Position numbers and translations under genes: made by a program. From Rhizophagus irregularis (lineage: Eukaryota > Glomeromycota > Glomeromycetes > Glomerales > Glomeraceae): DNA of 64,000 bases. The stretch lies in contig NC_089453.1 in NCBI RefSeq assembly GCF_026210795.1, positions 3,040,501 through 3,104,500 on the forward strand. Reading direction: 5' to 3'. Shown here piece after piece: positions 1 through 64,000 of this stretch. The notes beneath the pieces were generated by a model, which did not search any database, was not told the DNA's origin, and saw only the letters and a list, made by a program, of their open reading frames with translations. Within the stretch, counting starts at the first letter, position 1, and each line of letters opens with the position of its first letter.

Positions 1-290
1 ATATAAAAACAAAAAACGTATCATAACAAAACAATAAACAATCACGTGATCTCGTGTTATGATACGAGATTTTTGTAAAATTATTTTCTAAAAATATTAA
101 GTTTAAAAATTCCGTATACATTCCGTATGATTAATTTTTTCCGTATACATTTCGTATACATCAGTTTTTTTAAAAAATGTTCAAAAATGAATTGCTTATT
201 AAATATACGGAATTTGTATACGGAATCTATAAAAACGTACATAAAATGTATACAAAACGTATCCTTTCCATATACATATTTCTTATAGGG
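1..290 (-). repeat. Partial copy of the CCCTATA-ended transposon
   Basis: The reverse complement begins with CCCTATAAG and matches the left end of the element at 35340-37700, including many GTATACGGAAT-type words. The copy is cut by the window edge. It keeps an uninterrupted ATGTACGT at about 230-240, which is exactly where the copy at 35340 carries a TA-flanked MITE, so it is the empty site for that insertion. No coding capacity is apparent. Confidence 0.75.
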
Positions 291-621
291 AAAATGAAAG
301 TTACTAATACAAAAAATCAAATTACTCATTCATATTCAGTACTCATGAATAAACTTCTTCGTAGTTTAAATGTTCTTGCAGTATAGATTACTTTTTTCAT
401 ATTTTCTATTCAAAGAATCAACATAATAACTATTCTATAATATTTGTACATAATGCAACATTAAGAATAAATATAATTGGTTTTAATAATGATGATAAAT
501 TACATTTACGAAATAAAGCTATTTAAGACGAATTGAATTAAAATGATTGAGGTTAATAAAATGAGAGAAATTCTAAAATTTAAATATTAAATTGATAAAA
601 ATTGCGTAACTTTTGAATATA

Positions 622-732
622 CAGTCGGACCTCTATATAATCACTCTCCATATTGTCACATCATATAAAATTCCTCTATATAGTCACCGATTTTTGCGGA
701 ACCAATTAGGTGACTATATAGAGGTCTGGCTG
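622..732. mobile_element. 111-bp Tc1/mariner-type MITE
   Basis: The left end CAGTCGGACCTCTATATA and the inverted right end TATATAGAGGTCTGGCTG form imperfect terminal inverted repeats of about 24 bp. A TA dinucleotide lies directly outside each end (620-621 and 733-734). Ends starting CAGTCGRACCTCTATAT and TA target duplications are typical of pogo/Tc1-mariner MITEs. There is no coding sequence. Confidence 0.8.
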
Positions 733-740
733 TACTTTTT

Positions 741-2215
741 GTGTCTATAGGCCATAGTTTAATGGCTAAATTAGGCTAGCATAATATAAATAAATCTTTA
801 AAATGACATAATATGAAAAAAGATCTTTACGCGAAAATATATATTTTTAAGTAATTATTAAAGATACTGTATCGAGTAAACTGGAATATTTCGTAAATTG
901 ATCTCTCTTAATTAAATCATTATACTGAATTATTTATATATAATGAATTTTCTACGAGAAAAAAATAAAACTTTTGAGAAAAATTTTATTGTTTCAATGT
1001 ACTACAAATACAAGAGTTAACGAACTTTCACGGTCAATTAATCCAAGGTTATGTAATTATTATATCCATTAATTTTTGTCAATATTAGTACATGATATTA
1101 TAGCGAAAACTATTTATCTTATCCATGCAACTATCGGTTTTTTGAATTTGTTTGGTATTCTGTTTCAGTCCAGAACATGCAGTATATTGATTTTTGTCAA
1201 CATTCAAGTTTAGTTTAATATTTTGTTAAAAAAAAATTAAAGTGCTAAGGAGTAATAAATATTGTAACTGACTTTATTTAATATATAATTTTATCGGAAT
1301 TTTCTCGAGAAGTAATTGATACTTCCCTTCGAATGACTCAATATAAGAACGGAATTAAATTTCAACTTTAAAACCTTAAATTTCTTCTTTAGGTACCGTA
1401 CAGTATAAAGCGGTATATCCGACATTATCTGTCATTATAGCACTAAAAAAAAAGATTTCAAACCCCAAATAAGTATGATTATTCGACAAATAAGAAAGTA
1501 TTAATGTTTTGCAAATTCTGATTACAAGTGTTGTCATTGGTAAACGAAGATAAATTTCTGATCATGTGACAATTAACCAATCAATACTTTTTTCGAAGGG
1601 TTTAATATGAAATTTAAATAATGATATGGAAATTTTCATTTCGCCACTTTAAATTATATTCTCCGTACCAAAAAGTTTAAGATCACATGCGATTTTTTAA
1701 AAAAATAAGTTTTTTTTTTATCATTAATCTTTATTGGATTCTAATAAATGTATATAATATTTTCATTCCTTAATGAATACTTTTTAACTTTTTATATATA
1801 GATTTAATTTCTTTTTATGTTTTATATTATAATTTAAATAATTTAAAATAAACAAATTTATCATTTTAAAAAAACTGTATACACTGTATGTACAACCACG
1901 TACAAAAAAAAAAAAGATCCACAATGAAAAATTTTTTTTATGCCGAAAGATGATCATTGCTCAATTAACTTTACATAATAAAAAAATTTTTTTTTCTGCA
2001 AGAGGCTGAAATTTACGTACAACCATATGTATTTATGCATATGTTCCAATTTTCACAATAAAAAATTATTTTTTTTTTTTATGCAAGAGGCTGAAATTTT
2101 ACGCATATTTACACACGTGTTTCAAATAATAAAAACTATATAATCGCAAATAACGATATAAAAAAAAATAATAATTTCTTTGGCAATAATTTATATATTT
2201 ATAAGCGATTACCAA
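741..2215. other. AT-rich intergenic region, no gene seen
   Basis: I see no coding-like frame, RNA gene or delimited repeat here. The last 350 bases contain A/T runs and two near copies of TGCAAGAGGCTGAAATTT (about 1997 and 2080). They lie upstream of the channel gene, so its promoter should be within this stretch, but no clear TATA or CAAT element can be assigned. Confidence 0.5.
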
Positions 2216-5200
2216 ATGGATGAAATTTCAGTAATAATGAACGATGATGTCGAAATCGAAGTTGATAAAATTGATGTTGATAAAATCGAAGTTGATAAAA
2301 TCGAAGTTGATAAAAATGATGATAAAATATTTACCTTCGATAATAAATCACATAATGGTAAACCTATTACTAGGATAGAAATATCACCAAATGAAAAATA
2401 CCTTATTACTTATAGTAAAGGAGATAGTTCAATTGTCGGTTGGAATGTTGAAGATACAGATAAGGTTCAACTTAAATTTGATCAAATTGTTAAATTTAAG
2501 GTGGATAATGAAGATAATAAATATGAAATCAAAAGTTTATATGTTTCTGATGATAAGAAACTTGCCTATATTAATGGATATGGTAAGTAATATTATGTAA
2601 TTATAAACTTATGGTAATTGATATTTATTTTAATATTTTTTTTTTTTGTAGTCAATATAATCGATATGAATAATAAAGATAAAAAAATTGCATTAAGTTT
2701 TGATAAAAATGTTCATCCGTTGTATTGTACCTTTAATTTAATAGGTGAATTTATTTTATATAGTGTAGTTAACACTTACTTTGAAGATTATAAAATTATT
2801 TGGATTTATTCCACACAAACTAAAAATAACAAATGGGAATGTAAGAGATTTTACAAGATACCTGAAGATTATGAAATAATTAGTATATCAAAATTTGATA
2901 AAGTTTACCTGTTTTCAAATGATTACATTTGTGAATGGAATATTAATACTGAAAAAAGTGTAAAAATATTTGTTAGTGATAGGTATAAGAATAAGGTAAT
3001 AAATATTATAAAATTATTTTCAAACCAATTTTTATGTTAAATTTATATAATTAAATATATTAAATATTATTTATTTTTTTTTTAGATTGAAACAAAAAAT
3101 ATCGGAATATTCAATAATTGTGAAAAGTTTATTTTTTTAAAAGTCAATGATAAAATCATCGTTTATTCAATCGAATTGGGAATTCCTATTGCTTCTTTGG
3201 ATATAAATGATGGTAACCATTTTTAATAAATTTTATTTATACATTAATTATTACTCATATTAAATCACTATTTTTGTTTTTTTTATTTAGATATTCAACT
3301 TTATAATTTTATGAATCATACTGGTTTATTTCTTTTACCTTCTTTATTCTATTATACACCAGATAAAGAAATCAAATATTGCTGGAATAGTAAATACAAA
3401 AATATGTTTAATCAAACTTTACTTGAAGAACCAACTGATGATGAATCAACTGATGAATCAACTGATGAACCAACCGATGAACCAACTGATGAACCAACTG
3501 ATGAACCAATTGATGAACAAACAAAGTTTGTGTTTGGAATTCTAAATGAACGTGTTTGGAAATCTATGTCAAAAACTAAAGTTATTGAATATGATGATGA
3601 TGACAAGAAAACTTACCATCACTTAAATGTTCATTCATTTAATCCATATATGGATACTGTATCTACATTATTTCAAAATACCACAACAAGTAATGTTGAA
3701 CTTTCAACTGAATTAACTGGAAATTTAATTAAATGGGATATATGTGTTGGTGACGATAAAATTATACTGAAAGTTTTCAAAAAAATTAATACTAAATGGG
3801 AATTAATTAGCACAAGAATTGAAAATTATCCTTATAGAACTAAGTATCTTTACAATAGTCATTATTTAATTAAGAGCTCATTATTTAATAATAATGATAT
3901 TGTTATATTGACAACATTTGGTATTCTTATTTATACTTTTAGTGAAAATAACAAATCTATTTCTTTAAACTATTTTTATTTTATGAATTTCGATTATTAT
4001 AGCAGTTACATAAAATATCTTCAACATAACAGAAGTATATTTTCAAAATCTACTTTACCATTACCAAATTATGATAGTTTTAGATTAAATGGATGGGTTT
4101 TAGATGCAAAAAATAAAAAGTCAAGTCTTTTGAAATATGGTGTTGAATTATTAAAATTTGCTATTAAAGAACATAAGTTAGAATTAATTGATGATATTTA
4201 TAAAAAATGTATGACTTATTTTAAAGAGGATCCAATGAACAATAAGTCATTTTTAAGCATTATCACTTCTGCAATGCCATTACTAGATGAATATTATCCA
4301 GATTATATTTCAAAATATTCATCAGAAACGAATATGATTATAGATTCTTCTTTTTATAGTATAGAGCATCAAAATGATTTTTTATATTATTCTTTTTTTC
4401 AATCTCCTCAAATAGTTAATTTATCAAATTCTCTTTTATGGACAAAATACTATCATAAATTTTATAACACAAATTACCATAGAAAGTTGTTAATTATAAT
4501 TATATGGGTTATTCAAGCTTTAATAATACTTTTAACTTTACCCCTTTATTTTACCACATTTTATATTTCATCAAATTCCAATTATATTAATAATATTTAC
4601 ATTCAAGATGCATTTTCTTTTATTTATTTCTATACTAAACTTGAAATTATTAAATTTTTTGAAAATAATATAAAAACGACACCAGCAATTACTTTTATGA
4701 TTCCTTATATTAATTTTGTTAATTATTCAAAAGATTATAATTGGTTCTTAGAATTAATTAGACCTCAACACAGTCCATTTACTAAATCAATTAGTAGAAA
4801 TATCTATAAAACATGGAATGGTGAAGCATTAATTAATTTTAAATGGAATGCTTATGGAAAAAATTATTATGCAACGATTTGGATTTTATTTGTTTCTTTA
4901 CTTGGATGCTTTACTGCTGCTGCAACAATACCTCAGCATTATATCAATGAAGAAATTAGACAACAACTTTTTATTGCTTCGATTATACTTGGATTTATTC
5001 ATCTGATTTTTGAAATTCGTCAATTTTTTCATAATATTACTAAGTGGTTCTATAATTTTTGGAATATTTTTGGTAAATATAATTGTTTAATTTATATATT
5101 TACAATATTTTAAGAAAATGAAATTAATTAATTATATAATATTTTAATATTTCAGATATAATTGCTTATGTACTTCCAATTTATACTTCTATTTATTGGC

Positions 5201-6364
5201 TTCAAACAAATGATAAGAACAATAATTATCTAATTCAATTGCTTTCTTTTTCATGCCTATTTTTGGATATAAAGTTTTTGTTATTTTTTAGAGCATTTGA
5301 ATATTTTGGTGTATATTTTGCAATTATTATTAGTGTTGGAAAAAAGATTTATTCTTTTTTAATAGTCATATTCATTATTATAATAAGTTTTGCACATGCA
5401 TTTTATATTTTATTATCACCAAAATCTGAATTTTCACTTGAACAATATACAAATAATAATGATCCGAATAATCCTTGGAATTTAGCTTCTAGTTATAGTC
5501 AAGTAATTGATAATAATGGAAATATAAACTCAAATCCATTTATGATTCAAACACCTAATAAAAATACAAACATGTTTATAGATTTCAGAACTTCTCTTTT
5601 TGCTATATATTTATTTTTAGCAGGTACAGTACTATATTTAAATCTTTCATAATTATATTATTTTTCTAATATTTTTAAGCAATTCTTCTTTCTTATCAAT
5701 AGGTGATTCAAATGCATTGTCCAATTGGTCATATGCAGATAATCCATCAATTGCAATATTGATTGTTTTATTTTCCCTCTTGATTGTTGTATATCTTATG
5801 AACTTGTTAATTGGATTACTCAATAATGCAATTGGAGAAGATGATAATAGAGTCTCATATTTGATATGGAAGGCAGAAGTAAATAATATTAATATTAATC
5901 TTTCTATTTTCTATTAGTATACTCATATTTCTCAATTTTTATTTTTTAAAGATTTTGGCTAAGATTGAGTTATTTTACCTATTACCACATCAGAGACGTT
6001 GGCAAATATGGTTTCCTGAAGTAATGTATGTAATTTTGCTTTTATTACTTTTATTAAAAAAAAATATGATGACATGATTTTATTAATTATTCAAATTTAT
6101 TTTTCAAGACATTATTATGTTGATGTTAATAAGACTCGAATAGAAATTGAAAGATTGATTAAAGAGGGTGAATGGGATAATAAGGAATTCACAAAGATGC
6201 AAGAAAAATTATTAGAGCAACTTCAAATTAAATATAATCCTAATGACAATAAGGTAATATTGGAAAAAGTAAAATCTAATGACGAGAAATTAGATAAGTT
6301 AGAGAAATTAGAAGAGAAATTAGAGAAATTAGAAAAATTATTAGAAGAAATACGTGCAAAATAA
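2216..6364 (+). CDS. TRP-like ion-transport channel with N-terminal WD-like region
   Basis: Eight exons (2216-2582, 2652-2995, 3086-3212, 3291-5072, 5156-5623, 5703-5878, 5952-6025, 6109-6364) sum to 3594 nt, exactly 1198 codons with the stop. All introns are GT-AG with T-rich acceptors, and phases match at every junction. The ATG at 2216 is the first in frame. The N-terminal half looks like degenerate WD/beta-propeller repeats (SPNEKYLITYSKGDSSIVGW), followed by an acidic TDEPTDEP repeat. From about residue 660 there are several hydrophobic segments. The pore region reads FAIYLFLAGDSNALSNW, followed by the helix LMNLLIGLLNNAIGEDD, the classic TRP-family pore and S6 pattern. The last 50 residues form an EKLDKLEKL coiled coil, probably for tetramerisation. 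Expected role: a plasma- or endomembrane cation channel. TRP-like assignment is strong; ligand and location are unknown. Confidence 0.9.
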
Positions 6365-7320
6365 TTTTAATACTACATTAGTTTTATAATTTGATCACTG
6401 GAATTATTGGAATCATGAATAATGTATTAAATAGATCAGTTTATAATCAATTATAAGAACTAAATAAATGTATTTTATGTTTTCTCTTAATATAAGGGTT
6501 TTTAGTTTGAATTATATAAAATCTAGTTGAAATTGACAAAACTGTTTTACCAAAATTTATTTTATGTATGTTTTCAATTCACTACTTGTCTAAATTTCAA
6601 CAAACTTTTGGTAGTATTTTGGTTACATTTTTGATTCTAAATTTTATATTTAATTTTATTCTGATATTTGATAAATTTATATTTAATTTTATTTTAATAT
6701 TTGATAAATTTTTTTTACAGACATAAAGTTATATGTTATTCATCTAATCTTTGAAACCTACATCATCTACCATCCACCATTTGTTTACCATTTACCATTT
6801 ATTCACCGTCTATAATCTATCATCCACCACCTAAGTTCCTGTTTAGAATCAAGGATTCATTCTTATTATTGCAGTTATGAAATTTATTGTAAATGGATCT
6901 TAATTCTCAAACAAAAAATTTAGATTTTAAATTTTTTTAACGTGAAAAATTAAATCAAAATCCTTGATTTTTGAGATGAAAAAAAAAACTAAAAAAACGA
7001 AAACTAGACATTTATTGAACAACGTAATGTATATGAACATGAAATTTGTGAATAAAAAAATATATGGTAGGACTGGTCAAGACTGGTCCTCTGATTACAG
7101 CCAAAGACCATAAAGACTGATCTTAGTAGGACTGATCAAAGACATCCAACCCTAATTGTTTTGAGATGACATGAGTAAATTGCCTAATAAAAATGTGTGC
7201 CACATCATCAATGTAATTATTTTAGTTTTAATTGGTTCCGTATGGTCATGCCAAATTATGTACTAATCCGAATTTGATATAAATTAAAGTATATAGTATT
7301 TAGAAATAATAGTGATAAAA
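6365..7320. other. Intergenic region with CCAT-rich low-complexity tract
   Basis: No gene is visible. A low-complexity run of CCAT/CACC words spans about 6755-6832. Between about 7065 and 7150 there are repeated AGGACTGGTC/GGACTGATC words, probably debris of an old repeat. A homopurine A-run lies near 6980. Confidence 0.45.
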
Positions 7321-7830
7321 TTAGTAAAATTCATGCCTGTGATATACTTGATGAAATAGTAGAGTTCTGTAAGAAAGAATCAGACTGCATGTATATTGTT
7401 ATAGATCAGATGAATGTTTTAGATGATCATAACAATACTGAAATTAACAAATCAACTAAGCAATGAACTATAGAATTCCTCAGTCAAAACATTATTATAT
7501 TATTAGCAAAACAATGCATCGGCACTGCATCTTAAATTAAAACAAACTAATGAGAAAAAGATTAAACTTTATGGAAGCAAGTCTTAATGAGATAAATCTA
7601 AATAAATGCTTTATCCTTGAATATTTTGTATATTAATGCAATATTTCTGATGTTACAATGGTGGATTAAAAATAATTCCAATTTGCCATTAATGGATGTC
7701 AAACAAAAGAGGGAAATTATTGTATACCTGTCCACAGAATTTAGTGTTAGAAACAAATTAGCTGTAGAAATTTTTGACTATCAATGTGTATTGTGGATTA
7801 ATTTCAATCATTCTTCCCTTTAATCTTTTC
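7321..7830 (+). pseudogene. Relic of a Crinkler-like P-loop protein gene
   Basis: Interrupted plus-strand reading frames preserve CMYIVIDQMNVLDDHNN, which resembles the Walker B region (hhhhDQ.NaLd) of Crinkler-type ATPase proteins common in Rhizophagus. They also preserve WWIKNNSNLPLMDVKQKREI further on (from about 7655), similar to the following segment of that family. At least five in-frame stops and frame changes separate the pieces, and no start or signal region remains. The family call is from memory of the motif pattern and is tentative; a remnant of another P-loop NTPase is the alternative. Confidence 0.35.
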
Positions 7831-7945
7831 TCGTTAGCTTCAACAAATAATTTACATTATTCGGCGCTTCTGAATAACTTGTTATATTGAGTAAATCAAA
7901 TTTGATTCCCAATAGGTAGCGTTAGTTATTAGGCTTGATAAGTGA

Positions 7946-8058
7946 TTTATTTGGTATCACGTGATTTGAATACATGATTTTTGCCTGATACAGTGATACA
8001 GTGATACACTGACACACCATCTTTAATATAAAAAATCACGTGATACCAGACAAATAAA
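7946..8058. mobile_element. Short MITE with palindromic CACGTG arms
   Basis: The left arm GGTATCACGTGATTT and the right arm AAATCACGTGATACC are perfect inverted repeats, extended outward by TTTATTTG and CAAATAAA with a small gap on one side. The core contains three tandem GATACAGT words. The arrangement is that of a small non-autonomous foldback element; the target duplication is not resolved. Confidence 0.6.
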
Positions 8059-8132
8059 TTCATTTGAATTATATACTAGAATTATTTTAACATTTATAAC
8101 ACTTATCTTAATATTTTTTATATATAAATAAG

Positions 8133-8234
8133 GAAGATGATAATGTGGATAGAGTAAAATCTCATATTTTAACTTTTAGTGACGAAGAAGTTCCTGAAAA
8201 TTGGAGGAAAGAACAATTAAAAGAATTTATGTAA
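8133..8234 (+). pseudogene. Orphan exon-like fragment
   Basis: After an acceptor-like TAAATAAG the frame reads 33 codons (…DEEVPENWRKEQLKEFM) to a TAA. The composition looks protein-like and acidic, unlike the surrounding DNA. No upstream exon can be joined convincingly; it may be the last exon of a lost small gene or belong to the relic at 7321-7830. Confidence 0.25.
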
Positions 8235-8780
8235 TTCCAATGTTTGTCTTGCAACTTATTTTTAGAAGCAGAATGATTATTATTATACTTGAGGTATTAA
8301 TTAAATTTTAACGACATTTATCCTATTATCTTTGAAAAGTAATTTAGAAAAAGAAAAAAATACAAGAGATCATATTTATTTTGAATTAATTTTATAAATC
8401 ATTTTAACATTTGTTTCGTATTATTAATTTTTTTTTTAAAAAAAAAATCATAATTATATATAAGAATAGGAACACTAAAAAAGTTTGTTTAATAGTATTG
8501 AGGATGAAAAAAAGGCAATTGATGGTGTGTACTTTATTTTGTTTAGAACGGATTATATGATTTTTTACAAATTTTTAGATAATAAAATTCTTCATATTAT
8601 GAAAGAAGTAACTTATGTCAATATAAGAAAAAAATTCCAGTCAGAACTGAACCAGTGAATTTTCCTTTTTGGGTTTTTATATTAAATATTCAACAAATCA
8701 ATACTTTTATTATACCGATTTATATATAAAAATTCAGTATATCTAAAAAAATATTATAAAATCATATTTCCACTTTATAT

Positions 8781-9551
8781 AGTGTCACAGGATATTTTTT
8801 TATTTTATTTATTTTTACTTTTTTTGTTATTATTTTTATCTTTTAGTTATTTTTAGTTATTTTTAGATAGATTACCTGTAGTTGTTTTTGGTTGTTTATA
8901 GATTAGATAAAAAGCGGAAGCTTAGCGATGTAAAGTGGCTGAATATAAGCTATATAGACAAATGTGCCCAGATCACCACAATTGGCCGGGAGACGATATT
9001 GGCCAGGTGACAATTATGTCCGAAAGACAGAATTGTACCAAAATCTTAACATTATAAAAAGGGACCGTCATTGATAGTAATAAAAGTTCTAATTCAGTTT
9101 GAATTCGTTTAGTTTTATTGTTATAAGATAGATATCCGGATATTACAGAGCGCCAGTTGAGGCAGTAATATCGTATTCTTTTTATTAACGAATAAACTTG
9201 TCGATTTGCTTCCAAATTATTTATATACGATTTATCCCATTTTATCACATTGTTTCATATCGTTTATTATTATTATATTTTATTATTATTTATTTCTTCT
9301 CATTATACATCATTGATTATCCGTATACATTATATTATTAACTATTATTATATACACCCACCACTTGATCTACCTTAATTTATCGCATCATATATTATCG
9401 CTTATAATCATTATAATCATTCAGTATCGACTGTTAATATATACACTTTTACCTTATCGATTGCTATATATCGTTATATTACCTTACCACTAATAAACCG
9501 ATCCTTATTTTCTTTCTGTTACTACCTACCAATCGGTGTAGACTTATAATC
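8781..9551. repeat. Possible solo LTR or LTR fragment
   Basis: The segment starts TGTCACAGG and ends CTTATAATCA. It contains a GC-richer block (about 8915-9060) followed by the TATA-like CATTATAAAAAGGGACC near 9050, as in the U3/R region of a fungal LTR. The inserted Ty3 element further right has a similar ATATAAAAAGG box. No second copy lies in the window and no target duplication is seen, so the boundaries are uncertain. Confidence 0.3.
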
Positions 9552-10279
9552 AGGTGATCTGCTGCGTTGGATAGTGCCGGCCGAGGCTAAGTTAATTCCG
9601 GCCGGAATTAGGATGGTATCTGTTTATCGCGAATAATAAGTATGACTGGTTTATGATTTAACTTCGTTACATGTAATATCTCGAAATTTATAATAAAGTC
9701 GGTATATAGTGATAAAATTAATTATAGATGGTTTTGGTTTAAGAAAAAAGTTCGTTATGGGTCAAAATCGGTTTAACCCGAACCGTTATACCGAGTTATG
9801 ACTGTATTATTAATTCATGATATATAAGACGGTATCTGATATGATTTAAATTTCTTCTGCCCGGCTAATACCTCCATCGATAAAATAAATGAATACTTTT
9901 TTTCTGACATTTCTGAAGATTATCGGCCACTAGACTTATTAATTTTGAAATACATTTAATGGACAAAATCTATATATTAAATAGGATATTTATATCTTTT
10001 ATTTAAGCATTTTTAATATTATGAAAAATTGATAATATTTAAAACTTTACTAATCATAACAATTTACAAGTGTAGCATTAGCTTTTTACGATAAAACATT
10101 GCCGCTGCAAACGCACTTCACGTGACTGCTGTGATTCAGCCATCTGCGCAAATAAATTCTTTCCATTTTACTATCATATTCTATCGGCCATCAATGACTT
10201 TTTTTTAATCGTAAAAGAACTTCTCATGATACGTTACCTAATTACATAATAAATGAAATAAATAATGCTAATTGTTCTT
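9552..10279. other. No gene seen; GC-rich patch next to LTR-like segment
   Basis: A small GC-rich patch (GTGCCGGCCGAGGC, about 9575) follows the LTR-like segment and could be the start of a lost retroelement body. The rest is AT-rich with no coding signal. Confidence 0.35.
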
Positions 10280-10600
10280 TTCTAAATCCAGTTGAAGCTT
10301 AATTTCGAAAAAAGTGATTTAAACGATTAATAATCAAAGAGAAAAATAATTTCGCATGACATTTGATAAATCGGGTATCGATCGTTGCTGTTTATTTAGA
10401 TTGAGTGTTATGATCCTTTTAACAGATATGTAAAATTGTATTGTAAGAATTTCTTTACAATTAAAATAATGACAAAAGTCATTATTGATCGCCCTAAGAG
10501 TAAGATGAACGAGGTTAGTAGTCTGCGAAGACATAGTTTGAAACGTTAGTTGCATTGGTAGATGCTTGTTTAAGGTTTGATTGTATTGAAACATTGAACC
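10280..10600 (-). pseudogene. Decayed member of the FFYRPPN orphan family
   Basis: On the minus strand the DNA aligns by eye with the intact paralogue at 18755-19348. It retains DFCHYFNCKEI and, further on, the equivalents of the FYY…RFYQVSC half, but indels and stops break the frame. Only an 86-codon open stretch survives. It lies about 0.6 kb from another relic, so this end of the cluster is dead. Confidence 0.6.
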
Positions 10601-11169
10601 TTATAAATGAAGGAGAAAGGTTCGCTATGTTAAAAACTTGTGAATTACTTATTTTATTTTTCTTAAAAAATAATTATTGGTGGGTTTATAAATAAAAAGA
10701 GTTTTTTTTTAAAAAAAAAAAATAATAATTAAAAAAGAGATGATTTGATACACCCCCCAGTAATTTGATTTCAGGCTACATCGTTTAAAACCGGTTATAA
10801 AGTATCGTTTTAATAAAAAACATAGTTATTTTTTGTTAATACTTTTTACCAATCATTTACCTGTAACAAGTAAAAATAAAGTTTTTTTGAGGCTTCTATG
10901 TATCATCAGTTCTCTATCAGAAAAAAAAATAATATTTTTATAATATTTGCTACAATGATATAATAATTTGCAAAGTAAATTATCACTTGGAAAAGATATT
11001 AATCACGCATATCGACAATCATATTTGATAATCCTTTGGAAATACCGGAGCAAAAAAAAAGAAAAAAAAACATATAACAATAAATATATTAAGTACCCAG
11101 TTACCACATATTTATAATTTTTTGAAGAGAATCTCCGATAAAAGGATTATTTAAGGAAGTGGATACAAC

Positions 11170-11715
11170 ATGATATTAAAAAACTTTCGAGGTTTTCTTT
11201 TTGTTCAAAAGTGAACGTTAATTTCTCATCTACATCCTGTTGAAACTCAAAACCAAGAAAATTTTTATTTAAACAATTATTAATCGAAAAAGGTGAAACG
11301 ATTTCGCATGATACCTGATAAAACCTGGCGCCATGTTGTTGTTGATAGTAGAAAATAAATCTATTTTCGTTAGATTGAACGTTATTTTCTTTTAATAATT
11401 TGTTTAATAAATAAGTAACAGCGTTGTAACAGATTTCTTTGCGTTTAACATAATAATGACAAAATTCATTTGGAGGACTATAGAAAAAGGTAGTAGGATG
11501 AGTTGAAAGTTAATTCAACGTTACGTATCGAGGATGAATATTCTCCGCAGTAGTCACGTGAAAAGCGTTTGCATCCTGTCGTGAAGAAATGGTAGGGACG
11601 TTGTTATATTGAGGAATATTGGTAAATGAGGGCGGAAGGTTCTCTGAGTTAGAGGGTTGAACTGGATTCATATTAGACGAGGTAAATGAAGGTAAAAGTT
11701 TCACTAAGTTAGAAA
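11170..11715 (-). pseudogene. Decayed member of the FFYRPPN orphan family
   Basis: Minus-strand translation gives the family's low-complexity N-terminus (NPVQPSNSENLPPSFTN, HPRYVTLN). After frame changes it gives the conserved core PPNEFCHYY, LKENNVQSNEN and QVSCEIVSP. A frameshift near 11510 separates the two parts, and the C-terminal KENLE region is truncated. It is clearly related to the intact members at 21516 and 26669. Confidence 0.7.
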
Positions 11716-12831
11716 CTTGATATTGGCGACAGTAATTATTGAAAAGGGAATTTTTTAAAAAAAAAATATGAATAAAATAAAGTAAAATAAAATAAAAGAT
11801 TTAGTGTTTAGATTTTTACATTAAAATAAATTTAATTAGTTACTGAGAATTTTATTTTTGATATTTAATAATAATCGAGAGTTTATTTAATTTTTTTTCT
11901 TTACAAATTTTCGAGTTATAGGGACATGATCAATAGAAAAAAGATTAAGCAAGGAAGTAAAATCTTGCAAAAAAACGAAATTCGTATCCAACAAGGCTCA
12001 TTTATATATAAATTCTGTGAATATTATTCTGATCAAAAATATTTTTAAATTGAAAACTTATCACAATAATAACTATAATATAATATATTGGTGATAATGA
12101 ATAACGAACAGTGAGTTTACAATATTGCCTAATATAGAACATAAAATCATAAATTACTAACCGCATATCGAATTTCATCAGTTTTACCAGCCACATCAAA
12201 CGATGAAATGGCAACATTAAACTAAATAATTACGATTAGAAAACATTATAATGGCTTGAGAAGGCATAAATAATAATCGTTATTTGATAATAGACGAAAG
12301 GGTTCATGTCTTATATAAATCATAGAACATCATTAAAAGAAAATGTTATTACGAAAAATTATCGATTTTTTCATGATAATTGTAAATCTGTACAACATAA
12401 TCAGTCGTAAAATCCTAATCATCTAAAAATTATACTTTATAAAATGTTTAGGAAATGTTTAGTTTGTAATTTATGATTTGCAAAAAAAATTCCATCAAAA
12501 TACAAAATTGTTTGGCAAGTATTTATTAATAATTAATAATAATTACAGATAACAATAGAAATTTTGGGTTTTTTAAATAATTAAAGAAAAATTGCTACTT
12601 TTTTTTCTTTTGCGTAAAGATTACGTCGATCAACAGATTTTTAAGTTATCACATAATTGTAAAACGTCAGTTTGCATGTCCACATGATTTTGTACACATA
12701 CATTACACACCACTGCACACCACGTATAAGTATAAAAAATTTTTTCCTCCGAAATAAATTGATGTAAAGAGATTTATTAAATAGATAAAAATAGACAATT
12801 TTTTATTATTTTTAATGAATGTAATTTATGT
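11716..12831. other. AT-rich intergenic region, nothing assigned
   Basis: No coding-like frame, inverted repeat or RNA gene could be supported in this stretch. Confidence 0.45.
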
Positions 12832-12965
12832 AAATCGAATAAAATTTTAAAATAAATATAAATTGATTAAATTTTAAAATAAATATAAATCGAATAAATT
12901 TTAAAATAAATATAAATCGAATAAAATTTTAAAATAAATATATATTGATTAAATTTAAATTAAAT
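12832..12965. repeat. AT-rich tandem repeat, about 28-bp period
   Basis: About five imperfect copies of a unit around AATTTTAAAATAAATATAAA, separated by TCGAATA or TTGATTA, run head to tail. Further degenerate copies continue to about 13140. Confidence 0.7.
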
Positions 12966-15900
12966 AAATAAAAGTATATAAAAATAAATAAATAAATTTT
13001 ATTTTATTTATTTATTTTAATAAATGTAAATTATAAATTATATAAGTCGAATGAATTTTAAAATAAATATAAAATAAAATAAAATAAAATAAATAAAAAT
13101 TTAATGAACGTAAATATATATATTATATCCAATAAATTTTGAATAAATTAAAATTAAAAATAAGAAATGATATAAGCCTTAACGGACATTACAAATTTAT
13201 CCTATCATCAAATTTAAGTTTTTTAATCAAAAAAAAAAAAAAATCATTTTCCAACTTCTAAATTCGCAAGGAGGTGTGAAAGAAAATTTTTGGGGAAGGG
13301 AAAGGGCAAAAAGCGTTCAATTTATAACTTTTTGTAAAGTGTAAACTATTAATACTATACTATTAATGAACCATTTACTCGATAAATAAGGAATGAAAAT
13401 AGAATGGTCACATGGAATTTTCTATACACAAATCATGTGATTTGCAAAAACTTAACCTATTCAGACAAATGTTTTACACGTTTCGTACATATATTATTCA
13501 GTTACAGAAATTAAAACCATACTTCCAAAACCTCCAACATGATTTCCATCAAAATCTCTGAAAGAGATAAAAATTCTTGAAAAGAAATGACGTCTATTTA
13601 CGACGAACTTACGACGAGCCCAATAAGAAGACATCACGATGACCATACCTGACTCGACCAGAGATTAACCAAACGACAATTATTGTGCTTTTGCATGATA
13701 TGCATTGAAAAAATCAACAACGTAATTGTTTTTTAATAAGGCATCATTTCATACCTGACAATATTTATGTATGACACATTAAGCGAAGGAAAAATATGGG
13801 GATTTGATTTTAAATGTTGAAAGAATATTTTTAGTTAGGTCTTGTTTTTTCATCTTTTGGATTTTTATTAATTCTTTTAGGAGTCCAGAAGACAATTCCG
13901 CAAGGGAGTTAGGGTATAACATATAAATTAGGTTACTGTTTCTTCTAAATGTAAAAGACGTATCTAAAATTTTACAGCGTCCGTACTTGTCTAAATCTTA
14001 AAAGCAAAAAAATAAAAATATAAGTATACTTACAGTATATTATACTTCGAAAATATTTTTTTTTGAACCTATTGATTCGACAAATCGGGAATGTCTATAA
14101 AATCTATTAAACAAATTTGGTTAGTGATTACTGGATGATTATTTGTACAAAATTTCATGTGATCTGAACAACGGATATAATTTACTGTCGCACTAAGTGA
14201 CGCTCGTGATTAGGAACTCAAGTGTTTAACGGATAAATTTTATTCCGAATCTGATTGTAAGTTTGCATAAGCTTAATATACAATGACTCGATTGACTCAA
14301 TTGACTCATGGGTAAAACAAACTTTTTGGTAACTTTCTTATGAGTACCAGCTAAACTATATGTTTACACGAGTAATTTTTAAATATCTCATACAAGAATT
14401 TCGTAATGAAAAGAATCACGCTACGCGTTTTTTTTATAAAAATCAACGGAAAATACATTTATATCAGACGTAAACGTGAAAGAATAAAGATAATTTATAA
14501 AATTAGGTAGTATTAAAAACTCAGAAAATTTTTGGCTATAATTACATTGGGATTATTAAGCAATGATTAGAGGGCGTTACATCGATGAAACGCCATCTGG
14601 TCATTTCTTTTTATGAATTGAAATTATTTCACATAAGAAGCAATGATTAGAGGGTTACTAGCATTTCAATTTCAGGACGAATAATTATGTGGGATTTTAC
14701 GTAATCAAAGAAAAGTTTCTTTGAGGCCTGCGAATCGATTTGTCCGCAACATAAATAGAATAAGTATCAACTTACAATTTAAATTTCATATCCCATTATA
14801 ACTATTACTCATCGTTAATGTAACGCATTTGACTTCCTTTCGATATTCACAAAAAACTTTCCATACGTTGGAACCAAAAATACTACAAGACTTTTAACCA
14901 TCTTCCATCAAAAAAAAAAAAATGAGTATTGAAGAGTGTTTCTTTGATTAGGATCTGTGTTATCAATGTTCATTATAAAAATTACTATTATAATAATAAT
15001 GATAAATATACCTTTCAGAACTTTCGAGATGTTTATATTAAAAATAAATAATTTACATGCGCAAGCCATTAAAAAATTATAATTAAAAATTATGTCAAAC
15101 AACAATTTAATCATGAGCATTATAACAAATTTGGGTGAATAAAGTAAATAATGTAAAATTAAAGTTCCTATATTTGTCTGTACTTACAAAACAAAATTAA
15201 TTGAATATGAAATTAATATTGATTTTTTGTATTTTAACCTGTTCACATCCATTCTTCGCCAATAATTCTTATAAAAGTGAAAGGGTATGAAAAAGAAAAG
15301 GAAACAGAGTGATACAAATTTTATACTGAAACGCGGGCCAATAACTCTTGTAATAAAGAAAATTCCAAATCACCATTTATTCCTTTAGCTCTCAGTGTGC
15401 AACAATTTTTAGAAAATCCAACCCAACAGTCATGTACTTATTAAAACGTTAAACAGAAAAATTCTTTTTGAGGACACAGTATTTTAATTAGTTTGGATGC
15501 TATAAACATTCCCTGTGATAGCGTAACAAAACTCATATACTAGAGTAACATAATAAACTTTATGTTACTTATATGTTATCACTTAAGTCACTTCAATGAA
15601 AATAATACAACTTTCTTTCTATATTCTTCACGTATAACTTCAACAAGAACGGTTACAGCACTAGCATCAAGTACTTTGCCTAGTGCTTATTTTTCTATAT
15701 CTCTTATGATGCTGTTATGCATTTCTAAACTAAAATTCATACGCAAAATTATTACGAAAGTGGTTGAATGTTCTTAAACTTTCTTCTTCATCATATCCAT
15801 ATAATTACAACTCTGTGATAAGTCAACTTTCATTAGTCATAAGTTTTAATTCTACATTAAATTTATTAGGTTGCATTCTGTAGAAAATGGTTTATAAAAT

Positions 15901-16188
15901 AAAGCTGATGCCAATAAACATGTATATTAACGAGGTTTTGCTATTTTCTAACGGATATTATAAAGAATATTGACGATACCATAATTTTCATTATTATTAT
16001 TTTTACATTCAGTTGCAGATTTACTTATTCCCAAATCACCTATAAATGCTATAAATGCCATAGAAATTTGATCAGTTGATCTCGGGCGGATCAACCAATC
16101 AAATTTGATTTACCCAATATAATGCGCGCCTATTATTATCATGTGATATTGTTTACTCTCAACCGGTTATTATGTACATGTGGATCGC
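12966..16188. other. Long gene-poor stretch
   Basis: No gene is supported. A short direct repeat AGCAATGATTAGAGGG occurs near 14560 and 14640. Short open frames lack codon structure and look like chance. DNA just upstream of 16189 is the promoter region of the small gene at 16276. Confidence 0.45.
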
Positions 16189-16198
16189 TTATAAAAGG
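16189..16198 (+). promoter_or_regulatory. TATA box of the small multi-exon gene
   Basis: TTATAAAAGG lies 87 nt upstream of the ATG at 16276, with a T-rich leader between them. This is a normal position for a core promoter element. Confidence 0.55.
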
Positions 16199-16275
16199 TT
16201 CCATTCTTTCCAATGTTAAATTTTTTTCCCACAAATTTTGTTTTTCTATTTTACTAAAAAGAAATTATTAGAAAA

Positions 16276-17174
16276 ATGAGTGATGATAAACTTTTGCAAA
16301 AATTATCTCAAAATTCACCTAAATTAACTCCTGATAATAAACCAAATGATAAAAAAAAACCTCATGAAGAAGCTAATGATAATCCTATAAAAGAATCATC
16401 AAAAATGGCGCCACAATATAAGGTATTAAATAAAAAAATTTCTAACACAATATGTTTGATAATTTATATTTATGAATATATTTTGATGTTTATTTTATAA
16501 TTTTATTTAAAAGAATAAGGATGATAGCAAGGTATTGCCTGTTAATCAATTTTGTTTATTGTATTTGAAATTTATATTTTTATTTTAGAAATTATGAATT
16601 ATCTCAAGTATTTATAAAAATTAAACTTGAAACTTACAAATAATTTTTTTATATTTCATAGAAAAATAACAATCACACTGATAACTCCTGGGAGGTATTG
16701 CTAAGAGTTTAATAAAATATTTAAATATTTTATAAGCGAATTTTTTTATTTTGCTATTAAATATTATATTTGAAACTATATATAATAAGGAAACTATTGT
16801 TAACGGCTTCCAATTGGATTCGGCATTACCAGAAGATGGAAAATCTCATCGGGGTTTATTAAGATTTCAGCGTAAAACTAAGCATAAAAATAAACAGGTA
16901 ACAATAAAAAAAATGGGTTGACAAAAAATATATTAAAAACTAAAAATTATATTTTTTAAAAATTATTAAGTATAATCGCGAATTAATACAAGAAGAAAAT
17001 CGAGAAAAGGCGTCGGTAAATATAAAGATTATTATTATTATTATTAGTAATTTGAAGTTTATGAATTATTTTTTAAATTTTTTAAATTTTTTTTCATTCA
17101 AACTCTAAAATAAGGATAAGAAGAACAGATATGAAAGTTTTTGTGAGGAATGGGGATGGGATGATAGTATTTAG
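16276..17174 (+). CDS. Small intron-rich orphan gene, about 135 aa
   Basis: Exons 16276-16422, 16520-16531 (or 16514-16531), 16662-16694, 16790-16897, 16971-17015 and 17115-17174 are all whole-codon, so every intron is phase 0. Every junction is GT-AG with donors GTATT, GTAAC or GTAAA. The second exon is a microexon of 12 or 18 nt. The protein is hydrophilic: a Lys/Asn/Pro-rich N-terminus (KLTPDNKPNDKKKPHEE), a middle HRGLLRFQRKTKHKNK, and a C-terminus EEWGWDDSI that echoes the earlier NSWE. There is no signal peptide or membrane segment. I recognise no family and assign no function. Consistent phase and splice signals over six exons make the gene itself convincing. Confidence 0.7.
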
Positions 17175-18754
17175 TCAAGTGAATTCTCATCTTCCTGATA
17201 TTGAGAGTGAAAGAATAATAAAAGGTATAATGTTTTTAACGTTTCAACGATCATATATTTATTTATTTTATATTATCAGTAGTAATATTCTATAGTATTG
17301 TTTTTATTTTTTATTTTTGTATCTTATTAAATTAAAATTAAATGTTTTAAAACGCGGGTATTTGTTATTTGAAATTCGAATTATAATATTAAAATATTCA
17401 AAGCTAAAATTATTAATGTGATCAATATAACGAATCTAATGTAAACGGTATTGTATGTATTTATATTGGTTAACGTCACGAAGTGACATACAATATCTAT
17501 ATTATCGTACGGCTAATGCGAATCGTGCTCAAATAACAGATGAATTCAATATTGTAAGCGAATAAACTATTGATATATTGATATCAATATTGTACGATAA
17601 TGATAATATCGGTCAAAAAAAAAATCGATAAATAATTAAATAAGCTCTATGTAAATTTATAAATTTTGAATTTAGTATAAAATTACGGTATATGTGCCTC
17701 ATGATGATCTTTACAAATTAAAATGTAATTTTAGCAAGAAAATCAGATTTGTTAATAAAATTTTCGCATTTAATTCGATTATTAAGATTATTAAGTAAAT
17801 TTACTATGAAACCACTGTGTAACTATGGCATTTAATTTGAGCTTACTTTAACTTACCCAATTTAAAATATGAAGATCCGAGACATGGCATTGCAGGATTT
17901 TTGTTTATATCACACCACATATTGTATATCACTGCTTTCGTGCAACAATTTGTCAAAGGATGTTTATATAATATATATGACTCTTCGGAAATTCTAATGC
18001 TCCCGTTTCCTAGTAATAATAATTATTTATCCCCAATTCCTCAATTATACGGTGACGGGATAAATAATATCCGAATTCTCTTCCATATAGAACTAAATAC
18101 AATATCAAAATTCCAATTATACAATTGCTTGGGACGAGGAATAAATTAGATGAGTTTGGCTTATCTCCAATCGCTCAGATGATTAAATAAACGTAGTCTT
18201 ATAATGACCCAGGGAAACGCCGTCGCCTTTGCGTATTACGATTAAATCTATTCATGAAGTAAAAATAAGATTTTGGGAAATCTCAAATCTCAATTTGTTG
18301 GAACGCAATCAATGAAATCAGCGAGAGATTGATCCAATCGTATAAAATTTTAGCGTATAAAAAAGGCTAGTTGTGAATAATTATTTATTTTAAAAATTTT
18401 ATTCGATCATTTAAAATACAGTTATAAAAGAGTGGTAAGTTAATTGATTAGATAAAATGGTAAAGATGGACTTTTAGACGTTTGAAATAACGAAAGAATT
18501 AAATCTTTCTACTTTTTTGTCTTTACCAAATTCTATCATTCTAAATAATTTTTTATACGTATAAACGTATCTATAAAATAAATTTTTTTTTTTGTCAATC
18601 AAAGAAGCTTTTTAAATTTGCTTTTTCACAAATTAACAAGAAAATAGATTTATTAATACTTATAGTTGAGCTTAATTATTTATTATAAGAGAAATATATT
18701 CATAGACAACTCATAAATACTTATACTTCAAAATTATAAATGACTTATTCTAAT
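17175..18754. other. Intergenic, no gene seen
   Basis: Contains an imperfect inverted repeat around GTACGATAATGATAATAT (about 17590) and TATATTATCGTAC (about 17500). An 82-codon open stretch at 17901-18149 lacks a recognisable domain and is probably chance. Confidence 0.4.
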
Positions 18755-19348
18755 TTAATTTAATAAGTATTGACCTAAATATTGTCTTAAACAACATTTA
18801 AGATTTTCTTTTTGATCAAAAGTAAATGTCAAATGCTCTTGTTCCGCATTTTGAAGCTCAATTCCAAGAAAATTTTTATTCAAACAATTATTTATTAAAA
18901 GGGGAGAAACGATTTCACATGATACCTGATAAAACCTGGCGTCGTATTGTTGCTTATAGTAGAAAATACATTCATTTTCATTGGATTGAGTGTTACGTTC
19001 TTGTAATGATTTATTTAATAAATATGTAACGGTATCGTAACAAATTTCTTTACAGTCAACATAATAATGCAAAAAGTCATTTGGTGGTCGGTAAAAAAAG
19101 ACTTTAGGATGAACAGGAGGTATTTGTTGAGGGGGTGCAGTTTGTGATTGCATATTATAATTTATATTATCATATTGATCCTGAGGCGTAAAAGTCATAT
19201 AAAGTGCTTTTGCAGCGTAGGAGGTAGATGCTTGTTCATGTGGCGATAAAGTAGGATCGTTATTATCTTGATCAGGATAAGTAGTAATAATTGAAGGTGA
19301 CAAGTTTTCAGTATAAGAAACTCGAATTCTGGAATGAGTTTGATTCAT
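18755..19348 (-). CDS. FFYRPPN-family orphan protein, 197 aa
   Basis: The start is taken at the first ATG of the frame (19348, MNQTHSRIRVSY). The first 90 residues are low complexity, rich in Gln, Asn, Ser, Thr and Pro. The conserved C-terminal half begins VFFYRPPNDFLHYYVDCKEI, continues through a variable linker, then CIFYYKQQYDARFYQVSCEI, and ends in a KENL…LGQYLLN helix. The two halves FFYxPP…YxVxCxE and FYY…FYQVSCE look like an internal duplication. No signal peptide or membrane segment is seen. It is the divergently oriented neighbour of the paralogue at 21516. Function unknown; it belongs to a local cluster of eight related copies. Confidence 0.75.
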   Translation of the reverse strand: MNQTHSRIRVSYTENLSPSIITTYPDQDNNDPTLSPHEQASTSYAAKALYMTFTPQDQYDNINYNMQSQTAPPQQIPPVHPKVFFYRPPNDFLHYYVDCKEICYDTVTYLLNKSLQERNTQSNENECIFYYKQQYDARFYQVSCEIVSPLLINNCLNKNFLGIELQNAEQEHLTFTFDQKENLKCCLRQYLGQYLLN

Positions 19349-21062
19349 ATTATGCAATGTGGATATTTTCTTTTTTTAAATTATCGTTAGTTATAGATTT
19401 AAACAAAATTATGGGGAATACATATATTATGATAAAAAATCTTGAACGAAATCTGACGAATGCCGAATAGGCGTCTTTCTCCTTTTTTTTTTTGTTATTT
19501 AATAAAAATAAATTAGTCTATTTAAGAACGAGAATATTAAGATAAATTTTTCAATTATTTTCCATGACCTTTTATATTTTTCGTATGGAGGGACAAATTA
19601 ATTACAATTGTTAAATGTTGTTCCACAATAATATTTTTTAGGAACCATAACGAGAATCTGTATTAAATAAGCAAGTTTTATAATTAATGAACGACAGACG
19701 AGCTTTCTTGGTATTAATGAATCATACATTCCCATTTGTCAATTTTATCGTTTATGGAATTCGTGTGACATTTCTAGACAATCAAAATGTAAATTATGAT
19801 GTTTCATATTATTTATTAGAGTACGTAATTGTACCACCAAAAAATAGTGTCACGTGTGTGTTGATAAATTAAATACGTCGGAGTTTTTGTATTTATTTAG
19901 GCACTCGGTACCGTTGCTCTCCTTTACCATCTTTTGAATTTCAAATCCTAGCATTTTCTTGTGTATGGTTGCATGTGATCGTCCGGTAATTCAATATTTC
20001 AGTATACTTTTTTTTTCATTCAAATATATCATTTAAATTTAAACGGCGATAAAGTGTGAAATTTTCACATTTTAATAAAAATAAAAAAATTTTTTTTTTT
20101 AGTACTTTACGCGAGTATAATGATTTCTAGGTATTTAAGCTTAATATATAATGGTTTAACGTATTTAGCCATATAATTTGAACTCGTAATATAATCTCAA
20201 CATTTGAATAATAAAAATTTAATACAATTCTATACAAAATTTTAGCTGAAAAGTATTGGGCAATTTAATTGTGTAAAAAAAAAAATGAATAACTTAGTTT
20301 ATTGGTTACAACATTTGGAAATGAGTGTAACATGAAAATATCTTTGATAAATGTCCTTATTAAGAATTCATTCAAAGTTGCTATTTTGATATTCATTCGA
20401 GACGAATCGTGCTACTGTAATACAGAAACCAAGATCTATTTATTAGTATGGTAATATTTTGTATATATAATCGTATAGATGGGTTTCAGCAGTTGTCACA
20501 ATTTGTTAACAACATGAAAAATTTATTTATGAAAATCCCGTTTTTTAATTATATTTAAAAATAAATAAAATTTTCTTTTTCCGTGACATTGTGAAAATTA
20601 TCGATCTCCTAATTACTTATTTTGAGCATAATTAATTAATTAAGAGTATGTGGGCTGAAAGTATCCTTGAAGAAGTAAATAACAATTCGCTCAACATAAT
20701 AATCAAAAAAATTTTCAATAGTTTTAATAAGAAACTGTTATATAAACAATAGTGTAACTTCAAACTTTATAAAAACATGAATTACGTTAACTTGACGAAA
20801 CACTAAACCGATAAAATGATAGAGAAACATGAACTGTACATTTTACCATGAAATTATTATTGTTAAAATAAAAAATGATTAAAAAAATTTCCTATTTAAA
20901 ATCGGTGGTTTTAAATAGTTTCCTATAAGGGTCCGCTTCATCGAACTTAGGTTCTTGTAGTGGACGATGCTATATAGTGTCAACAATTTATATTCGTTAG
21001 AATAATTTTTTGTGTTCCTCATTGTATTGCTCCTTACTATCCATAAAATAAACAAATAAATA
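19349..21062. other. Intergenic region between divergent paralogues
   Basis: No supported gene. A 61-codon frame at 19687-19872 has no recognisable features. The stretch contains the 5' regions of both flanking family members. Confidence 0.4.
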
Positions 21063-21202
21063 AATAAACCTGATACGGAATTATTATATCATTCAGCATA
21101 AATTGATGCAGAAGTCACATGATCAATATGACGATCATTTCCTGTTTTGGAAATAGCCGGCAATATTGATCATGTGACGAACGGAAATTAAACAGGTTTA
21201 TT
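21063..21202. mobile_element. 140-bp foldback MITE
   Basis: Outer ends AATAAACCTG and CAGGTTTATT are inverted repeats. Inner arms GTCACATGATCAATAT (21114-21129) and ATATTGATCATGTGAC (21163-21178) are also perfectly inverted, so the whole sequence folds back on itself. It sits about 310 bp upstream of the gene at 21516 and may influence its promoter. Another AACAGGTTTAT word lies at about 21243. Confidence 0.6.
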
Positions 21203-21515
21203 TTTTTTTAAAACAAATAAATATTTATTTTTTCCCGTCAGAACAGGTTTATATTAATGAATAATATTAGCTGTCAGACGTATATATCCTTTTTTGCCTC
21301 AACTATCTTGTGATGAACGTTTCATATATATAAATAGCTCATAAAAAGTTCAAATTTTCATTTTCAGATAAAAAAGAAAAACTTTCAATCTATTATTAAA
21401 TAAAATAAAGTTCTCAGTAACAGATTTTCGTTCACTCTCTTATAAATTTTTTTTTTTTTTAAATACAGACAAATATTTATCTTTTTGTTTATTTATATTT
21501 ATTACTAAGTCTGAT

Positions 21516-22166
21516 ATGAACCAAAATCAAGTTTCTAACTCGGAGAACCTTTTACCTTCGTCTGACATGAATCAAGATCAAGTTTCTAACTCGGAGAACC
21601 TTTTACCTTCATCTGACATGAATCAAGGTCAAGTTTCTAACTCGGAGAACCTTTTACCTTCGTCTGACATGAATCAAGATCAAGCTTTTTCTCAAGATAA
21701 CAATTCCAACACATCTTACATGACTACTGCGGTTCAGGATATTCATCCTCAATATGATAATACGCAAACATCACCTCAACAACAAACTACACTTGCAACT
21801 ACACCTTTTCATCCTACTACCTTTTTCTATAGACCTCCAAACGAATTTTGCCATTATTATGTTAATTGTAAAGAAATCTGTTATGATACCGTTGCCTATT
21901 TATTAAACAAATCGTTAAAAGAAAATAACGTTCAATCTAACGAAAATGAATGTATTTTCTATTATAAGCAACAACACGACGCCAGGTTTTATCAAGTATC
22001 ATGTGAAATTGTTTCACCTCTTTTGATTAATAATTATTTGAACAAGAATTTTCTTGGATTTGAACTTCAAAATTCGGAGCAAGAGCATTTAGTATTTACT
22101 ATTAATCAAAAAGAGAATCTTGAATATTACTTAAAACAATATTTAAGCCTTCATTTACTAAACTAA
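21516..22166 (+). CDS. FFYRPPN-family orphan protein, 216 aa
   Basis: Intact single-exon frame with ATG at 21516, preceded by a T-rich leader and a TATATATAAATAG box near 21325. Residues 1-55 consist of more than three tandem units of MNQxQVSNSENLLPSSD (51 bp each). Then comes a Gln/Thr-rich linker and the conserved core FFYRPPNEFCHYYVNCKEI, CIFYYKQQHDARFYQVSCEI and NKNFLGFELQN, ending KQYLSLHLLN. Compared with paralogues, the number of N-terminal units varies, which suggests unequal crossing over or slippage. Cys residues in NCKEIC and VSCE are invariant in the family members read here. No known domain recognised. Confidence 0.8.
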   Translation: MNQNQVSNSENLLPSSDMNQDQVSNSENLLPSSDMNQGQVSNSENLLPSSDMNQDQAFSQDNNSNTSYMTTAVQDIHPQYDNTQTSPQQQTTLATTPFHPTTFFYRPPNEFCHYYVNCKEICYDTVAYLLNKSLKENNVQSNENECIFYYKQQHDARFYQVSCEIVSPLLINNYLNKNFLGFELQNSEQEHLVFTINQKENLEYYLKQYLSLHLLN

Positions 22167-22966
22167 TGTTAAGATTTTCATTCACATTTAAATTTATCAG
22201 TTTATAATTTTGGTAGTATTGTGGTTTCTTTCTATCCTTAATTTCATTTATTATATTTTTAAAGTTGTATTTCTGTTTATAATAAAACTCAGTTTCATTA
22301 TAACTAACTTTACATCATAATATTGAATGTTCAGTGACAAAGTACGTTAAATAAGAGAATTAATTCCAGTACTAAATATCAAAAAAAAAAATTGTACACG
22401 AGATTGACTAATTATTTTACTCGACGTTTGTTCGTATGATCACGTGATCAACAAATTCCAGAATATTTTGCTAAATTTATAGCTGAAGGACAAAAGAAGA
22501 CGCCCTCAGAAAAAATTAAAGAAGCAATACTGCTGCATCCGCAAGGTTTAGAATAAAAAAGAAAATGTGTGAACAAGACCTTAGCCCTTGAAAAAAAATG
22601 CAAGTGAATGACCTGAATGACCGCAAAAGCTGAAAGTGTTGATTATCAAAAATCAAATGTCTTATGATACAACGTTTATTTTTATTTCAATTTCTAACTT
22701 AATTGTCCAGACATTTGTAAGGGAATTTAGATAAGCTAAATAAAACAAACATAAATTCTCAAAATTATTAAAGCTGAAAATCCGATATTCCACCAAGGGA
22801 TCTTCATCAATAAATATTTTTAGCGTTAGGTTGAGTTCGCCTCTTACCGTAGTATTTGATGCATACGGTTTCTTTTCCCTTGTATTATTTTATTTTATCT
22901 TATATAAATTGCACGCCTATACCCATTAGAATCTTAAAAATCCATTAGATTTCGCGTTGTTTATTT
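22167..22966. other. 3' flank and intergenic DNA
   Basis: The first 250 bases resemble the 3' flanks of the paralogues at 26669 and 31314 (shared AACTCAGTTTCATTATAACT and ACAAAGTACGTTAAATAAGA words), showing that the gene was copied with its flank. An ATCACGTGAT palindrome lies near 22440. No gene seen. Confidence 0.5.
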
Positions 22967-23264
22967 AGGCCACACAAATTCGAATTTTCGGTTCACTTCA
23001 CCCGGCCGGGTCACTTTTTCAAATTTCAATAAAAAAAAGTTTATATATAAAAAATTTATCACGTGATCAGGACGTTTTTTTATTGGCGGTAAGTTTATCA
23101 CGCGGCTGAGAACTTCTAGAGCGAAAATAAATTCCTCATTTTTAAAAGTCAACCAATCAGATGTCACGATTTTATATATAAACTTTTTTTAATAAACCCC
23201 GGGTCCCCGGGTCGATTTTAAATTTCAATGTTACGTGAACCGAAAAATTGAATTTGTGTGGCCT
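22967..23264. mobile_element. 298-bp foldback MITE with GGCCACAC ends
   Basis: AGGCCACACAAATTC at the left is inverted as GAATTTGTGTGGCCT at the right. Inner matches include TTCGGTTCAC / GTGAACCGAA, a CCCGG-rich block on both sides, and AAGTTTATATATAAAA / TTTATATATAAACTT. The near-continuous long inverted repeat is typical of a MITE. Flanks TTTATTT and TATATTT may be an eroded target duplication. It has no coding capacity and an ATCACGTGAT palindrome in the middle. Confidence 0.75.
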
Positions 23265-24331
23265 TATATTTATGAAACCTATTTTTTATTTCAAGGTATA
23301 TTTTATTGGTCAGCATACGACGACAATTAGTTAATAGTAAACCAAATAATTCAACCACGCATACCTTTCGGATTTTGCTACAAAACATGCAAAGAAGAAT
23401 ATCACCGTACCCTAGACTCTGGTTATTCAGTGAAATAATTAATTTAAACTAAGTATTTCACCGACATAGATCGTTGAAACAAACTCTTCCATTATCTTCT
23501 AATCTGTCTACTTTTCCGCTGATTCGAATTTTTTAGTTGCTTTAAATGATACGTGAATACTAATTTTATCTGTCGATCGACCGCTAAGACTATAAATATT
23601 TCAAAACGGGACGTGCTCACGTGCATAATTAAGGAGTGTTACACAGTTAAAATAATAAAATTCTCCTCAAAGAAGGAGTCGATCATGAACAATAATAGTT
23701 TTTATATAAGCGGCAAACAATTATGGTTACACCTTCACAAGCAAAACAATTACGCTTACGTATTAAAATAATAACGTATTATTTACTTTTAATTGTCTTA
23801 TCGAAAAGATGATTATAAAAGAAACAAATTGTATTATTATAATTGTTCGACGTGAAATCTCATCGCAGCAGCTGCAAATTGTACAATATTTAGACTGATT
23901 GAATCTAAGTAAGACCTATTTATGTATTATACAACATGTAAGAATTTTCTTTGCATGCCTCTTTGTCAATTGACAATCTATTTACCGTATCATAAAAATA
24001 ATATTTTTTTGAGTCACAACAAGATAATTTAAGTTAGAATGAGTCATCGTTTTTTTAATTAAAAAAAAAACAATAATAAATAATATATACGAAATTACAT
24101 ATTCTTCAATAATAAAGCATAAAATTATATTTGTTTCATAATAACATGAAGAATTTATTTTTGAAACGTAATGCAATTTAATAAAGGGGGTTACGTTTCA
24201 AAAATATTATAGCATGACACTTGTATAATACTTATTTATAATAACATATAACAGGATAAAGAATAAGAAAACAAAATTCAGTAATACAAATAATATATAC
24301 TAATGACATAATTTAAAAGTAATAATTGTGT
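23265..24331. other. Intergenic, nothing assigned
   Basis: No coding-like frame above chance and no delimited repeat were recognised. Confidence 0.4.
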
Positions 24332-24790
24332 TTATAATTTAGGTTGTGAAATAATGGTATCGTTGCTATTTGAACTCTTATTAATTTGTTTTTGCGTCAA
24401 GCGATTAAGGAAAAATCCCTTCAAATGAGATTCCAAATTATCTCTTTGAAATTTTGAAAAAGTCAAATATTCTTGTTGTGGTTCTTCAACTTGTTTGAGT
24501 TCGATGCCATAAATTTTTTTGTTTAAAAATTGAACAATTAATGAATGTGAAATTAATTTACAAGTTAGTTGATAAAAATTATTGTCATCAATATTATAAT
24601 AAAATGTATGGTCAGATAAAGGGTCAACAGTCTCGTTTGATAATTCACAAGTAATGTGATATATTTGAGAGTCTCCTGGAGGATTGTAAAAAAAGGCCAT
24701 TCTATCATTTGAATGGTTTAAAGAAGGGGTTGCTAATTGGGTTAATTGATCAATATCAGTACATCCTTTGACAAAAATAACGTCACTCAT
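24332..24790 (-). CDS. Divergent FFYRPPN-family protein, 152 aa
   Basis: Intact frame from ATG at 24790. It lacks the repetitive N-terminus of its paralogues but shares the two-part core: AFFYNPPGDSQIYHITCEL, then FYYNIDDNNFYQLTCKL and LNKKIYGIELKQ, then a KFQRDNLESHLKGF helix and a short Ser/Asn tail. In this copy the two FxY…YxxTCxL halves are the most alike, which best reveals the internal duplication. A tandem repeat at 24808-24935 lies immediately upstream in the promoter. Function unknown. Confidence 0.7.
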   Translation of the reverse strand: MSDVIFVKGCTDIDQLTQLATPSLNHSNDRMAFFYNPPGDSQIYHITCELSNETVDPLSDHTFYYNIDDNNFYQLTCKLISHSLIVQFLNKKIYGIELKQVEEPQQEYLTFSKFQRDNLESHLKGFFLNRLTQKQINKSSNSNDTIISQPKL

Positions 24791-24807
24791 TTTTGAGGTA
24801 AATAACT

Positions 24808-24935
24808 GACACGAGGTTTATATTATTAAAGGATTTTGAATTTTTTTTTTTCAATAAAAAAAGGACGCGAACTTTATATTATTGAAGGATTTGAATTTTT
24901 TTTTCAATAAAAAAGGACACGAATTTTTTTTTCAA
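24808..24935. repeat. Tandem repeat upstream of the 24332 gene
   Basis: About two and a half copies of a roughly 56-bp unit containing GGACRCGAACTTTATATTAT and a T-run followed by CAATAAAAAA. It lies 18-145 bp upstream of the start codon, so copy-number change would alter the promoter. Confidence 0.65.
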
Positions 24936-25100
24936 AAAAAAAGTAAAACATGCTTATTTATATCTTAATCATTAATTATGATGTCTTTGTTCAATTACTA
25001 TTAATAGTTAACATAATGTTTACTATAAATGTTTTGAAGCAATTTATTTGTATTCCAAATTTAAACTAATAAATTTAGACGGATGTTACCAATTTTTTCC

Positions 25101-27460
25101 CCTGTAAGTCATGTGTTGAGCGATCTACAAAATAGAACTTCTTGCTTTTTTTTTTAAAAAAAAAAAGTATTTATATTAAGCATAATTCTATTTATAAAAT
25201 GTATTATTATGAAAATAAACTAAATATTTCTAATATCTCTTTAACTGGCAATTGTGAGAATTACTATATGTCCAGGTTTGATGGTAAAGTGTCCACTAAC
25301 TAGAATCCAGAAGGACCTCTTCTGGTTGAGCTAGTTTGTCATTTAACTTTCATTTTTCCAACGAATGGCGCTATAAATTTTAAATAAACTGCTTAAAGTA
25401 ATTGTTGGGCATGATTTATTACAGGGTACCCGCCTAAATTTAAATTCACTAATTAATTGATGATTAATATTTAGTGTATAATTAAGGAAAATTGTATTTT
25501 ACGCAAATAATTCCCTTTTGTTTGGTTGCGGAATCATGTTTGACGGCGGAGTTCATCACTCGTCGAAGGGGAAAAAAAATTATATCTACGCCTCCTAAAT
25601 TAAAATTTTTAAATCCTCATATTCCGGAATAATGAATTTTTTTTTATAATTAATATCAAACTTAAATGCATTATTTTATATATTAGAACTTATACAGTAG
25701 TGTTCGTCCATTTACTTTATTATCAGTAACTGTGAGTCTGTAATATAGTACCTTATTTATATATTTGTTATTACGACTAAATCCATTATTTGAAAAAAGA
25801 ATAATATCTAGAAATCATTTTAATTTAACCTTATAAATGTGAAACGTATAATAAGTATATACCATTGTTAATTATTAACTTACGAAAGTCCAATTTCGTT
25901 GAAATCGCTTGATTAAATGATAACTCACGTATAATTGAGAGTTTAATAATACAATTACAAACAGGTATATCAATAGTGAAAATTTCAATATACTGGAACT
26001 CACGAAAAATTATATGAAGTTCCACTATGCCAATTAAACTAAAAAAATACTCTACTTCACTTTGATTTTACTGTTTCTTAAGATAAATTATCGTTATTTT
26101 CGTTATTACCCACCTTTATTGTTAAATTATTTTTTTGTTGCATAAGAATGTTTCGTTGTTCAATGATTTCCTTATTTATTTTATTTTATTTTTAAAATAT
26201 AGACAAGGGCTGAGCTCTTACAAAAGGAAACTACTACGCTAACACTATACCCATATAAACCCACCCTATTTTAGGGGCCCTAGTATGGAGATCACGTGAT
26301 ACTGCGGATTTCAATAGGAGCCGTAGTAAGATCACGTGCAATATGATCAAACTCAAATATGTCTTAATGTCTATTTGGTCATCATAGTAATTATGATCAT
26401 AGTATTATATTGGTTGAAGTCAAGCATCGAGTAACAATTTTTTTAATATTTAAATGGCAATCATTATTCTCTTATTTAACGTACTTTGTCACTGAAAATT
26501 CAATATTTTGATATAAAGTTAGTTATAATGAAACTGAATTTTATTATATAAATTTATGAACAGAAATACAACTTTAAAAATATAATAAATAAAATAAAGA
26601 TAGAAAGAAGCCACGATACTACCAAAATTATAAACTGAAAATTTAAACATGAATGAAAAATCTTAATATTAGTTTAGTAAATGAAGGCTTAAATATTGTT
26701 TTAAATAATATTCGAGGTTCTCTTTTTGATTAATAGTAAATACTAAATGCTCTTGTTCCGAATTTTGAAATTCAAATCCAAGAAAATTTTTGTTCAAACA
26801 ATTATTAATCAAAAGAGGAGAAACGATTTCACATGATACCTGATATAACCTGGCGTCGTGTTGTTGCTTATAGTAGAAAATACATTCATTTTCGTTGGAT
26901 TGAACGTTATTTTCTTTTAACGATTTGTTTAATAAATAAGTAACAGTATCGTAACAGATTTCTTTGCAATTAATATAATAATGACAAAATTCGTTTGGAG
27001 GTCTATAGAAAAAGGTAGTAGGATGAAAAGGTGTAGTTGCAAGTGTAGTTTGTTGTTGAGGTGATGTTTGCGTATTATCATATTGAGGATGAATATCCTG
27101 AACCGCAGTAGTCGCAGTAGTCATGTTGATGTTGTTATCTAGAGAATTAGAATAAATCGTGGTAAATGAAGGCGGAAGGTTCTTCGAAATAAAAGCTTGA
27201 TCTTGATTCATGTCAGACGAAGGTAAAAGATTCTCCGAGTTAGAAACTTGATTTTTGTTCATATCAGACTTAGTAACGAATATAAATTAATGACAAGATA
27301 AACGAAAGATAATTGTTTGTTTGTATTTAAAAAAAAAAGAAAATCTATTGCTAAAGAACTTTATTTATTTAATAATAGATTGAATTATTTTTTCTTTTTT
27401 ATCTGGAAATGAAAAATTAAATTTTTTAAAAAGTAAATTTCAAAGCATATTTATATGAAA
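25101..27460 (-). repeat. Tandem segmental duplication, copy 1
   Basis: From CCTGTAAGTCATGTGTT through the orphan gene at 26669-27262 and its 5' leader, this block matches 27740-32050 by eye with scattered substitutions and small indels. It preserves the uninterrupted site TTTATATTAAGCATAATTC (about 25171-25190), where copy 2 carries a transposon. Confidence 0.8.
26669..27262 (-). CDS. FFYRPPN-family orphan protein, 197 aa (duplicate 1)
   Basis: Intact single-exon frame from ATG at 27262 (MNKNQVSNSENLLPSSD). It has one and a half of the N-terminal units seen in the 21516 paralogue. The conserved core FFYRPPNEFCHYYINCKEI…CIFYYKQQHDARLYQVSCEI…KQYLSLHLLN is almost identical to that paralogue. 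The leader immediately upstream (CTAAGTCTGAT before the ATG) is shared with 21516, so the regulatory region was copied too. This appears to be the functional partner of the degenerate duplicate at 31314. Function unknown. Confidence 0.75.
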   Translation of the reverse strand: MNKNQVSNSENLLPSSDMNQDQAFISKNLPPSFTTIYSNSLDNNINMTTATTAVQDIHPQYDNTQTSPQQQTTLATTPFHPTTFFYRPPNEFCHYYINCKEICYDTVTYLLNKSLKENNVQSNENECIFYYKQQHDARLYQVSCEIVSPLLINNCLNKNFLGFEFQNSEQEHLVFTINQKENLEYYLKQYLSLHLLN

Positions 27461-27543
27461 TTTTCACTCCAGGCGTCTTTTTTTTTGTTCATATGATTTA
27501 GTATTGGAATATGACGACAGTGGTACATTAGCGAAAAAAAAAT

Positions 27544-27660
27544 TAACCTGTTTAAAAAAAAATGGAAAAAAGTAAAAACCTGTTTAAAAAAAAATGAAAA
27601 AAAGTAAACCTGTTTAAAAAAAAGTAAAAAAAAATGGAAAAAAGTAAAAACCTGTTTAAT
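27544..27660. repeat. Tandem AACCTGTTTAAA repeat
   Basis: Four copies of AACCTGTTTAA, each followed by an A-rich stretch with ATGGAAAAAAGTAA, at spacings of roughly 30-40 bp. It lies about 280 bp upstream of the 26669 gene. Confidence 0.65.
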
Positions 27661-27838
27661 TTCCTGTTGGAAAAAAAATATTATTATTTCCTTACCAAAA
27701 AAGAAATGATCGTTATTTATTTTGACCATAACGTGCGTCCCTGTAAGTCATGTGTTAAGCGATCTACAATGAATTTTCCACATAAAAAACATTATTAATG
27801 CTAAAATTTACTTTTTTTTAAAAAAAAGTATTTATATT

Positions 27839-29597
27839 TAAAATCTATATACGGAAATGATACGTTTTGTATACATTTTATATATGGTTTTAAAAATTCC
27901 GTATCACGGGTCTGGAGAGGTTTCTCGCTCTCGATAATCAGCAATATTATAATAAAAATAACATAAAGAATTCTATACATGACAGTATTTACGTATAGGG
28001 TCTGCGGATTAAAGATAAATACGGCCTTTAATCTGGGTGGAGGCAGATTATATATAATTTTTATTTTTTCGTTTTATTTTAATTTTCTATTTTGTTTGCC
28101 CGTTGGGTGAGTTTTGTTTCTTTATTTTTATATAGTTCTATATTTTCTTTTAATCTGGTTTGTTGGGGACGATTTAATTTATTATTTCGTTCTAGATATT
28201 TAGTTTAGTATTATTGTTTAGATAGTGTTTTCTCTGCTATAACTGTTATCAAACTAAAGACATAATTGTAATCTCTTATCAAATAATAAAGTTCGCTTGT
28301 TAGCCAGGAAAAAAAAAAATCGTATCACAATTCCGTATATTTCATAAGTAATTCATTTTTGAAAAAATTAATGTATACGGAATGAATATTGTGTATACGG
28401 AATTTATACTGAATTTTTAAACTTAATAATTTTATTATTCCGTATTTCCATTCCGTATACTTTCCGTATCCGCATAACATGTGACCATTTGATTGTTTAT
28501 TGTGATACGTTTTTTATTTATTTAGATCACCGATCTTTTTTTTTATTATTCCTCCTTTTTCTTTCCTCCTTTTCTTTTATATTTCCCCTTTTTTATCCCA
28601 CTTCTTTTTTTATCCCACTTCTTTTTTATCTCACCTTAATTTTATTCTATTTCGTGCTTTTGTTTTAAAAAAAATAATTTTTTTTTCTTATGGATTCCAC
28701 CTCATTCCCTCTTTTTAAAAAATTATTTTTTTTTATATCACTTCGTTCCCTTTAGTTTTTTTTTTAAAAAAAAATTTCTCATTTATTTCCATCTTATTGT
28801 TATTGTCTTCCTCCTTTTTAGAAGTTTTTTAAAAAATTTTTTATAATTTTTATAATTTTTTGGTTTCCCTCTTTTTTTTTTGTAGGGCGGTTTTTTTTTA
28901 TGACACTGAGCTTCTTTTTTATAGGAATGTTTCCTCTTGGAGACCCAGACTTTCTGTATGTATTAAATAGAGGGAATTGAAATTAATTAGAAATGTAGTA
29001 ACATTTCTTCTTTTTTTAGGTTGCTGGACTTTTGGAGACTTAGATGAGCCTGGGATACTGTAGGTACTATATAGGAAGGAGTTTGAGTAAAAGTAACATT
29101 CTTTACATTTCTTTTTATTTTGTTTTTCAGGTCGTCAGACTCCTGAAAAGTCGAACCTAGACTTAGGTCTAATTCTATAGGGTTTTTATTTGCATCAAAG
29201 TAACATATTAACTTTCTTTTTTGTATATTTTGTAAGAGCAGGTTTTTCCTTAGGACTACTACTTCAAATATCTTAGGTATGCATGGCATTTTTATTTTAA
29301 TAAAGATTTTTGGGAGGGAATGTTTCATATTTGTATTTTGTATTATTTTTATTTTATTTAATTAAGTACTAGTAACTTAAGCAGTAAATTCAGTGACCAA
29401 ATCATTATAAATTTTGTGGCTAAACCATGTAAATTCTGTAACAAAACCAGTGTAAATTCCGTGATAAAATCGTGCAAATGATACGTTTTTGTGATACGGA
29501 ATTGTGCATTTTTCCGTATCCTCTCATGATACGTTATTTCTAAGGAAAAAAAATCTTATAAAAACTTTATAAAAAACGTATCCAGTTTTTTATAGGG
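27839..29597 (+). mobile_element. CCCTATA-ended transposon, copy inside duplicate 2
   Basis: The right end …CGTATCCAGTTTTTTATAGGG and the inner TATACGGAA/CCGTATAC words match the element at 35340-37700. The left terminus is eroded (CTATATACGG without CCC). Comparison with the empty site in duplicate 1 places the junctions at 27838/27839 and 29597/29598, with no target duplication remaining. The interior is T-rich and non-coding except for a 113-codon minus-strand open stretch (28987-29328) with no recognised domain. Confidence 0.7.
27908..28320 (+). mobile_element. SINE-like insert with A-tail
   Basis: A 413-bp sequence beginning GGGTCTGGAGAGG and ending AGCCAGG followed by an A-run is bounded by the direct repeat CGTATCAC (27900-27907 and 28321-28328). 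A 3' A-tail plus an 8-bp target duplication is the signature of retroposition by LINE machinery. No coding frame and no confident pol III box A/B was identified, so it could also be a 5'-truncated LINE. Confidence 0.6.
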
Positions 29598-30822
29598 AAG
29601 CATAATTCTATTTATAAAATGTATGAAAATTAACTAAATATTTCTAATATCTCTTTAATTGGCAATTGCGAGAATTACTATATGTCCAGGTTGATGGTAA
29701 AGTGTACATTTTATAACTAATTTGACCCACTAACTAAAATCCAGAAGGACCTCTTCTGGTTGAGCTAGTTTGTCATTTAACTTTCATTTTTCCAACGAAT
29801 GGCGCTATAAATTTTAAATAAACTGCTTAAAGTAATTTTTGGTCATGATTTATTACAAGGTACCCGCCTAAATTTAAATTCACTAATTAATTGATGATTA
29901 CTACATTTGATAGATTAATATTTAGTGTATAATTAAGGAAAATTGTATTTACGCAAATATTTCCCATATTTCCCTCTATGTTTGGTTGCGGAATTATGTT
30001 TGACGGCGGAGTTCATCACTCGTCGAAGAGGAAAAAAATTATATCTACGCCTCCTAAATTAAAATTTTTAAATTCTCAGGAATAATGAATTTTCTTTATA
30101 GTAAAATTTTTAATTAGTAATCAATATCACATACCCCATAAAAAATTTCCTGGGAAAAACTCCGATAAATGATCATTTTTCTAGTTTTTATTCCGAAAAA
30201 ACTCCGATATATGATCAATTTAGGGATATATAGTAGTGTTTGTCCATTTACTTTATTATCAGTAACTGTGAGTCTGTAATATACCTTATTTATATATACA
30301 ACATATTAAAATGATCTATAATGATTGTTATTACGACTAAATCCATTATTTGAAAAAAGAATAATATCTTGAAATCATTTTAATTTAACCTCATAAATGT
30401 GAAATGTATATTAAGTATAATTATTAACTTACGAAAGTCCAATTTCGTCGAAATCGCTTGATTAAATGATTAATAACCCACGTATAATTGAGAATTTATA
30501 ATACAATTACAAATAAGCAATGAATTTCGGATTTTGGTATCAGCCGGTAATAGTGAAAATTTCAATATACCGGAACACACGAAGTTCCACTATGCCAATT
30601 AAACTAAAAAATTCTCTAATTCACTATGTTTTACCTTTTCTTAAGATAAATTATCGTTATTACCGACCTTTATTGTTAAATTATTTTTTTGTTGCATAAG
30701 AATGTTTCGTTACTCAATGATTTCCTTCTTTTAGGGAACGTCCAGACGTCCAGTAAGTATAGGGATCACGTGATACTGCGGATTTCATATGTCATATGAC
30801 CTAATCATATGTGCTATATTTA

Positions 30823-31029
30823 CCCCAGTATCACCGATACTTTTATAATTAAAATTCCACCCCACGTGACCGGTGACATTTAAAGGGATGTGAAAAAAAT
30901 AATTTTGCGAGGCAAAAAAAAACGAAGTCCCTCAGATAAATATAAACAGTGAAAACGCGATGAGGTGTGATGCCGGTGATGAATATTACAAAATCACGTG
31001 GGGGTGGAAAAAGTGTCGGTGATACTGGG
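30823..31029. mobile_element. 207-bp MITE, TA target site
   Basis: Ends CCCCAGTATCACCGATAC and GTGTCGGTGATACTGGG are inverted repeats extending over about 40 bp, including CCACCCCACGTGA / TCACGTGGGGGTGG. TA flanks both sides (30821-30822 and 31030-31031). It is absent from the paralogous segment in duplicate 1, so it inserted after the duplication. Confidence 0.8.
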
Positions 31030-31313
31030 TAAGATTATGTGCTATGACATGCTCATATGTCTATTTTGGTCATAGTAATTATAATCATTTGAAGTAGTTA
31101 CAAATTTTTTTGATATTTAAATGGCAATCTTTATTATCTTTATTCTCTTATTTAATCGTACTTTGTTACTGAAAATTCAGAAACTGAGTTTTATTATATA
31201 AATTTATAAATAAAAATACAACTTTAAAATATAATAAATAAAATAAAGATAGAAAGAAACCACAATACTATCAAAATTATAAACTGATAAATTTAAATAT
31301 GAATGAAAAATCT

Positions 31314-31832
31314 TTATATTAGTTTAGTAAATGAAGGCTTAAATATTGTTTTAAATAATATTCGAGGTTCTCTTTTTTGATTAATAGTAAATACTAAATG
31401 CTCTTGTTCCGAATTTTGAAGTTCAAATCCAAGAAAATTTTTGTTCAAACAATTATTAATCAAAAGAGGAGAAACGATTTCACATGATACCTGATAAAAC
31501 CTGGCGTCGTGTTGCTGCTTATAGTAGAAAATACATTCATTTTCGTTTGATTGAACGTTATTTTCTTTTAACGATTTGTTTAATAAATAGGTAACGGTAT
31601 CAACAAATTTCTTTACAATTAACATAATAATGACAAAATTCATTTGGAGGTCGATAGTAGGATGGAAAAATTTGAGGTGTATCATCATATTGAATATATC
31701 CTGAACCGCAATAGTCACGTGATCTTGGACGTTGTTATCTTGAGAATTAAAAGATATAGTAATTTGAATTTGATTCATATTAGACGAGATGAATGAAGGT
31801 GAAAGACTCTCTGAGTTATAAACTTGTTTCAT
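31314..31832 (-). pseudogene. FFYRPPN-family gene, decaying duplicate 2
   Basis: The frame is open for 172 codons, but about 25 residues in the middle (FHPTIDLQMNFVIIMLIVKK) are read out of the family frame. An upstream deletion shifts the frame and a 2-nt deletion before DTVTYLLNKSL restores it. Near the 3' end one extra T in a T-run again shifts the frame, replacing the conserved KENLEYYLKQY with an unrelated tail. The core QSNENECIFYYKQQ…QVSCEI is normal. It is best read as a recently inactivated copy of the gene at 26669, although the altered protein could still be made. Confidence 0.7.
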
Positions 31833-32095
31833 GTTAAATTTGGTAATGAATATAAATATTGAAGAAAATACAAAAAAATAAAATAAAATAAATAAAATAA
31901 ATAGACGAAAAATTAAAGGCTTATTTGTATCTAAAAATATTAAAGATTTAAGAAAGTGTGAACGAAAAATTATATTAATGAGACTTTATTTTGTGTATTT
32001 AATAATAGATTGAAGAATTAATTTTAAAAATTTTAAATGAGATAGATTTCAAAGCTTATTTATATGTCATAAACTTCATCACCACTGATTTAGAT

Positions 32096-32320
32096 GAGGC
32101 AAAAGTGCGATAGCTACATTTGCAGTTATCACACCAGTTCCAAATACCATCACCAAGATAGGTGAAAAAGTCGCAGTCCAAGTTGTAAAGGAAGGAATTA
32201 AGTTGAAGTTCGGAGAAGCGAGAAAGAACGTTGTCGTGGAGGAAAGTTTTACGGCAGAAAGCTTCTTGATGGAAAACGTGCCCTTGGATAGAACTACAAA
32301 AGAGGATATAATAATATGAG
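32096..32320 (+). other. Coding-like fragment, unidentified
   Basis: A plus-strand frame is open for about 75 codons (GKSAIATFAVITPVPNTI, VQVVKEGIKLKFGEARKNVV, ending KEDIII) and has higher GC and balanced residue use, unlike its surroundings. It has no start codon and no known domain, so it is probably the end of a broken gene or transposon frame. Confidence 0.3.
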
Positions 32321-32854
32321 GAAGTTAGACCAGCTCGAGCGAAATGTCACAGTTTGTTTACAGGATACGAAAACTCGCTTAGGTTTGTAACGGTCGGAAT
32401 GTATTAAGCTTCAAAGGTCTTGATTTTTCAGTTCTTTTAAGAAATTTGTTGGGTCGTTTTTTTGCCATATTTTTGGGTGAACCCACTCTTTTGAATGAAA
32501 CAAAGAATAAAGGTTTATTTTATTTCGGAAGTGTAGTAGGACTAGCTTTTAACCTTGTAAAGTATTTTGTATTTTGGTTGGTATAGTTTAGATTACAGTA
32601 GAGTTTTTTCATTAGAGTTTTTTTTTTAGAGGAGTTGGGTGTATATATATTTGTAAAAATCTTGCGTACGCGTAAAAAAGATTAATACAGTAATAAAATC
32701 AGAGCAAGGGTGTGTTGCTTATCCTTACCCTGTAGTGCGTAGGCCTGTACCATATTTTTAATTTCGTGATAAAAATCGAAGATAAATAGTCAAACACACC
32801 ATCAAACCATCCGACTACGATGAAACACATACTCCTGGTCCTGCCAAAACAGAA
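32321..32854. other. No gene seen
   Basis: A T-rich stretch followed by a GC-richer segment (ATCCTTACCCTGTAGTGCGT near 32735) that could be a repeat remnant. Nothing further is supported. Confidence 0.35.
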
Positions 32855-33115
32855 TTGCTCCTTGTAATCAAGAATGGTCCTATTCCATTAAGTTGGTCGC
32901 CACTGCCACTACACGTTGAATTAAAAGAAAAATATCTTCCTTTTGAACCGCAACAATTTTTATATTCGAATTCTGGTAAAGCTTATTATCCCGGGTTTCA
33001 GACAACTGGAGAAATCATACATATTAAAACAAAAAGGTACGAGAATGAAAGGTTTCCATCAACAATAAGAAACTGGCCACAAGAATCTAGCACGTCATTG
33101 TACCGAAGCACGTGA
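32855..33115 (+). CDS. Hypothetical ORF, 86 codons, unidentified
   Basis: The open frame reads MLLVIKNGPIPLSWSPLPLH and continues with LPFEPQQFLYSNSGKAYYPG. It has sensible residue composition, but I recognise no family. Flanking DNA continues in protein-like fashion in other frames to about 33330, so it may be part of a frameshifted larger gene or of a transposon protein. No splice sites can be placed with confidence. Confidence 0.3.
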   Translation: MLLVIKNGPIPLSWSPLPLHVELKEKYLPFEPQQFLYSNSGKAYYPGFQTTGEIIHIKTKRYENERFPSTIRNWPQESSTSLYRST

Positions 33116-33799
33116 TTTTGGTACGAGTCGCTTAAATCAATCATTTAGAATAGTTTCATCAAAAAACTCGGATACTCCAGATCACGAGAAAATTCGAAAG
33201 AAATATAAAAAGAAAACCAAATTGAATTTAAAAAGATTTTGATCTTACAACCCTTTACAGATTACGAAGGAGGAAATACTTCCAATGACACCAAACTATT
33301 TGAACAAAGACATTTAAAATATCAGCAAGATATACGAACAAAATAGCTCTTAGTCAATAAAAAACGTTGACCTACGACCACTAGGACTTAGGTAAATCTT
33401 TACAATAGTTTTTTAGGGTTTCTTTTTATACCTATTTTTTAGTCGTCAATTTTTAATTTTTAGTTGTTACCCATCAACGTATTCAAACCCAAAATAAATT
33501 AATCATTCCATACCTTACAGGTTTTATGTATAGCACTTTTTTGCAGGGAAATCCGTTCCAGCAGTTTCACCGGCCACGTTAAACGAGTTATATAAGGACA
33601 TATCGTGAAAAATGTTTTTATGAATAAAAATTATCTTTCTAAGGGTTACAAAGTAAAATGTCAGCTCCGAAATACAGTATATATGTGTATTTAATTATTA
33701 ATGAACGTGGAAAAGTAGGAATAGTTCGGGAATTTTTTTGTGGCACGTGAGTATCAGCGTTTGATGGTTTGGGTAATAACCAATAATGTGTACAATATC

Positions 33800-34075
33800 A
33801 AAACAGATTTTTCTAATTAACATAATAATGACAAAAGCATTTGATCGATAAAAAAGACAGTATAATGAAAAAGATTAAACTGTGCAGATGTAGTTTTGAG
33901 ACTGCGTAGCAGCGTAGGATGGCGAGCAACCGTAGAAGTCACGTGAAGCGTATTTGTAGTGGTAAGGTTCTGTTACGGCGAGACAGTAAGGATGTTGTTG
34001 TATCTGGAATCGAGTTAAATGAGGCGAAAAAAAATCTCCAAAGTTAGAGATTGATTTTGAGTTGGACCGAGTATT
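33800..34075 (-). pseudogene. Relic of the FFYRPPN orphan family
   Basis: The minus strand retains short matches to the family (the AACATAATAATGACAAAAG segment encoding the CHYY region, and an N-terminal piece with NLCRFFS-like remnants) separated by indels. No open frame remains. It marks the right end of the eight-member cluster. Confidence 0.45.
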
Positions 34076-34339
34076 AATACTTCTTTTTTCTATTTTTTCT
34101 AGAAAAAAGAATTATTAGGAAAAAAACAATATGATAAACAATGTGTTTAAAAGTATAAAAATTTTTTGTTTATATTTTACCGATCACATAATTATTTGTT
34201 TCTTTAATGAATTTTCTTAATTGGGATAAATATTATGGTAAGCTATTAAATCAAAATTAATAAGTTTCATGTTATTAGTTCTTAAATAGTTAGATGCTTT
34301 TTTATCCGAAGTAGCGTAATATGACGAGACATCTTTCAT

Positions 34340-34745
34340 TTTTTTAATGAGTTAACAAGAACAAAATGATGAAAAAAATGAACCTCATTATAGAGCAACA
34401 TTAGTTTATTCTTATCCCTCCGAATTGGATAATGTTGAATCTGAAAAAGTTAAAGTTGATGATAATGATCCTCATCAGTCATTGAACATGTTTCAAATCA
34501 TGGTCAAGTAGTCGAGTTGTATTATTAGGAGATGTTGCTCATGCTGTGTCCTATATTAGGATTAGGAGCAAATAATGCTATTCAAGATGATAAACTTTCT
34601 CAAGCATTACTTAAATATACTGATGATAATATTTCTTTTATTAAAGAATATGAAAAAGAAATGTTAAAACGAACATCTGCTGATGTACTAAAATCTAGAA
34701 ATGTCACGTTAAGACTTCCACACCACTTGGACCTTTAAGAATTAA
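34340..34745 (+). pseudogene. Fragment of FAD-dependent monooxygenase
   Basis: In-frame pieces read HYRATLVYSYPSELDNVESE, then after a stop SRVVLLGDVAHAVS, then in the next frame LGLGANNAIQDDKLSQALL and YEKEMLKRTSADVLKSRN. The GDxAHAxxPxxGxGxNxAIxDAxxL pattern is the FAD-ribityl-binding motif of aromatic hydroxylase/UbiH-like flavoprotein monooxygenases. The N-terminal GxGxxG dinucleotide-binding fold is missing. One stop and one frameshift within the motif show it is dead. The family assignment is firm; the substrate is unknowable. Confidence 0.75.
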
Positions 34746-35339
34746 AAACTATTAAGGTAGTACAGTACATGTGCTTTTTCCAAATATAATTTTGTCCAAA
34801 ATTAGCAGCGAGTATTTTTAAAATTTGTAGCTGAAACTCGATACTGGGAAATAATACTATTGCAGGGTGTAATTGCATGTAGCACTGAATGATATGCTGT
34901 CAGATTAATTATGAAAAGTTTGTAGTTAGTTAATAAACTTTCCTTATTTTTTATAAAAAAAAATAAATTTTTTTCACAAAAGTAACGAATCTACAGGAAC
35001 GTTATGTCGTTATATTTTGATGGATTATTTTATTAGACATAACAGTGAGTTCTAAACAGTTTCATGTGACTGAGTTTAAAAGATAAAAAAATTTTAAAAA
35101 ATTTGATTAGCAATCAAGTTAATAATTATCGCTATAAAAAAGGAAAAATCCCTTACAGTAGTATCTGCTGTGACACGCCCATCCAGGTTACAGGCTAATT
35201 TTCATCTATTATATTATTTCCTTATAAAATCTTTGATCCAATAGATTTCATGTGTACATTAAAGTATCTTTTTTAAATTTTATTACATTGATTATCTTTA
35301 ACCTATTTGCTATTCCTTTTTATAAAAGGGTAATTGAAT
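34746..35339. other. Intergenic, nothing assigned
   Basis: AT-rich DNA without supported features up to the transposon at 35340. Confidence 0.4.
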
Positions 35340-37700
35340 CCCTATAAGAAATATGTATACGGAAAGGAAACGTTTTGTATACATTTTATGTACAGTCGCG
35401 TCGGAAAGTATTGCCCGATTACTTACAGATGGAGGTTATAATTATTTAGCCACTATGGTTATCCCAGCATCCAGTGATCAGAGTTTGACAAATTAAGGCT
35501 TGTTGGATTCACCTCACCAAGACGAGTCCAATGTTAGTTGAATCATGTCTTTAGGTCCAATAGATGCCGAGATATACCTCCAAACATACTTTACCTGAAA
35601 ATTTTTCGAAACTCTAAATTTCATAAAATCGGGAATAGCTCACTATCCAGTGATCCAATTTTGATAATCAAAGGCTCATTGGATTAGTCTCTTCGAGACG
35701 CATCGAATGGTGACCAGCCCATGTGTATAGTATCGATATATCACGAGATAATGGCAAAAACGTCCAAAATATATTTTAATGTATATCTTAGCATATATTG
35801 ATCCTAGAGATATGAACCGACCACCATTCAATTCATCTTGACGAGACGAATCCAATGAGCCCTTATTCGCCAAATTTGGATCACTGGATGCCAAGATAAT
35901 CACGAGTGGCAAGATAATTATAGATTTCATCTTTAAGCCAAAAATCAGCTAAAATTAAATAAAATTGCAACTAGTGATTTGCCAACAAATTTACTTGGTT
36001 TAAACAAAGTAGAGAACAATTAGAAACGAACCAATATATTACCCAGAAGTGTTGACCTCCTCCCAAAAGCTGTAGGCGAACTTAAAGCTGTACTGAAGAA
36101 AAAATGAAAATTTAAATAGTTCTGTTTTTGGGAAGGCTGCCACCCTGGGATTGTGAAAATTTGATGTAGTATGAGAAGCAAACTAGATATAAATTTTTTA
36201 CTAATGTATATACTGGTGAAAAAATACAAATATTTTTGTTTTTGTCTTCATTTTCAAATCGGGCATTACTTTCCGACGCGACTGTACGTTTCTATAGATT
36301 CCGTATACAAATTCCGTATATTTAATAAGCAATTCATTTTTGAACATTTTTTAAAAAAACTAATGTATACGGGAAAAATTAATCATACGGAATGTATACG
36401 GAATTTTTAAACTTAATATTTTTAGAAAATACAAAAATCTTCGTATCATAACACGAGATCACGTGATTGTTTATTGTTTATTGTTTTGTTTTTTGTTTTT
36501 TATATAAACCCTTACTTTGATGAATTTGATCTTCCGATCTTCCTTTCTGTCTTTCCTTTTCTTCTCTTTTCTCTTGTCTTATTTTTGTTATTTTTTCTAA
36601 ATTTTTCTTCTTTTTTCATCACCCCCCTTTTAAAAAAAAATTTTTTTTTTTCGTACCTCACTTTAAAAATTTTTCTTTTTCATCACTCTCCTTTAAAAAA
36701 AAAATTTTTTTCGTCACTCCCTTAAAAAAAAAAAATTTTTTTGATTTTATTCTTTTATTCCCACTCTTCTAAAAATTTTCTTCTTTCTATTTCTATTTCC
36801 TATTTATAAAAAATTTTTTATTTTTCTAACTTTGACGTCCTCCCTTTAAAAAAAAAATTTTTCTTAACTCTCCTAACTTCGTTACCCTCTTTTTAAAAAA
36901 ATATTTTTTTTTGATTTATTCTTTATTCCCCTTTCTTTTTTATTTATATTTATCCCTTTTTTTATTTCATAGGCCAGCAGATTTTTTTTTGTGAGAAGAT
37001 TCAGTTTTTTTGTAGATCAGTTTGGGAGTCCTTTCCTTTTTGTAGGATTGTTCAGGATTTTTTTCTTTTTTTAGGTCAGTTCAAATTTTCTTTTTTTTTT
37101 TTGTAAGTTGGGTTCAGATTCTTTTCTTTTTGTAGGTTGTTTCAGTTTTGTTGCTTCAGAGTCTTCTTTTTTTGTAGGTCAGTTTTGGATTTATTTTGTT
37201 GTTTTGGTTTCTTTTTCATCAGATGCTTTATAATTCTTTTCATTTATGTAGGTCAGACATTCTGGAGTTCTCTTTCTTTTTTTGTAGGAATGCTGACCTT
37301 TGGTGACTTGGACGATTGCAGATACTATATGAAGGGGTAGATAATTTTGGTTGCAATAGGTGGGCTTAATAAGGAGGGAATTTTCATAATGTATTTGTAT
37401 TTTGTTTATTTTTTATTTTTTATTTAATTTAATAAAGTAAAATTAGATTTATATAAATATAATTATAGTAAACTGTAATACAAATAGTAAATTCAGTGAC
37501 CAAATCGTATAATTTCGTGATAAAATCAGTGATCAAATCATGTAAATTCCATATGAATTCCGTGCAAATTCCGTATCCAAACCATATTTTTAGTGATACG
37601 GAATTGTGCATTTTTCCGTATCCTATTATGATACGTTATTTCTAAGGAAAAAAAATCGTATAAAAACTTTATAAAAAACGTATCCAATTTTTTTATAGGG
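35340..37700 (+). mobile_element. CCCTATA-ended non-autonomous transposon (full copy)
   Basis: The element runs from CCCTATAAG to TTATAGGG, with the 8-bp flanks AATTGAAT (35332-35339) and AATTCAAT (37701-37708) differing at one base. An 8-bp duplication would fit a hAT-type element. Without its nested MITE it is about 1.47 kb. The interior is a long T-rich tract (36480-37410) with no convincing protein. The ends are rich in GTATACGGAAT/ATTCCGTATAC words, possibly transposase-binding subterminal repeats. Confidence 0.7.
35393..36284. mobile_element. 892-bp MITE nested at a TA site
   Basis: Terminal inverted repeats CAGTCGCGTCGGAAAGTA and TACTTTCCGACGCGACTG (one base apart on the inner side), with TA duplicated on both sides (35391-35392, 36285-36286). 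The related transposon copy at 1-290 has the uninterrupted ATGTACGT, which proves the insertion. The interior contains repeated and inverted copies of a module with CCAGTGATCC and a GAGACGAATCCAAT-like word. Tc1/mariner-type; no transposase gene. Confidence 0.85.
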
Positions 37701-38755
37701 AATTCAATATTAATAATATTTGTATCTCTAAAGTCTCAAACAAATATAAAATATTATTTTTCAATTGTTCAAATTTACAAGTGCCTGTAATCACATATTT
37801 GATATAGTCCATTGTCATTCTCTATAAATTAAAAAAAAAGTTGTGTATGATTCATTATAATTTAAATTGTTTTATAGTTTGACATTTATTCTAAAGAAGC
37901 CAAAATCAGTAAATTATCAAGAATTATTGTAAATATTTTTGATCGAAATTTTATTTAATAAAAAATTTCATATAATAATAAATAGAAATTTGTAAAAAAA
38001 TTGTTAAAAAAAAAGAAGTTGATGAAAATTTGCTCACAATAACATATCACGAACTACGCAAAATACCATATGTTTAAATTTACCATTTTCATTAAATTTC
38101 ATTAACTGATAGAAAGATAGATGATTCTTTGATTATTATCAATGTTGGTTAATCCATGAAACCATCTTATTTAATCTAAAAAAAGAAAAAAGTGAGTACT
38201 ATTGAACCAAACAACATGAATATTTGGCATGGTAACAGAACAAATTTCTTTGCAGGTAATGCCCATGCCTAGGTGTAAACACTACACTCATCAGGTTTTT
38301 CCCATAACAGAAAGCTAATTTCAGCCCTGCACCAAGTACTCTTACCCTGACGCCTGTTATCCATGCAGCAAAACTCAGACACACAACTTATTTGTGATAC
38401 TAGGAATTTCTGAAATCAGAGAAGGACGTTCACAGTAACTGTGGCCACGATGTGCTTCCAGTTCTCTGATAATATATATATAAATATATATATATATTGA
38501 AACTCCTAATAAAAATAAATCCATTAAAAGATATCACAATGGTGGAGGTTCATAATTGTTCCTCCTTCAGAACAAAAGACCTCACGTGACCCGTGAGAAA
38601 GATACATAATTATTCCTCCTGTAAAGAACAATAGTTCTCACATCTTTGTCATGCTATGGTGGTCTGGAATTGCCTTCTCAAATACTAGCATGAAATTTAA
38701 AGATAAATAGTACCTTAATTAAAACTAATCATTATGGTTCTACAAGTCCAACAAT
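37701..38755. other. Intergenic, with AT microsatellite
   Basis: An (AT)n tract lies near 38470-38500. A GC-richer patch at about 38240-38400 shows no conserved frame. The segment ends at ACAAT (38751-38755), the left target duplication of the large element. Confidence 0.5.
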
Positions 38756-39280
38756 GTCGTCGGGCTGGTAGTGTGTCTCGCTAGCGCTCACCCCACCTCG
38801 GCCTCACGGCCTCGCAGTACTTACATCCCTCCTCCGTGAGGTAGGGAACCCCCCATAGATCCTCCACAATTCTCCACATACTGTAGATCCTCCACAAAAA
38901 TATATAACAAAAAAGGATAAAATAAGGGAAAAGAGAGGAAAATAAGAGGGAATCGGAGAAGTGTGGAGGATGTGGAGGATGTGGAGGACGTTTTAAAAAA
39001 ATCGGGAGAGGGATCCCCCCAGAAAAAAGTTTTGATTTTACCCCCCCAGATCCTCCACATCTTCCACATCTTCCACACGTACAGGATTCCATTCATTTTC
39101 CTATTGGAAGCAATGAGATAGCAAACCAGGTAAGTTATTAGCAGGTAAGTCCCTAGAAGGCCTGTAGAGCCATAGAGATATAACCGGGTAGGAGCACGGA
39201 TCTTTGGAAAAAATATATTCGGCAATTGAAGATTAGGTAACTATAAATTAGTACTCGATTTGATAGAACGAAAAAATGAC
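38756..39280 (+). repeat. Left terminal inverted repeat
   Basis: Begins GTCGTCGGGCTGGTAGTGTG and runs to the ATGAC of the helicase gene. It differs from the right TIR by a handful of substitutions and three indels (one G, one C and CTGTA). It contains GTGGAGGAT tandem units (about 38960-38992) and inverted TCCTCCACATCTTCCACATC units (about 39051-39078), so one TIR can itself fold. It also holds the AATTGAAGATTA promoter motif at 39224. Confidence 0.92.
39224..39235 (+). promoter_or_regulatory. AATTGAAGATTA motif before helicase gene
   Basis: Lies 52 nt upstream of the ATG at 39276 and matches the motif found before most genes of this element. Because it is inside the TIR, the same motif faces inward from both ends. 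Confidence 0.6.
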
Positions 39281-41837
39281 CACTCAAGCTCAAGTTATCC
39301 CCAAATTCGGTGAACAAACGAAAGCCTTCAGTATCAATGAGCTTAAACGGCTTATTGTCGTTGCAAAGAGTATGAGTGACTTCGATCAAGCCAAGAGGTA
39401 TCTTTGCAGTTATTTCATTCCCTGTGCAGATCCTCATGGGGTTTTCTGGTGGGACCCGGATAGTAAAAGTTTGAAACACGTTATTGACAAAAATATTGGT
39501 AAACTTATCCGTCCAATCACGAAGGTATTCTACACACAACCTGAACAAGGACCCTCTCAAAAGACCGAGTTCAACATCTACAAGTGGTTTATGGTCGAGA
39601 ATACCGATGTATGTAATGCAACCTGTGATCCCCATAAACAGCGAATCTTCAGATCCTTAACCGGCCAACTCTATCTAAATATCTTCCCAGGATTCCTCCA
39701 CGTCTTACGTCCGATATCCACCTTTGAGTCTACAATTCACCTCGCGGTTAAATTTATCTTCTCTCACATTCAGGATATCTGGTGTTCGGGTGATTGGAAT
39801 CTCACTGAGTATATCATCAAGTGGTTGGCCGGTGTATCTGCTGGAAGGAAGATGTACTCGATCCTTTACCTGAAATCTGGACAGGGTTGGGGCAAAGGTA
39901 TTATAGCAGATTTCATTCAGCGCAGCGTCCTAGGCACTCAACTCGTTTATAAGACCAGCGATCCTCAGACGATTCTTGGAAGTTTTAATGGGCAATTACA
40001 GGGTAAGGTTCTTCTTCTTCTCGAGGAAATGCCCACGGAAAAAAGCCAGTGGAATAATCTGTATCGCTCTTTGAAGGATAAGGTAACGAGTGACATAATG
40101 GAAATCCATGAAAAATACAAGACACCAACACATTATAAAAACTTTATGTCCACTATCGTCCTAACCAACGAAAATGCTCTCAGAGTGGAGAATGACGATA
40201 GGCGCACAGTGTTCTTGGATGTGTCACCATCCCGCAAGGGAGACCTCAACTACTTCAAAAAACTCAGTGACGCTATGAAATACCCAGGCACCAGTAAGGC
40301 ATTCTATGCTTACTTGAGAGCCATCGCGGATGCTTACCCGGACTTCAATGGAAATCCACCACCTATGACAACATCCAAACAGGAACATATCATCTCGACT
40401 CTTCCACCCCTATTTCAGTTTATAAAGGATACATACCTCGTAATGAAAAATTATATGACCGACCTACCTATTCAAGAATTTTATAGGGTATATACTTCAT
40501 ACTGTGAAACTCATGGCATAACACCCTTATCAAAGATAAACGCTTCTAGAATCCTATCAAATGAGCTAAGTATAAAAAGTAAAAAAATGCGTATAGGTAA
40601 AACAACACCACAAGTTTACAGTATATCCAGGGAGGATCTATACAAGAAGTTTCTCGGCAAAAACTGGATCCACGAAACAGACGAGATAGACATAGAAGGA
40701 ATTGATATAGAGACTTCTAAGAAACCCGCATCAGACCCCAAAGCCTTGGAAAAGTTCTTGGCAAATATATATAATCCAGCTAACAATCCACAAGACGTAC
40801 AAGAGAAACCCGCTGAGAAAAAACCTGAACCCGCTAAGGAAAAACCCACTGAGAAAAAACCCGAACCCGCTGAGGAAAAACCCGCTGAGAAAAAACTCGA
40901 ACCCGCTGAGGAAAAACCTGCACCTGTAATTCGCAAGACTCCTCCACCGCTTCCACCCAAGCCTGACCACTTAAAAGAACGTCCACTAGAGTTAAGAAAA
41001 GAACAACCAGATCCCGATGAAGATACTAATGAGTCAAACACCGATAAATCTATAGATAACTTCTCAGATTGTTATCTATCTGACGAGGAACCCGACCAAG
41101 AAGAACCTATCCCCGAGCCAGATAACTACGACGTTTTAGATGACTTGCTATCTGACTCAGATTTTACAACTGTGAACCCAGCTCCTAAACAACAACCCGA
41201 GTATCCCGCAGAATCTTCTGCATCTGTCACTAAGCCTGATTCAGAACTGGCTTCTGAAGAGCAATTTATCCCAGAACCCGACACAGAACCAGAAGTTGAC
41301 CGGGATCCTGAACCAAAGGAAGGCACTCGAGCGCACTGGGCTTGGCAAGAAAGACACCGATGGGATCGCAAACCATGGGTTAAAAATTTAAAGGACCAGG
41401 TCTTCAATGATCTCTACAATACAGGTAAGGAATTATGGGCCAAGTACCAAGACGCATCAGACGAATATGACTGGGAAATACTCGCGTTTGAAATAGAGGA
41501 ATGTCCCACAACGCGTATTGAGGATGAGTACCAGTACTACCTTATGGAGGTAGTAGACCGCTTCAAGGACTGGATTGAATATAATGGATACTTACCTAAA
41601 ATACCTAGCCGTAAAGAACTCGCAGATTTAATAAGAATATACAAGGAGAATCGTAATGCCGAGATTATTCCCACCCCCTCTGGTTATGAAACTATGAGGG
41701 CAGATAAGGGTAAAGCGCGAGAGATCCCCGAGGAACGTCCAAAAACCGATATGGAACGTGAATGGGAGGCCGCCAATGGAATCATTGATGACTGGGACGA
41801 AGAGGATACTGAGGGCGCTATCAACGACATATTGTAA
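39276..41837 (+). CDS. Superfamily-3 (D5/DUF5906-like) replicative helicase, 853 aa
   Basis: The helicase would unwind the element during its own replication. Walker A is ILYLKSGQGWGKGII (about residues 197-211; GKG instead of GKS/T, as in several DUF5906 relatives). Walker B is VLLLLEEMP (about 247-255). Motif C is STIVLTNEN, followed by the arginine-finger region DDRRTVFLDVS. The 190-residue N-terminus has no recognisable AEP primase motif, so it may be helicase only or have a divergent primase. Residues about 505-560 are a KPEPAEEKPAEK repeat, then a long acidic Pro-rich linker with a TPPPLPPKPD stretch and a charged C-terminal domain unlike other known helicases. The gene is intact. The first four bases of the coding sequence after A are still TIR sequence, so the promoter and start codon are TIR-borne. 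Confidence 0.85.
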   Translation: MTTQAQVIPKFGEQTKAFSINELKRLIVVAKSMSDFDQAKRYLCSYFIPCADPHGVFWWDPDSKSLKHVIDKNIGKLIRPITKVFYTQPEQGPSQKTEFNIYKWFMVENTDVCNATCDPHKQRIFRSLTGQLYLNIFPGFLHVLRPISTFESTIHLAVKFIFSHIQDIWCSGDWNLTEYIIKWLAGVSAGRKMYSILYLKSGQGWGKGIIADFIQRSVLGTQLVYKTSDPQTILGSFNGQLQGKVLLLLEEMPTEKSQWNNLYRSLKDKVTSDIMEIHEKYKTPTHYKNFMSTIVLTNENALRVENDDRRTVFLDVSPSRKGDLNYFKKLSDAMKYPGTSKAFYAYLRAIADAYPDFNGNPPPMTTSKQEHIISTLPPLFQFIKDTYLVMKNYMTDLPIQEFYRVYTSYCETHGITPLSKINASRILSNELSIKSKKMRIGKTTPQVYSISREDLYKKFLGKNWIHETDEIDIEGIDIETSKKPASDPKALEKFLANIYNPANNPQDVQEKPAEKKPEPAKEKPTEKKPEPAEEKPAEKKLEPAEEKPAPVIRKTPPPLPPKPDHLKERPLELRKEQPDPDEDTNESNTDKSIDNFSDCYLSDEEPDQEEPIPEPDNYDVLDDLLSDSDFTTVNPAPKQQPEYPAESSASVTKPDSELASEEQFIPEPDTEPEVDRDPEPKEGTRAHWAWQERHRWDRKPWVKNLKDQVFNDLYNTGKELWAKYQDASDEYDWEILAFEIEECPTTRIEDEYQYYLMEVVDRFKDWIEYNGYLPKIPSRKELADLIRIYKENRNAEIIPTPSGYETMRADKGKAREIPEERPKTDMEREWEAANGIIDDWDEEDTEGAINDIL

Positions 41838-41894
41838 GCGCTATTTGAGATTATTTCTTTTTTTTTTCGTATATATATAGAAAGATATTATTTA

Positions 41895-41908
41895 TAGTTG
41901 AAGACAAA
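41895..41908 (+). promoter_or_regulatory. AGTTGAAGACAA motif before polymerase gene
   Basis: A variant of the shared AATTGAAGATAAC motif, 28 nt upstream of the polymerase ATG and immediately after the T-run that follows the helicase stop. Confidence 0.5.
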
Positions 41909-41922
41909 ACATATACATAAAA

Positions 41923-43776
41923 ATGCAATACTCAAGAATCGCCCGCACTTTACCAACATGACCTGACATCAAGGAACTTCAGTATTCCGGTGCCCGCTTT
42001 TCCAGAGGAGCTATCGCCAGACTCGGTCAGACTCTCCAGGCACGATTTCCAGATAGAAAGTTCCAGATCCTACTTCCCTATGAAAACTGGAAACCCGGTG
42101 GATGGACATCAGGAAACCAACCAGCCAGCCTCTTTTCATTATTAGACCATTATGATGAAGCACAACTACCGGATGACGCAGACCCTGATTATTTTAAACG
42201 ATTCATAATTTATGCAAGAGATAGTCCACTGGCCGCAAGAGGATGCAATGGGGAGCTAAATGATTGCCTGTATGAATGCCTAAAAAATATTTACGGCACA
42301 TTCTCTAAAATGCCAAAGTCAATCGAAAAGCCCGAGTATATCAAAAAGGCATTAGGTCTCAATCGCGATGCTCCCATCCCAGTTTCATGCATGGACAAGG
42401 TTGAACAACTCGCAGGAAGTCTCGCAATTAATATTGTGGGGGACATTACCCAAATCTCTAAGAGTAAGTCCGATAGATGTGTAACACTCATCCTATCAGA
42501 AGGCCATTACTCCCTCGCGTTAAATCCCGGAAGACTCCACCCCAGTAAAATAGATAGAAAGCGTAATTTACCCATCGTATACCATGAAGATGGGACCAAT
42601 AATGTAGTCACAATATACAACGGCAAAACGGTTAAGTCTTGTACAATTGCGCAGTTTCAAAAAACTAAGAATTCCAAGAGTTCCTTTATCTCTGTTGAGA
42701 AAAACTGTAAAACGGGAATATATGAAACTCTTGAAGAAGCATATCAGAGAATCCACGAGGAGCGGGATGTCTTCTTACAAACTACAAAGAAGTTCGGTTT
42801 AGGAATCGACTTATCATACCATAACTGGTCTTACAAAAGAACGGCTCTCTGGTTATTCGAACGATTAAGTGTAGGGATTCCAGCCAATGATCCTCTTGAC
42901 CCGATAGAAGCAGAGTGGTTAAGTGATGCAATGATGGGAGGATTAATCTGGGCAGATAACGAGTGGAAGGGCTATGGAAGACAGTACGACGCAACAAGTT
43001 TATACCCGAGTATTCAACAATCGAATGCAAACTTTCCAATCAGACGGGGTAAATTCCAGACACTTAATGACTTTGTTGACCACAGGGGTTATGCCTTGTA
43101 TGGATTATTCCGTGCCAAGGTAAGTGGGAATAATATTCTCTTCCGACAGAATAAAAGGGGAATCTATACATTCATCGACTTACAACGAGCAAAAAAACTT
43201 GGTCTCAATATACAGTTAATACAGAATGGGAAGCCAAATGCATTGATATATGATAGAGAAGCGAGAATCCCTGGAACTGTAATATTCGGTGAGTATGTAC
43301 ACTTCCTCTTCAAAATTAAAAACCAGGGTGGCGTAGCTGGCCGCGTGGCAAAGCGAGTTCTCAACACATTATGGGGAGCATTATGCCAGAGGAAGCGTAA
43401 TTACAAGACACTCACCACAGATCAAACAGACCCGTTTACATTTCCAGAGGGGCATACACTCGACTCTATCATACCAGTAGGATTTGACCAGTGGCGATTC
43501 CAGTTTACAAACCCGGGTAATCCCTTCAAAGGTGAGTATCCCAGGATCGCCCCATTCTTATTAGCACGTGGTCGCAAAATCACATCTGAGGCAATTCAAC
43601 CATACAAGGATAAAGTACGACGTATCCATACAGACGGATTTATTTTAGAAGAGCAGCCAGATAGCCCCGCACTTTTCACTTGTTCAGAGAATGCAGATAC
43701 GACTCTAAAGACTTTCAAGTTTGAAACCGCGGGATACTGCCATGTGAAAAATGCGAACAAGGTTATCTGGACATGA
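41923..43776 (+). pseudogene. polB: Protein-primed-type family B DNA polymerase, stop at codon 13
   Basis: The frame from ATG 41923 reads 12 codons to TGA (41959-41961), then is open for over 600 codons. The open part after the stop is protein-like throughout, so the TGA is best explained as a point mutation. Motif A is YDATSLYPSIQ, preceded by the MMGGLIW (YxGG-like) region. Motif B is KRVLNTLWGALCQ (KxxxNxxxG). Motif C is IHTDGF, where the usual DTD is HTD, a change known in some viral polymerases. A complete 3'-5' exonuclease set (DxE…) is not evident. At about 617 residues it is at the short end for this family. It would replicate the element from a terminal-protein primer; no terminal protein gene is identifiable. 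Translation could only restart far downstream. Confidence 0.82.
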
Positions 43777-43839
43777 TTGCTAAGAACTGGTAGGTTTATT
43801 TTTTACCGACATACCGTGATGGCATAATTGAATAAACCT

Positions 43840-44361
43840 ATGGGATATATAATCTTACGAGATACCCAAATGCAAAACACCGACGGATTAGGTAGACAAG
43901 ACGACGAAAGTTTCCACACGTGGGCTAGACGCATTCAGAATGCTGTGCAATATTATGATACTTGTAGTAGAATAGGTTATAAGCGGCCACCTTATCCAAG
44001 GTCTCGTCAAGCTGTATATGCTTATATTGTGCACATTAGGAGAATAGTATCACGACTACCAAATAGGTGGTACTGTACCTACTGTAAATCTTTTATTGAT
44101 CGCGGATGGGGAGCCGACGCTTCCATGGATCAAGCGGTACGACTACATTTATATAGTTGCTCGAAGCATTTTAATTTCGACTATTATACTCATCATGCTG
44201 AAATGATCCAGAAAGCCTTTAGGAAATATATAGAAAGAAGGAACAATAAAGCGGCTAAGATCATCCAGAAAGTCGCTATCCCCTGGTTATATAGACCAGG
44301 CTCTCCATTGATACAAAAGGCCAAGCGACGCTTCTACTGCCTTGCAGTATCCCAAGTGTAA
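43840..44361 (+). CDS. Zinc-finger-like orphan with IQ-type C-terminus, 173 aa
   Basis: The first ATG of the frame is at 43840 (MGYIILRDTQMQ). A putative C2HC zinc site is formed by WYCTYCKSFI and, after a 20-residue loop, HLYSCSKHF. The C-terminal third has two IQ-like helices (IQKAFRKYIERRNNKAAKII and a second IQKAKRRFY), rich in Arg and Lys, suited to nucleic acid or calmodulin binding. It follows the polymerase by 63 nt, with a TTTATTTTTTACC run between them and ATTGAATAA just before the start. The family is not recognised. Confidence 0.6.
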   Translation: MGYIILRDTQMQNTDGLGRQDDESFHTWARRIQNAVQYYDTCSRIGYKRPPYPRSRQAVYAYIVHIRRIVSRLPNRWYCTYCKSFIDRGWGADASMDQAVRLHLYSCSKHFNFDYYTHHAEMIQKAFRKYIERRNNKAAKIIQKVAIPWLYRPGSPLIQKAKRRFYCLAVSQV

Positions 44362-44405
44362 ACCCCGAGTTTCATATTTATTTTTTCTTATTCGAATAAA
44401 CAGGT

Positions 44406-44417
44406 AACTGAAGATTT
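44406..44417 (+). promoter_or_regulatory. AACTGAAGATTT motif
   Basis: Thirty-eight nt upstream of the ATG at 44444, between two T-runs; one mismatch to AATTGAAGAT. Confidence 0.55.
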
Positions 44418-44443
44418 ATATTTTTTACAAAGTACAAAGAATC

Positions 44444-44914
44444 ATGTCAACATATACCGAATTCGCAAGTATTGTTAACAGCACTGACAGCACTAGTGAG
44501 GAGGTTATTTACGAGGCATCGCGCATTCAGCCTAGTGTTATCACTGACGAAACTGTCCCCAAGATTATCCGCGCATTAAAAGATACTATAGTAGTCGCAT
44601 TAGTATCTGGGTTTAGCAAAACCAGTTACCTCGTCCAGGACCACGTGAAGTATATCAAGCGAATCCAGACGGCAAATTCTCCTGTATCATATGTGAAGTT
44701 CGTGGCCAGAAAACTCTTCCCAGATAATGCGGCATATACTGCTAAAATAGCAAAAATCCGCGAATCATACAAGAATAAACAAGCTCTCCTGGATAAGCTT
44801 GAGGCCCTCTTCGAATTGTATTATAATGCGACTAAGGACTCATCAACCGGTCCCCCAAAGCGAGCTATTACTAAAAACGAGGCTGAGAAAACCTTAACAG
44901 AACTTCTTGCATAA
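44444..44914 (+). CDS. Orphan helical protein of the element, 156 aa
   Basis: Intact frame with normal codon structure. The sequence is mainly amphipathic helix (SEEVIYEASRIQPSV, YTAKIAKIRESYKNKQALLD, KLEALFELYYNATK) with a short Lys/Glu-rich tail. No Cys motifs, membrane segment or known domain. It is flanked by its own AACTGAAGATTT motif upstream and a TATATTTTTTATCC run downstream. It could be a structural or DNA-binding protein; no function is assigned. Confidence 0.65.
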   Translation: MSTYTEFASIVNSTDSTSEEVIYEASRIQPSVITDETVPKIIRALKDTIVVALVSGFSKTSYLVQDHVKYIKRIQTANSPVSYVKFVARKLFPDNAAYTAKIAKIRESYKNKQALLDKLEALFELYYNATKDSSTGPPKRAITKNEAEKTLTELLA

Positions 44915-44987
44915 GCGGCTCCTGTGGTCCTACGATTCTGTACGAATTTAGTCTATATTTTTTATCCATGTGTAATAGGCATACAGT

Positions 44988-44999
44988 AATTGAAGATAG
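44988..44999 (+). promoter_or_regulatory. AATTGAAGATAG motif
   Basis: Thirty-six nt upstream of the ATG at 45024; a near-consensus copy of the element's promoter-like motif. Confidence 0.6.
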
Positions 45000-45023
45000 C
45001 TATAGTATAAGTAACATAACATC

Positions 45024-45440
45024 ATGTTGGACCGATTACCAGTAGAAATAGTCGAACGCATTGTCGCAAAGATCCCGGATACTGACCTTATTGCAGCGAG
45101 TAAGGTAGATAGAGTGTGGTGGCAGGAAGTTCGTCGAGAGGCATATAAGAGGTGGAAAAATTATGCCACTACAATTGGGCATGTCCAAGCTCTTGGAAAG
45201 CCGTTTGAAAAAGGGAATATTGACTGGATATCATTTGAAGATGTAAACGACTTCTATAAAAGATGGATAGACCGCCTCACCGAGGATCAGCTTTATATTA
45301 TGGAGAAAATGCTTAGGAATGGGATGGTTGTGGACCCCCAGGAAAGGGAAACCATAGAGCATGCATTAAGTGAACATAGATGGGGAGGCGATCCTTGGAG
45401 ATTGGACTGGAAGTGGAATGATTGGACTCAACAGGAGTAA
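45024..45440 (+). CDS. F-box-like protein, 138 aa
   Basis: The N-terminus MLDRLPVEIVERIVAKIPDT continues DLIAASKVDRVWWQEVRREA, a good F-box pattern (LPxEIxxxIxxxIPxxDLxxxSxVxRxW). An F-box would bind Skp1 and dock a target to an SCF ubiquitin ligase. The rest (about 90 residues) is charged, with no LRR, WD or kelch repeats, so the target is unknown. The carrying element has a second F-box-like gene at its right end. Interaction with host ubiquitin machinery is inferred only. Confidence 0.65.
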   Translation: MLDRLPVEIVERIVAKIPDTDLIAASKVDRVWWQEVRREAYKRWKNYATTIGHVQALGKPFEKGNIDWISFEDVNDFYKRWIDRLTEDQLYIMEKMLRNGMVVDPQERETIEHALSEHRWGGDPWRLDWKWNDWTQQE

Positions 45441-45871
45441 GCATTTTGTACTTGACTTTCGTAGGAATTACCCTGCAGAGTCATATTTTTTAGATCCGGC
45501 CGGCATTACCGCGTAATCCCGAATTACCGAAAAAGGAAATTTATGTTACACAAGGTTCCAAACGCATTTTTACCAAAATCGATTTTTTGTGGAACGGGTA
45601 TCGCCCAAAAAGGAAATGATCTACGTACCGCATGAAATCACGTGACACTCTACACATTTGTTCAGGGTATCACGTGACATGAACTCCGTTCACATTTTCT
45701 GTAATATAATCCATAGTTTTTCCATGAATGCTTTTTAGGCCAATAATCCAATAACTTATTCATCAGGTATCCTCATGTTTCGCAACAAGGACTGATGACC
45801 ACGTAACCTTATCATCAGGTATTCTCGTGTTTCGTGACAAGGACTGATGACGATGTCACTTGGTTATTGTA
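45441..45871. other. Long intergenic spacer with paired hairpin repeat
   Basis: The largest non-coding gap of the element outside its ends. Two 39-bp copies (45761-45799, 45813-45851) begin CATCAGGTAT and end GGACTGATGAC and differ at four positions. In each, CATCAG can pair with CTGATG around a GTTTCG loop region. A GGCCGGCATTACCG segment and two CACGTGAC sites lie upstream. It could be a regulatory or origin region. Confidence 0.6.
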
Positions 45872-45883
45872 AATTGAAGATAA
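45872..45883 (+). promoter_or_regulatory. AATTGAAGATAA motif
   Basis: Forty-six nt upstream of the ATG at 45918. With its flanks it reads AAATTGAAGATAAC, the best copy of the shared motif. Confidence 0.65.
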
Positions 45884-45917
45884 CAATTAGGTATGTAGAC
45901 ACGTACAGAAAAAAGAC

Positions 45918-46502
45918 ATGTCATACCCTTATATAACTAATCCTATAACTGGACGTCCAATCCGTGTTGGTGGAGATACCTTTAATCGAATAGTTATGGA
46001 ATCCCATGATTATATCGATGGAAGGCTTGTCCGTAGACAAACCGTACCGCCTCCACCCCAGGAACAACCTGTATATTTAAATACAGATACAGGACGCTAT
46101 ATTCAACACGGTACTAGAACGTATCATAGACTGGTTGAGAGTGACTACGAGGTAGTTGAGGACTACTACCTTGTTCATTCTGAAGAGGAGGAGCTTATAG
46201 AGGAAATCATCAATGAAACACGCTATAATGAGGAAAATCTTGATGGCCAGCGGTTAACTTTCAATAATATACAACAAATCAGAGCCGCTATTCAAGCTGA
46301 CCAAGATGAATATGATGATTTTATCTTACAGCAGAATACGACTAACGGGACACCTTCCTCCGGTCCTTCCGGTCATCCACGAACTTTGGAGGACCATGCC
46401 CCGAGACTTGCAGAGCTTAATATTGAGTTGTGTAGGGAATGTCTCATGCCTGTAAGCCCAAGTGACTTAACGGACAAGTTGTGCAAGGACTGCGCTTCCT
46501 AA
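45918..46502 (+). CDS. NPxTGRxI-motif protein with C-terminal zinc ribbon, 194 aa
   Basis: Two related N-terminal modules, ITNPITGRPIRVGGDTFNRI and YLNTDTGRYIQHGTRTYHRL, match the core of the 2-cysteine adaptor motif (NPxTGRxIxxGGxxYxxL) found in large DNA viruses, but the flanking cysteines are missing. An acidic middle region (HSEEEELIEEIINE) follows. The C-terminus CRECLMPVSPSDLTDKLCKDC is a CxxC…CxxC zinc ribbon. This combination suggests an adaptor or DNA-binding role in the replication or packaging of the element. Intact gene with its own promoter motif. The 2C-adaptor link is motif-level only. Confidence 0.65.
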   Translation: MSYPYITNPITGRPIRVGGDTFNRIVMESHDYIDGRLVRRQTVPPPPQEQPVYLNTDTGRYIQHGTRTYHRLVESDYEVVEDYYLVHSEEEELIEEIINETRYNEENLDGQRLTFNNIQQIRAAIQADQDEYDDFILQQNTTNGTPSSGPSGHPRTLEDHAPRLAELNIELCRECLMPVSPSDLTDKLCKDCAS

Positions 46503-46590
46503 TGGTCAGTCCTCCGGTCCTCTGGTCTTCCGGTCTTTCCAACAGTTGATCCCTTAATGCCAGTTATTTTTTTTTATACAAATGACAGGT

Positions 46591-46603
46591 ATTTAAAGAT
46601 AAC
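46591..46603 (+). promoter_or_regulatory. ATTTAAAGATAAC motif
   Basis: Seventy-two nt upstream of the ATG at 46663; keeps the AAGATAAC half of the consensus. A T-run lies just before it. Confidence 0.5.
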
Positions 46604-46662
46604 AATATATAAAAAAGATTGTGAAGGATACTAAGTGAGCGAATAATCAAAGAAAGATAGCC

Positions 46663-47214
46663 ATGTCAACATCAATCGTAATAAACCAGTGTCAGAACTG
46701 TGGAGTATTCTCTGCAAAAGCGGCATATAGAGGATTATCCAGCGTGTTGTATAGACAGATTATAAAGAAGATTGGTGACGAGAGTGAACCTTTACAAGCC
46801 TTGGGACTTGCCAGGGATAAGTTGGTCCAGATTATCCGTCGGGCAAGTAATGCGGATTTTACGCAATTATTCACACAAAGACTAGATATGAAAATTATGG
46901 ACGGAGATTCATACGAGGATACTAGGAAGTGGCTTCTTGAACAGCTTATAGCCATTGGATGTGACAGTGGGGAAATTGCCTTATATCAGTTCTTACAGAA
47001 TACATACCCGGATGGTATTGATGAACCCTTTACTACATTCTATGAGAACTATGTAAATCATGTAAGAAATCCGATGACTAATAACTTTGCTTCTCGAGCC
47101 TTAGGAGCTATTGGATTAAAAGCTAGGATGCTACGGATTGACTTCGAAGGACGTAAAAAAAGTGCCATGATTCTTAGGGCTTCTGCAGAAGAACTTCGCG
47201 AGATGGGTTGCTAA
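46663..47214 (+). CDS. Orphan protein of the element, 183 aa
   Basis: Intact frame. A single CxxC (INQCQNCGVFS) near the N-terminus is followed by helical sequence (LYRQIIKKIGDESEPLQALG, RDKLVQIIRRASNADFTQLF) and a basic C-terminus (RMLRIDFEGRKKSAMIL). No known domain recognised. It converges on the packaging ATPase with only 13 bp between stop codons. It may be a minor structural or DNA-binding protein; this is a guess from size and context. Confidence 0.6.
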   Translation: MSTSIVINQCQNCGVFSAKAAYRGLSSVLYRQIIKKIGDESEPLQALGLARDKLVQIIRRASNADFTQLFTQRLDMKIMDGDSYEDTRKWLLEQLIAIGCDSGEIALYQFLQNTYPDGIDEPFTTFYENYVNHVRNPMTNNFASRALGAIGLKARMLRIDFEGRKKSAMILRASAEELREMGC

Positions 47215-47227
47215 AGCAACCAGATTC

Positions 47228-48418
47228 TTACAAAATACTATTGATCCCTACTCGTAATGCTCGATGGTCCATATGACCCTTAGAAAAGATCTGTAAAAGG
47301 ACCCCGATGCCTTCTATTATTTTTTTATTATCCAAAGGGTGACTAGACTTCAGGACTTCATATCGGAAGAATAACTCCTTTACGGTCTCAGATTTTGGAA
47401 TTTCAGTCTTCGCGGTCCTATCCCGTACTTTTGCTAAGAATTTTTGGAAGTCTGATCCCAGGGTTTTACCAGATAGTCCGTAGGCTTCCCGAAAGACGTA
47501 CTTAATCCAGGTATCTGCGTTCTTAGCTATAATACCAGATACGAGGAGGTGTTTTCTCTCTTTAGGCGATGGATATTCCCGAGCAAACTCAATTAGCTGG
47601 GAGGACTTTTTTGCTTCAGCTACAGCTTTCTGGCCATAAGGACTAAACTTTGATCGAACTGGGTTCAAACTCGGATCGAACGGGGATTGAACTGAGTTCG
47701 AACTAGGATCGAACTGAGATTGATCAGTGATCGAACTGAGACTAGTATCCCATCTAACCCGAATGGATAACGGATCGCTCTTGGATCTTCTAAGATCAAA
47801 TACTATAAATTCGCGTTGCAGAGTAAGGTCATCGATTACTGGAGCTAGTGACTCCGATTCTTCTGTATACTGGCGGATGATCCTCTTAGTATCAGTCAAA
47901 CTTCCGTGACCTCCATGTAGGGAAATATAATTCACATTTTCACGAATAGCCTTGGGAATGGTAAAGAATCTTTGGGCCACATAAATACATGAAATATTTT
48001 TGTGTCGTCCGTGTGTAAAAAATCCAGTGATGAGATCCTGGGTTTTTTTAGGCGTATCCATCAAATCCTCGAAGATTACCACAGTAGCCTGGGTGGAGTT
48101 GAAGTCCTTAACATTTGGAATCTCACTATGGGATACTGCGGTAAACGGAATTTCTTCTTCTTTGAAAAAATCACGTACGACTGCCCACTTCGGTTCATCG
48201 AGGTATCTGCCAACTAGAATTACCGCATCACATAATATGTACCTTTTGCCATCCTCCTTTGCCTTCTTGTCTCCCATTAACAAATTAATGATCATAGTTG
48301 TCTTACCCGAGTCAGAACTTCCTGCTACGGCAAGACGGAAAGGCCATGATGGGGCAAACTCATTACCCTGTCTCGAGTCGGTCGTGTACTCGTCCAAATT
48401 GTATACATAAAGATCCAT
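47228..48418 (-). CDS. A32/FtsK-HerA-type genome-packaging ATPase, 396 aa
   Basis: The N-terminal 230 residues carry Walker A (RLAVAGSSDSGKTTMI, about residues 28-43), Walker B (ATVVIFEDLMD, about 111-121) and a sensor region (NISCIYVAQRFFTIPKAIRE), followed by NVNYISLHGG. This is the arrangement of the poxvirus A32-like ATPases that load DNA into capsids and are standard in Polintons and virophages. The C-terminal half has short FDPS repeats (QSPFDPSLNPVRSKFSP) and a charged helical domain unlike the core family. The gene is intact. It is divergent from the coiled-coil gene at 48447 with only 28 bp between start codons, so both promoters must overlap coding sequence. Presence of a packaging ATPase implies a capsid encoded somewhere in the element. 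Confidence 0.87.
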   Translation of the reverse strand: MDLYVYNLDEYTTDSRQGNEFAPSWPFRLAVAGSSDSGKTTMIINLLMGDKKAKEDGKRYILCDAVILVGRYLDEPKWAVVRDFFKEEEIPFTAVSHSEIPNVKDFNSTQATVVIFEDLMDTPKKTQDLITGFFTHGRHKNISCIYVAQRFFTIPKAIRENVNYISLHGGHGSLTDTKRIIRQYTEESESLAPVIDDLTLQREFIVFDLRRSKSDPLSIRVRWDTSLSSITDQSQFDPSSNSVQSPFDPSLNPVRSKFSPYGQKAVAEAKKSSQLIEFAREYPSPKERKHLLVSGIIAKNADTWIKYVFREAYGLSGKTLGSDFQKFLAKVRDRTAKTEIPKSETVKELFFRYEVLKSSHPLDNKKIIEGIGVLLQIFSKGHMDHRALRVGINSIL

Positions 48419-48446
48419 TTGAATTTTATTCTAATTTAGTTTAAAT

Positions 48447-49154
48447 ATGATGTCGACACCAATTGCAATTTATACTCCTTCAGAGCCTACTGGACCGCCT
48501 CCTAGGGATTTGCGTGATATGAATAATATACCATTAGTTGCGGTAATTAAGGATCTAACAGATTTTTTAACTGTCAGTGATCGCATGGTTGTTAATCGAG
48601 ATGTACAAAATGCAAACCATCGTCTTAAACATGCTCTTAATTTATTAATTCATCGCTGTAGAGAAACATACGAAGAACGCGATATATTAAAAGCGGAATG
48701 CGATCGATCTCGAAAAGAACGCGATGAATTACAAGACGAACTCGAGGTTCAAATAGGTTTGTTAGGTCTTACACAAGATGAGCTAAATATCATACAAGAT
48801 ACTATTACTGGTTTAGAAGCTAATTTGGCTGAATTGGAACGTGAGTTTGGTGGTATGCGGACGACTAATCGTCGTCTTCAGCAGCAATATAATCTTATGA
48901 GAGGAGAACGTAATAGAGCTATAGGTGAACGTAATAGAGCTATAGGTGAGCGTGATGTGGCACGAAATCGGCTTGTATATGCCAATAATCGGGTTCTTTT
49001 TGGAATTCGAACATTGGGACGTCTTAGGAATCGACTTTTCCAACAAATAGCTGCTCTGCGTATCCAAGTACAATGGTTTCGGATTAGACAATTGAACCCT
49101 CCTCCACCTCCTCTCAACCATCCACAAAATACGATATGGCTGCCATTGGTATAG
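48447..49154 (+). CDS. Coiled-coil protein preceding gag, 235 aa
   Basis: A Pro-rich start (PSEPTGPPPRDLRDM) is followed by about 140 residues of heptad-rich coiled coil (RETYEERDILKAECDRSRKE, two GERNRAI repeats). A basic segment and a PPPPPLNHPQ tail follow. Its last 19 bases overlap the start of the gag-like gene in the -1 frame (ATGGCTGCC within the final codons). It may be translated separately or joined to Gag by frameshifting. It could serve as a scaffold or N-terminal assembly arm for the Gag capsid. No homologue recognised. Confidence 0.65.
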   Translation: MMSTPIAIYTPSEPTGPPPRDLRDMNNIPLVAVIKDLTDFLTVSDRMVVNRDVQNANHRLKHALNLLIHRCRETYEERDILKAECDRSRKERDELQDELEVQIGLLGLTQDELNIIQDTITGLEANLAELEREFGGMRTTNRRLQQQYNLMRGERNRAIGERNRAIGERDVARNRLVYANNRVLFGIRTLGRLRNRLFQQIAALRIQVQWFRIRQLNPPPPPLNHPQNTIWLPLV

Positions 49155-49561
49155 CTGCCCCTATATTTCATGGTCGGGAAGATGAAGATCTTAATCTTTT
49201 TATTGATAACTTTTTAGGGTATATTAATACCGTTGGTATTGATCCATTGGACGATGCCGGTGCGCCTCCGGGTCGGGTGCGAGCGATGGGGGTTCTTCGT
49301 AGCTGTATGAGAGATGAAGCGGCGAGGTGGTTTGATGCAGAACTTACTGGAAAAAATTGGGAACTCTCAAATATTCGGTTAGTGGCTACTGCAAATGGTG
49401 GAGCCGGTGCTACTCGCCGAGCGTTCAGAGCTTTAGCTGTTCCTGAGGTTGCTAATAGATTACATGTTGGTACTTACTTACCCGGGTCTGATGCTGATGT
49501 ATATTCAAGGGTTGCAGGTAATGTGGCGGTAACCGTTGGAGATGCATTTTTCCCATCACGC
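49136..49561 (+). pseudogene. gag: Gag-like capsid gene of the Polinton-like element, 5' part
   Basis: The frame from ATG 49136 gives PIFHGREDEDLNLFIDNFLG, RVRAMGVLRSCMRDEAARWF and further Gag N-lobe sequence. It is the FxGxxDxxxxxFLxxF…LxxxAxxWF pattern of Ty3-type capsid. The frame is interrupted at 49561 by the Ty3 insertion and then reads into LTR sequence until a stop. The missing remainder is at 59138-60217, in register once the insertion and one copy of ACGC are discounted. The codon use and GC are those of the surrounding element genes, not of the AT-rich Ty3 element. Confidence 0.78.
49558..49561. repeat. Ty3 target-site duplication, left (ACGC)
   Basis: ACGC directly precedes the TG of the left LTR and recurs at 59134-59137 directly after the CA of the right LTR. 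Confidence 0.85.
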
Positions 49562-50868
49562 TGTAGCCATAGATACTGAAGTAATCGCATAATATGGAGG
49601 AATAATATGGAATAAAAGATTAAACGATAGAAAGTCACATGATTGGATAAAATTAACCGGAAAGGATAAACTCTTAGGAGAAGGAATGATCTACATGATG
49701 TAATGTTTATTAAATGATTAACGGAGAACCAATAGATCAAGTAGGGAGTTGATCGATGTGGCTTAGCAACCAGTTTATCAAGTTCAACAATAGGAACAAT
49801 TAGGAAGAGTAATCATAAGCCACAAATGATAAATCATATAAAAAGGAAGGATAGCGAATTAAAGGAACAAAAAAATAGGAACATGTAAAATATTGATGAA
49901 CTGCAGCCGCAGTAAAAGAATAGCGGACGAGACGCAGTAGAAAAGATAGCACAGCCACAAAAGATGAATCTTTACGATATAATATTTGAAAGATTACTTT
50001 ATTTTAAAGAAAAGATAGCACAGCCACAAAAGATGGATCTTTACGATATAATATTTGAAAGATTATTTTATTTTAAAGAAAAGATAGCACAGCCACAAAA
50101 GATGGATCTTTATGATATAATATTTGAAAGATTATTTTATTTTAAAGAAAAGATAGCACAGCCACAAAAGATGGATTATATCTTTACGACATAACATGCG
50201 AAAGATTATTTTAAAGAAAAGATAGCATGTTAAAATAGTATAACATATTAGAAAAGATAACATATAAAATAGCATATAGGATAGCGCATAAAAGATAACA
50301 TAAAATAGTAGAAAGAAATAAGAAGTAGGAAAAGAAAGAATAAGAAAGTTGGTTTAAATAGGAGCGGAATGGGAAGTGAATTCCACAGTCGTCAGATACG
50401 ATGTAAAACTTTAAGTAAATTAGTTAATTGTGAATTTTATGAAGAATAAATAAAATACCCTTTATATGAAAATTAATTGTTCCGATTGTTTTTGTTACTA
50501 TTTTCTTATGATGAAAAAGTAATTTTGTTTAATTAATTGTTAGTAAAGTATAATGTTATTTTAAAGGTAATAGGTTCGCCCTAAACTTTACTGTAATGTT
50601 CGCTTAATTAATTTTAATTGGACAAATTCATGGTGAATTTAATGTCATAACAAGAATTATGAAATGAATAAAATATAAACTTTTGTAAAGAGAACTATCA
50701 TATTTTGAAAGAAGATAATGGATGAAATATCGTGGCGAGAGCTATCACAATTTGAAAGTTAAGTAGTAATAAAACTAAACCAAGCAAGAATATTAATGTT
50801 TCGTGGAGAACGAATATACATTAAAGCAGGGAAGTTTGTTTACCGCCGGGTGGCAGACGGGGGTGACA
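49562..50868 (+). repeat. Left LTR, 1307 bp
   Basis: Starts TGTAGCC and ends GGTGACA. It contains an ATATAAAAAGG TATA box near 49835 and three tandem 69-bp units (49964-50170). Compared with the right LTR it lacks one 69-bp unit, which accounts exactly for the length difference. Confidence 0.92.
49964..50194 (+). repeat. 69-bp in-frame tandem repeat in left LTR (three units)
   Basis: Each unit encodes MDLYDIIFERLFYFKEKIAQ plus PQK in one open frame and carries its own ATG; the frame ends at YIFTT. The right LTR has four units. The array is in the probable 5' leader of the transcript. Whether the peptide is made is unknown. Confidence 0.7.
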
Positions 50869-50871
50869 ATT

Positions 50872-50889
50872 TGGTGCATGCTCCGAGAA
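50872..50889 (+). promoter_or_regulatory. Candidate primer-binding site
   Basis: TGGTGCATGCTCCGAGA starts three bases after the left LTR. Position and the TGG start fit priming by the 3' CCA end of a tRNA; the tRNA species was not identified. Confidence 0.45.
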
Positions 50890-52566
50890 AGGAAATGTCG
50901 ACTTTGCATCGACATTTTGACTATCTTCATATAGTCAAGTACCTATGCGGTATTAAGAAGGAAACGGTTAACAACTAAGTGAATTGATCACTCGCGAAGG
51001 GAAGGATCGTTCCGATCATGGTACCGACGTGGTATTCCAAAGAATCTGAACTCAGAAAAAGAGGTGTTAGAATTAAAATATAATATTGGGGAAAAAGGTT
51101 GTAAGTACCTGAAAAACTTTAAAATGGGAACGGGCGAAATAGCGATATTGTACACCTACCTTAGGAATTATAAAAAGAAGGATGCGGTGATATGATGGAA
51201 TATAATGAACTCGTTTCAAAGTAATAGATTTGTTACAAGAATATCCGGAAAAGTATTGTAGTAAGTCACAAAAGTTGTCGTCTTTAAAGTTTTTGCGCTA
51301 ATAATTGTAAAACCAAGAAATTAAGGAAGCCCTCGTAAGATGTTGTATTCTGGGAGGGGCACCATTGTATTTTGCAGATGCCAGAAGTTCCTGGGGATAC
51401 AATGTTGTAACGAAAAGTTGACGAGTAAACTATAAACTCAAGGGTTACGTGGGAACCTGTTACCAAAACACAAGGGTTGCGTGGGAACCTATTTAAAACA
51501 CAAGGGTTACGTGGGAACCTATTACAAAAACACCGGCTGTGAATATAACTTCTTCGGATGGGAATCGAAATAATTGGACTCAGACGTGAGTGGAACATCT
51601 CCCTACTGAAAGCATTTTGAGAATGCGTAACTGAATTCACAAGGCAAAAAGAGAAACCATCGTGAGTATAATTTCTTCAGATGGAACTGGAAGCATTGAG
51701 GGAAATGCGCAACTGAACTCATGAAAAGAAGATAAGTATTATGGGATAAGATGAATAGCAAACCTCGAAACTACTATACTTCATTGGGAAGGTAAAGGCA
51801 AGCCGAGTATAGGTTATTGAATTGTAAAAGATAATAAATAAGAAGAAACACCGTTAAATAAGTATAAATGCGTGTGTCGCATAAGTATAAATGCGTGTGT
51901 CGCATAAGTGTAGATGCGTGTGTCGCATAAAGTATAATATGTTGTGTGTCGACATAATGGTTATGATAAGAGTTAGTACAAGATTAAACAAAGAAGATAT
52001 TTTGCGTAATATTAAATATATGGATGTAAAGATTACATATATAATGAAAAAGAACTAAGAATTCACGAACTTTAGAAGTTATGAGAATTTTGAAGTTCGT
52101 GAAATGCGAAAATTATAAATTTCGATGATAAAAGAAAATTTTGAGGCGCAGTAAAAACTTAGAAAATTTTTGAAATTTTTAGAATGCGCAGTAAAAACCT
52201 CCGCAGTCTGAGGAGATTGTGGACTTAGAATAATTTTTGAATTAATGGCGCAGTAAAATATATACATGAAATTATGAAAGATAAGAATAGCGGAAGAAAC
52301 TTGTGAAAATCAAAAAAGGGGATTTAAAGATTGAAAGATCAACATGAGAATATTATGAATAAGTAAAAGATTTAGAAGAATAAGTTGTTAAATGAATATT
52401 CTTAATGAAAGAAAGATTATACATTCAATATAGGTAATAGAAAAGGACGATATAGTAAAGGATGGTTAGAAGATCAAAATAGAAGCGATAAAAATGATAT
52501 ATAAGAGAGCGGAATTTCAATTTGAATTCTGGATGAATATTTATAATAATTTAATTGGAGTATACG
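50890..52566 (+). other. Long untranslated leader of the Ty3 element with tandem arrays
   Basis: No protein frame. Three copies of a roughly 35-bp unit with GGGTTACGTGGGAACCT lie at 51439-51532. Three exact-length 23-bp units AAGTATAAATGCGTGTGTCG (plus CAT) occupy 51860-51928, with a degenerate fourth. GCGCAGTAAAA recurs three times at 52146-52258. These may be packaging or translation signals. Confidence 0.6.
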
Positions 52567-53583
52567 ATGGAATGGTACCATCAATGGGAAAGTGAATATA
52601 GGACACATAAAGAAGAACATGAGTTAAGAGCGGGAGAATTAGATGAATGTTTAAATTGTGAATTATGTCATCCGATAGAAAATGAACCAATGGTATTCAA
52701 GAAATTTTGGGATGCATTATTTAAGTTCGAAGATACAATAGTAATATATAATAATGTAACGATCAAGGGAGTAATAGATTTATTAAGTATGGATAATTCA
52801 GAAAGAGAAGATACAATACACAAGGGAAAATGTAGAGACATAATTGATAGAATAACGGAATCAATAAGATATAGAATACAACCAAAAATGAAAGAAAAAG
52901 GATTACGAACGATTATATTAGTAATTGTAAGAGATTGTATTGAAGGAGATTTAGGGAATGAAGTATTTGATAGGTTAATCGGAAATCCTGAATTAATAGA
53001 ACACAAATATATTTTGGAAGATTGGGATGTTGAAAGAAGGTTTGAAAAATTTTGGCAATGGTACAAAATCACATCGAAAGAAGTTGAACCATTACGAGTA
53101 AAGTTGGGAGCAATAAAGACATTCAGGGAATTACTTTATGAAGAAGAGGGAATAGCTACGAATGAGGAGAAAGTAAAAGAGTTAATGTCCAACATGGAAC
53201 ATGGGAATATAGACATAGAAAATGTTCACGAATATCACAGGAATATGGTACAAAAGATAATAAGAATATTTATAGATACTAGGGGCTTTATAAAAGAACC
53301 AGAAGATTCGGAAAGTGAAGATAGCTTAGAAAGTTATGAAATGAAAAAGAATTTTAACGTGAGTTTATATCTTAGATTTGAAAGATTCAGGTACTGGTGG
53401 AATGACAAATATGAAGGTAAACAAATACATACATATCATGAAAATGATTCATTAGAATGGTTTGAAAAGATGTTATCTGAGGGAGAAAATTTGCAAGAAG
53501 ATACTGTAAGAAAACTAATGGATAGTATGACATTTAAAGATAGCGAAGATATATATACAGTACAAGAGATCCTATCATATTGA
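52567..53583 (+). CDS. Ty3 element first frame: acidic Gag N-terminal extension, 338 aa
   Basis: Starts at ATG 52567 (MEWYHQWESEYRTHKEEHEL). It is highly charged, rich in Glu and Lys, with a CLNCELC cluster near residue 35 and no recognised catalytic motif. It ends with a four-base overlap with the next frame in the -1 register. It could be an ancestral N-terminal extension of Gag separated by a frameshift, or be joined by ribosomal frameshifting. No classical slippery heptamer was seen at the junction. Confidence 0.55.
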   Translation: MEWYHQWESEYRTHKEEHELRAGELDECLNCELCHPIENEPMVFKKFWDALFKFEDTIVIYNNVTIKGVIDLLSMDNSEREDTIHKGKCRDIIDRITESIRYRIQPKMKEKGLRTIILVIVRDCIEGDLGNEVFDRLIGNPELIEHKYILEDWDVERRFEKFWQWYKITSKEVEPLRVKLGAIKTFRELLYEEEGIATNEEKVKELMSNMEHGNIDIENVHEYHRNMVQKIIRIFIDTRGFIKEPEDSESEDSLESYEMKKNFNVSLYLRFERFRYWWNDKYEGKQIHTYHENDSLEWFEKMLSEGENLQEDTVRKLMDSMTFKDSEDIYTVQEILSY

Positions 53584-56207
53584 GAATAGATGATGGTGTA
53601 ATAGAATGGGTTGTAACAGATTTAAAAGAAACAATGGAAAGAACACAAAAATTCAAGTTAGTAGAGATAAAGCAAGAAGAAGATAATGAAATGTATGATT
53701 CTGAAGAAGAAATAGAAATAATAGTAGAAGATAAAACGTGGAAGTTAAGTGAAATAAGGACAGGATTAAGACAACTGATGGTAAATCCAAAAGAAGAATT
53801 CATCAGAGAAATAATGAAATTTGGAATAAAAGAAAAGATAGAGACGGGAGTACTGTTGACATATGATTTTATAAGATATTATATTTTTCAGGAGGGGAAA
53901 TTTGATAAGTCTGAAGACATAAAGGAATGGACAGATTTGAGTACAAAAATATGTGGTAGATGCAATAAACAGAAATTAGATTATGTGATATCAGAAGAAG
54001 ACGGCAGATGTGAAGAATGTAATCGGGAAATACGGGAAGATGAACAAGATGAATTAATAGAACTAAAAAACAACTTAGAAAAATTAGGATACGAAATGGA
54101 TGTATCGGAAATTCAAAGAATAAAGAATTTTGGAGTTAATAATCGAATAATGGTAACAGAAGAGTTCATAGAAGGGTATATGGGAATAATAGAATTAGAA
54201 GATAGAGAGTTAAGAAAAGAGATTCATAAGTGGTTAAATGAGAATACAACTTGGTGCGAAAGATGCGAAATAAGATGGATGAATGATATGTTTAGATTAG
54301 GAGGAACTGTATGCAAAGATTGTGAGGAGGAAGATGTCGATGAAATTGATGATCGGATAAAAAGATTACAGAAGATTTTTGAGGATATTGGAATAATGAT
54401 AATTGAAGAGGAATTGTTAAGATTAACTAGTATGGGATATACAGATGGAGAAATTTTAGATAAAGAATTTATCGAAACCTTTCAAGAAAATAAAAATGAG
54501 TCAGAAAAAGAACTAAAGAAAAAGTTAGATAAGTTGTTGAAAGAACAAGCAGGAGTAATAGATAGTGAAGAAAGTGGTGAAAAGAGTGATAATGAACAAT
54601 CAGAAGAAGACAATACGGATAATTCAGAAAAGATTGGAGAAATATTAAGTCCAGAAGAATATGAAATATGGGATGGAAGTGATGAAGATTTTGAAGAAGA
54701 AGAATCTGAAAATGAAATCGAAAATGTTATAAATACAGGAGGTTTTGGTCTGAATCAAAATTCAGATTCGAATAGTTCATTAAATTTTAAAAATTCTGAC
54801 ACAGAAAGTGAAATATCTGATTACAATTTACAAGAATTATTTCAAGAGAATATAGTAAATATGGCAAATGAAGCACAAATAAGAAGAATAATGGAGAATG
54901 CTATGGGATTGGCACCAAATGCATTAGATAATGCGTTAGGAGCAGGACAGACTTTGGCGGATAGGATTCAGACTGCAGGAATGGGGGGAATAGTAGGTAT
55001 GCCAACTTTTAGTGGAAAAGAGGATGAAGATATTAATGATTGGATTAGACAATTTGAGATAGCATTTACAGTAAGTGGACGACCAGAAGGAAATGTTGGA
55101 GGAGGTGTATGTAGACAAAATAAGGCAAACATAGCTATAACTTGTTTAAGAGGAATTGCATTACAATGGTATAATGAGGAAAAAGAAAGGGTAGCAGCTA
55201 ATTTAGTGAATTGGTGTGATCATAATGAGGACAGGAATTTAAAAAGAAGATTAATCGACAGATTTACTAGGAATGATGTTCAAAGAAGAAAGATGTTAGA
55301 ATTAACAAGAATTAAACAGGGAACAAATGAAAGTGTTGAAGAATATACTAGAAGATTTAGGTCAATATTAAGAGTTGCAACTAGAGGTCATGCGTTAGAT
55401 GATTTATATCAAGTGAATTATTTTATTCAAGGGTTAGATGCCATGCTAGGTTATCATGTTAGGAGAAGTAATCCGACGAATCTGAATGATGCAGTTAACG
55501 AAGCAAAAAGAGAAGAGGAAGCGAAAGATGAGTTGTTAATGAAAACAACGGGGTTAGATATGAAACGAGTAGGACAAGAGAAAAACATGGAAGAAATTTT
55601 GAAAGAAGAGACAAATAAATATAAAGGAATGAATCCAATTACGAAAGAATTACAAAATAAAGAAGTTAAAAGTGATGAATGGGATGAGTTAATTAATGGA
55701 ATGAAAAGGTTGGAAGCACATGTAATGCAAAGAAATGAGGCATATGTAATGCAAAGGAATGGGAATGATAGGAGACCGATCGGAAATAATAATGTCCAAA
55801 GAAATAATATGAACTGGGATAGAATGACTTGTTATACATGTGGAAGAAAAGGACATACTTCTAGAGTTTGTAGGGAAGGTCAAAGAAGATCATATGGAGG
55901 AAATAATAAAGGGTCATATAGCCAAAATAATCAAGTTAATTACCTTGATGAAGAATATTATGGTGAAGGATATAATGTGTATAATATGGAATATAATGAT
56001 GGATATGATGGATATAATGAGGGTGATGGATATGATAACTATAATAATGGATTCGATGGATACGAAGTGAATAACTATGAAGATAAGGAAAGATATGATA
56101 TGTTCCCAGTACTACCTAGAAAGAGTGAAAGAAATAAGGACAAGGTTATGAATGATGAAAGAGATAAAAGAAGAAGAGAACGAAACAATTATCCATTTAA
56201 GGATTGA
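53580..56207 (+). CDS. gag: Ty3 element Gag with zinc knuckle, about 875 codons
   Basis: The open frame begins at TTG 53580; the first ATG is about 53635. Residues 1-330 are acidic, with two CxxC…CxxC pairs (CGRCNKQ…CEECN, CERCEIR…CKDCEEE). The Gag capsid core follows: MPTFSGKEDEDINDWIRQFE, GIALQWYNEE, a FTRNDVQRRKMLELTRIKQG stretch, and SVEEYTRRF. Near the C-terminus a CCHC knuckle CYTCGRKGHTSRVC (about residue 757) binds RNA. A Tyr/Gly/Asn/Asp-rich tail follows. The frame is intact. Confidence 0.85.
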   Translation: MRIDDGVIEWVVTDLKETMERTQKFKLVEIKQEEDNEMYDSEEEIEIIVEDKTWKLSEIRTGLRQLMVNPKEEFIREIMKFGIKEKIETGVLLTYDFIRYYIFQEGKFDKSEDIKEWTDLSTKICGRCNKQKLDYVISEEDGRCEECNREIREDEQDELIELKNNLEKLGYEMDVSEIQRIKNFGVNNRIMVTEEFIEGYMGIIELEDRELRKEIHKWLNENTTWCERCEIRWMNDMFRLGGTVCKDCEEEDVDEIDDRIKRLQKIFEDIGIMIIEEELLRLTSMGYTDGEILDKEFIETFQENKNESEKELKKKLDKLLKEQAGVIDSEESGEKSDNEQSEEDNTDNSEKIGEILSPEEYEIWDGSDEDFEEEESENEIENVINTGGFGLNQNSDSNSSLNFKNSDTESEISDYNLQELFQENIVNMANEAQIRRIMENAMGLAPNALDNALGAGQTLADRIQTAGMGGIVGMPTFSGKEDEDINDWIRQFEIAFTVSGRPEGNVGGGVCRQNKANIAITCLRGIALQWYNEEKERVAANLVNWCDHNEDRNLKRRLIDRFTRNDVQRRKMLELTRIKQGTNESVEEYTRRFRSILRVATRGHALDDLYQVNYFIQGLDAMLGYHVRRSNPTNLNDAVNEAKREEEAKDELLMKTTGLDMKRVGQEKNMEEILKEETNKYKGMNPITKELQNKEVKSDEWDELINGMKRLEAHVMQRNEAYVMQRNGNDRRPIGNNNVQRNNMNWDRMTCYTCGRKGHTSRVCREGQRRSYGGNNKGSYSQNNQVNYLDEEYYGEGYNVYNMEYNDGYDGYNEGDGYDNYNNGFDGYEVNNYEDKERYDMFPVLPRKSERNKDKVMNDERDKRRRERNNYPFKD

Positions 56208-56430
56208 AGAAGAAGAAGACTTCATACTAGTAGATGTACACATTATAATAAGACTAAAAGAGAAAAAGGTGAAATTAATTATGGAAGATGGAAATAATAT
56301 GATAATAGAAGAAAGACCAATAGAAAAAGGATTAGGATGGGTACGATCTAAATTGATTATAGGGAATGAAAAATATATAAGAAGGATAGAAATACCAGGG
56401 ATCAAAAATAAATCAAGAGATAAAAATTAA
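56152..56430 (+). pseudogene. Possible retropepsin remnant of the Ty3 element
   Basis: A 92-codon frame overlaps the gag end. Hydrophobic strands then LIMEDGNNMIIEE and GLGWVRSKLI recall the start of a retropepsin around its D[TS]G loop, but the catalytic motif would be EDG. The frame stops before the rest of the protease. The identification is weak. Confidence 0.3.
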
Positions 56431-56539
56431 AAATATATGGAAACAGTTATCACGACGCTTTATTTTTACAACACCTTAATTCTTTTTTACAACACCTTAA
56501 TTTTTACAACACTTTAGCTTTTAGAATTACAACATAGAC
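56431..56539 (+). other. Junction where RT/RNase H should be
   Basis: Only 109 bp separate the protease-like frame from the integrase frame. The spacer has three copies of TTTTACAACACCTTAA-like sequence and looks like a deletion scar or filler. Confidence 0.55.
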
Positions 56540-57727
56540 ATGGAAGAGGAAGAATATAATAGGATAGCGAGGAATATCAATGACGAACGGGAATATGAAA
56601 TTATAGGAGGATTAATTTACAAAATAAAAGATGAGAAAAGACTAAGAGTGATAAGAAAATACGAATTTGAAGGATTAATGTACATAGCTCATGATCATGA
56701 ATTATCAGGACACTTTGGAATAGATGCAACGTATAATAGGATCAAGGATGGGTATTATTGGAAAGGGATGAGAAAAGATGTGGAAGCTTATGTCAAATCA
56801 TGTAATAATTGTCAGAGAAGAGGAAAACCAATAGGAAAACATGAACTGAATGTAATCAAAGTTATAGAACCATTTTATCAAATTGGGATTGATGTAGTGG
56901 GACCATTACCAGTAACAAAGAGAAATAATAGATATATAGTTACAGCGATGGATTATTTTACAAAATGGCCTGAAGCAAAGGCATTGGAAACAGCAGATGC
57001 TAAGGAAATTGCAAGATTTATTTATGACAATATAATATGTAGGCATGGATGTCCAAAGAAGATATTGAGTGATAGAAGGAGTCATTTCAATAATAAATTA
57101 GTGAAATCATTAATGGAGGAATTTCAGATAAAACATAACTTTTCGACGCCTTATCATCCAAAAACTAATGGGTTAATTGAAAGATTTAATAAGACATTAT
57201 GTGAATCATTAGCAAAGCTAAGTAATATCGAAGATTGGGATTTGAAAGTACCAGGAGTATTGTTCGCGTATCGAACTAAAAGGAATGATTCAACGAAAAT
57301 GGAACCAGGATATTTAATATATGGGAGACAAATGAAGACATTATTAGATTTAGAAGATAAGGAAATTACCATGGCAGAGAGAGTTAATGGGTTGATCGAA
57401 GGATTACCGAACATTAGGAATCAAGCTAAAGAAAATGTCAGGAAATCTCAGGAAAAACAAAAATCGTATCATGATAAAAAGAATAGAATAAAGCAGAAAT
57501 TACAAATCAGAGATAAAGTACTATATTATGACGCAGCAAAAGAGAAACAATGGTCTGGAAAGTTAGAAGAAAAATGGAAAGGACCTTATTATGTACATGA
57601 GATAATTTCTAAAGGATCATACAGAATTAAAACTATGGAAGGGAAGATATTGAAAACACCAGTAAATGGTGAATTACTGAAAGAATATATTGATAGGACA
57701 AATTTTGAAGTAATAGTTCGAATTTGA
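56540..57727 (+). CDS. int: Ty3 element integrase, 395 aa
   Basis: The zinc-binding HHCC domain is visible (HDHELSGHFG…CNNCQ, residues about 51-94). The catalytic core has D in YQIGIDVVGPLP, D in KKILSDRRSHF and E in GLIERFNKTL. The C-terminal region has the GPY/F-type segment WKGPYYVHEIISKGSY. There is no chromodomain after it. The gene starts at its own ATG, so it was separated from the missing polyprotein. It appears catalytically complete and would integrate cDNA made elsewhere. Confidence 0.88.
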   Translation: MEEEEYNRIARNINDEREYEIIGGLIYKIKDEKRLRVIRKYEFEGLMYIAHDHELSGHFGIDATYNRIKDGYYWKGMRKDVEAYVKSCNNCQRRGKPIGKHELNVIKVIEPFYQIGIDVVGPLPVTKRNNRYIVTAMDYFTKWPEAKALETADAKEIARFIYDNIICRHGCPKKILSDRRSHFNNKLVKSLMEEFQIKHNFSTPYHPKTNGLIERFNKTLCESLAKLSNIEDWDLKVPGVLFAYRTKRNDSTKMEPGYLIYGRQMKTLLDLEDKEITMAERVNGLIEGLPNIRNQAKENVRKSQEKQKSYHDKKNRIKQKLQIRDKVLYYDAAKEKQWSGKLEEKWKGPYYVHEIISKGSYRIKTMEGKILKTPVNGELLKEYIDRTNFEVIVRI

Positions 57728-57740
57728 TGGGACTCAAATT

Positions 57741-57757
57741 TTAGGTGGGGGGCAAAC
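57741..57757 (+). promoter_or_regulatory. Polypurine tract
   Basis: TTAGGTGGGGGGCAAAC lies directly before the right LTR, the expected place for plus-strand priming. Confidence 0.7.
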
Positions 57758-59133
57758 TGTAGCCATAGATACTGAAGTAATCGCATAATATGGAGGAATA
57801 ATATGGAATAAAAGATTAAACGATAGAAAGTCACATGATTGGATAAAATTAACCGGAAAGGATAAACTCTTAGGAGAAGGAATGATCTACATGATGTAAT
57901 GTTTATTAAATGATTAACGGAGAACCAATAGATCAAGTAGGGAGTTGATCGATGTGGCTTAGCAACCAGTTTATCAAGTTCAACAATAGGAACAATTAGG
58001 AGGAGTAATCATAAGCCACAAATGATAAATCATATAAAAAGGAAGGATAGTGAATTAAAGGAACAAAAAAATAGGAACATGTAAAATATTGATGAACTGC
58101 AGCCGCAGTAAAAGAATAGCGGACGAGACGCAGTAGAAAAGATAGCACAGCCACAAAAGATGAATCTTTACGATATAATATTTGAAAGATTACTTTATTT
58201 TAAAGAAAAGATAGCACAGCCACAAAAGATGGATCTTTACGATATAATATTTGAAAGATTATTTTATTTTAAAGAAAAGATAGCACAGCCACAAAAGATG
58301 GATCTTTACGATATAATATTTGAAAGATTATTTTATTTTAAAGAAAAGATAGCACAGCCACAAAAGATGGATCTTTATGATATAATATTTGAAAGATTAT
58401 TTTATTTTAAAGAAAAGATAGCACAGCCACAAAAGATGGATTATATCTTTACGACATAACATGCGAAAGATTATTTTAAAGAAAAGATAGCATGTTAAAA
58501 TAGTATAACATATTAGAAAAGATAACATATAAAATAGCATATAGGATAGCGCATAAAAGATAACATAAAATAGTAGAAAGAAATAAGAAGTAGGAAAAGA
58601 AAGAATAAGAAAGTTGGTTTAAATAGGAGCGGAATGGGAAGTGAATTCCACAGTCGTCAGATACGATGTAAAACTTTAAGTAAATTAGTTAATTGTGAAT
58701 TTTATGAAGAATAAATAAAATACCCTTTATATGAAAATTAATTGTTCCGATTGTTTTTGTTACTATTTTCTTATGATGAAAAAGTAATTTTGTTTAATTA
58801 ATTGTTAGTAAAGCATAATGTTATTTTAAAGGTAATAGGTTCGCCCTAAACTTTACTGTAATGTTCGTTTAATTAATTTTAATTGGACAAATTCATGGTG
58901 AATTTAATGTCATAACAAGAATTATGAAATGAATAAAATATAAACTTTTGTAAAGAGAACTATCGTATTTTGAAAGAAGATAATGGATGAAATATCGTGG
59001 CGAGAGCTATCGCAATTTGAAAGTTAAGTAGTAATAAAACTAAACCAAGCAAGAATATTAATGTTTCGTGGAGAACGAATATACATTAAAGCAGGGAAGT
59101 TTGTTTACCGCCGGGTGGCAGATGGGGGTGACA
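57758..59133 (+). repeat. Right LTR, 1376 bp
   Basis: Same ends as the left LTR and four 69-bp units (58160-58435). About seven single-base differences from the left LTR, all transitions. Followed by ACGC (59134-59137). Confidence 0.92.
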
Positions 59134-59137
59134 ACGC

Positions 59138-60217
59138 GCTGATATCGTTAGAACGAATTTTAAAGTTGAAGAGCAGTGGAGGCGTGCGGGCGGACGTCCT
59201 ACTCATCAACCCGTTAATGGGTTGGGAAATCATGGAGGTCCATTTAATGCTGCTGTCCAGAATCAACCAATAGTCTTACAGGGGATTCTCCTGGATCAAG
59301 CATTTATGCATATGCGTACAAATTTTCCAACCGTCGTGGAAGAAAGACTTCAGATACGATTTAGTAATCTTTACCAGGAACAAGGTGAACCTGTTCGATC
59401 TTACTATAAGCGAGTTGAGAGGGCTGGGGATATTGTAGGATATAATCGAATTATGGTTACTGACCAGTTCTATAGAGGACTTTTGCCGGAAAACGTTATT
59501 GAAGCTTCCAGAATCGGGGCAGCGCCTCTTAATATATTAATCGATAGATTGAGTGATCTTGAGCGACGAAAGGGTGAAATGTTCTATGGATTACAAAGGT
59601 GCCAGGGTATTGAAAAGGCTAAAAAAGAGGAATTGGCTGGCTATACTCATCCCGTGACTCCACACGAAGGTGCTGTAATACAAAGGTCGACAGACGTTAT
59701 TACTCAAGAACGATTACAAGAATTGCTTAAGGCGCAGGCCGAGGAACTTACCAAGAATTTCCAGGCACAATTTAAACAATTACAAGTATCTAAGCCAGTT
59801 CGTAAACTACCGGTCTATAGACAACAGATTAAACCTGTTCGGCCAAAGCCACGGCCACGCGTTGTTCAGGATCATCAGGATCCTGATTGGGATGATGGTT
59901 ATGTAGATCATGATTTTGGTGATGACCCTGGTGACCCTGATGCTCCTGAGTGGACTAGTGAGGATGAACAACATGTTATTGATCTTATTATGGGATTTGA
60001 GACGTCTAAAATATTTCCAAAGAGACTTCAGAAGGCTAAAGATAGACGCGATGATCTGGAATTAGCCCGAGCAATGAGAAACCTCGATCTTAATGATGAT
60101 GCTATGGATATTGATACTAATACCGCGAGTTTTGATGACTTGAAAATTGTTCCTGATGAGGAAGGTGGTTTTCGGATTTGTGCGGTTCGAAGTACAAAAA
60201 AAAGTAAACTCGGATAA
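59138..60217 (+). pseudogene. gag: Gag-like capsid gene of the Polinton-like element, 3' part
   Basis: Reading continues in register with 49136-49561. It has LQIRFSNLYQEQGEPVRSYY and YRGLLPENVIEASRIGA, then NILIDRLSDLERRK, which is the Gag C-lobe pattern with its QxxxExVxxYxxRF-type homology. The protein then has a Gln-rich helix, a basic Pro segment (KPVRPKPRPRVV) in place of a zinc knuckle, and an acidic end. The total would be about 500 residues. The frame ends at 60217 just after an A8 run (60196-60203), where the protease frame overlaps by 71 nt. Confidence 0.78.
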
Positions 60218-60925
60218 GGGTGTAAGTATCTCGAAACTTCTTAAATCTGTTCCAAAAAAATCAGTTAAAATGACTCCTATTAAGATTCCTGTGAAGGTTA
60301 CTAGTAGTAAGCCCACACTTATAAAAGCCGTCACCAAAAATGATTCATTAAGTTTATTAAGGTCTGCAGATTTTAGAAAATTACTCCGCGAGATTCTTCG
60401 GGAAGAATTAAAGTCTGCTCGTAAAAGTACGGAGATTCCGGAAGACCTAGTTGAGGAAAAACAAGAAGAGGATATCAGGGAAGATGACCTGATGGATATT
60501 GACATAGCTCGTTTGGAGAATACTAAAGATCTTTTAGCGCTGGATGGAAAGGTCAATGTGATAGCAATTCAGTGTTTAGCAGACACTTGTGCTAACGCGT
60601 CTTTTATTCAGAGGGAAGCCGCTGAAGAATTAGGGTTGGATATCGACAAGAGTATTACACATAACATATCCGGCGCTCCGGGTTCTGGTAGGACATTCGG
60701 CATGGTAAAAGGTGTGTCAATCAAACTAACCCTGATTGTGTAATCACTAAGAATCTCGCGGTTTTAAGCGATTACAAGCATAGGGAGATTGGATTGAGCC
60801 GGACGTGTCTGAAACGTTACAATTATGATGTCCATGAATCACGTGAACATATCGCCCTTACTTGTAATGAGAAGAATGTTTTTATCCCAATAGTTTCTGA
60901 TGTGAATCGAGGAGACAAAAAATAG
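60147..60925 (+). pseudogene. Retropepsin-like protease of the Polinton-like element, frameshifted
   Basis: After a basic/acidic linker the frame gives IQCLADTCANASFIQREAAE, followed by ELGLDID and GAPGSGRTFGMVKGVSIKL. This is the (I/L)(A/V)DTGAxxSFI pattern of retropepsins, with DTG changed to DTC. The 60147 frame closes at 60743, but homologous-looking sequence (CVITKNLAVLSDYKHREIGL, LKRYNYDVH) continues in the -1 frame to a stop at 60925. Relative to gag the middle part is one base out, so an extra A in the A8 run plus a later base loss explains the whole. Alternatively gag-pro frameshifting is programmed at the A8. No reverse transcriptase follows. Confidence 0.7.
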
Positions 60926-60947
60926 GGAATATTTATTTTTTATTCCC
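60925..60947. terminator. Hairpin between convergent protease and integrase genes
   Basis: GGGAATA (60925-60931) and TATTCCC (60941-60947) form a 7-bp stem around a T-rich loop and overlap both stop-codon regions. It could act as a bidirectional 3'-end signal; evidence is structural only. Confidence 0.4.
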
Positions 60948-62030
60948 AAAACTTGCGGATTAAGGCAGGGACATCCTCCTCCAACCGGTCAGCGGGTTCC
61001 CAAGTGGCTTCGGTATCTGGGTATCGTTCCCACTTGACTAGATACTGGTCTTGACCCTTCCTGATGCGATGCCGGAGTATCCGCTCAGGTACAAATCTTT
61101 CGGGTTGCCCTCTTATCACGGAGTCAGGTGGGGGATGTTCATTTTCTGGAACAATCTGCAACTCTTTTCGGGTGTACGCACATCTGGATACACCTAGACG
61201 CCCGTGTGGTCCATCAAGAAGATACGTAGGAGGCTGTTCGGGTGAGAGGATCATTTTTTTGATGACACGGATATTGGGATTCCATCTTATGTCACCTGTA
61301 CGAAATTTTCCATGGAGTTTATTCCCGAGTACTGAAATAGGTTCATCTAACTTGACTCGGACATGTGTTCCTTCAGAGAGAAGTTCCGTCTTTTTTGACA
61401 CTTTGGGTGACCCTGTCGGAATGTCTGGGGGATTTCTCTGCCAGATTTCATCTATTTTATTAACTACATCACGGAAATCTTCTGACCATTCCACGGATGT
61501 CACCCCGGTCTTCAACTCCTGTGCCACCATTCGTTTTAGGAGAGGTTCCTGGATTGCTTGGATGGCTCGTTCAGCATATGATTGCTGTTTGTGTCTTCCT
61601 GGTTCGCCGAACCTCATCATTACCCCTAGGCTGTTCAGGAAAAAATCACGTACCTGGTCGTTAGTGAATTCTGATCCGGAGTCTGTCTCCAGTCTGTGTG
61701 TTGGTGGCTTAATACGATTTCTTCTGTAGATTTTGACAAACCCGTTTAGAATCCTATTTGCAGTCTTATCCTTTAGGGGTTCTGCATTGACTTGTTTACC
61801 CGCGACTTCCACCACTACGAGGAAATAGTGGAATCCTTTGGGGTCGACTGGCATCTCTGCAAGATCTCCTGATGTGTTGCATTTGGTTTCCATACAACTA
61901 CTCGTGGACGCTCTGATGACTTCTCCTTTAGGGGCTTTTTATATAGGTTGTAGTGCTCCTCACCTTTTAGAATTCGTGCCGGTACTCTGGAGAGATTGTA
62001 GTATTTGTAGTAATTCTCTAAATGCGACAT
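60940..62030 (-). pseudogene. int: Polinton-type integrase with chromodomain, frameshifted
   Basis: The start is placed at the ATG at 62030 (MSHLENYYKYYNLSRVPARI). The N-terminal part (to WKPNATHQ) and the rest (from DLAEMPVDPKGFHYFLVVVE) are in different frames. One missing base around 61861-61873 explains the break, which falls at the first catalytic Asp region. Downstream, the second Asp is in HRLETDSGSEF and the Glu in GRHKQQSYAERAIQ, and TGVTSVEWSEDF is also seen. The C-terminus is a chromodomain (ILRHRIRKGQDQYLVKWERY, TEATWEPADRL), as in many Polinton and chromovirus integrases, likely guiding insertion to marked chromatin. About 363 residues in total. Confidence 0.83.
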
Positions 62031-62074
62031 ATTACGACAAATTAAAGGAAAGATTTCGGACTTCAAATCTTAAG

Positions 62075-62395
62075 ATGACACGATTTTACTGCCTAAAGTG
62101 TAAGAAGGAAACCGAGACTGCTAGTGAAATACAAGATATGACCACAAATGGCCGCTATCGTTTACATGGTGACTGTGTAGTTTGTGGGATGCATAAGAAT
62201 ACTTTTACTGGGATAGACTGGGTTATCAAAAAGAAAACCAAGGAGAAGAAAAAAGAAACCGCAGCTAAAAGACATCAGACGGCGTACAATCGGCAATGCA
62301 AAAAACTCGGGCAAAAAATTTTAGAGGCTGATGACGCGTGTAAACAGTGTATTGATAAATGCCTTAAGGAGGCAAAAAAGAGGAAGACGGATTAG
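62075..62395 (+). CDS. DUF5679-like small zinc protein, 106 aa
   Basis: The start is chosen at ATG 62075 because it directly precedes the conserved part MTRFYCLKCKKETETASEI; upstream codons overlap the divergent integrase. Then NGRYRLHGDCVVCGMHKNTF follows. The YCxKCK…NGRxxxxGxCxxCG pattern is the DUF5679 zinc-ribbon signature known from phages, large DNA viruses and Polinton-like viruses, function unknown. The C-terminal 60 residues are very Lys-rich with a second CKQCIDKC cluster. It is divergent from the integrase by 44 bp. Confidence 0.72.
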   Translation: MTRFYCLKCKKETETASEIQDMTTNGRYRLHGDCVVCGMHKNTFTGIDWVIKKKTKEKKKETAAKRHQTAYNRQCKKLGQKILEADDACKQCIDKCLKEAKKRKTD

Positions 62396-62404
62396 TATCG
62401 CCTT

Positions 62405-62929
62405 CTAAAAGTATTCCTCATCATCTGAGTCATCGAGAGATACCTCTCCATCATCTGATTCATCGTCTGAGTCATCAAGAGTGCGGCCTTCTTTAAGCAA
62501 TTGGATGTTATACGTTATTTGAGTCCATTTCTCCCAGTCGGACTCTTGCATTATAAAGTCACATCTGAGGAGAGCTCTTTCTACTGCCACCATTCCTGCG
62601 AACCTAGTGTATTTTTTCTGATCGGCTTCATTGAAATTGTCAATGGCCTCCCTGTAGTAGTCTACTGCCTGTTTGTATACCTTCTCAGCTTCTTTATGCC
62701 GCTTCCAGAGTACTTGTTCAGCTTCGGCTCTCCAGATTGGGCTGACTTCTAGAAGATGCGGTCCAAAATTGCTACTTGGAATACGTTCCAGGATATGGCC
62801 TACAAGTTCGGGGATTACTGATACTGCGTGCAGGTTTTGGTGGCTTTTTAGGATCTCCCTATTGATACCCATAACATCGGGGACTGTGCGGCCAAAGATT
62901 CCTGCCAACTTTTCTACGGTATATGTCAT
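62405..62929 (-). CDS. F-box-like protein at right end, 174 aa
   Basis: The start is the ATG at 62929 (MTYTVEKLAGIFG), which is inside the right TIR and is the exact mirror of the helicase start at the other end. Residues about 35-75 (VIPELVGHILERIPSSNFGP, LEVSPIWRAEAEQVLWKR) form an F-box-like helix set. A helical region follows (YKQAVDYYREAIDNFNEADQ), then an acidic tail of DDSDDE repeats. It would bind Skp1 if a true F-box. It converges with the DUF5679-like gene, 9 bp apart. Confidence 0.6.
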   Translation of the reverse strand: MTYTVEKLAGIFGRTVPDVMGINREILKSHQNLHAVSVIPELVGHILERIPSSNFGPHLLEVSPIWRAEAEQVLWKRHKEAEKVYKQAVDYYREAIDNFNEADQKKYTRFAGMVAVERALLRCDFIMQESDWEKWTQITYNIQLLKEGRTLDDSDDESDDGEVSLDDSDDEEYF

Positions 62930-63442
62930 TTTTTGTTCTATCAAATCGAGTACTAATTTATAGTTACCTAATCTTCAATTGCCGAATATATTTTTTCCAA
63001 AGATCCGTGCTCCTACCCGGTTATATCTCTATGGCTCTACAGGCCTTCTAGGGACTTACCTGCTAATAACTTACCTGGTTTGCTATCTCATTGCTTCCAA
63101 TAGGAAAATGAATGGAATCCTGTACGTGTGGAAGATGTGGAAGATGTGGAGGATCTGGGGGGTAAAATCAAAACTTTTTTCTGGGGGGATCCCTCTCCCG
63201 ATTTTTTTAAAACGTCCTCCACATCCTCCACATCCTCCACACTTCTCCGATTCCCTCTTATTTTCCTCTCTTTTCCCTTATTTTATCCTTTTTTGTTATA
63301 TATTTTTGTGGAGGATCTATGTGGAGAATTGTGGAGGATCTATGGGGGGTTCCCTACCTCATGGAGGAGGGATGTAAGTACTGCGAGGCCGTGAGGCTGA
63401 GGTGGGGTGAGCGCTAGCGAGACACACTACCAGCCCGATGAC
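62925..63442 (-). repeat. Right terminal inverted repeat
   Basis: Mirror of 38756-39280, seven bases shorter. It contains the same GTGGAGGAT and TCCTCCACA arrays and the promoter motif. It ends CTACCAGCCCGATGAC followed by ACAAT. Confidence 0.92.
62969..62980 (-). promoter_or_regulatory. AATTGAAGATTA motif in right TIR
   Basis: Mirror copy of the motif at 39224, upstream of the F-box-like gene starting at 62929. Confidence 0.6.
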
Positions 63443-64000
63443 ACAATAAAAGATTTTAAGATGGTGAGATCTTTTATTCGCCACTCAACTCCTGTGCATG
63501 TTGGCTTGACTAAGTACAAAAATGTACAAAAAGATTAGTGCACTCACTAAGCAAGTAACCCTTACAGTCATTCAAAGTCTGATGATAAACATGAAATTAC
63601 CTACTTGGGGATGGTTTTGTAAGTTACGGATTTTCCCAACGTAACCTGAAAAATGTCACAAAAAATCACGTGGGATTTTTACCGGCGTCACGCACTTCTT
63701 TGTTTCCATTTTTCATAAGTATCTGAGGGACAGAAATTTTTTTTAGTAACAAAATCCTACTCATCACGCACTATACGTCACATGTGCGCACACTTAATTT
63801 CAGTCAAGTTCCGTAATGCCGGCCATTTTCATGACATTTTTTTCAGGCGCTGTATAGTCAAGTTGCTGTTACTGCGCCACACAATAAAGCGAAGTAGTTG
63901 TTTGTTTTTGACCGACTTTTGTTGTTCGTATGGACCGTCCTGCCATCTTTTTTTTTGTTAGGAGAGTTTAGAACTTGGAAACAACATTATTACTAGCCTT
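63443..64000. other. Right flank of the large element
   Basis: Begins with the ACAAT duplication. A small inverted repeat AAAAGATTT…GAGATCTTTT lies at about 63449-63476. No gene is supported in the remaining 550 bp, which includes GC-richer patches near 63670-63840. Confidence 0.5.

Follow-up and report, generated by a model that had tools for sequence, protein, structure and literature searches.

A multicopy Polinton-like element of Rhizophagus irregularis with a conserved Gag-like and retropepsin-like module in place of jelly-roll capsid genes

The highest ranks of virus classification rest on capsid type, and Polintons fall in a group whose defining feature is the double jelly roll. The genome of the mycorrhizal fungus Rhizophagus irregularis contains about 100 copies of a large, virus-like DNA transposon, which raises the question of what shell, if any, a Polinton with a packaging ATPase and no jelly-roll genes might use. 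We analysed a 64,000-nucleotide stretch of contig NC_089453.1 (the window). A sequence-only reading had reported here an element bounded by terminal inverted repeats (TIRs) and encoding a family B DNA polymerase (PolB), an SF3 helicase, a packaging ATPase and an integrase, with a Gag as the only capsid candidate and a retropepsin after it; it had proposed that the capsid module may have been swapped. The element itself was borne out. Its TIRs, about 520 bp long, are 98% identical, and Pfam matches revealed a Polinton/Maverick backbone (SF3 helicase, PolB, A32 packaging ATPase and chromodomain integrase), with the coiled coil, Gag and retropepsin placed between ATPase and integrase (Table 1). 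The rve match of the integrase (29.4 bits) lies slightly under the 32.6-bit cut-off, and its gene, broken over two frames in the window (60940-61938 and 61815-62069), is a single 376-aa ORF at loci L042 and L040. Perfect 5-bp target duplications were present in all three copies with both ends read (ACAAT, ACTGA and AGGAT), indicating integration of the element. TIR matches were found at both ends of the C10 and C4 sister copies and at one end of the C23 and C1 copies, whose other end was outside the stretch compared or unmatched.

The polymerase, at 604 aa, is short for a PolB with an exonuclease domain. It carries the motifs NDCLYECL, SEGHYSL, DATSLYPS, LNTLWG and HTDG at residues 100, 179, 343, 467 and 556, which we take to belong to the OTU and palm regions. 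Together with the PF03175 match, these motifs agree with the protein-primed family B polymerase of Polintons, and priming by protein is predicted.

Table 1 Features of the window element (positions within the window)
Feature	Position	Strand	Evidence and remarks
Left TIR	38755..39280	+	Outer end GTCGTCGGG; flanked by the 5-bp duplication ACAAT
SF3 (D5-type) helicase	39267..41837	+	DUF5906 3.4e-17; Pox_D5 0.0026, below cut-off; GQGWGKG at residue 205
DNA polymerase B with OTU-like region	41962..43776	+	PF03175 3.2e-6, over cut-off
ORF without assigned function	43828..44361	+	In C23; no match in C10, C4 and C1 copies; seen only in the window's subfamily
Conserved ORF	44408..44914	+	In 4/4 sister copies; dN/dS 0.18-0.29
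F-box-like small protein	45015..45440	+	F-box 0.0083, below cut-off; in 4/4 sister copies
Protein with 2-cysteine adaptor-like motif	45891..46502	+	PF08793 0.001, below cut-off; in 4/4 sister copies
Conserved ORF adjoining ATPase	46639..47214	+	In 4/4 sister copies; dN/dS 0.09-0.40
A32-type genome-packaging ATPase	47228..48430	-	Pox_A32 8.2e-11, over cut-off; GSSDSGKT and VVIFEDL; dN/dS 0.06-0.18
Coiled-coil protein	48435..49154	+	Fused with Gag in deposited gene models (P0001 and others)
Gag-like protein, first part (capsid N-terminal half)	49136..49561	+	LTR-Gag match by bits; hhalign
Nested LTR element, foreign to the system	49562..59133	+	LTRs 49562-50868 and 57758-59133; 4-bp ACGC duplication
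Gag-like protein, second part (middle insertion, capsid C-terminal half, tail)	59134..60217	+	PEG10 and Retrotrans_gag matches of aligned relatives
Retropepsin-like protease, DTC at active site	60144..60743	+	PF13650 3.4e-6
Integrase with chromodomain	60940..62069	-	Chromo 8.1e-18; rve 1e-6
DUF5679 protein	61829..62395	+	DUF5679 1.4e-17; in 4/4 sister copies; overlaps integrase on opposite strand
Fast-evolving ORF beside right TIR	62405..62974	-	62% in L040, partial in L041; C4 and C1 matches reach no further than its start
Right TIR	62925..63443	-	Inverted copy of left TIR, 98% identity; ACAAT beside it

The identification of the element's Gag as a Gag-type protein rests on matches that are each weak but agree with one another. 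An alignment of relatives of the N-terminal capsid half scored 24.6 bits against the Gag of an LTR element nested in the window (maximum 6.9 bits in 2000 shuffles, 1173 of which were scored), with an hhalign probability of 72-78%. For the C-terminal half, the best of 177,635 PDB sequences was the PEG10 capsid domain (E 0.017, aligned relatives), and Retrotrans_gag was the top Pfam family for five of seven members (best E 0.0017; 0.029 with whole proteins), with one table giving 17.4 bits against a cut-off of 24.1. Comparison of this half with the nested Gag was not significant by hhalign and marginal by shuffling (2/2000). Gag was not recognised at the Pfam curated cut-off, and the two window parts alone gave no Gag match whatever. 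Both domains of a Ty3/gypsy-type capsid, N- and C-terminal, are matched in this way, below the Pfam cut-off and with a low-confidence structure only (pLDDT 35 for an AlphaFold model of coiled coil, Gag and protease); between them lie about 120 residues of no recognised fold. Splice sites that would join the coiled coil to Gag are both present in the window DNA (GT at 48993, AG at 49087). The retropepsin reported after Gag was recovered by the PF13650 profile at 28.1 bits, over the 24.3 cut-off; its open frame ends early in the window copy (199 aa versus 260 in L040). Retropepsins carry DTG or DSG at the catalytic site; here the triad is D-T-C in 19/19 aligned proteins, so the protease may be inactive. 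Gag and protease form one 737-aa ORF in the C4 copy, and the C8 copy has an equally long ORF (length only). No reverse transcriptase or RNase H was matched by Pfam in the window ORFs, and the element's own ORFs showed no zinc knuckle (ORF list and Pfam); the sequence-only reading had likewise stated that reverse transcriptase and zinc knuckle are missing. With no knuckle, nucleic-acid binding by Gag is at best putative.

That reading had also held that no LTR belongs to this Gag, and the LTRs within its span are indeed those of the nested element, an unrelated insertion that cuts the window Gag in two. This insertion encodes a Gag (53544-56207), whose zinc knuckle scores below threshold, and an integrase (56525-57727) of its own; a reverse transcriptase ORF was not seen in it. 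It has 40 scored matches in the genome, the window included, and LTR elements are frequent in this host.

Conservation of the module was assessed across copies. The coiled coil–Gag–retropepsin block keeps its order in each of the four sister copies that were read almost completely, with no further large ORF around gag-pro. Genome-wide, the second part of Gag has 115 matches, a divergent ATPase lies within 12 kb at 95/104 Gag loci, and Gag is present at 96/103 ATPase loci; the Gag–ATPase spacing is 1.1-1.6 kb in 87 of 98 cases, and 1.10-1.24 kb in 74 of these. Chance is excluded as the origin of the block, because about 100 loci carry it. Seven ATPase loci lack a scored Gag; the two of them with a full-length, stop-free ATPase were read, and each has a broken Gag on site. 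Homologues extend beyond R. irregularis, including to R. diaphanus, as single proteins seen without gene order. Between the window and a second subfamily, dS for gag (0.75-1.25) is as high as for PolB (0.82-0.86) and the ATPase (0.70-0.76), values that are rough at about 50% protein identity and that suggest an old module. In the genes directly beside gag, dS is lower (coiled coil 0.57-0.63, protease 0.58-0.64, integrase 0.45-0.58), so that an older or partly exchanged gag keeps some probability. Purifying selection acts on both genes, as sought across copies following the sequence-only reading: among copies of the window's subfamily, gag has a dN/dS of 0.32 and pro one of 0.26, and against the second subfamily pro is at 0.14-0.17. 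The constraint is moderate, because dN/dS rises to 0.56 and 0.74 (gag parts) and 0.42 (pro) when the comparison is with the near-identical C23 copy, from few changes, and to 0.38 and 0.39 when distinct variants are counted.

Gag-pro is thus almost certainly a conserved functional module of the element. It is quite likely to have replaced the jelly-roll structural module, and on balance we favour a Glomeromycotina Polinton/Maverick lineage that lacks the varidnaviral capsid set and has fixed a Ty3/gypsy-type Gag and a retropepsin-like protein instead. The proposed swap therefore stands in so far as gag-pro is conserved in place of a jelly roll; that a Gag shell actually holds the element's DNA we infer, and regard as evenly poised. 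In such a cycle the integrase would insert linear dsDNA into the target, making the 5-bp duplication. PolB would start copying at the TIR ends from a protein primer, the OTU-like domain would free the terminal protein, and the SF3 helicase would open the duplex. Splicing, frameshift or in-frame fusion could yield coiled coil, Gag and protease as a single product or as several; Gag would assemble a capsid, matured by the protease or by another route, and the A32 ATPase would load or dock the DNA. There is an even chance that this describes an integrating dsDNA virus lineage with a retrotransposon Gag shell, a varidnaviral A32 ATPase and protein-primed linear dsDNA, in which one realm's capsid replaced another's while the replication and integration machinery was kept.

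The module could instead be a conserved accessory that does not house DNA, the element moving as a plain transposon. Fv1 and truncated Gag proteins block competing elements, and a trans-dominant Gag might act in this way on Ty3/gypsy elements, or might help RNA or the integrase complex reach the nucleus. The host is rich in LTR elements, one of which sits in the window Gag, the protease motif is DTC, and against the second subfamily Gag has evolved faster (dN/dS 0.35-0.49) than the ATPase (0.06-0.10) or PolB (0.08), as expected in conflict; fast evolution is, however, common to capsid genes too. This account also sits poorly with a packaging ATPase that is as conserved as PolB and lies no more than 2.5 kb from gag at 87/103 ATPase loci. 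An accessory gene should be missing from some copies, whereas none of six inspected besides the window was without gag-pro, broken in two of them. We consider an accessory role unlikely.

Less probable still is an overlooked genuine jelly-roll capsid, encoded in a small or spliced ORF or provided in trans by another element or virus, as happens with satellite elements; gag-pro would then be an extra. Several small ORFs have no recognised fold, and the orphan and Gag models are of low confidence: the one orphan modelled in the search for single-jelly-roll (penton) candidates, that adjoining the ATPase, was all-helical (pLDDT 46), and a single-jelly-roll protein could conceivably lie among the small ORFs. 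Genome-wide searches with adenain and NCLDV-capsid families were silent, as were their controls, and no adenain-type (Ulp1/C5) cysteine protease was matched by Pfam in the element ORFs scanned. By size and Pfam, however, no unassigned ORF in the window or the four sister copies exceeds 218 aa, antisense ORFs of up to 224 aa left aside, and a double jelly roll takes up roughly double that length. Once the nested insert is subtracted, 15,113 bases of the window element remain; listed ORFs and TIRs fill 92.5% of them, and the largest gap is 450 bases.

The sequence-only reading had named sister copies lacking gag-pro, a jelly-roll gene at its place and flanking LTR remnants as signs of an accidental insertion, and the searches for all three came back empty in the copies described above. 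An old LTR-retrotransposon insertion inherited from one ancestral copy, suggested by the Ty3/gypsy type of Gag and protease and by the fact that nested insertions do happen, is accordingly very improbable and largely refuted by conservation: gag is under purifying selection in two subfamilies at dS 0.75-1.25, the ATPase lies beside it at 95/104 Gag loci, and the sister stretches have neither a match to the nested element's DNA nor a direct repeat of at least 80 bp around gag-pro.

If our favoured reading is correct and an old Polinton lineage of many copies has a structural module of Gag type, that module would be exchangeable across realms, a DNA virus having switched to a retrovirus-style shell that encloses a dsDNA genome, a cross of the varidnaviral and retroviral structural worlds. 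It would account for the retention of a packaging ATPase by a Polinton that has no jelly-roll genes, and would make the long-open questions of whether Polintons form particles and what cargo the ATPase has testable in a culturable fungus.

A literature search found no element of comparable make-up, and parts of it are familiar. Polintons/Mavericks share the TIRs, a PolB with an OTU-like region, an rve integrase (with a chromodomain in some), an A32/FtsK-type packaging ATPase, an SF3 helicase and a size of about 15 kb (here without the insert). They differ in their double-jelly-roll major capsid protein (MCP) and adenain-type protease, in whose place Gag and the retropepsin-like protein stand here, and they usually make 6-bp target-site duplications, unlike the exactly 5-bp ones of this element (3/3 copies). 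Among 72 published Polintons, the adenain-type protease is present in 74%, and nine of the MCP-less ones had lost PRO and ATPase too (PMC4028283). The element here has kept its ATPase without an MCP, which calls for another capsid. Mavirus-type virophages differ in having jelly-roll capsid proteins and a cysteine protease. In its published layout, the mavirus PolB is TP-vOTU-palm with no exonuclease and the SF3 helicase is separate (PMC11071308), an arrangement that the 604-aa PolB and separate helicase of our element appear to resemble. Ty3/gypsy LTR retrotransposons (Metaviridae) and Gag-derived genes such as PEG10/PNMA are linked to the element by the sequence matches, below the Pfam cut-off, of both capsid halves and by the retropepsin profile match; unlike Ty3/gypsy elements, this one has no LTR, reverse transcriptase or zinc knuckle of its own, its capsid halves lie about 120 residues apart, and DTC takes the place of DTG. 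Caulimoviridae combine a Gag-type capsid with dsDNA, the combination proposed here, but they replicate by reverse transcription and have no PolB, A32 ATPase or integrase. Bidnaviridae have a parvoviral capsid and no integrase–TIR transposon backbone. Described as arising from a parvovirus that acquired a Polinton-type PolB, with an ssDNA genome, they offer a precedent for such a polymerase joined to an unrelated capsid (PMC11071308).

The element in the window, which lies on contig C25, is a Polinton-type element without the polintovirus capsid set, carrying a Gag–Pro module instead. It starts at 38 kb, where GC content rises from about 25% to 40%, and its terminal inverted repeats (TIRs) are 98% identical. 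A 5-bp target duplication, ACAAT, abuts its outer ends, and 5-bp duplications (ACTGA and AGGAT) also flank the two sister copies that were read through to both ends. Because the TIR ends carry these duplications, the whole element, gag included, is a proper integrase product; the unit integrates entire, and its gene set is conserved. From left to right it encodes an SF3/D5 helicase, PolB, five small ORFs (two with below-cut-off matches, one F-box-like and one 2-cysteine-adaptor-like), an A32 packaging ATPase on the minus strand, a coiled-coil protein, Gag, a retropepsin-like protein (Pro), a chromo-integrase on the minus strand, a DUF5679 protein and a last small ORF. PolB has 604 amino acids, with what we take to be OTU-like and palm motifs. 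Without the nested insert the element measures 15,113 bases, 92.5% of which is occupied by these ORFs and the TIRs. On opposite strands, the DUF5679 ORF and the beginning of the integrase frame share a stretch of DNA, and each of the two is conserved.

Coordinates of features in the window and in sister copies
Feature	Location	Remarks
Left and right TIRs	window 38755-39280 and 62925-63443	
Gag, two parts	window 49136-49561 and 59134-60217	
Retropepsin-like protein	window 60144-60743	
Nested LTR element	window 49562-59133; related copies L001-L008	Gag with sub-threshold zinc knuckle, H2C2/rve integrase, 342-aa ORF lacking known function
gag/pro overlap, window	window 60144-60217	
gag/pro overlap, sister stretch	L042 2948-2984	
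gag and pro in one open frame, C4 copy	L044 4513-6723	737 aa
First coiled coil–Gag junction of gene models	window GT 48993, AG 49087	
DUF5679 ORF/integrase overlap	window 61829-62069	opposite strands
Dispersed repeats	window 18755-31985	unnamed family, left of the element

The copy in the window is no longer intact. Its Gag is interrupted by an LTR element flanked by a 4-bp ACGC duplication, its integrase is spread over two frames, and its protease frame stops early compared with a 260-aa ORF in the C23 copy (L040). Window frames were left as they are, and the analyses drew on sister copies with open frames and on deposited proteins. An ORF and Pfam scan of the window revealed no reverse transcriptase ORF in the nested element, which has forty scored genome matches (84–100%), suggesting a successful non-autonomous LTR family that retains its integrase. 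Elsewhere in the window, the dispersed repeats code for related small proteins that have a C-terminal stretch in common (CKEICYDTV...YLLNKSL...NECIFYYKQQ).

Searches of the genome (146.7 Mb in 32 contigs) yielded at least 115 matches to the second Gag part, at least 143 to the ATPase and at least 74 to PolB. For counting, the raw matches were first condensed into 104 Gag and 103 ATPase loci. A divergent ATPase lay within 12 kb of Gag at 95 of the 104 Gag loci found, and Gag was present at 96 of the 103 ATPase loci found; at 87 of each set the two were no more than 2.5 kb apart. Of 98 spacings overall, 74 measured 1.10–1.24 kb. Among the seven ATPase loci without a scored Gag, the two whose ATPase is full-length and stop-free were read, and at both the coiled coil and pro are still in place together with a disrupted Gag. 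Nearly complete sequence was taken, in separate stretches, for four sister copies: one on C23 from the window's subfamily (read minus its left end) and those on C10, C4 and C1 from a second subfamily. The gene order is identical in all four: helicase, PolB, small ORFs, ATPase, coiled coil, Gag, pro, integrase. The sequence-only reading's observation of Gag and pro inside a Polinton-like element was right, and is stronger than could be known from the window.

The best named protein matches, among the top 120 of 195, were in Rhizophagus irregularis, which places the window in this fungus or in a very close relation. Relatives of this Gag, aligned across 72–100% of the query, extend beyond the species. 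Among the best 120 of 201 matches were a Rhizophagus diaphanus protein (P0277, 76%) and, in JGI, ENA and other records, P0256 (74%), P0258 (71%), P0288 (55%), P0285 (49%), P0286 (47%), P0289 (41%) and P0291 (41%). These JGI, ENA and other records are probably metagenomic, as their short contigs suggest. PolB relatives in JGI/ENA-type records reached down to 53% among the best 120 of 184 matches, and scans of IMG/VR returned no relatives of Gag, PolB or the ATPase.

The assignment as Gag draws on both halves of the protein. An alignment of relatives gave the N-terminal half the motif P-x-F-x-G ... D ... F ... C-M ... A-A-x-W, and this half scored 24.6 bits against the Gag of the nested LTR element, compared with 6.9 for the best shuffle (2,000 shuffles, 1,173 scored). 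The C-terminal half had the PEG10 capsid domain as its top match among 177,635 PDB sequences (E 0.017) and Retrotrans_gag as the top Pfam family in five of seven members (best E 0.0017). Its likeness to the nested LTR Gag was marginal by shuffling (2 of 2,000 reached the score) and not significant by hhalign profile comparison. Whole-Gag profiles matched PDB at chance level only, with PEG10 at 0.28 using a wider profile, and among the results shown no Gag member reached the Pfam cut-off. The halves stand in the right order, and the retropepsin-like protein comes next. An AlphaFold model of the coiled coil–Gag–Pro protein had a pLDDT of 35, too low to inform on fold.

A single open frame spans gag and pro in the C4 copy, and a copy on C8 has an ORF of the same length; the gag/pro overlaps of the window and L042 differ in relative frame. 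The mode of Pro expression thus seems to change easily. Deposited R. irregularis gene models fuse coiled coil, Gag and protease into predicted proteins of 800–870 aa, and the GT and AG of their first coiled coil–Gag junction are present in window DNA. D-T-C replaces D-T/S-G in all 19 aligned members of the retropepsin-like protein, yet pro is under purifying selection; the protein could be an active protease of unusual type or a pseudo-protease that has been conserved.

Other capsid candidates were sought among the remaining ORFs. In the window and the four sister copies, no unassigned ORF exceeded 218 aa (antisense ORFs reach 224 aa), so these ORFs are too short for a double jelly roll; the 218-aa ORF partly coincides with the beginning of a divergent helicase. 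A single jelly roll may be present among the small ORFs. The orphan adjoining the ATPase was modelled by AlphaFold as all-helical, at a low pLDDT of 46, with no significant fold match. Pfam recognised no adenain-type protease among window ORFs; genome searches with adenain and NCLDV capsid families were silent, as were their controls, so that these searches do not show absence.

Purifying selection on both genes, a check that the sequence-only reading had proposed, was seen across copies. Within the window's subfamily, dN/dS was 0.32 for gag (78 pairs from 13 intact rows at 12 distinct places, L011 and L040 being one place on C23) and 0.26 for pro (435 pairs from 30 rows, one place counted twice; L009 is the window); between subfamilies the values were 0.41 and 0.11, and from distinct variants 0.38 and 0.39. 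These ratios may be somewhat biased, the intact-ORF rule having taken 15 of 34 gag-covering loci (L042 excluded). Against the second subfamily, dN/dS of the window's gag was 0.35–0.49 and that of ATPase and PolB 0.06–0.10; against the near-identical C23 copy, few changes gave gag values of 0.56 and 0.74. This weaker protein constraint explains the low Gag identity between subfamilies (47–56%). It is common for structural proteins and also fits a conflict gene, as would be expected under the main rival explanation, in which Gag has a conserved non-capsid role such as blocking LTR elements. However, the ATPase is kept beside nearly every Gag and no other capsid candidate of fitting size is present, and for these reasons we consider a capsid role for Gag more likely.

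A gain of gag after the subfamilies split is unlikely. Between window and second subfamily, dS was 0.75–1.25 for gag, 0.82–0.86 for PolB and 0.70–0.76 for the ATPase; since its dS does not fall below the PolB and ATPase values, gag predates the split. The coiled coil (0.57–0.63), pro (0.58–0.64), integrase (0.45–0.58) and other small ORFs (0.18–0.69) gave lower values, and to judge from these gag may be older than its direct neighbours. Since dS varies from gene to gene, copies have probably exchanged segments. The helicase (dS 0.59–1.18; identity 53–83%) shows a different version in some copies; among otherwise similar copies, identity to the window was 83% in L041–L042 versus 53–54% in L043–L046, and the helicase seems to have been exchanged between Polinton subfamilies. 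An accidental LTR insertion as the source of gag–pro is rejected, given the genome-wide Gag–ATPase linkage and a lack of LTR remnants in the sister stretches, where the nested element's DNA has no match and no direct repeat of at least 80 bp flanks gag–pro, in line with the earlier claim that this Gag has no LTR of its own.

In the proposed mechanism, element DNA would be copied by protein priming, the OTU domain would release the terminal protein, Gag would assemble, the A32 ATPase would load the DNA and the DTC protease, its activity in doubt, would drive maturation. There is a real chance that the element might prove a new kind of virus. No Polinton with Gag and retropepsin appeared in the open literature searched, as judged mostly from titles and abstract starts and with few subscription journals covered. 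The word 'gag' is absent from the available text of PMC4028283, PMC11071308, PMC11075540, PMC4642659 and PMC3671162, and its mentions in the accessible parts of PMC8647823 and PMC6431247 are unrelated to such an element. R. irregularis transposon papers name Maverick elements, with gene content not given in the text available (PMC8647823, PMC11075540). In the accessible portion of a 2014 survey of 72 Polintons, the major capsid protein (MCP) was intact in 46 and split in 13, and nine of the MCP-less elements had lost protease and ATPase as well (PMC4028283). Bidnaviruses are, by the available text of PMC11071308, the described example in which a Polinton PolB is combined with a different capsid. 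The same text gives mavirus PolB as TP–vOTU–palm, lacking an exonuclease and accompanied by a separate SF3 helicase, and the PolB described here is similar in layout.
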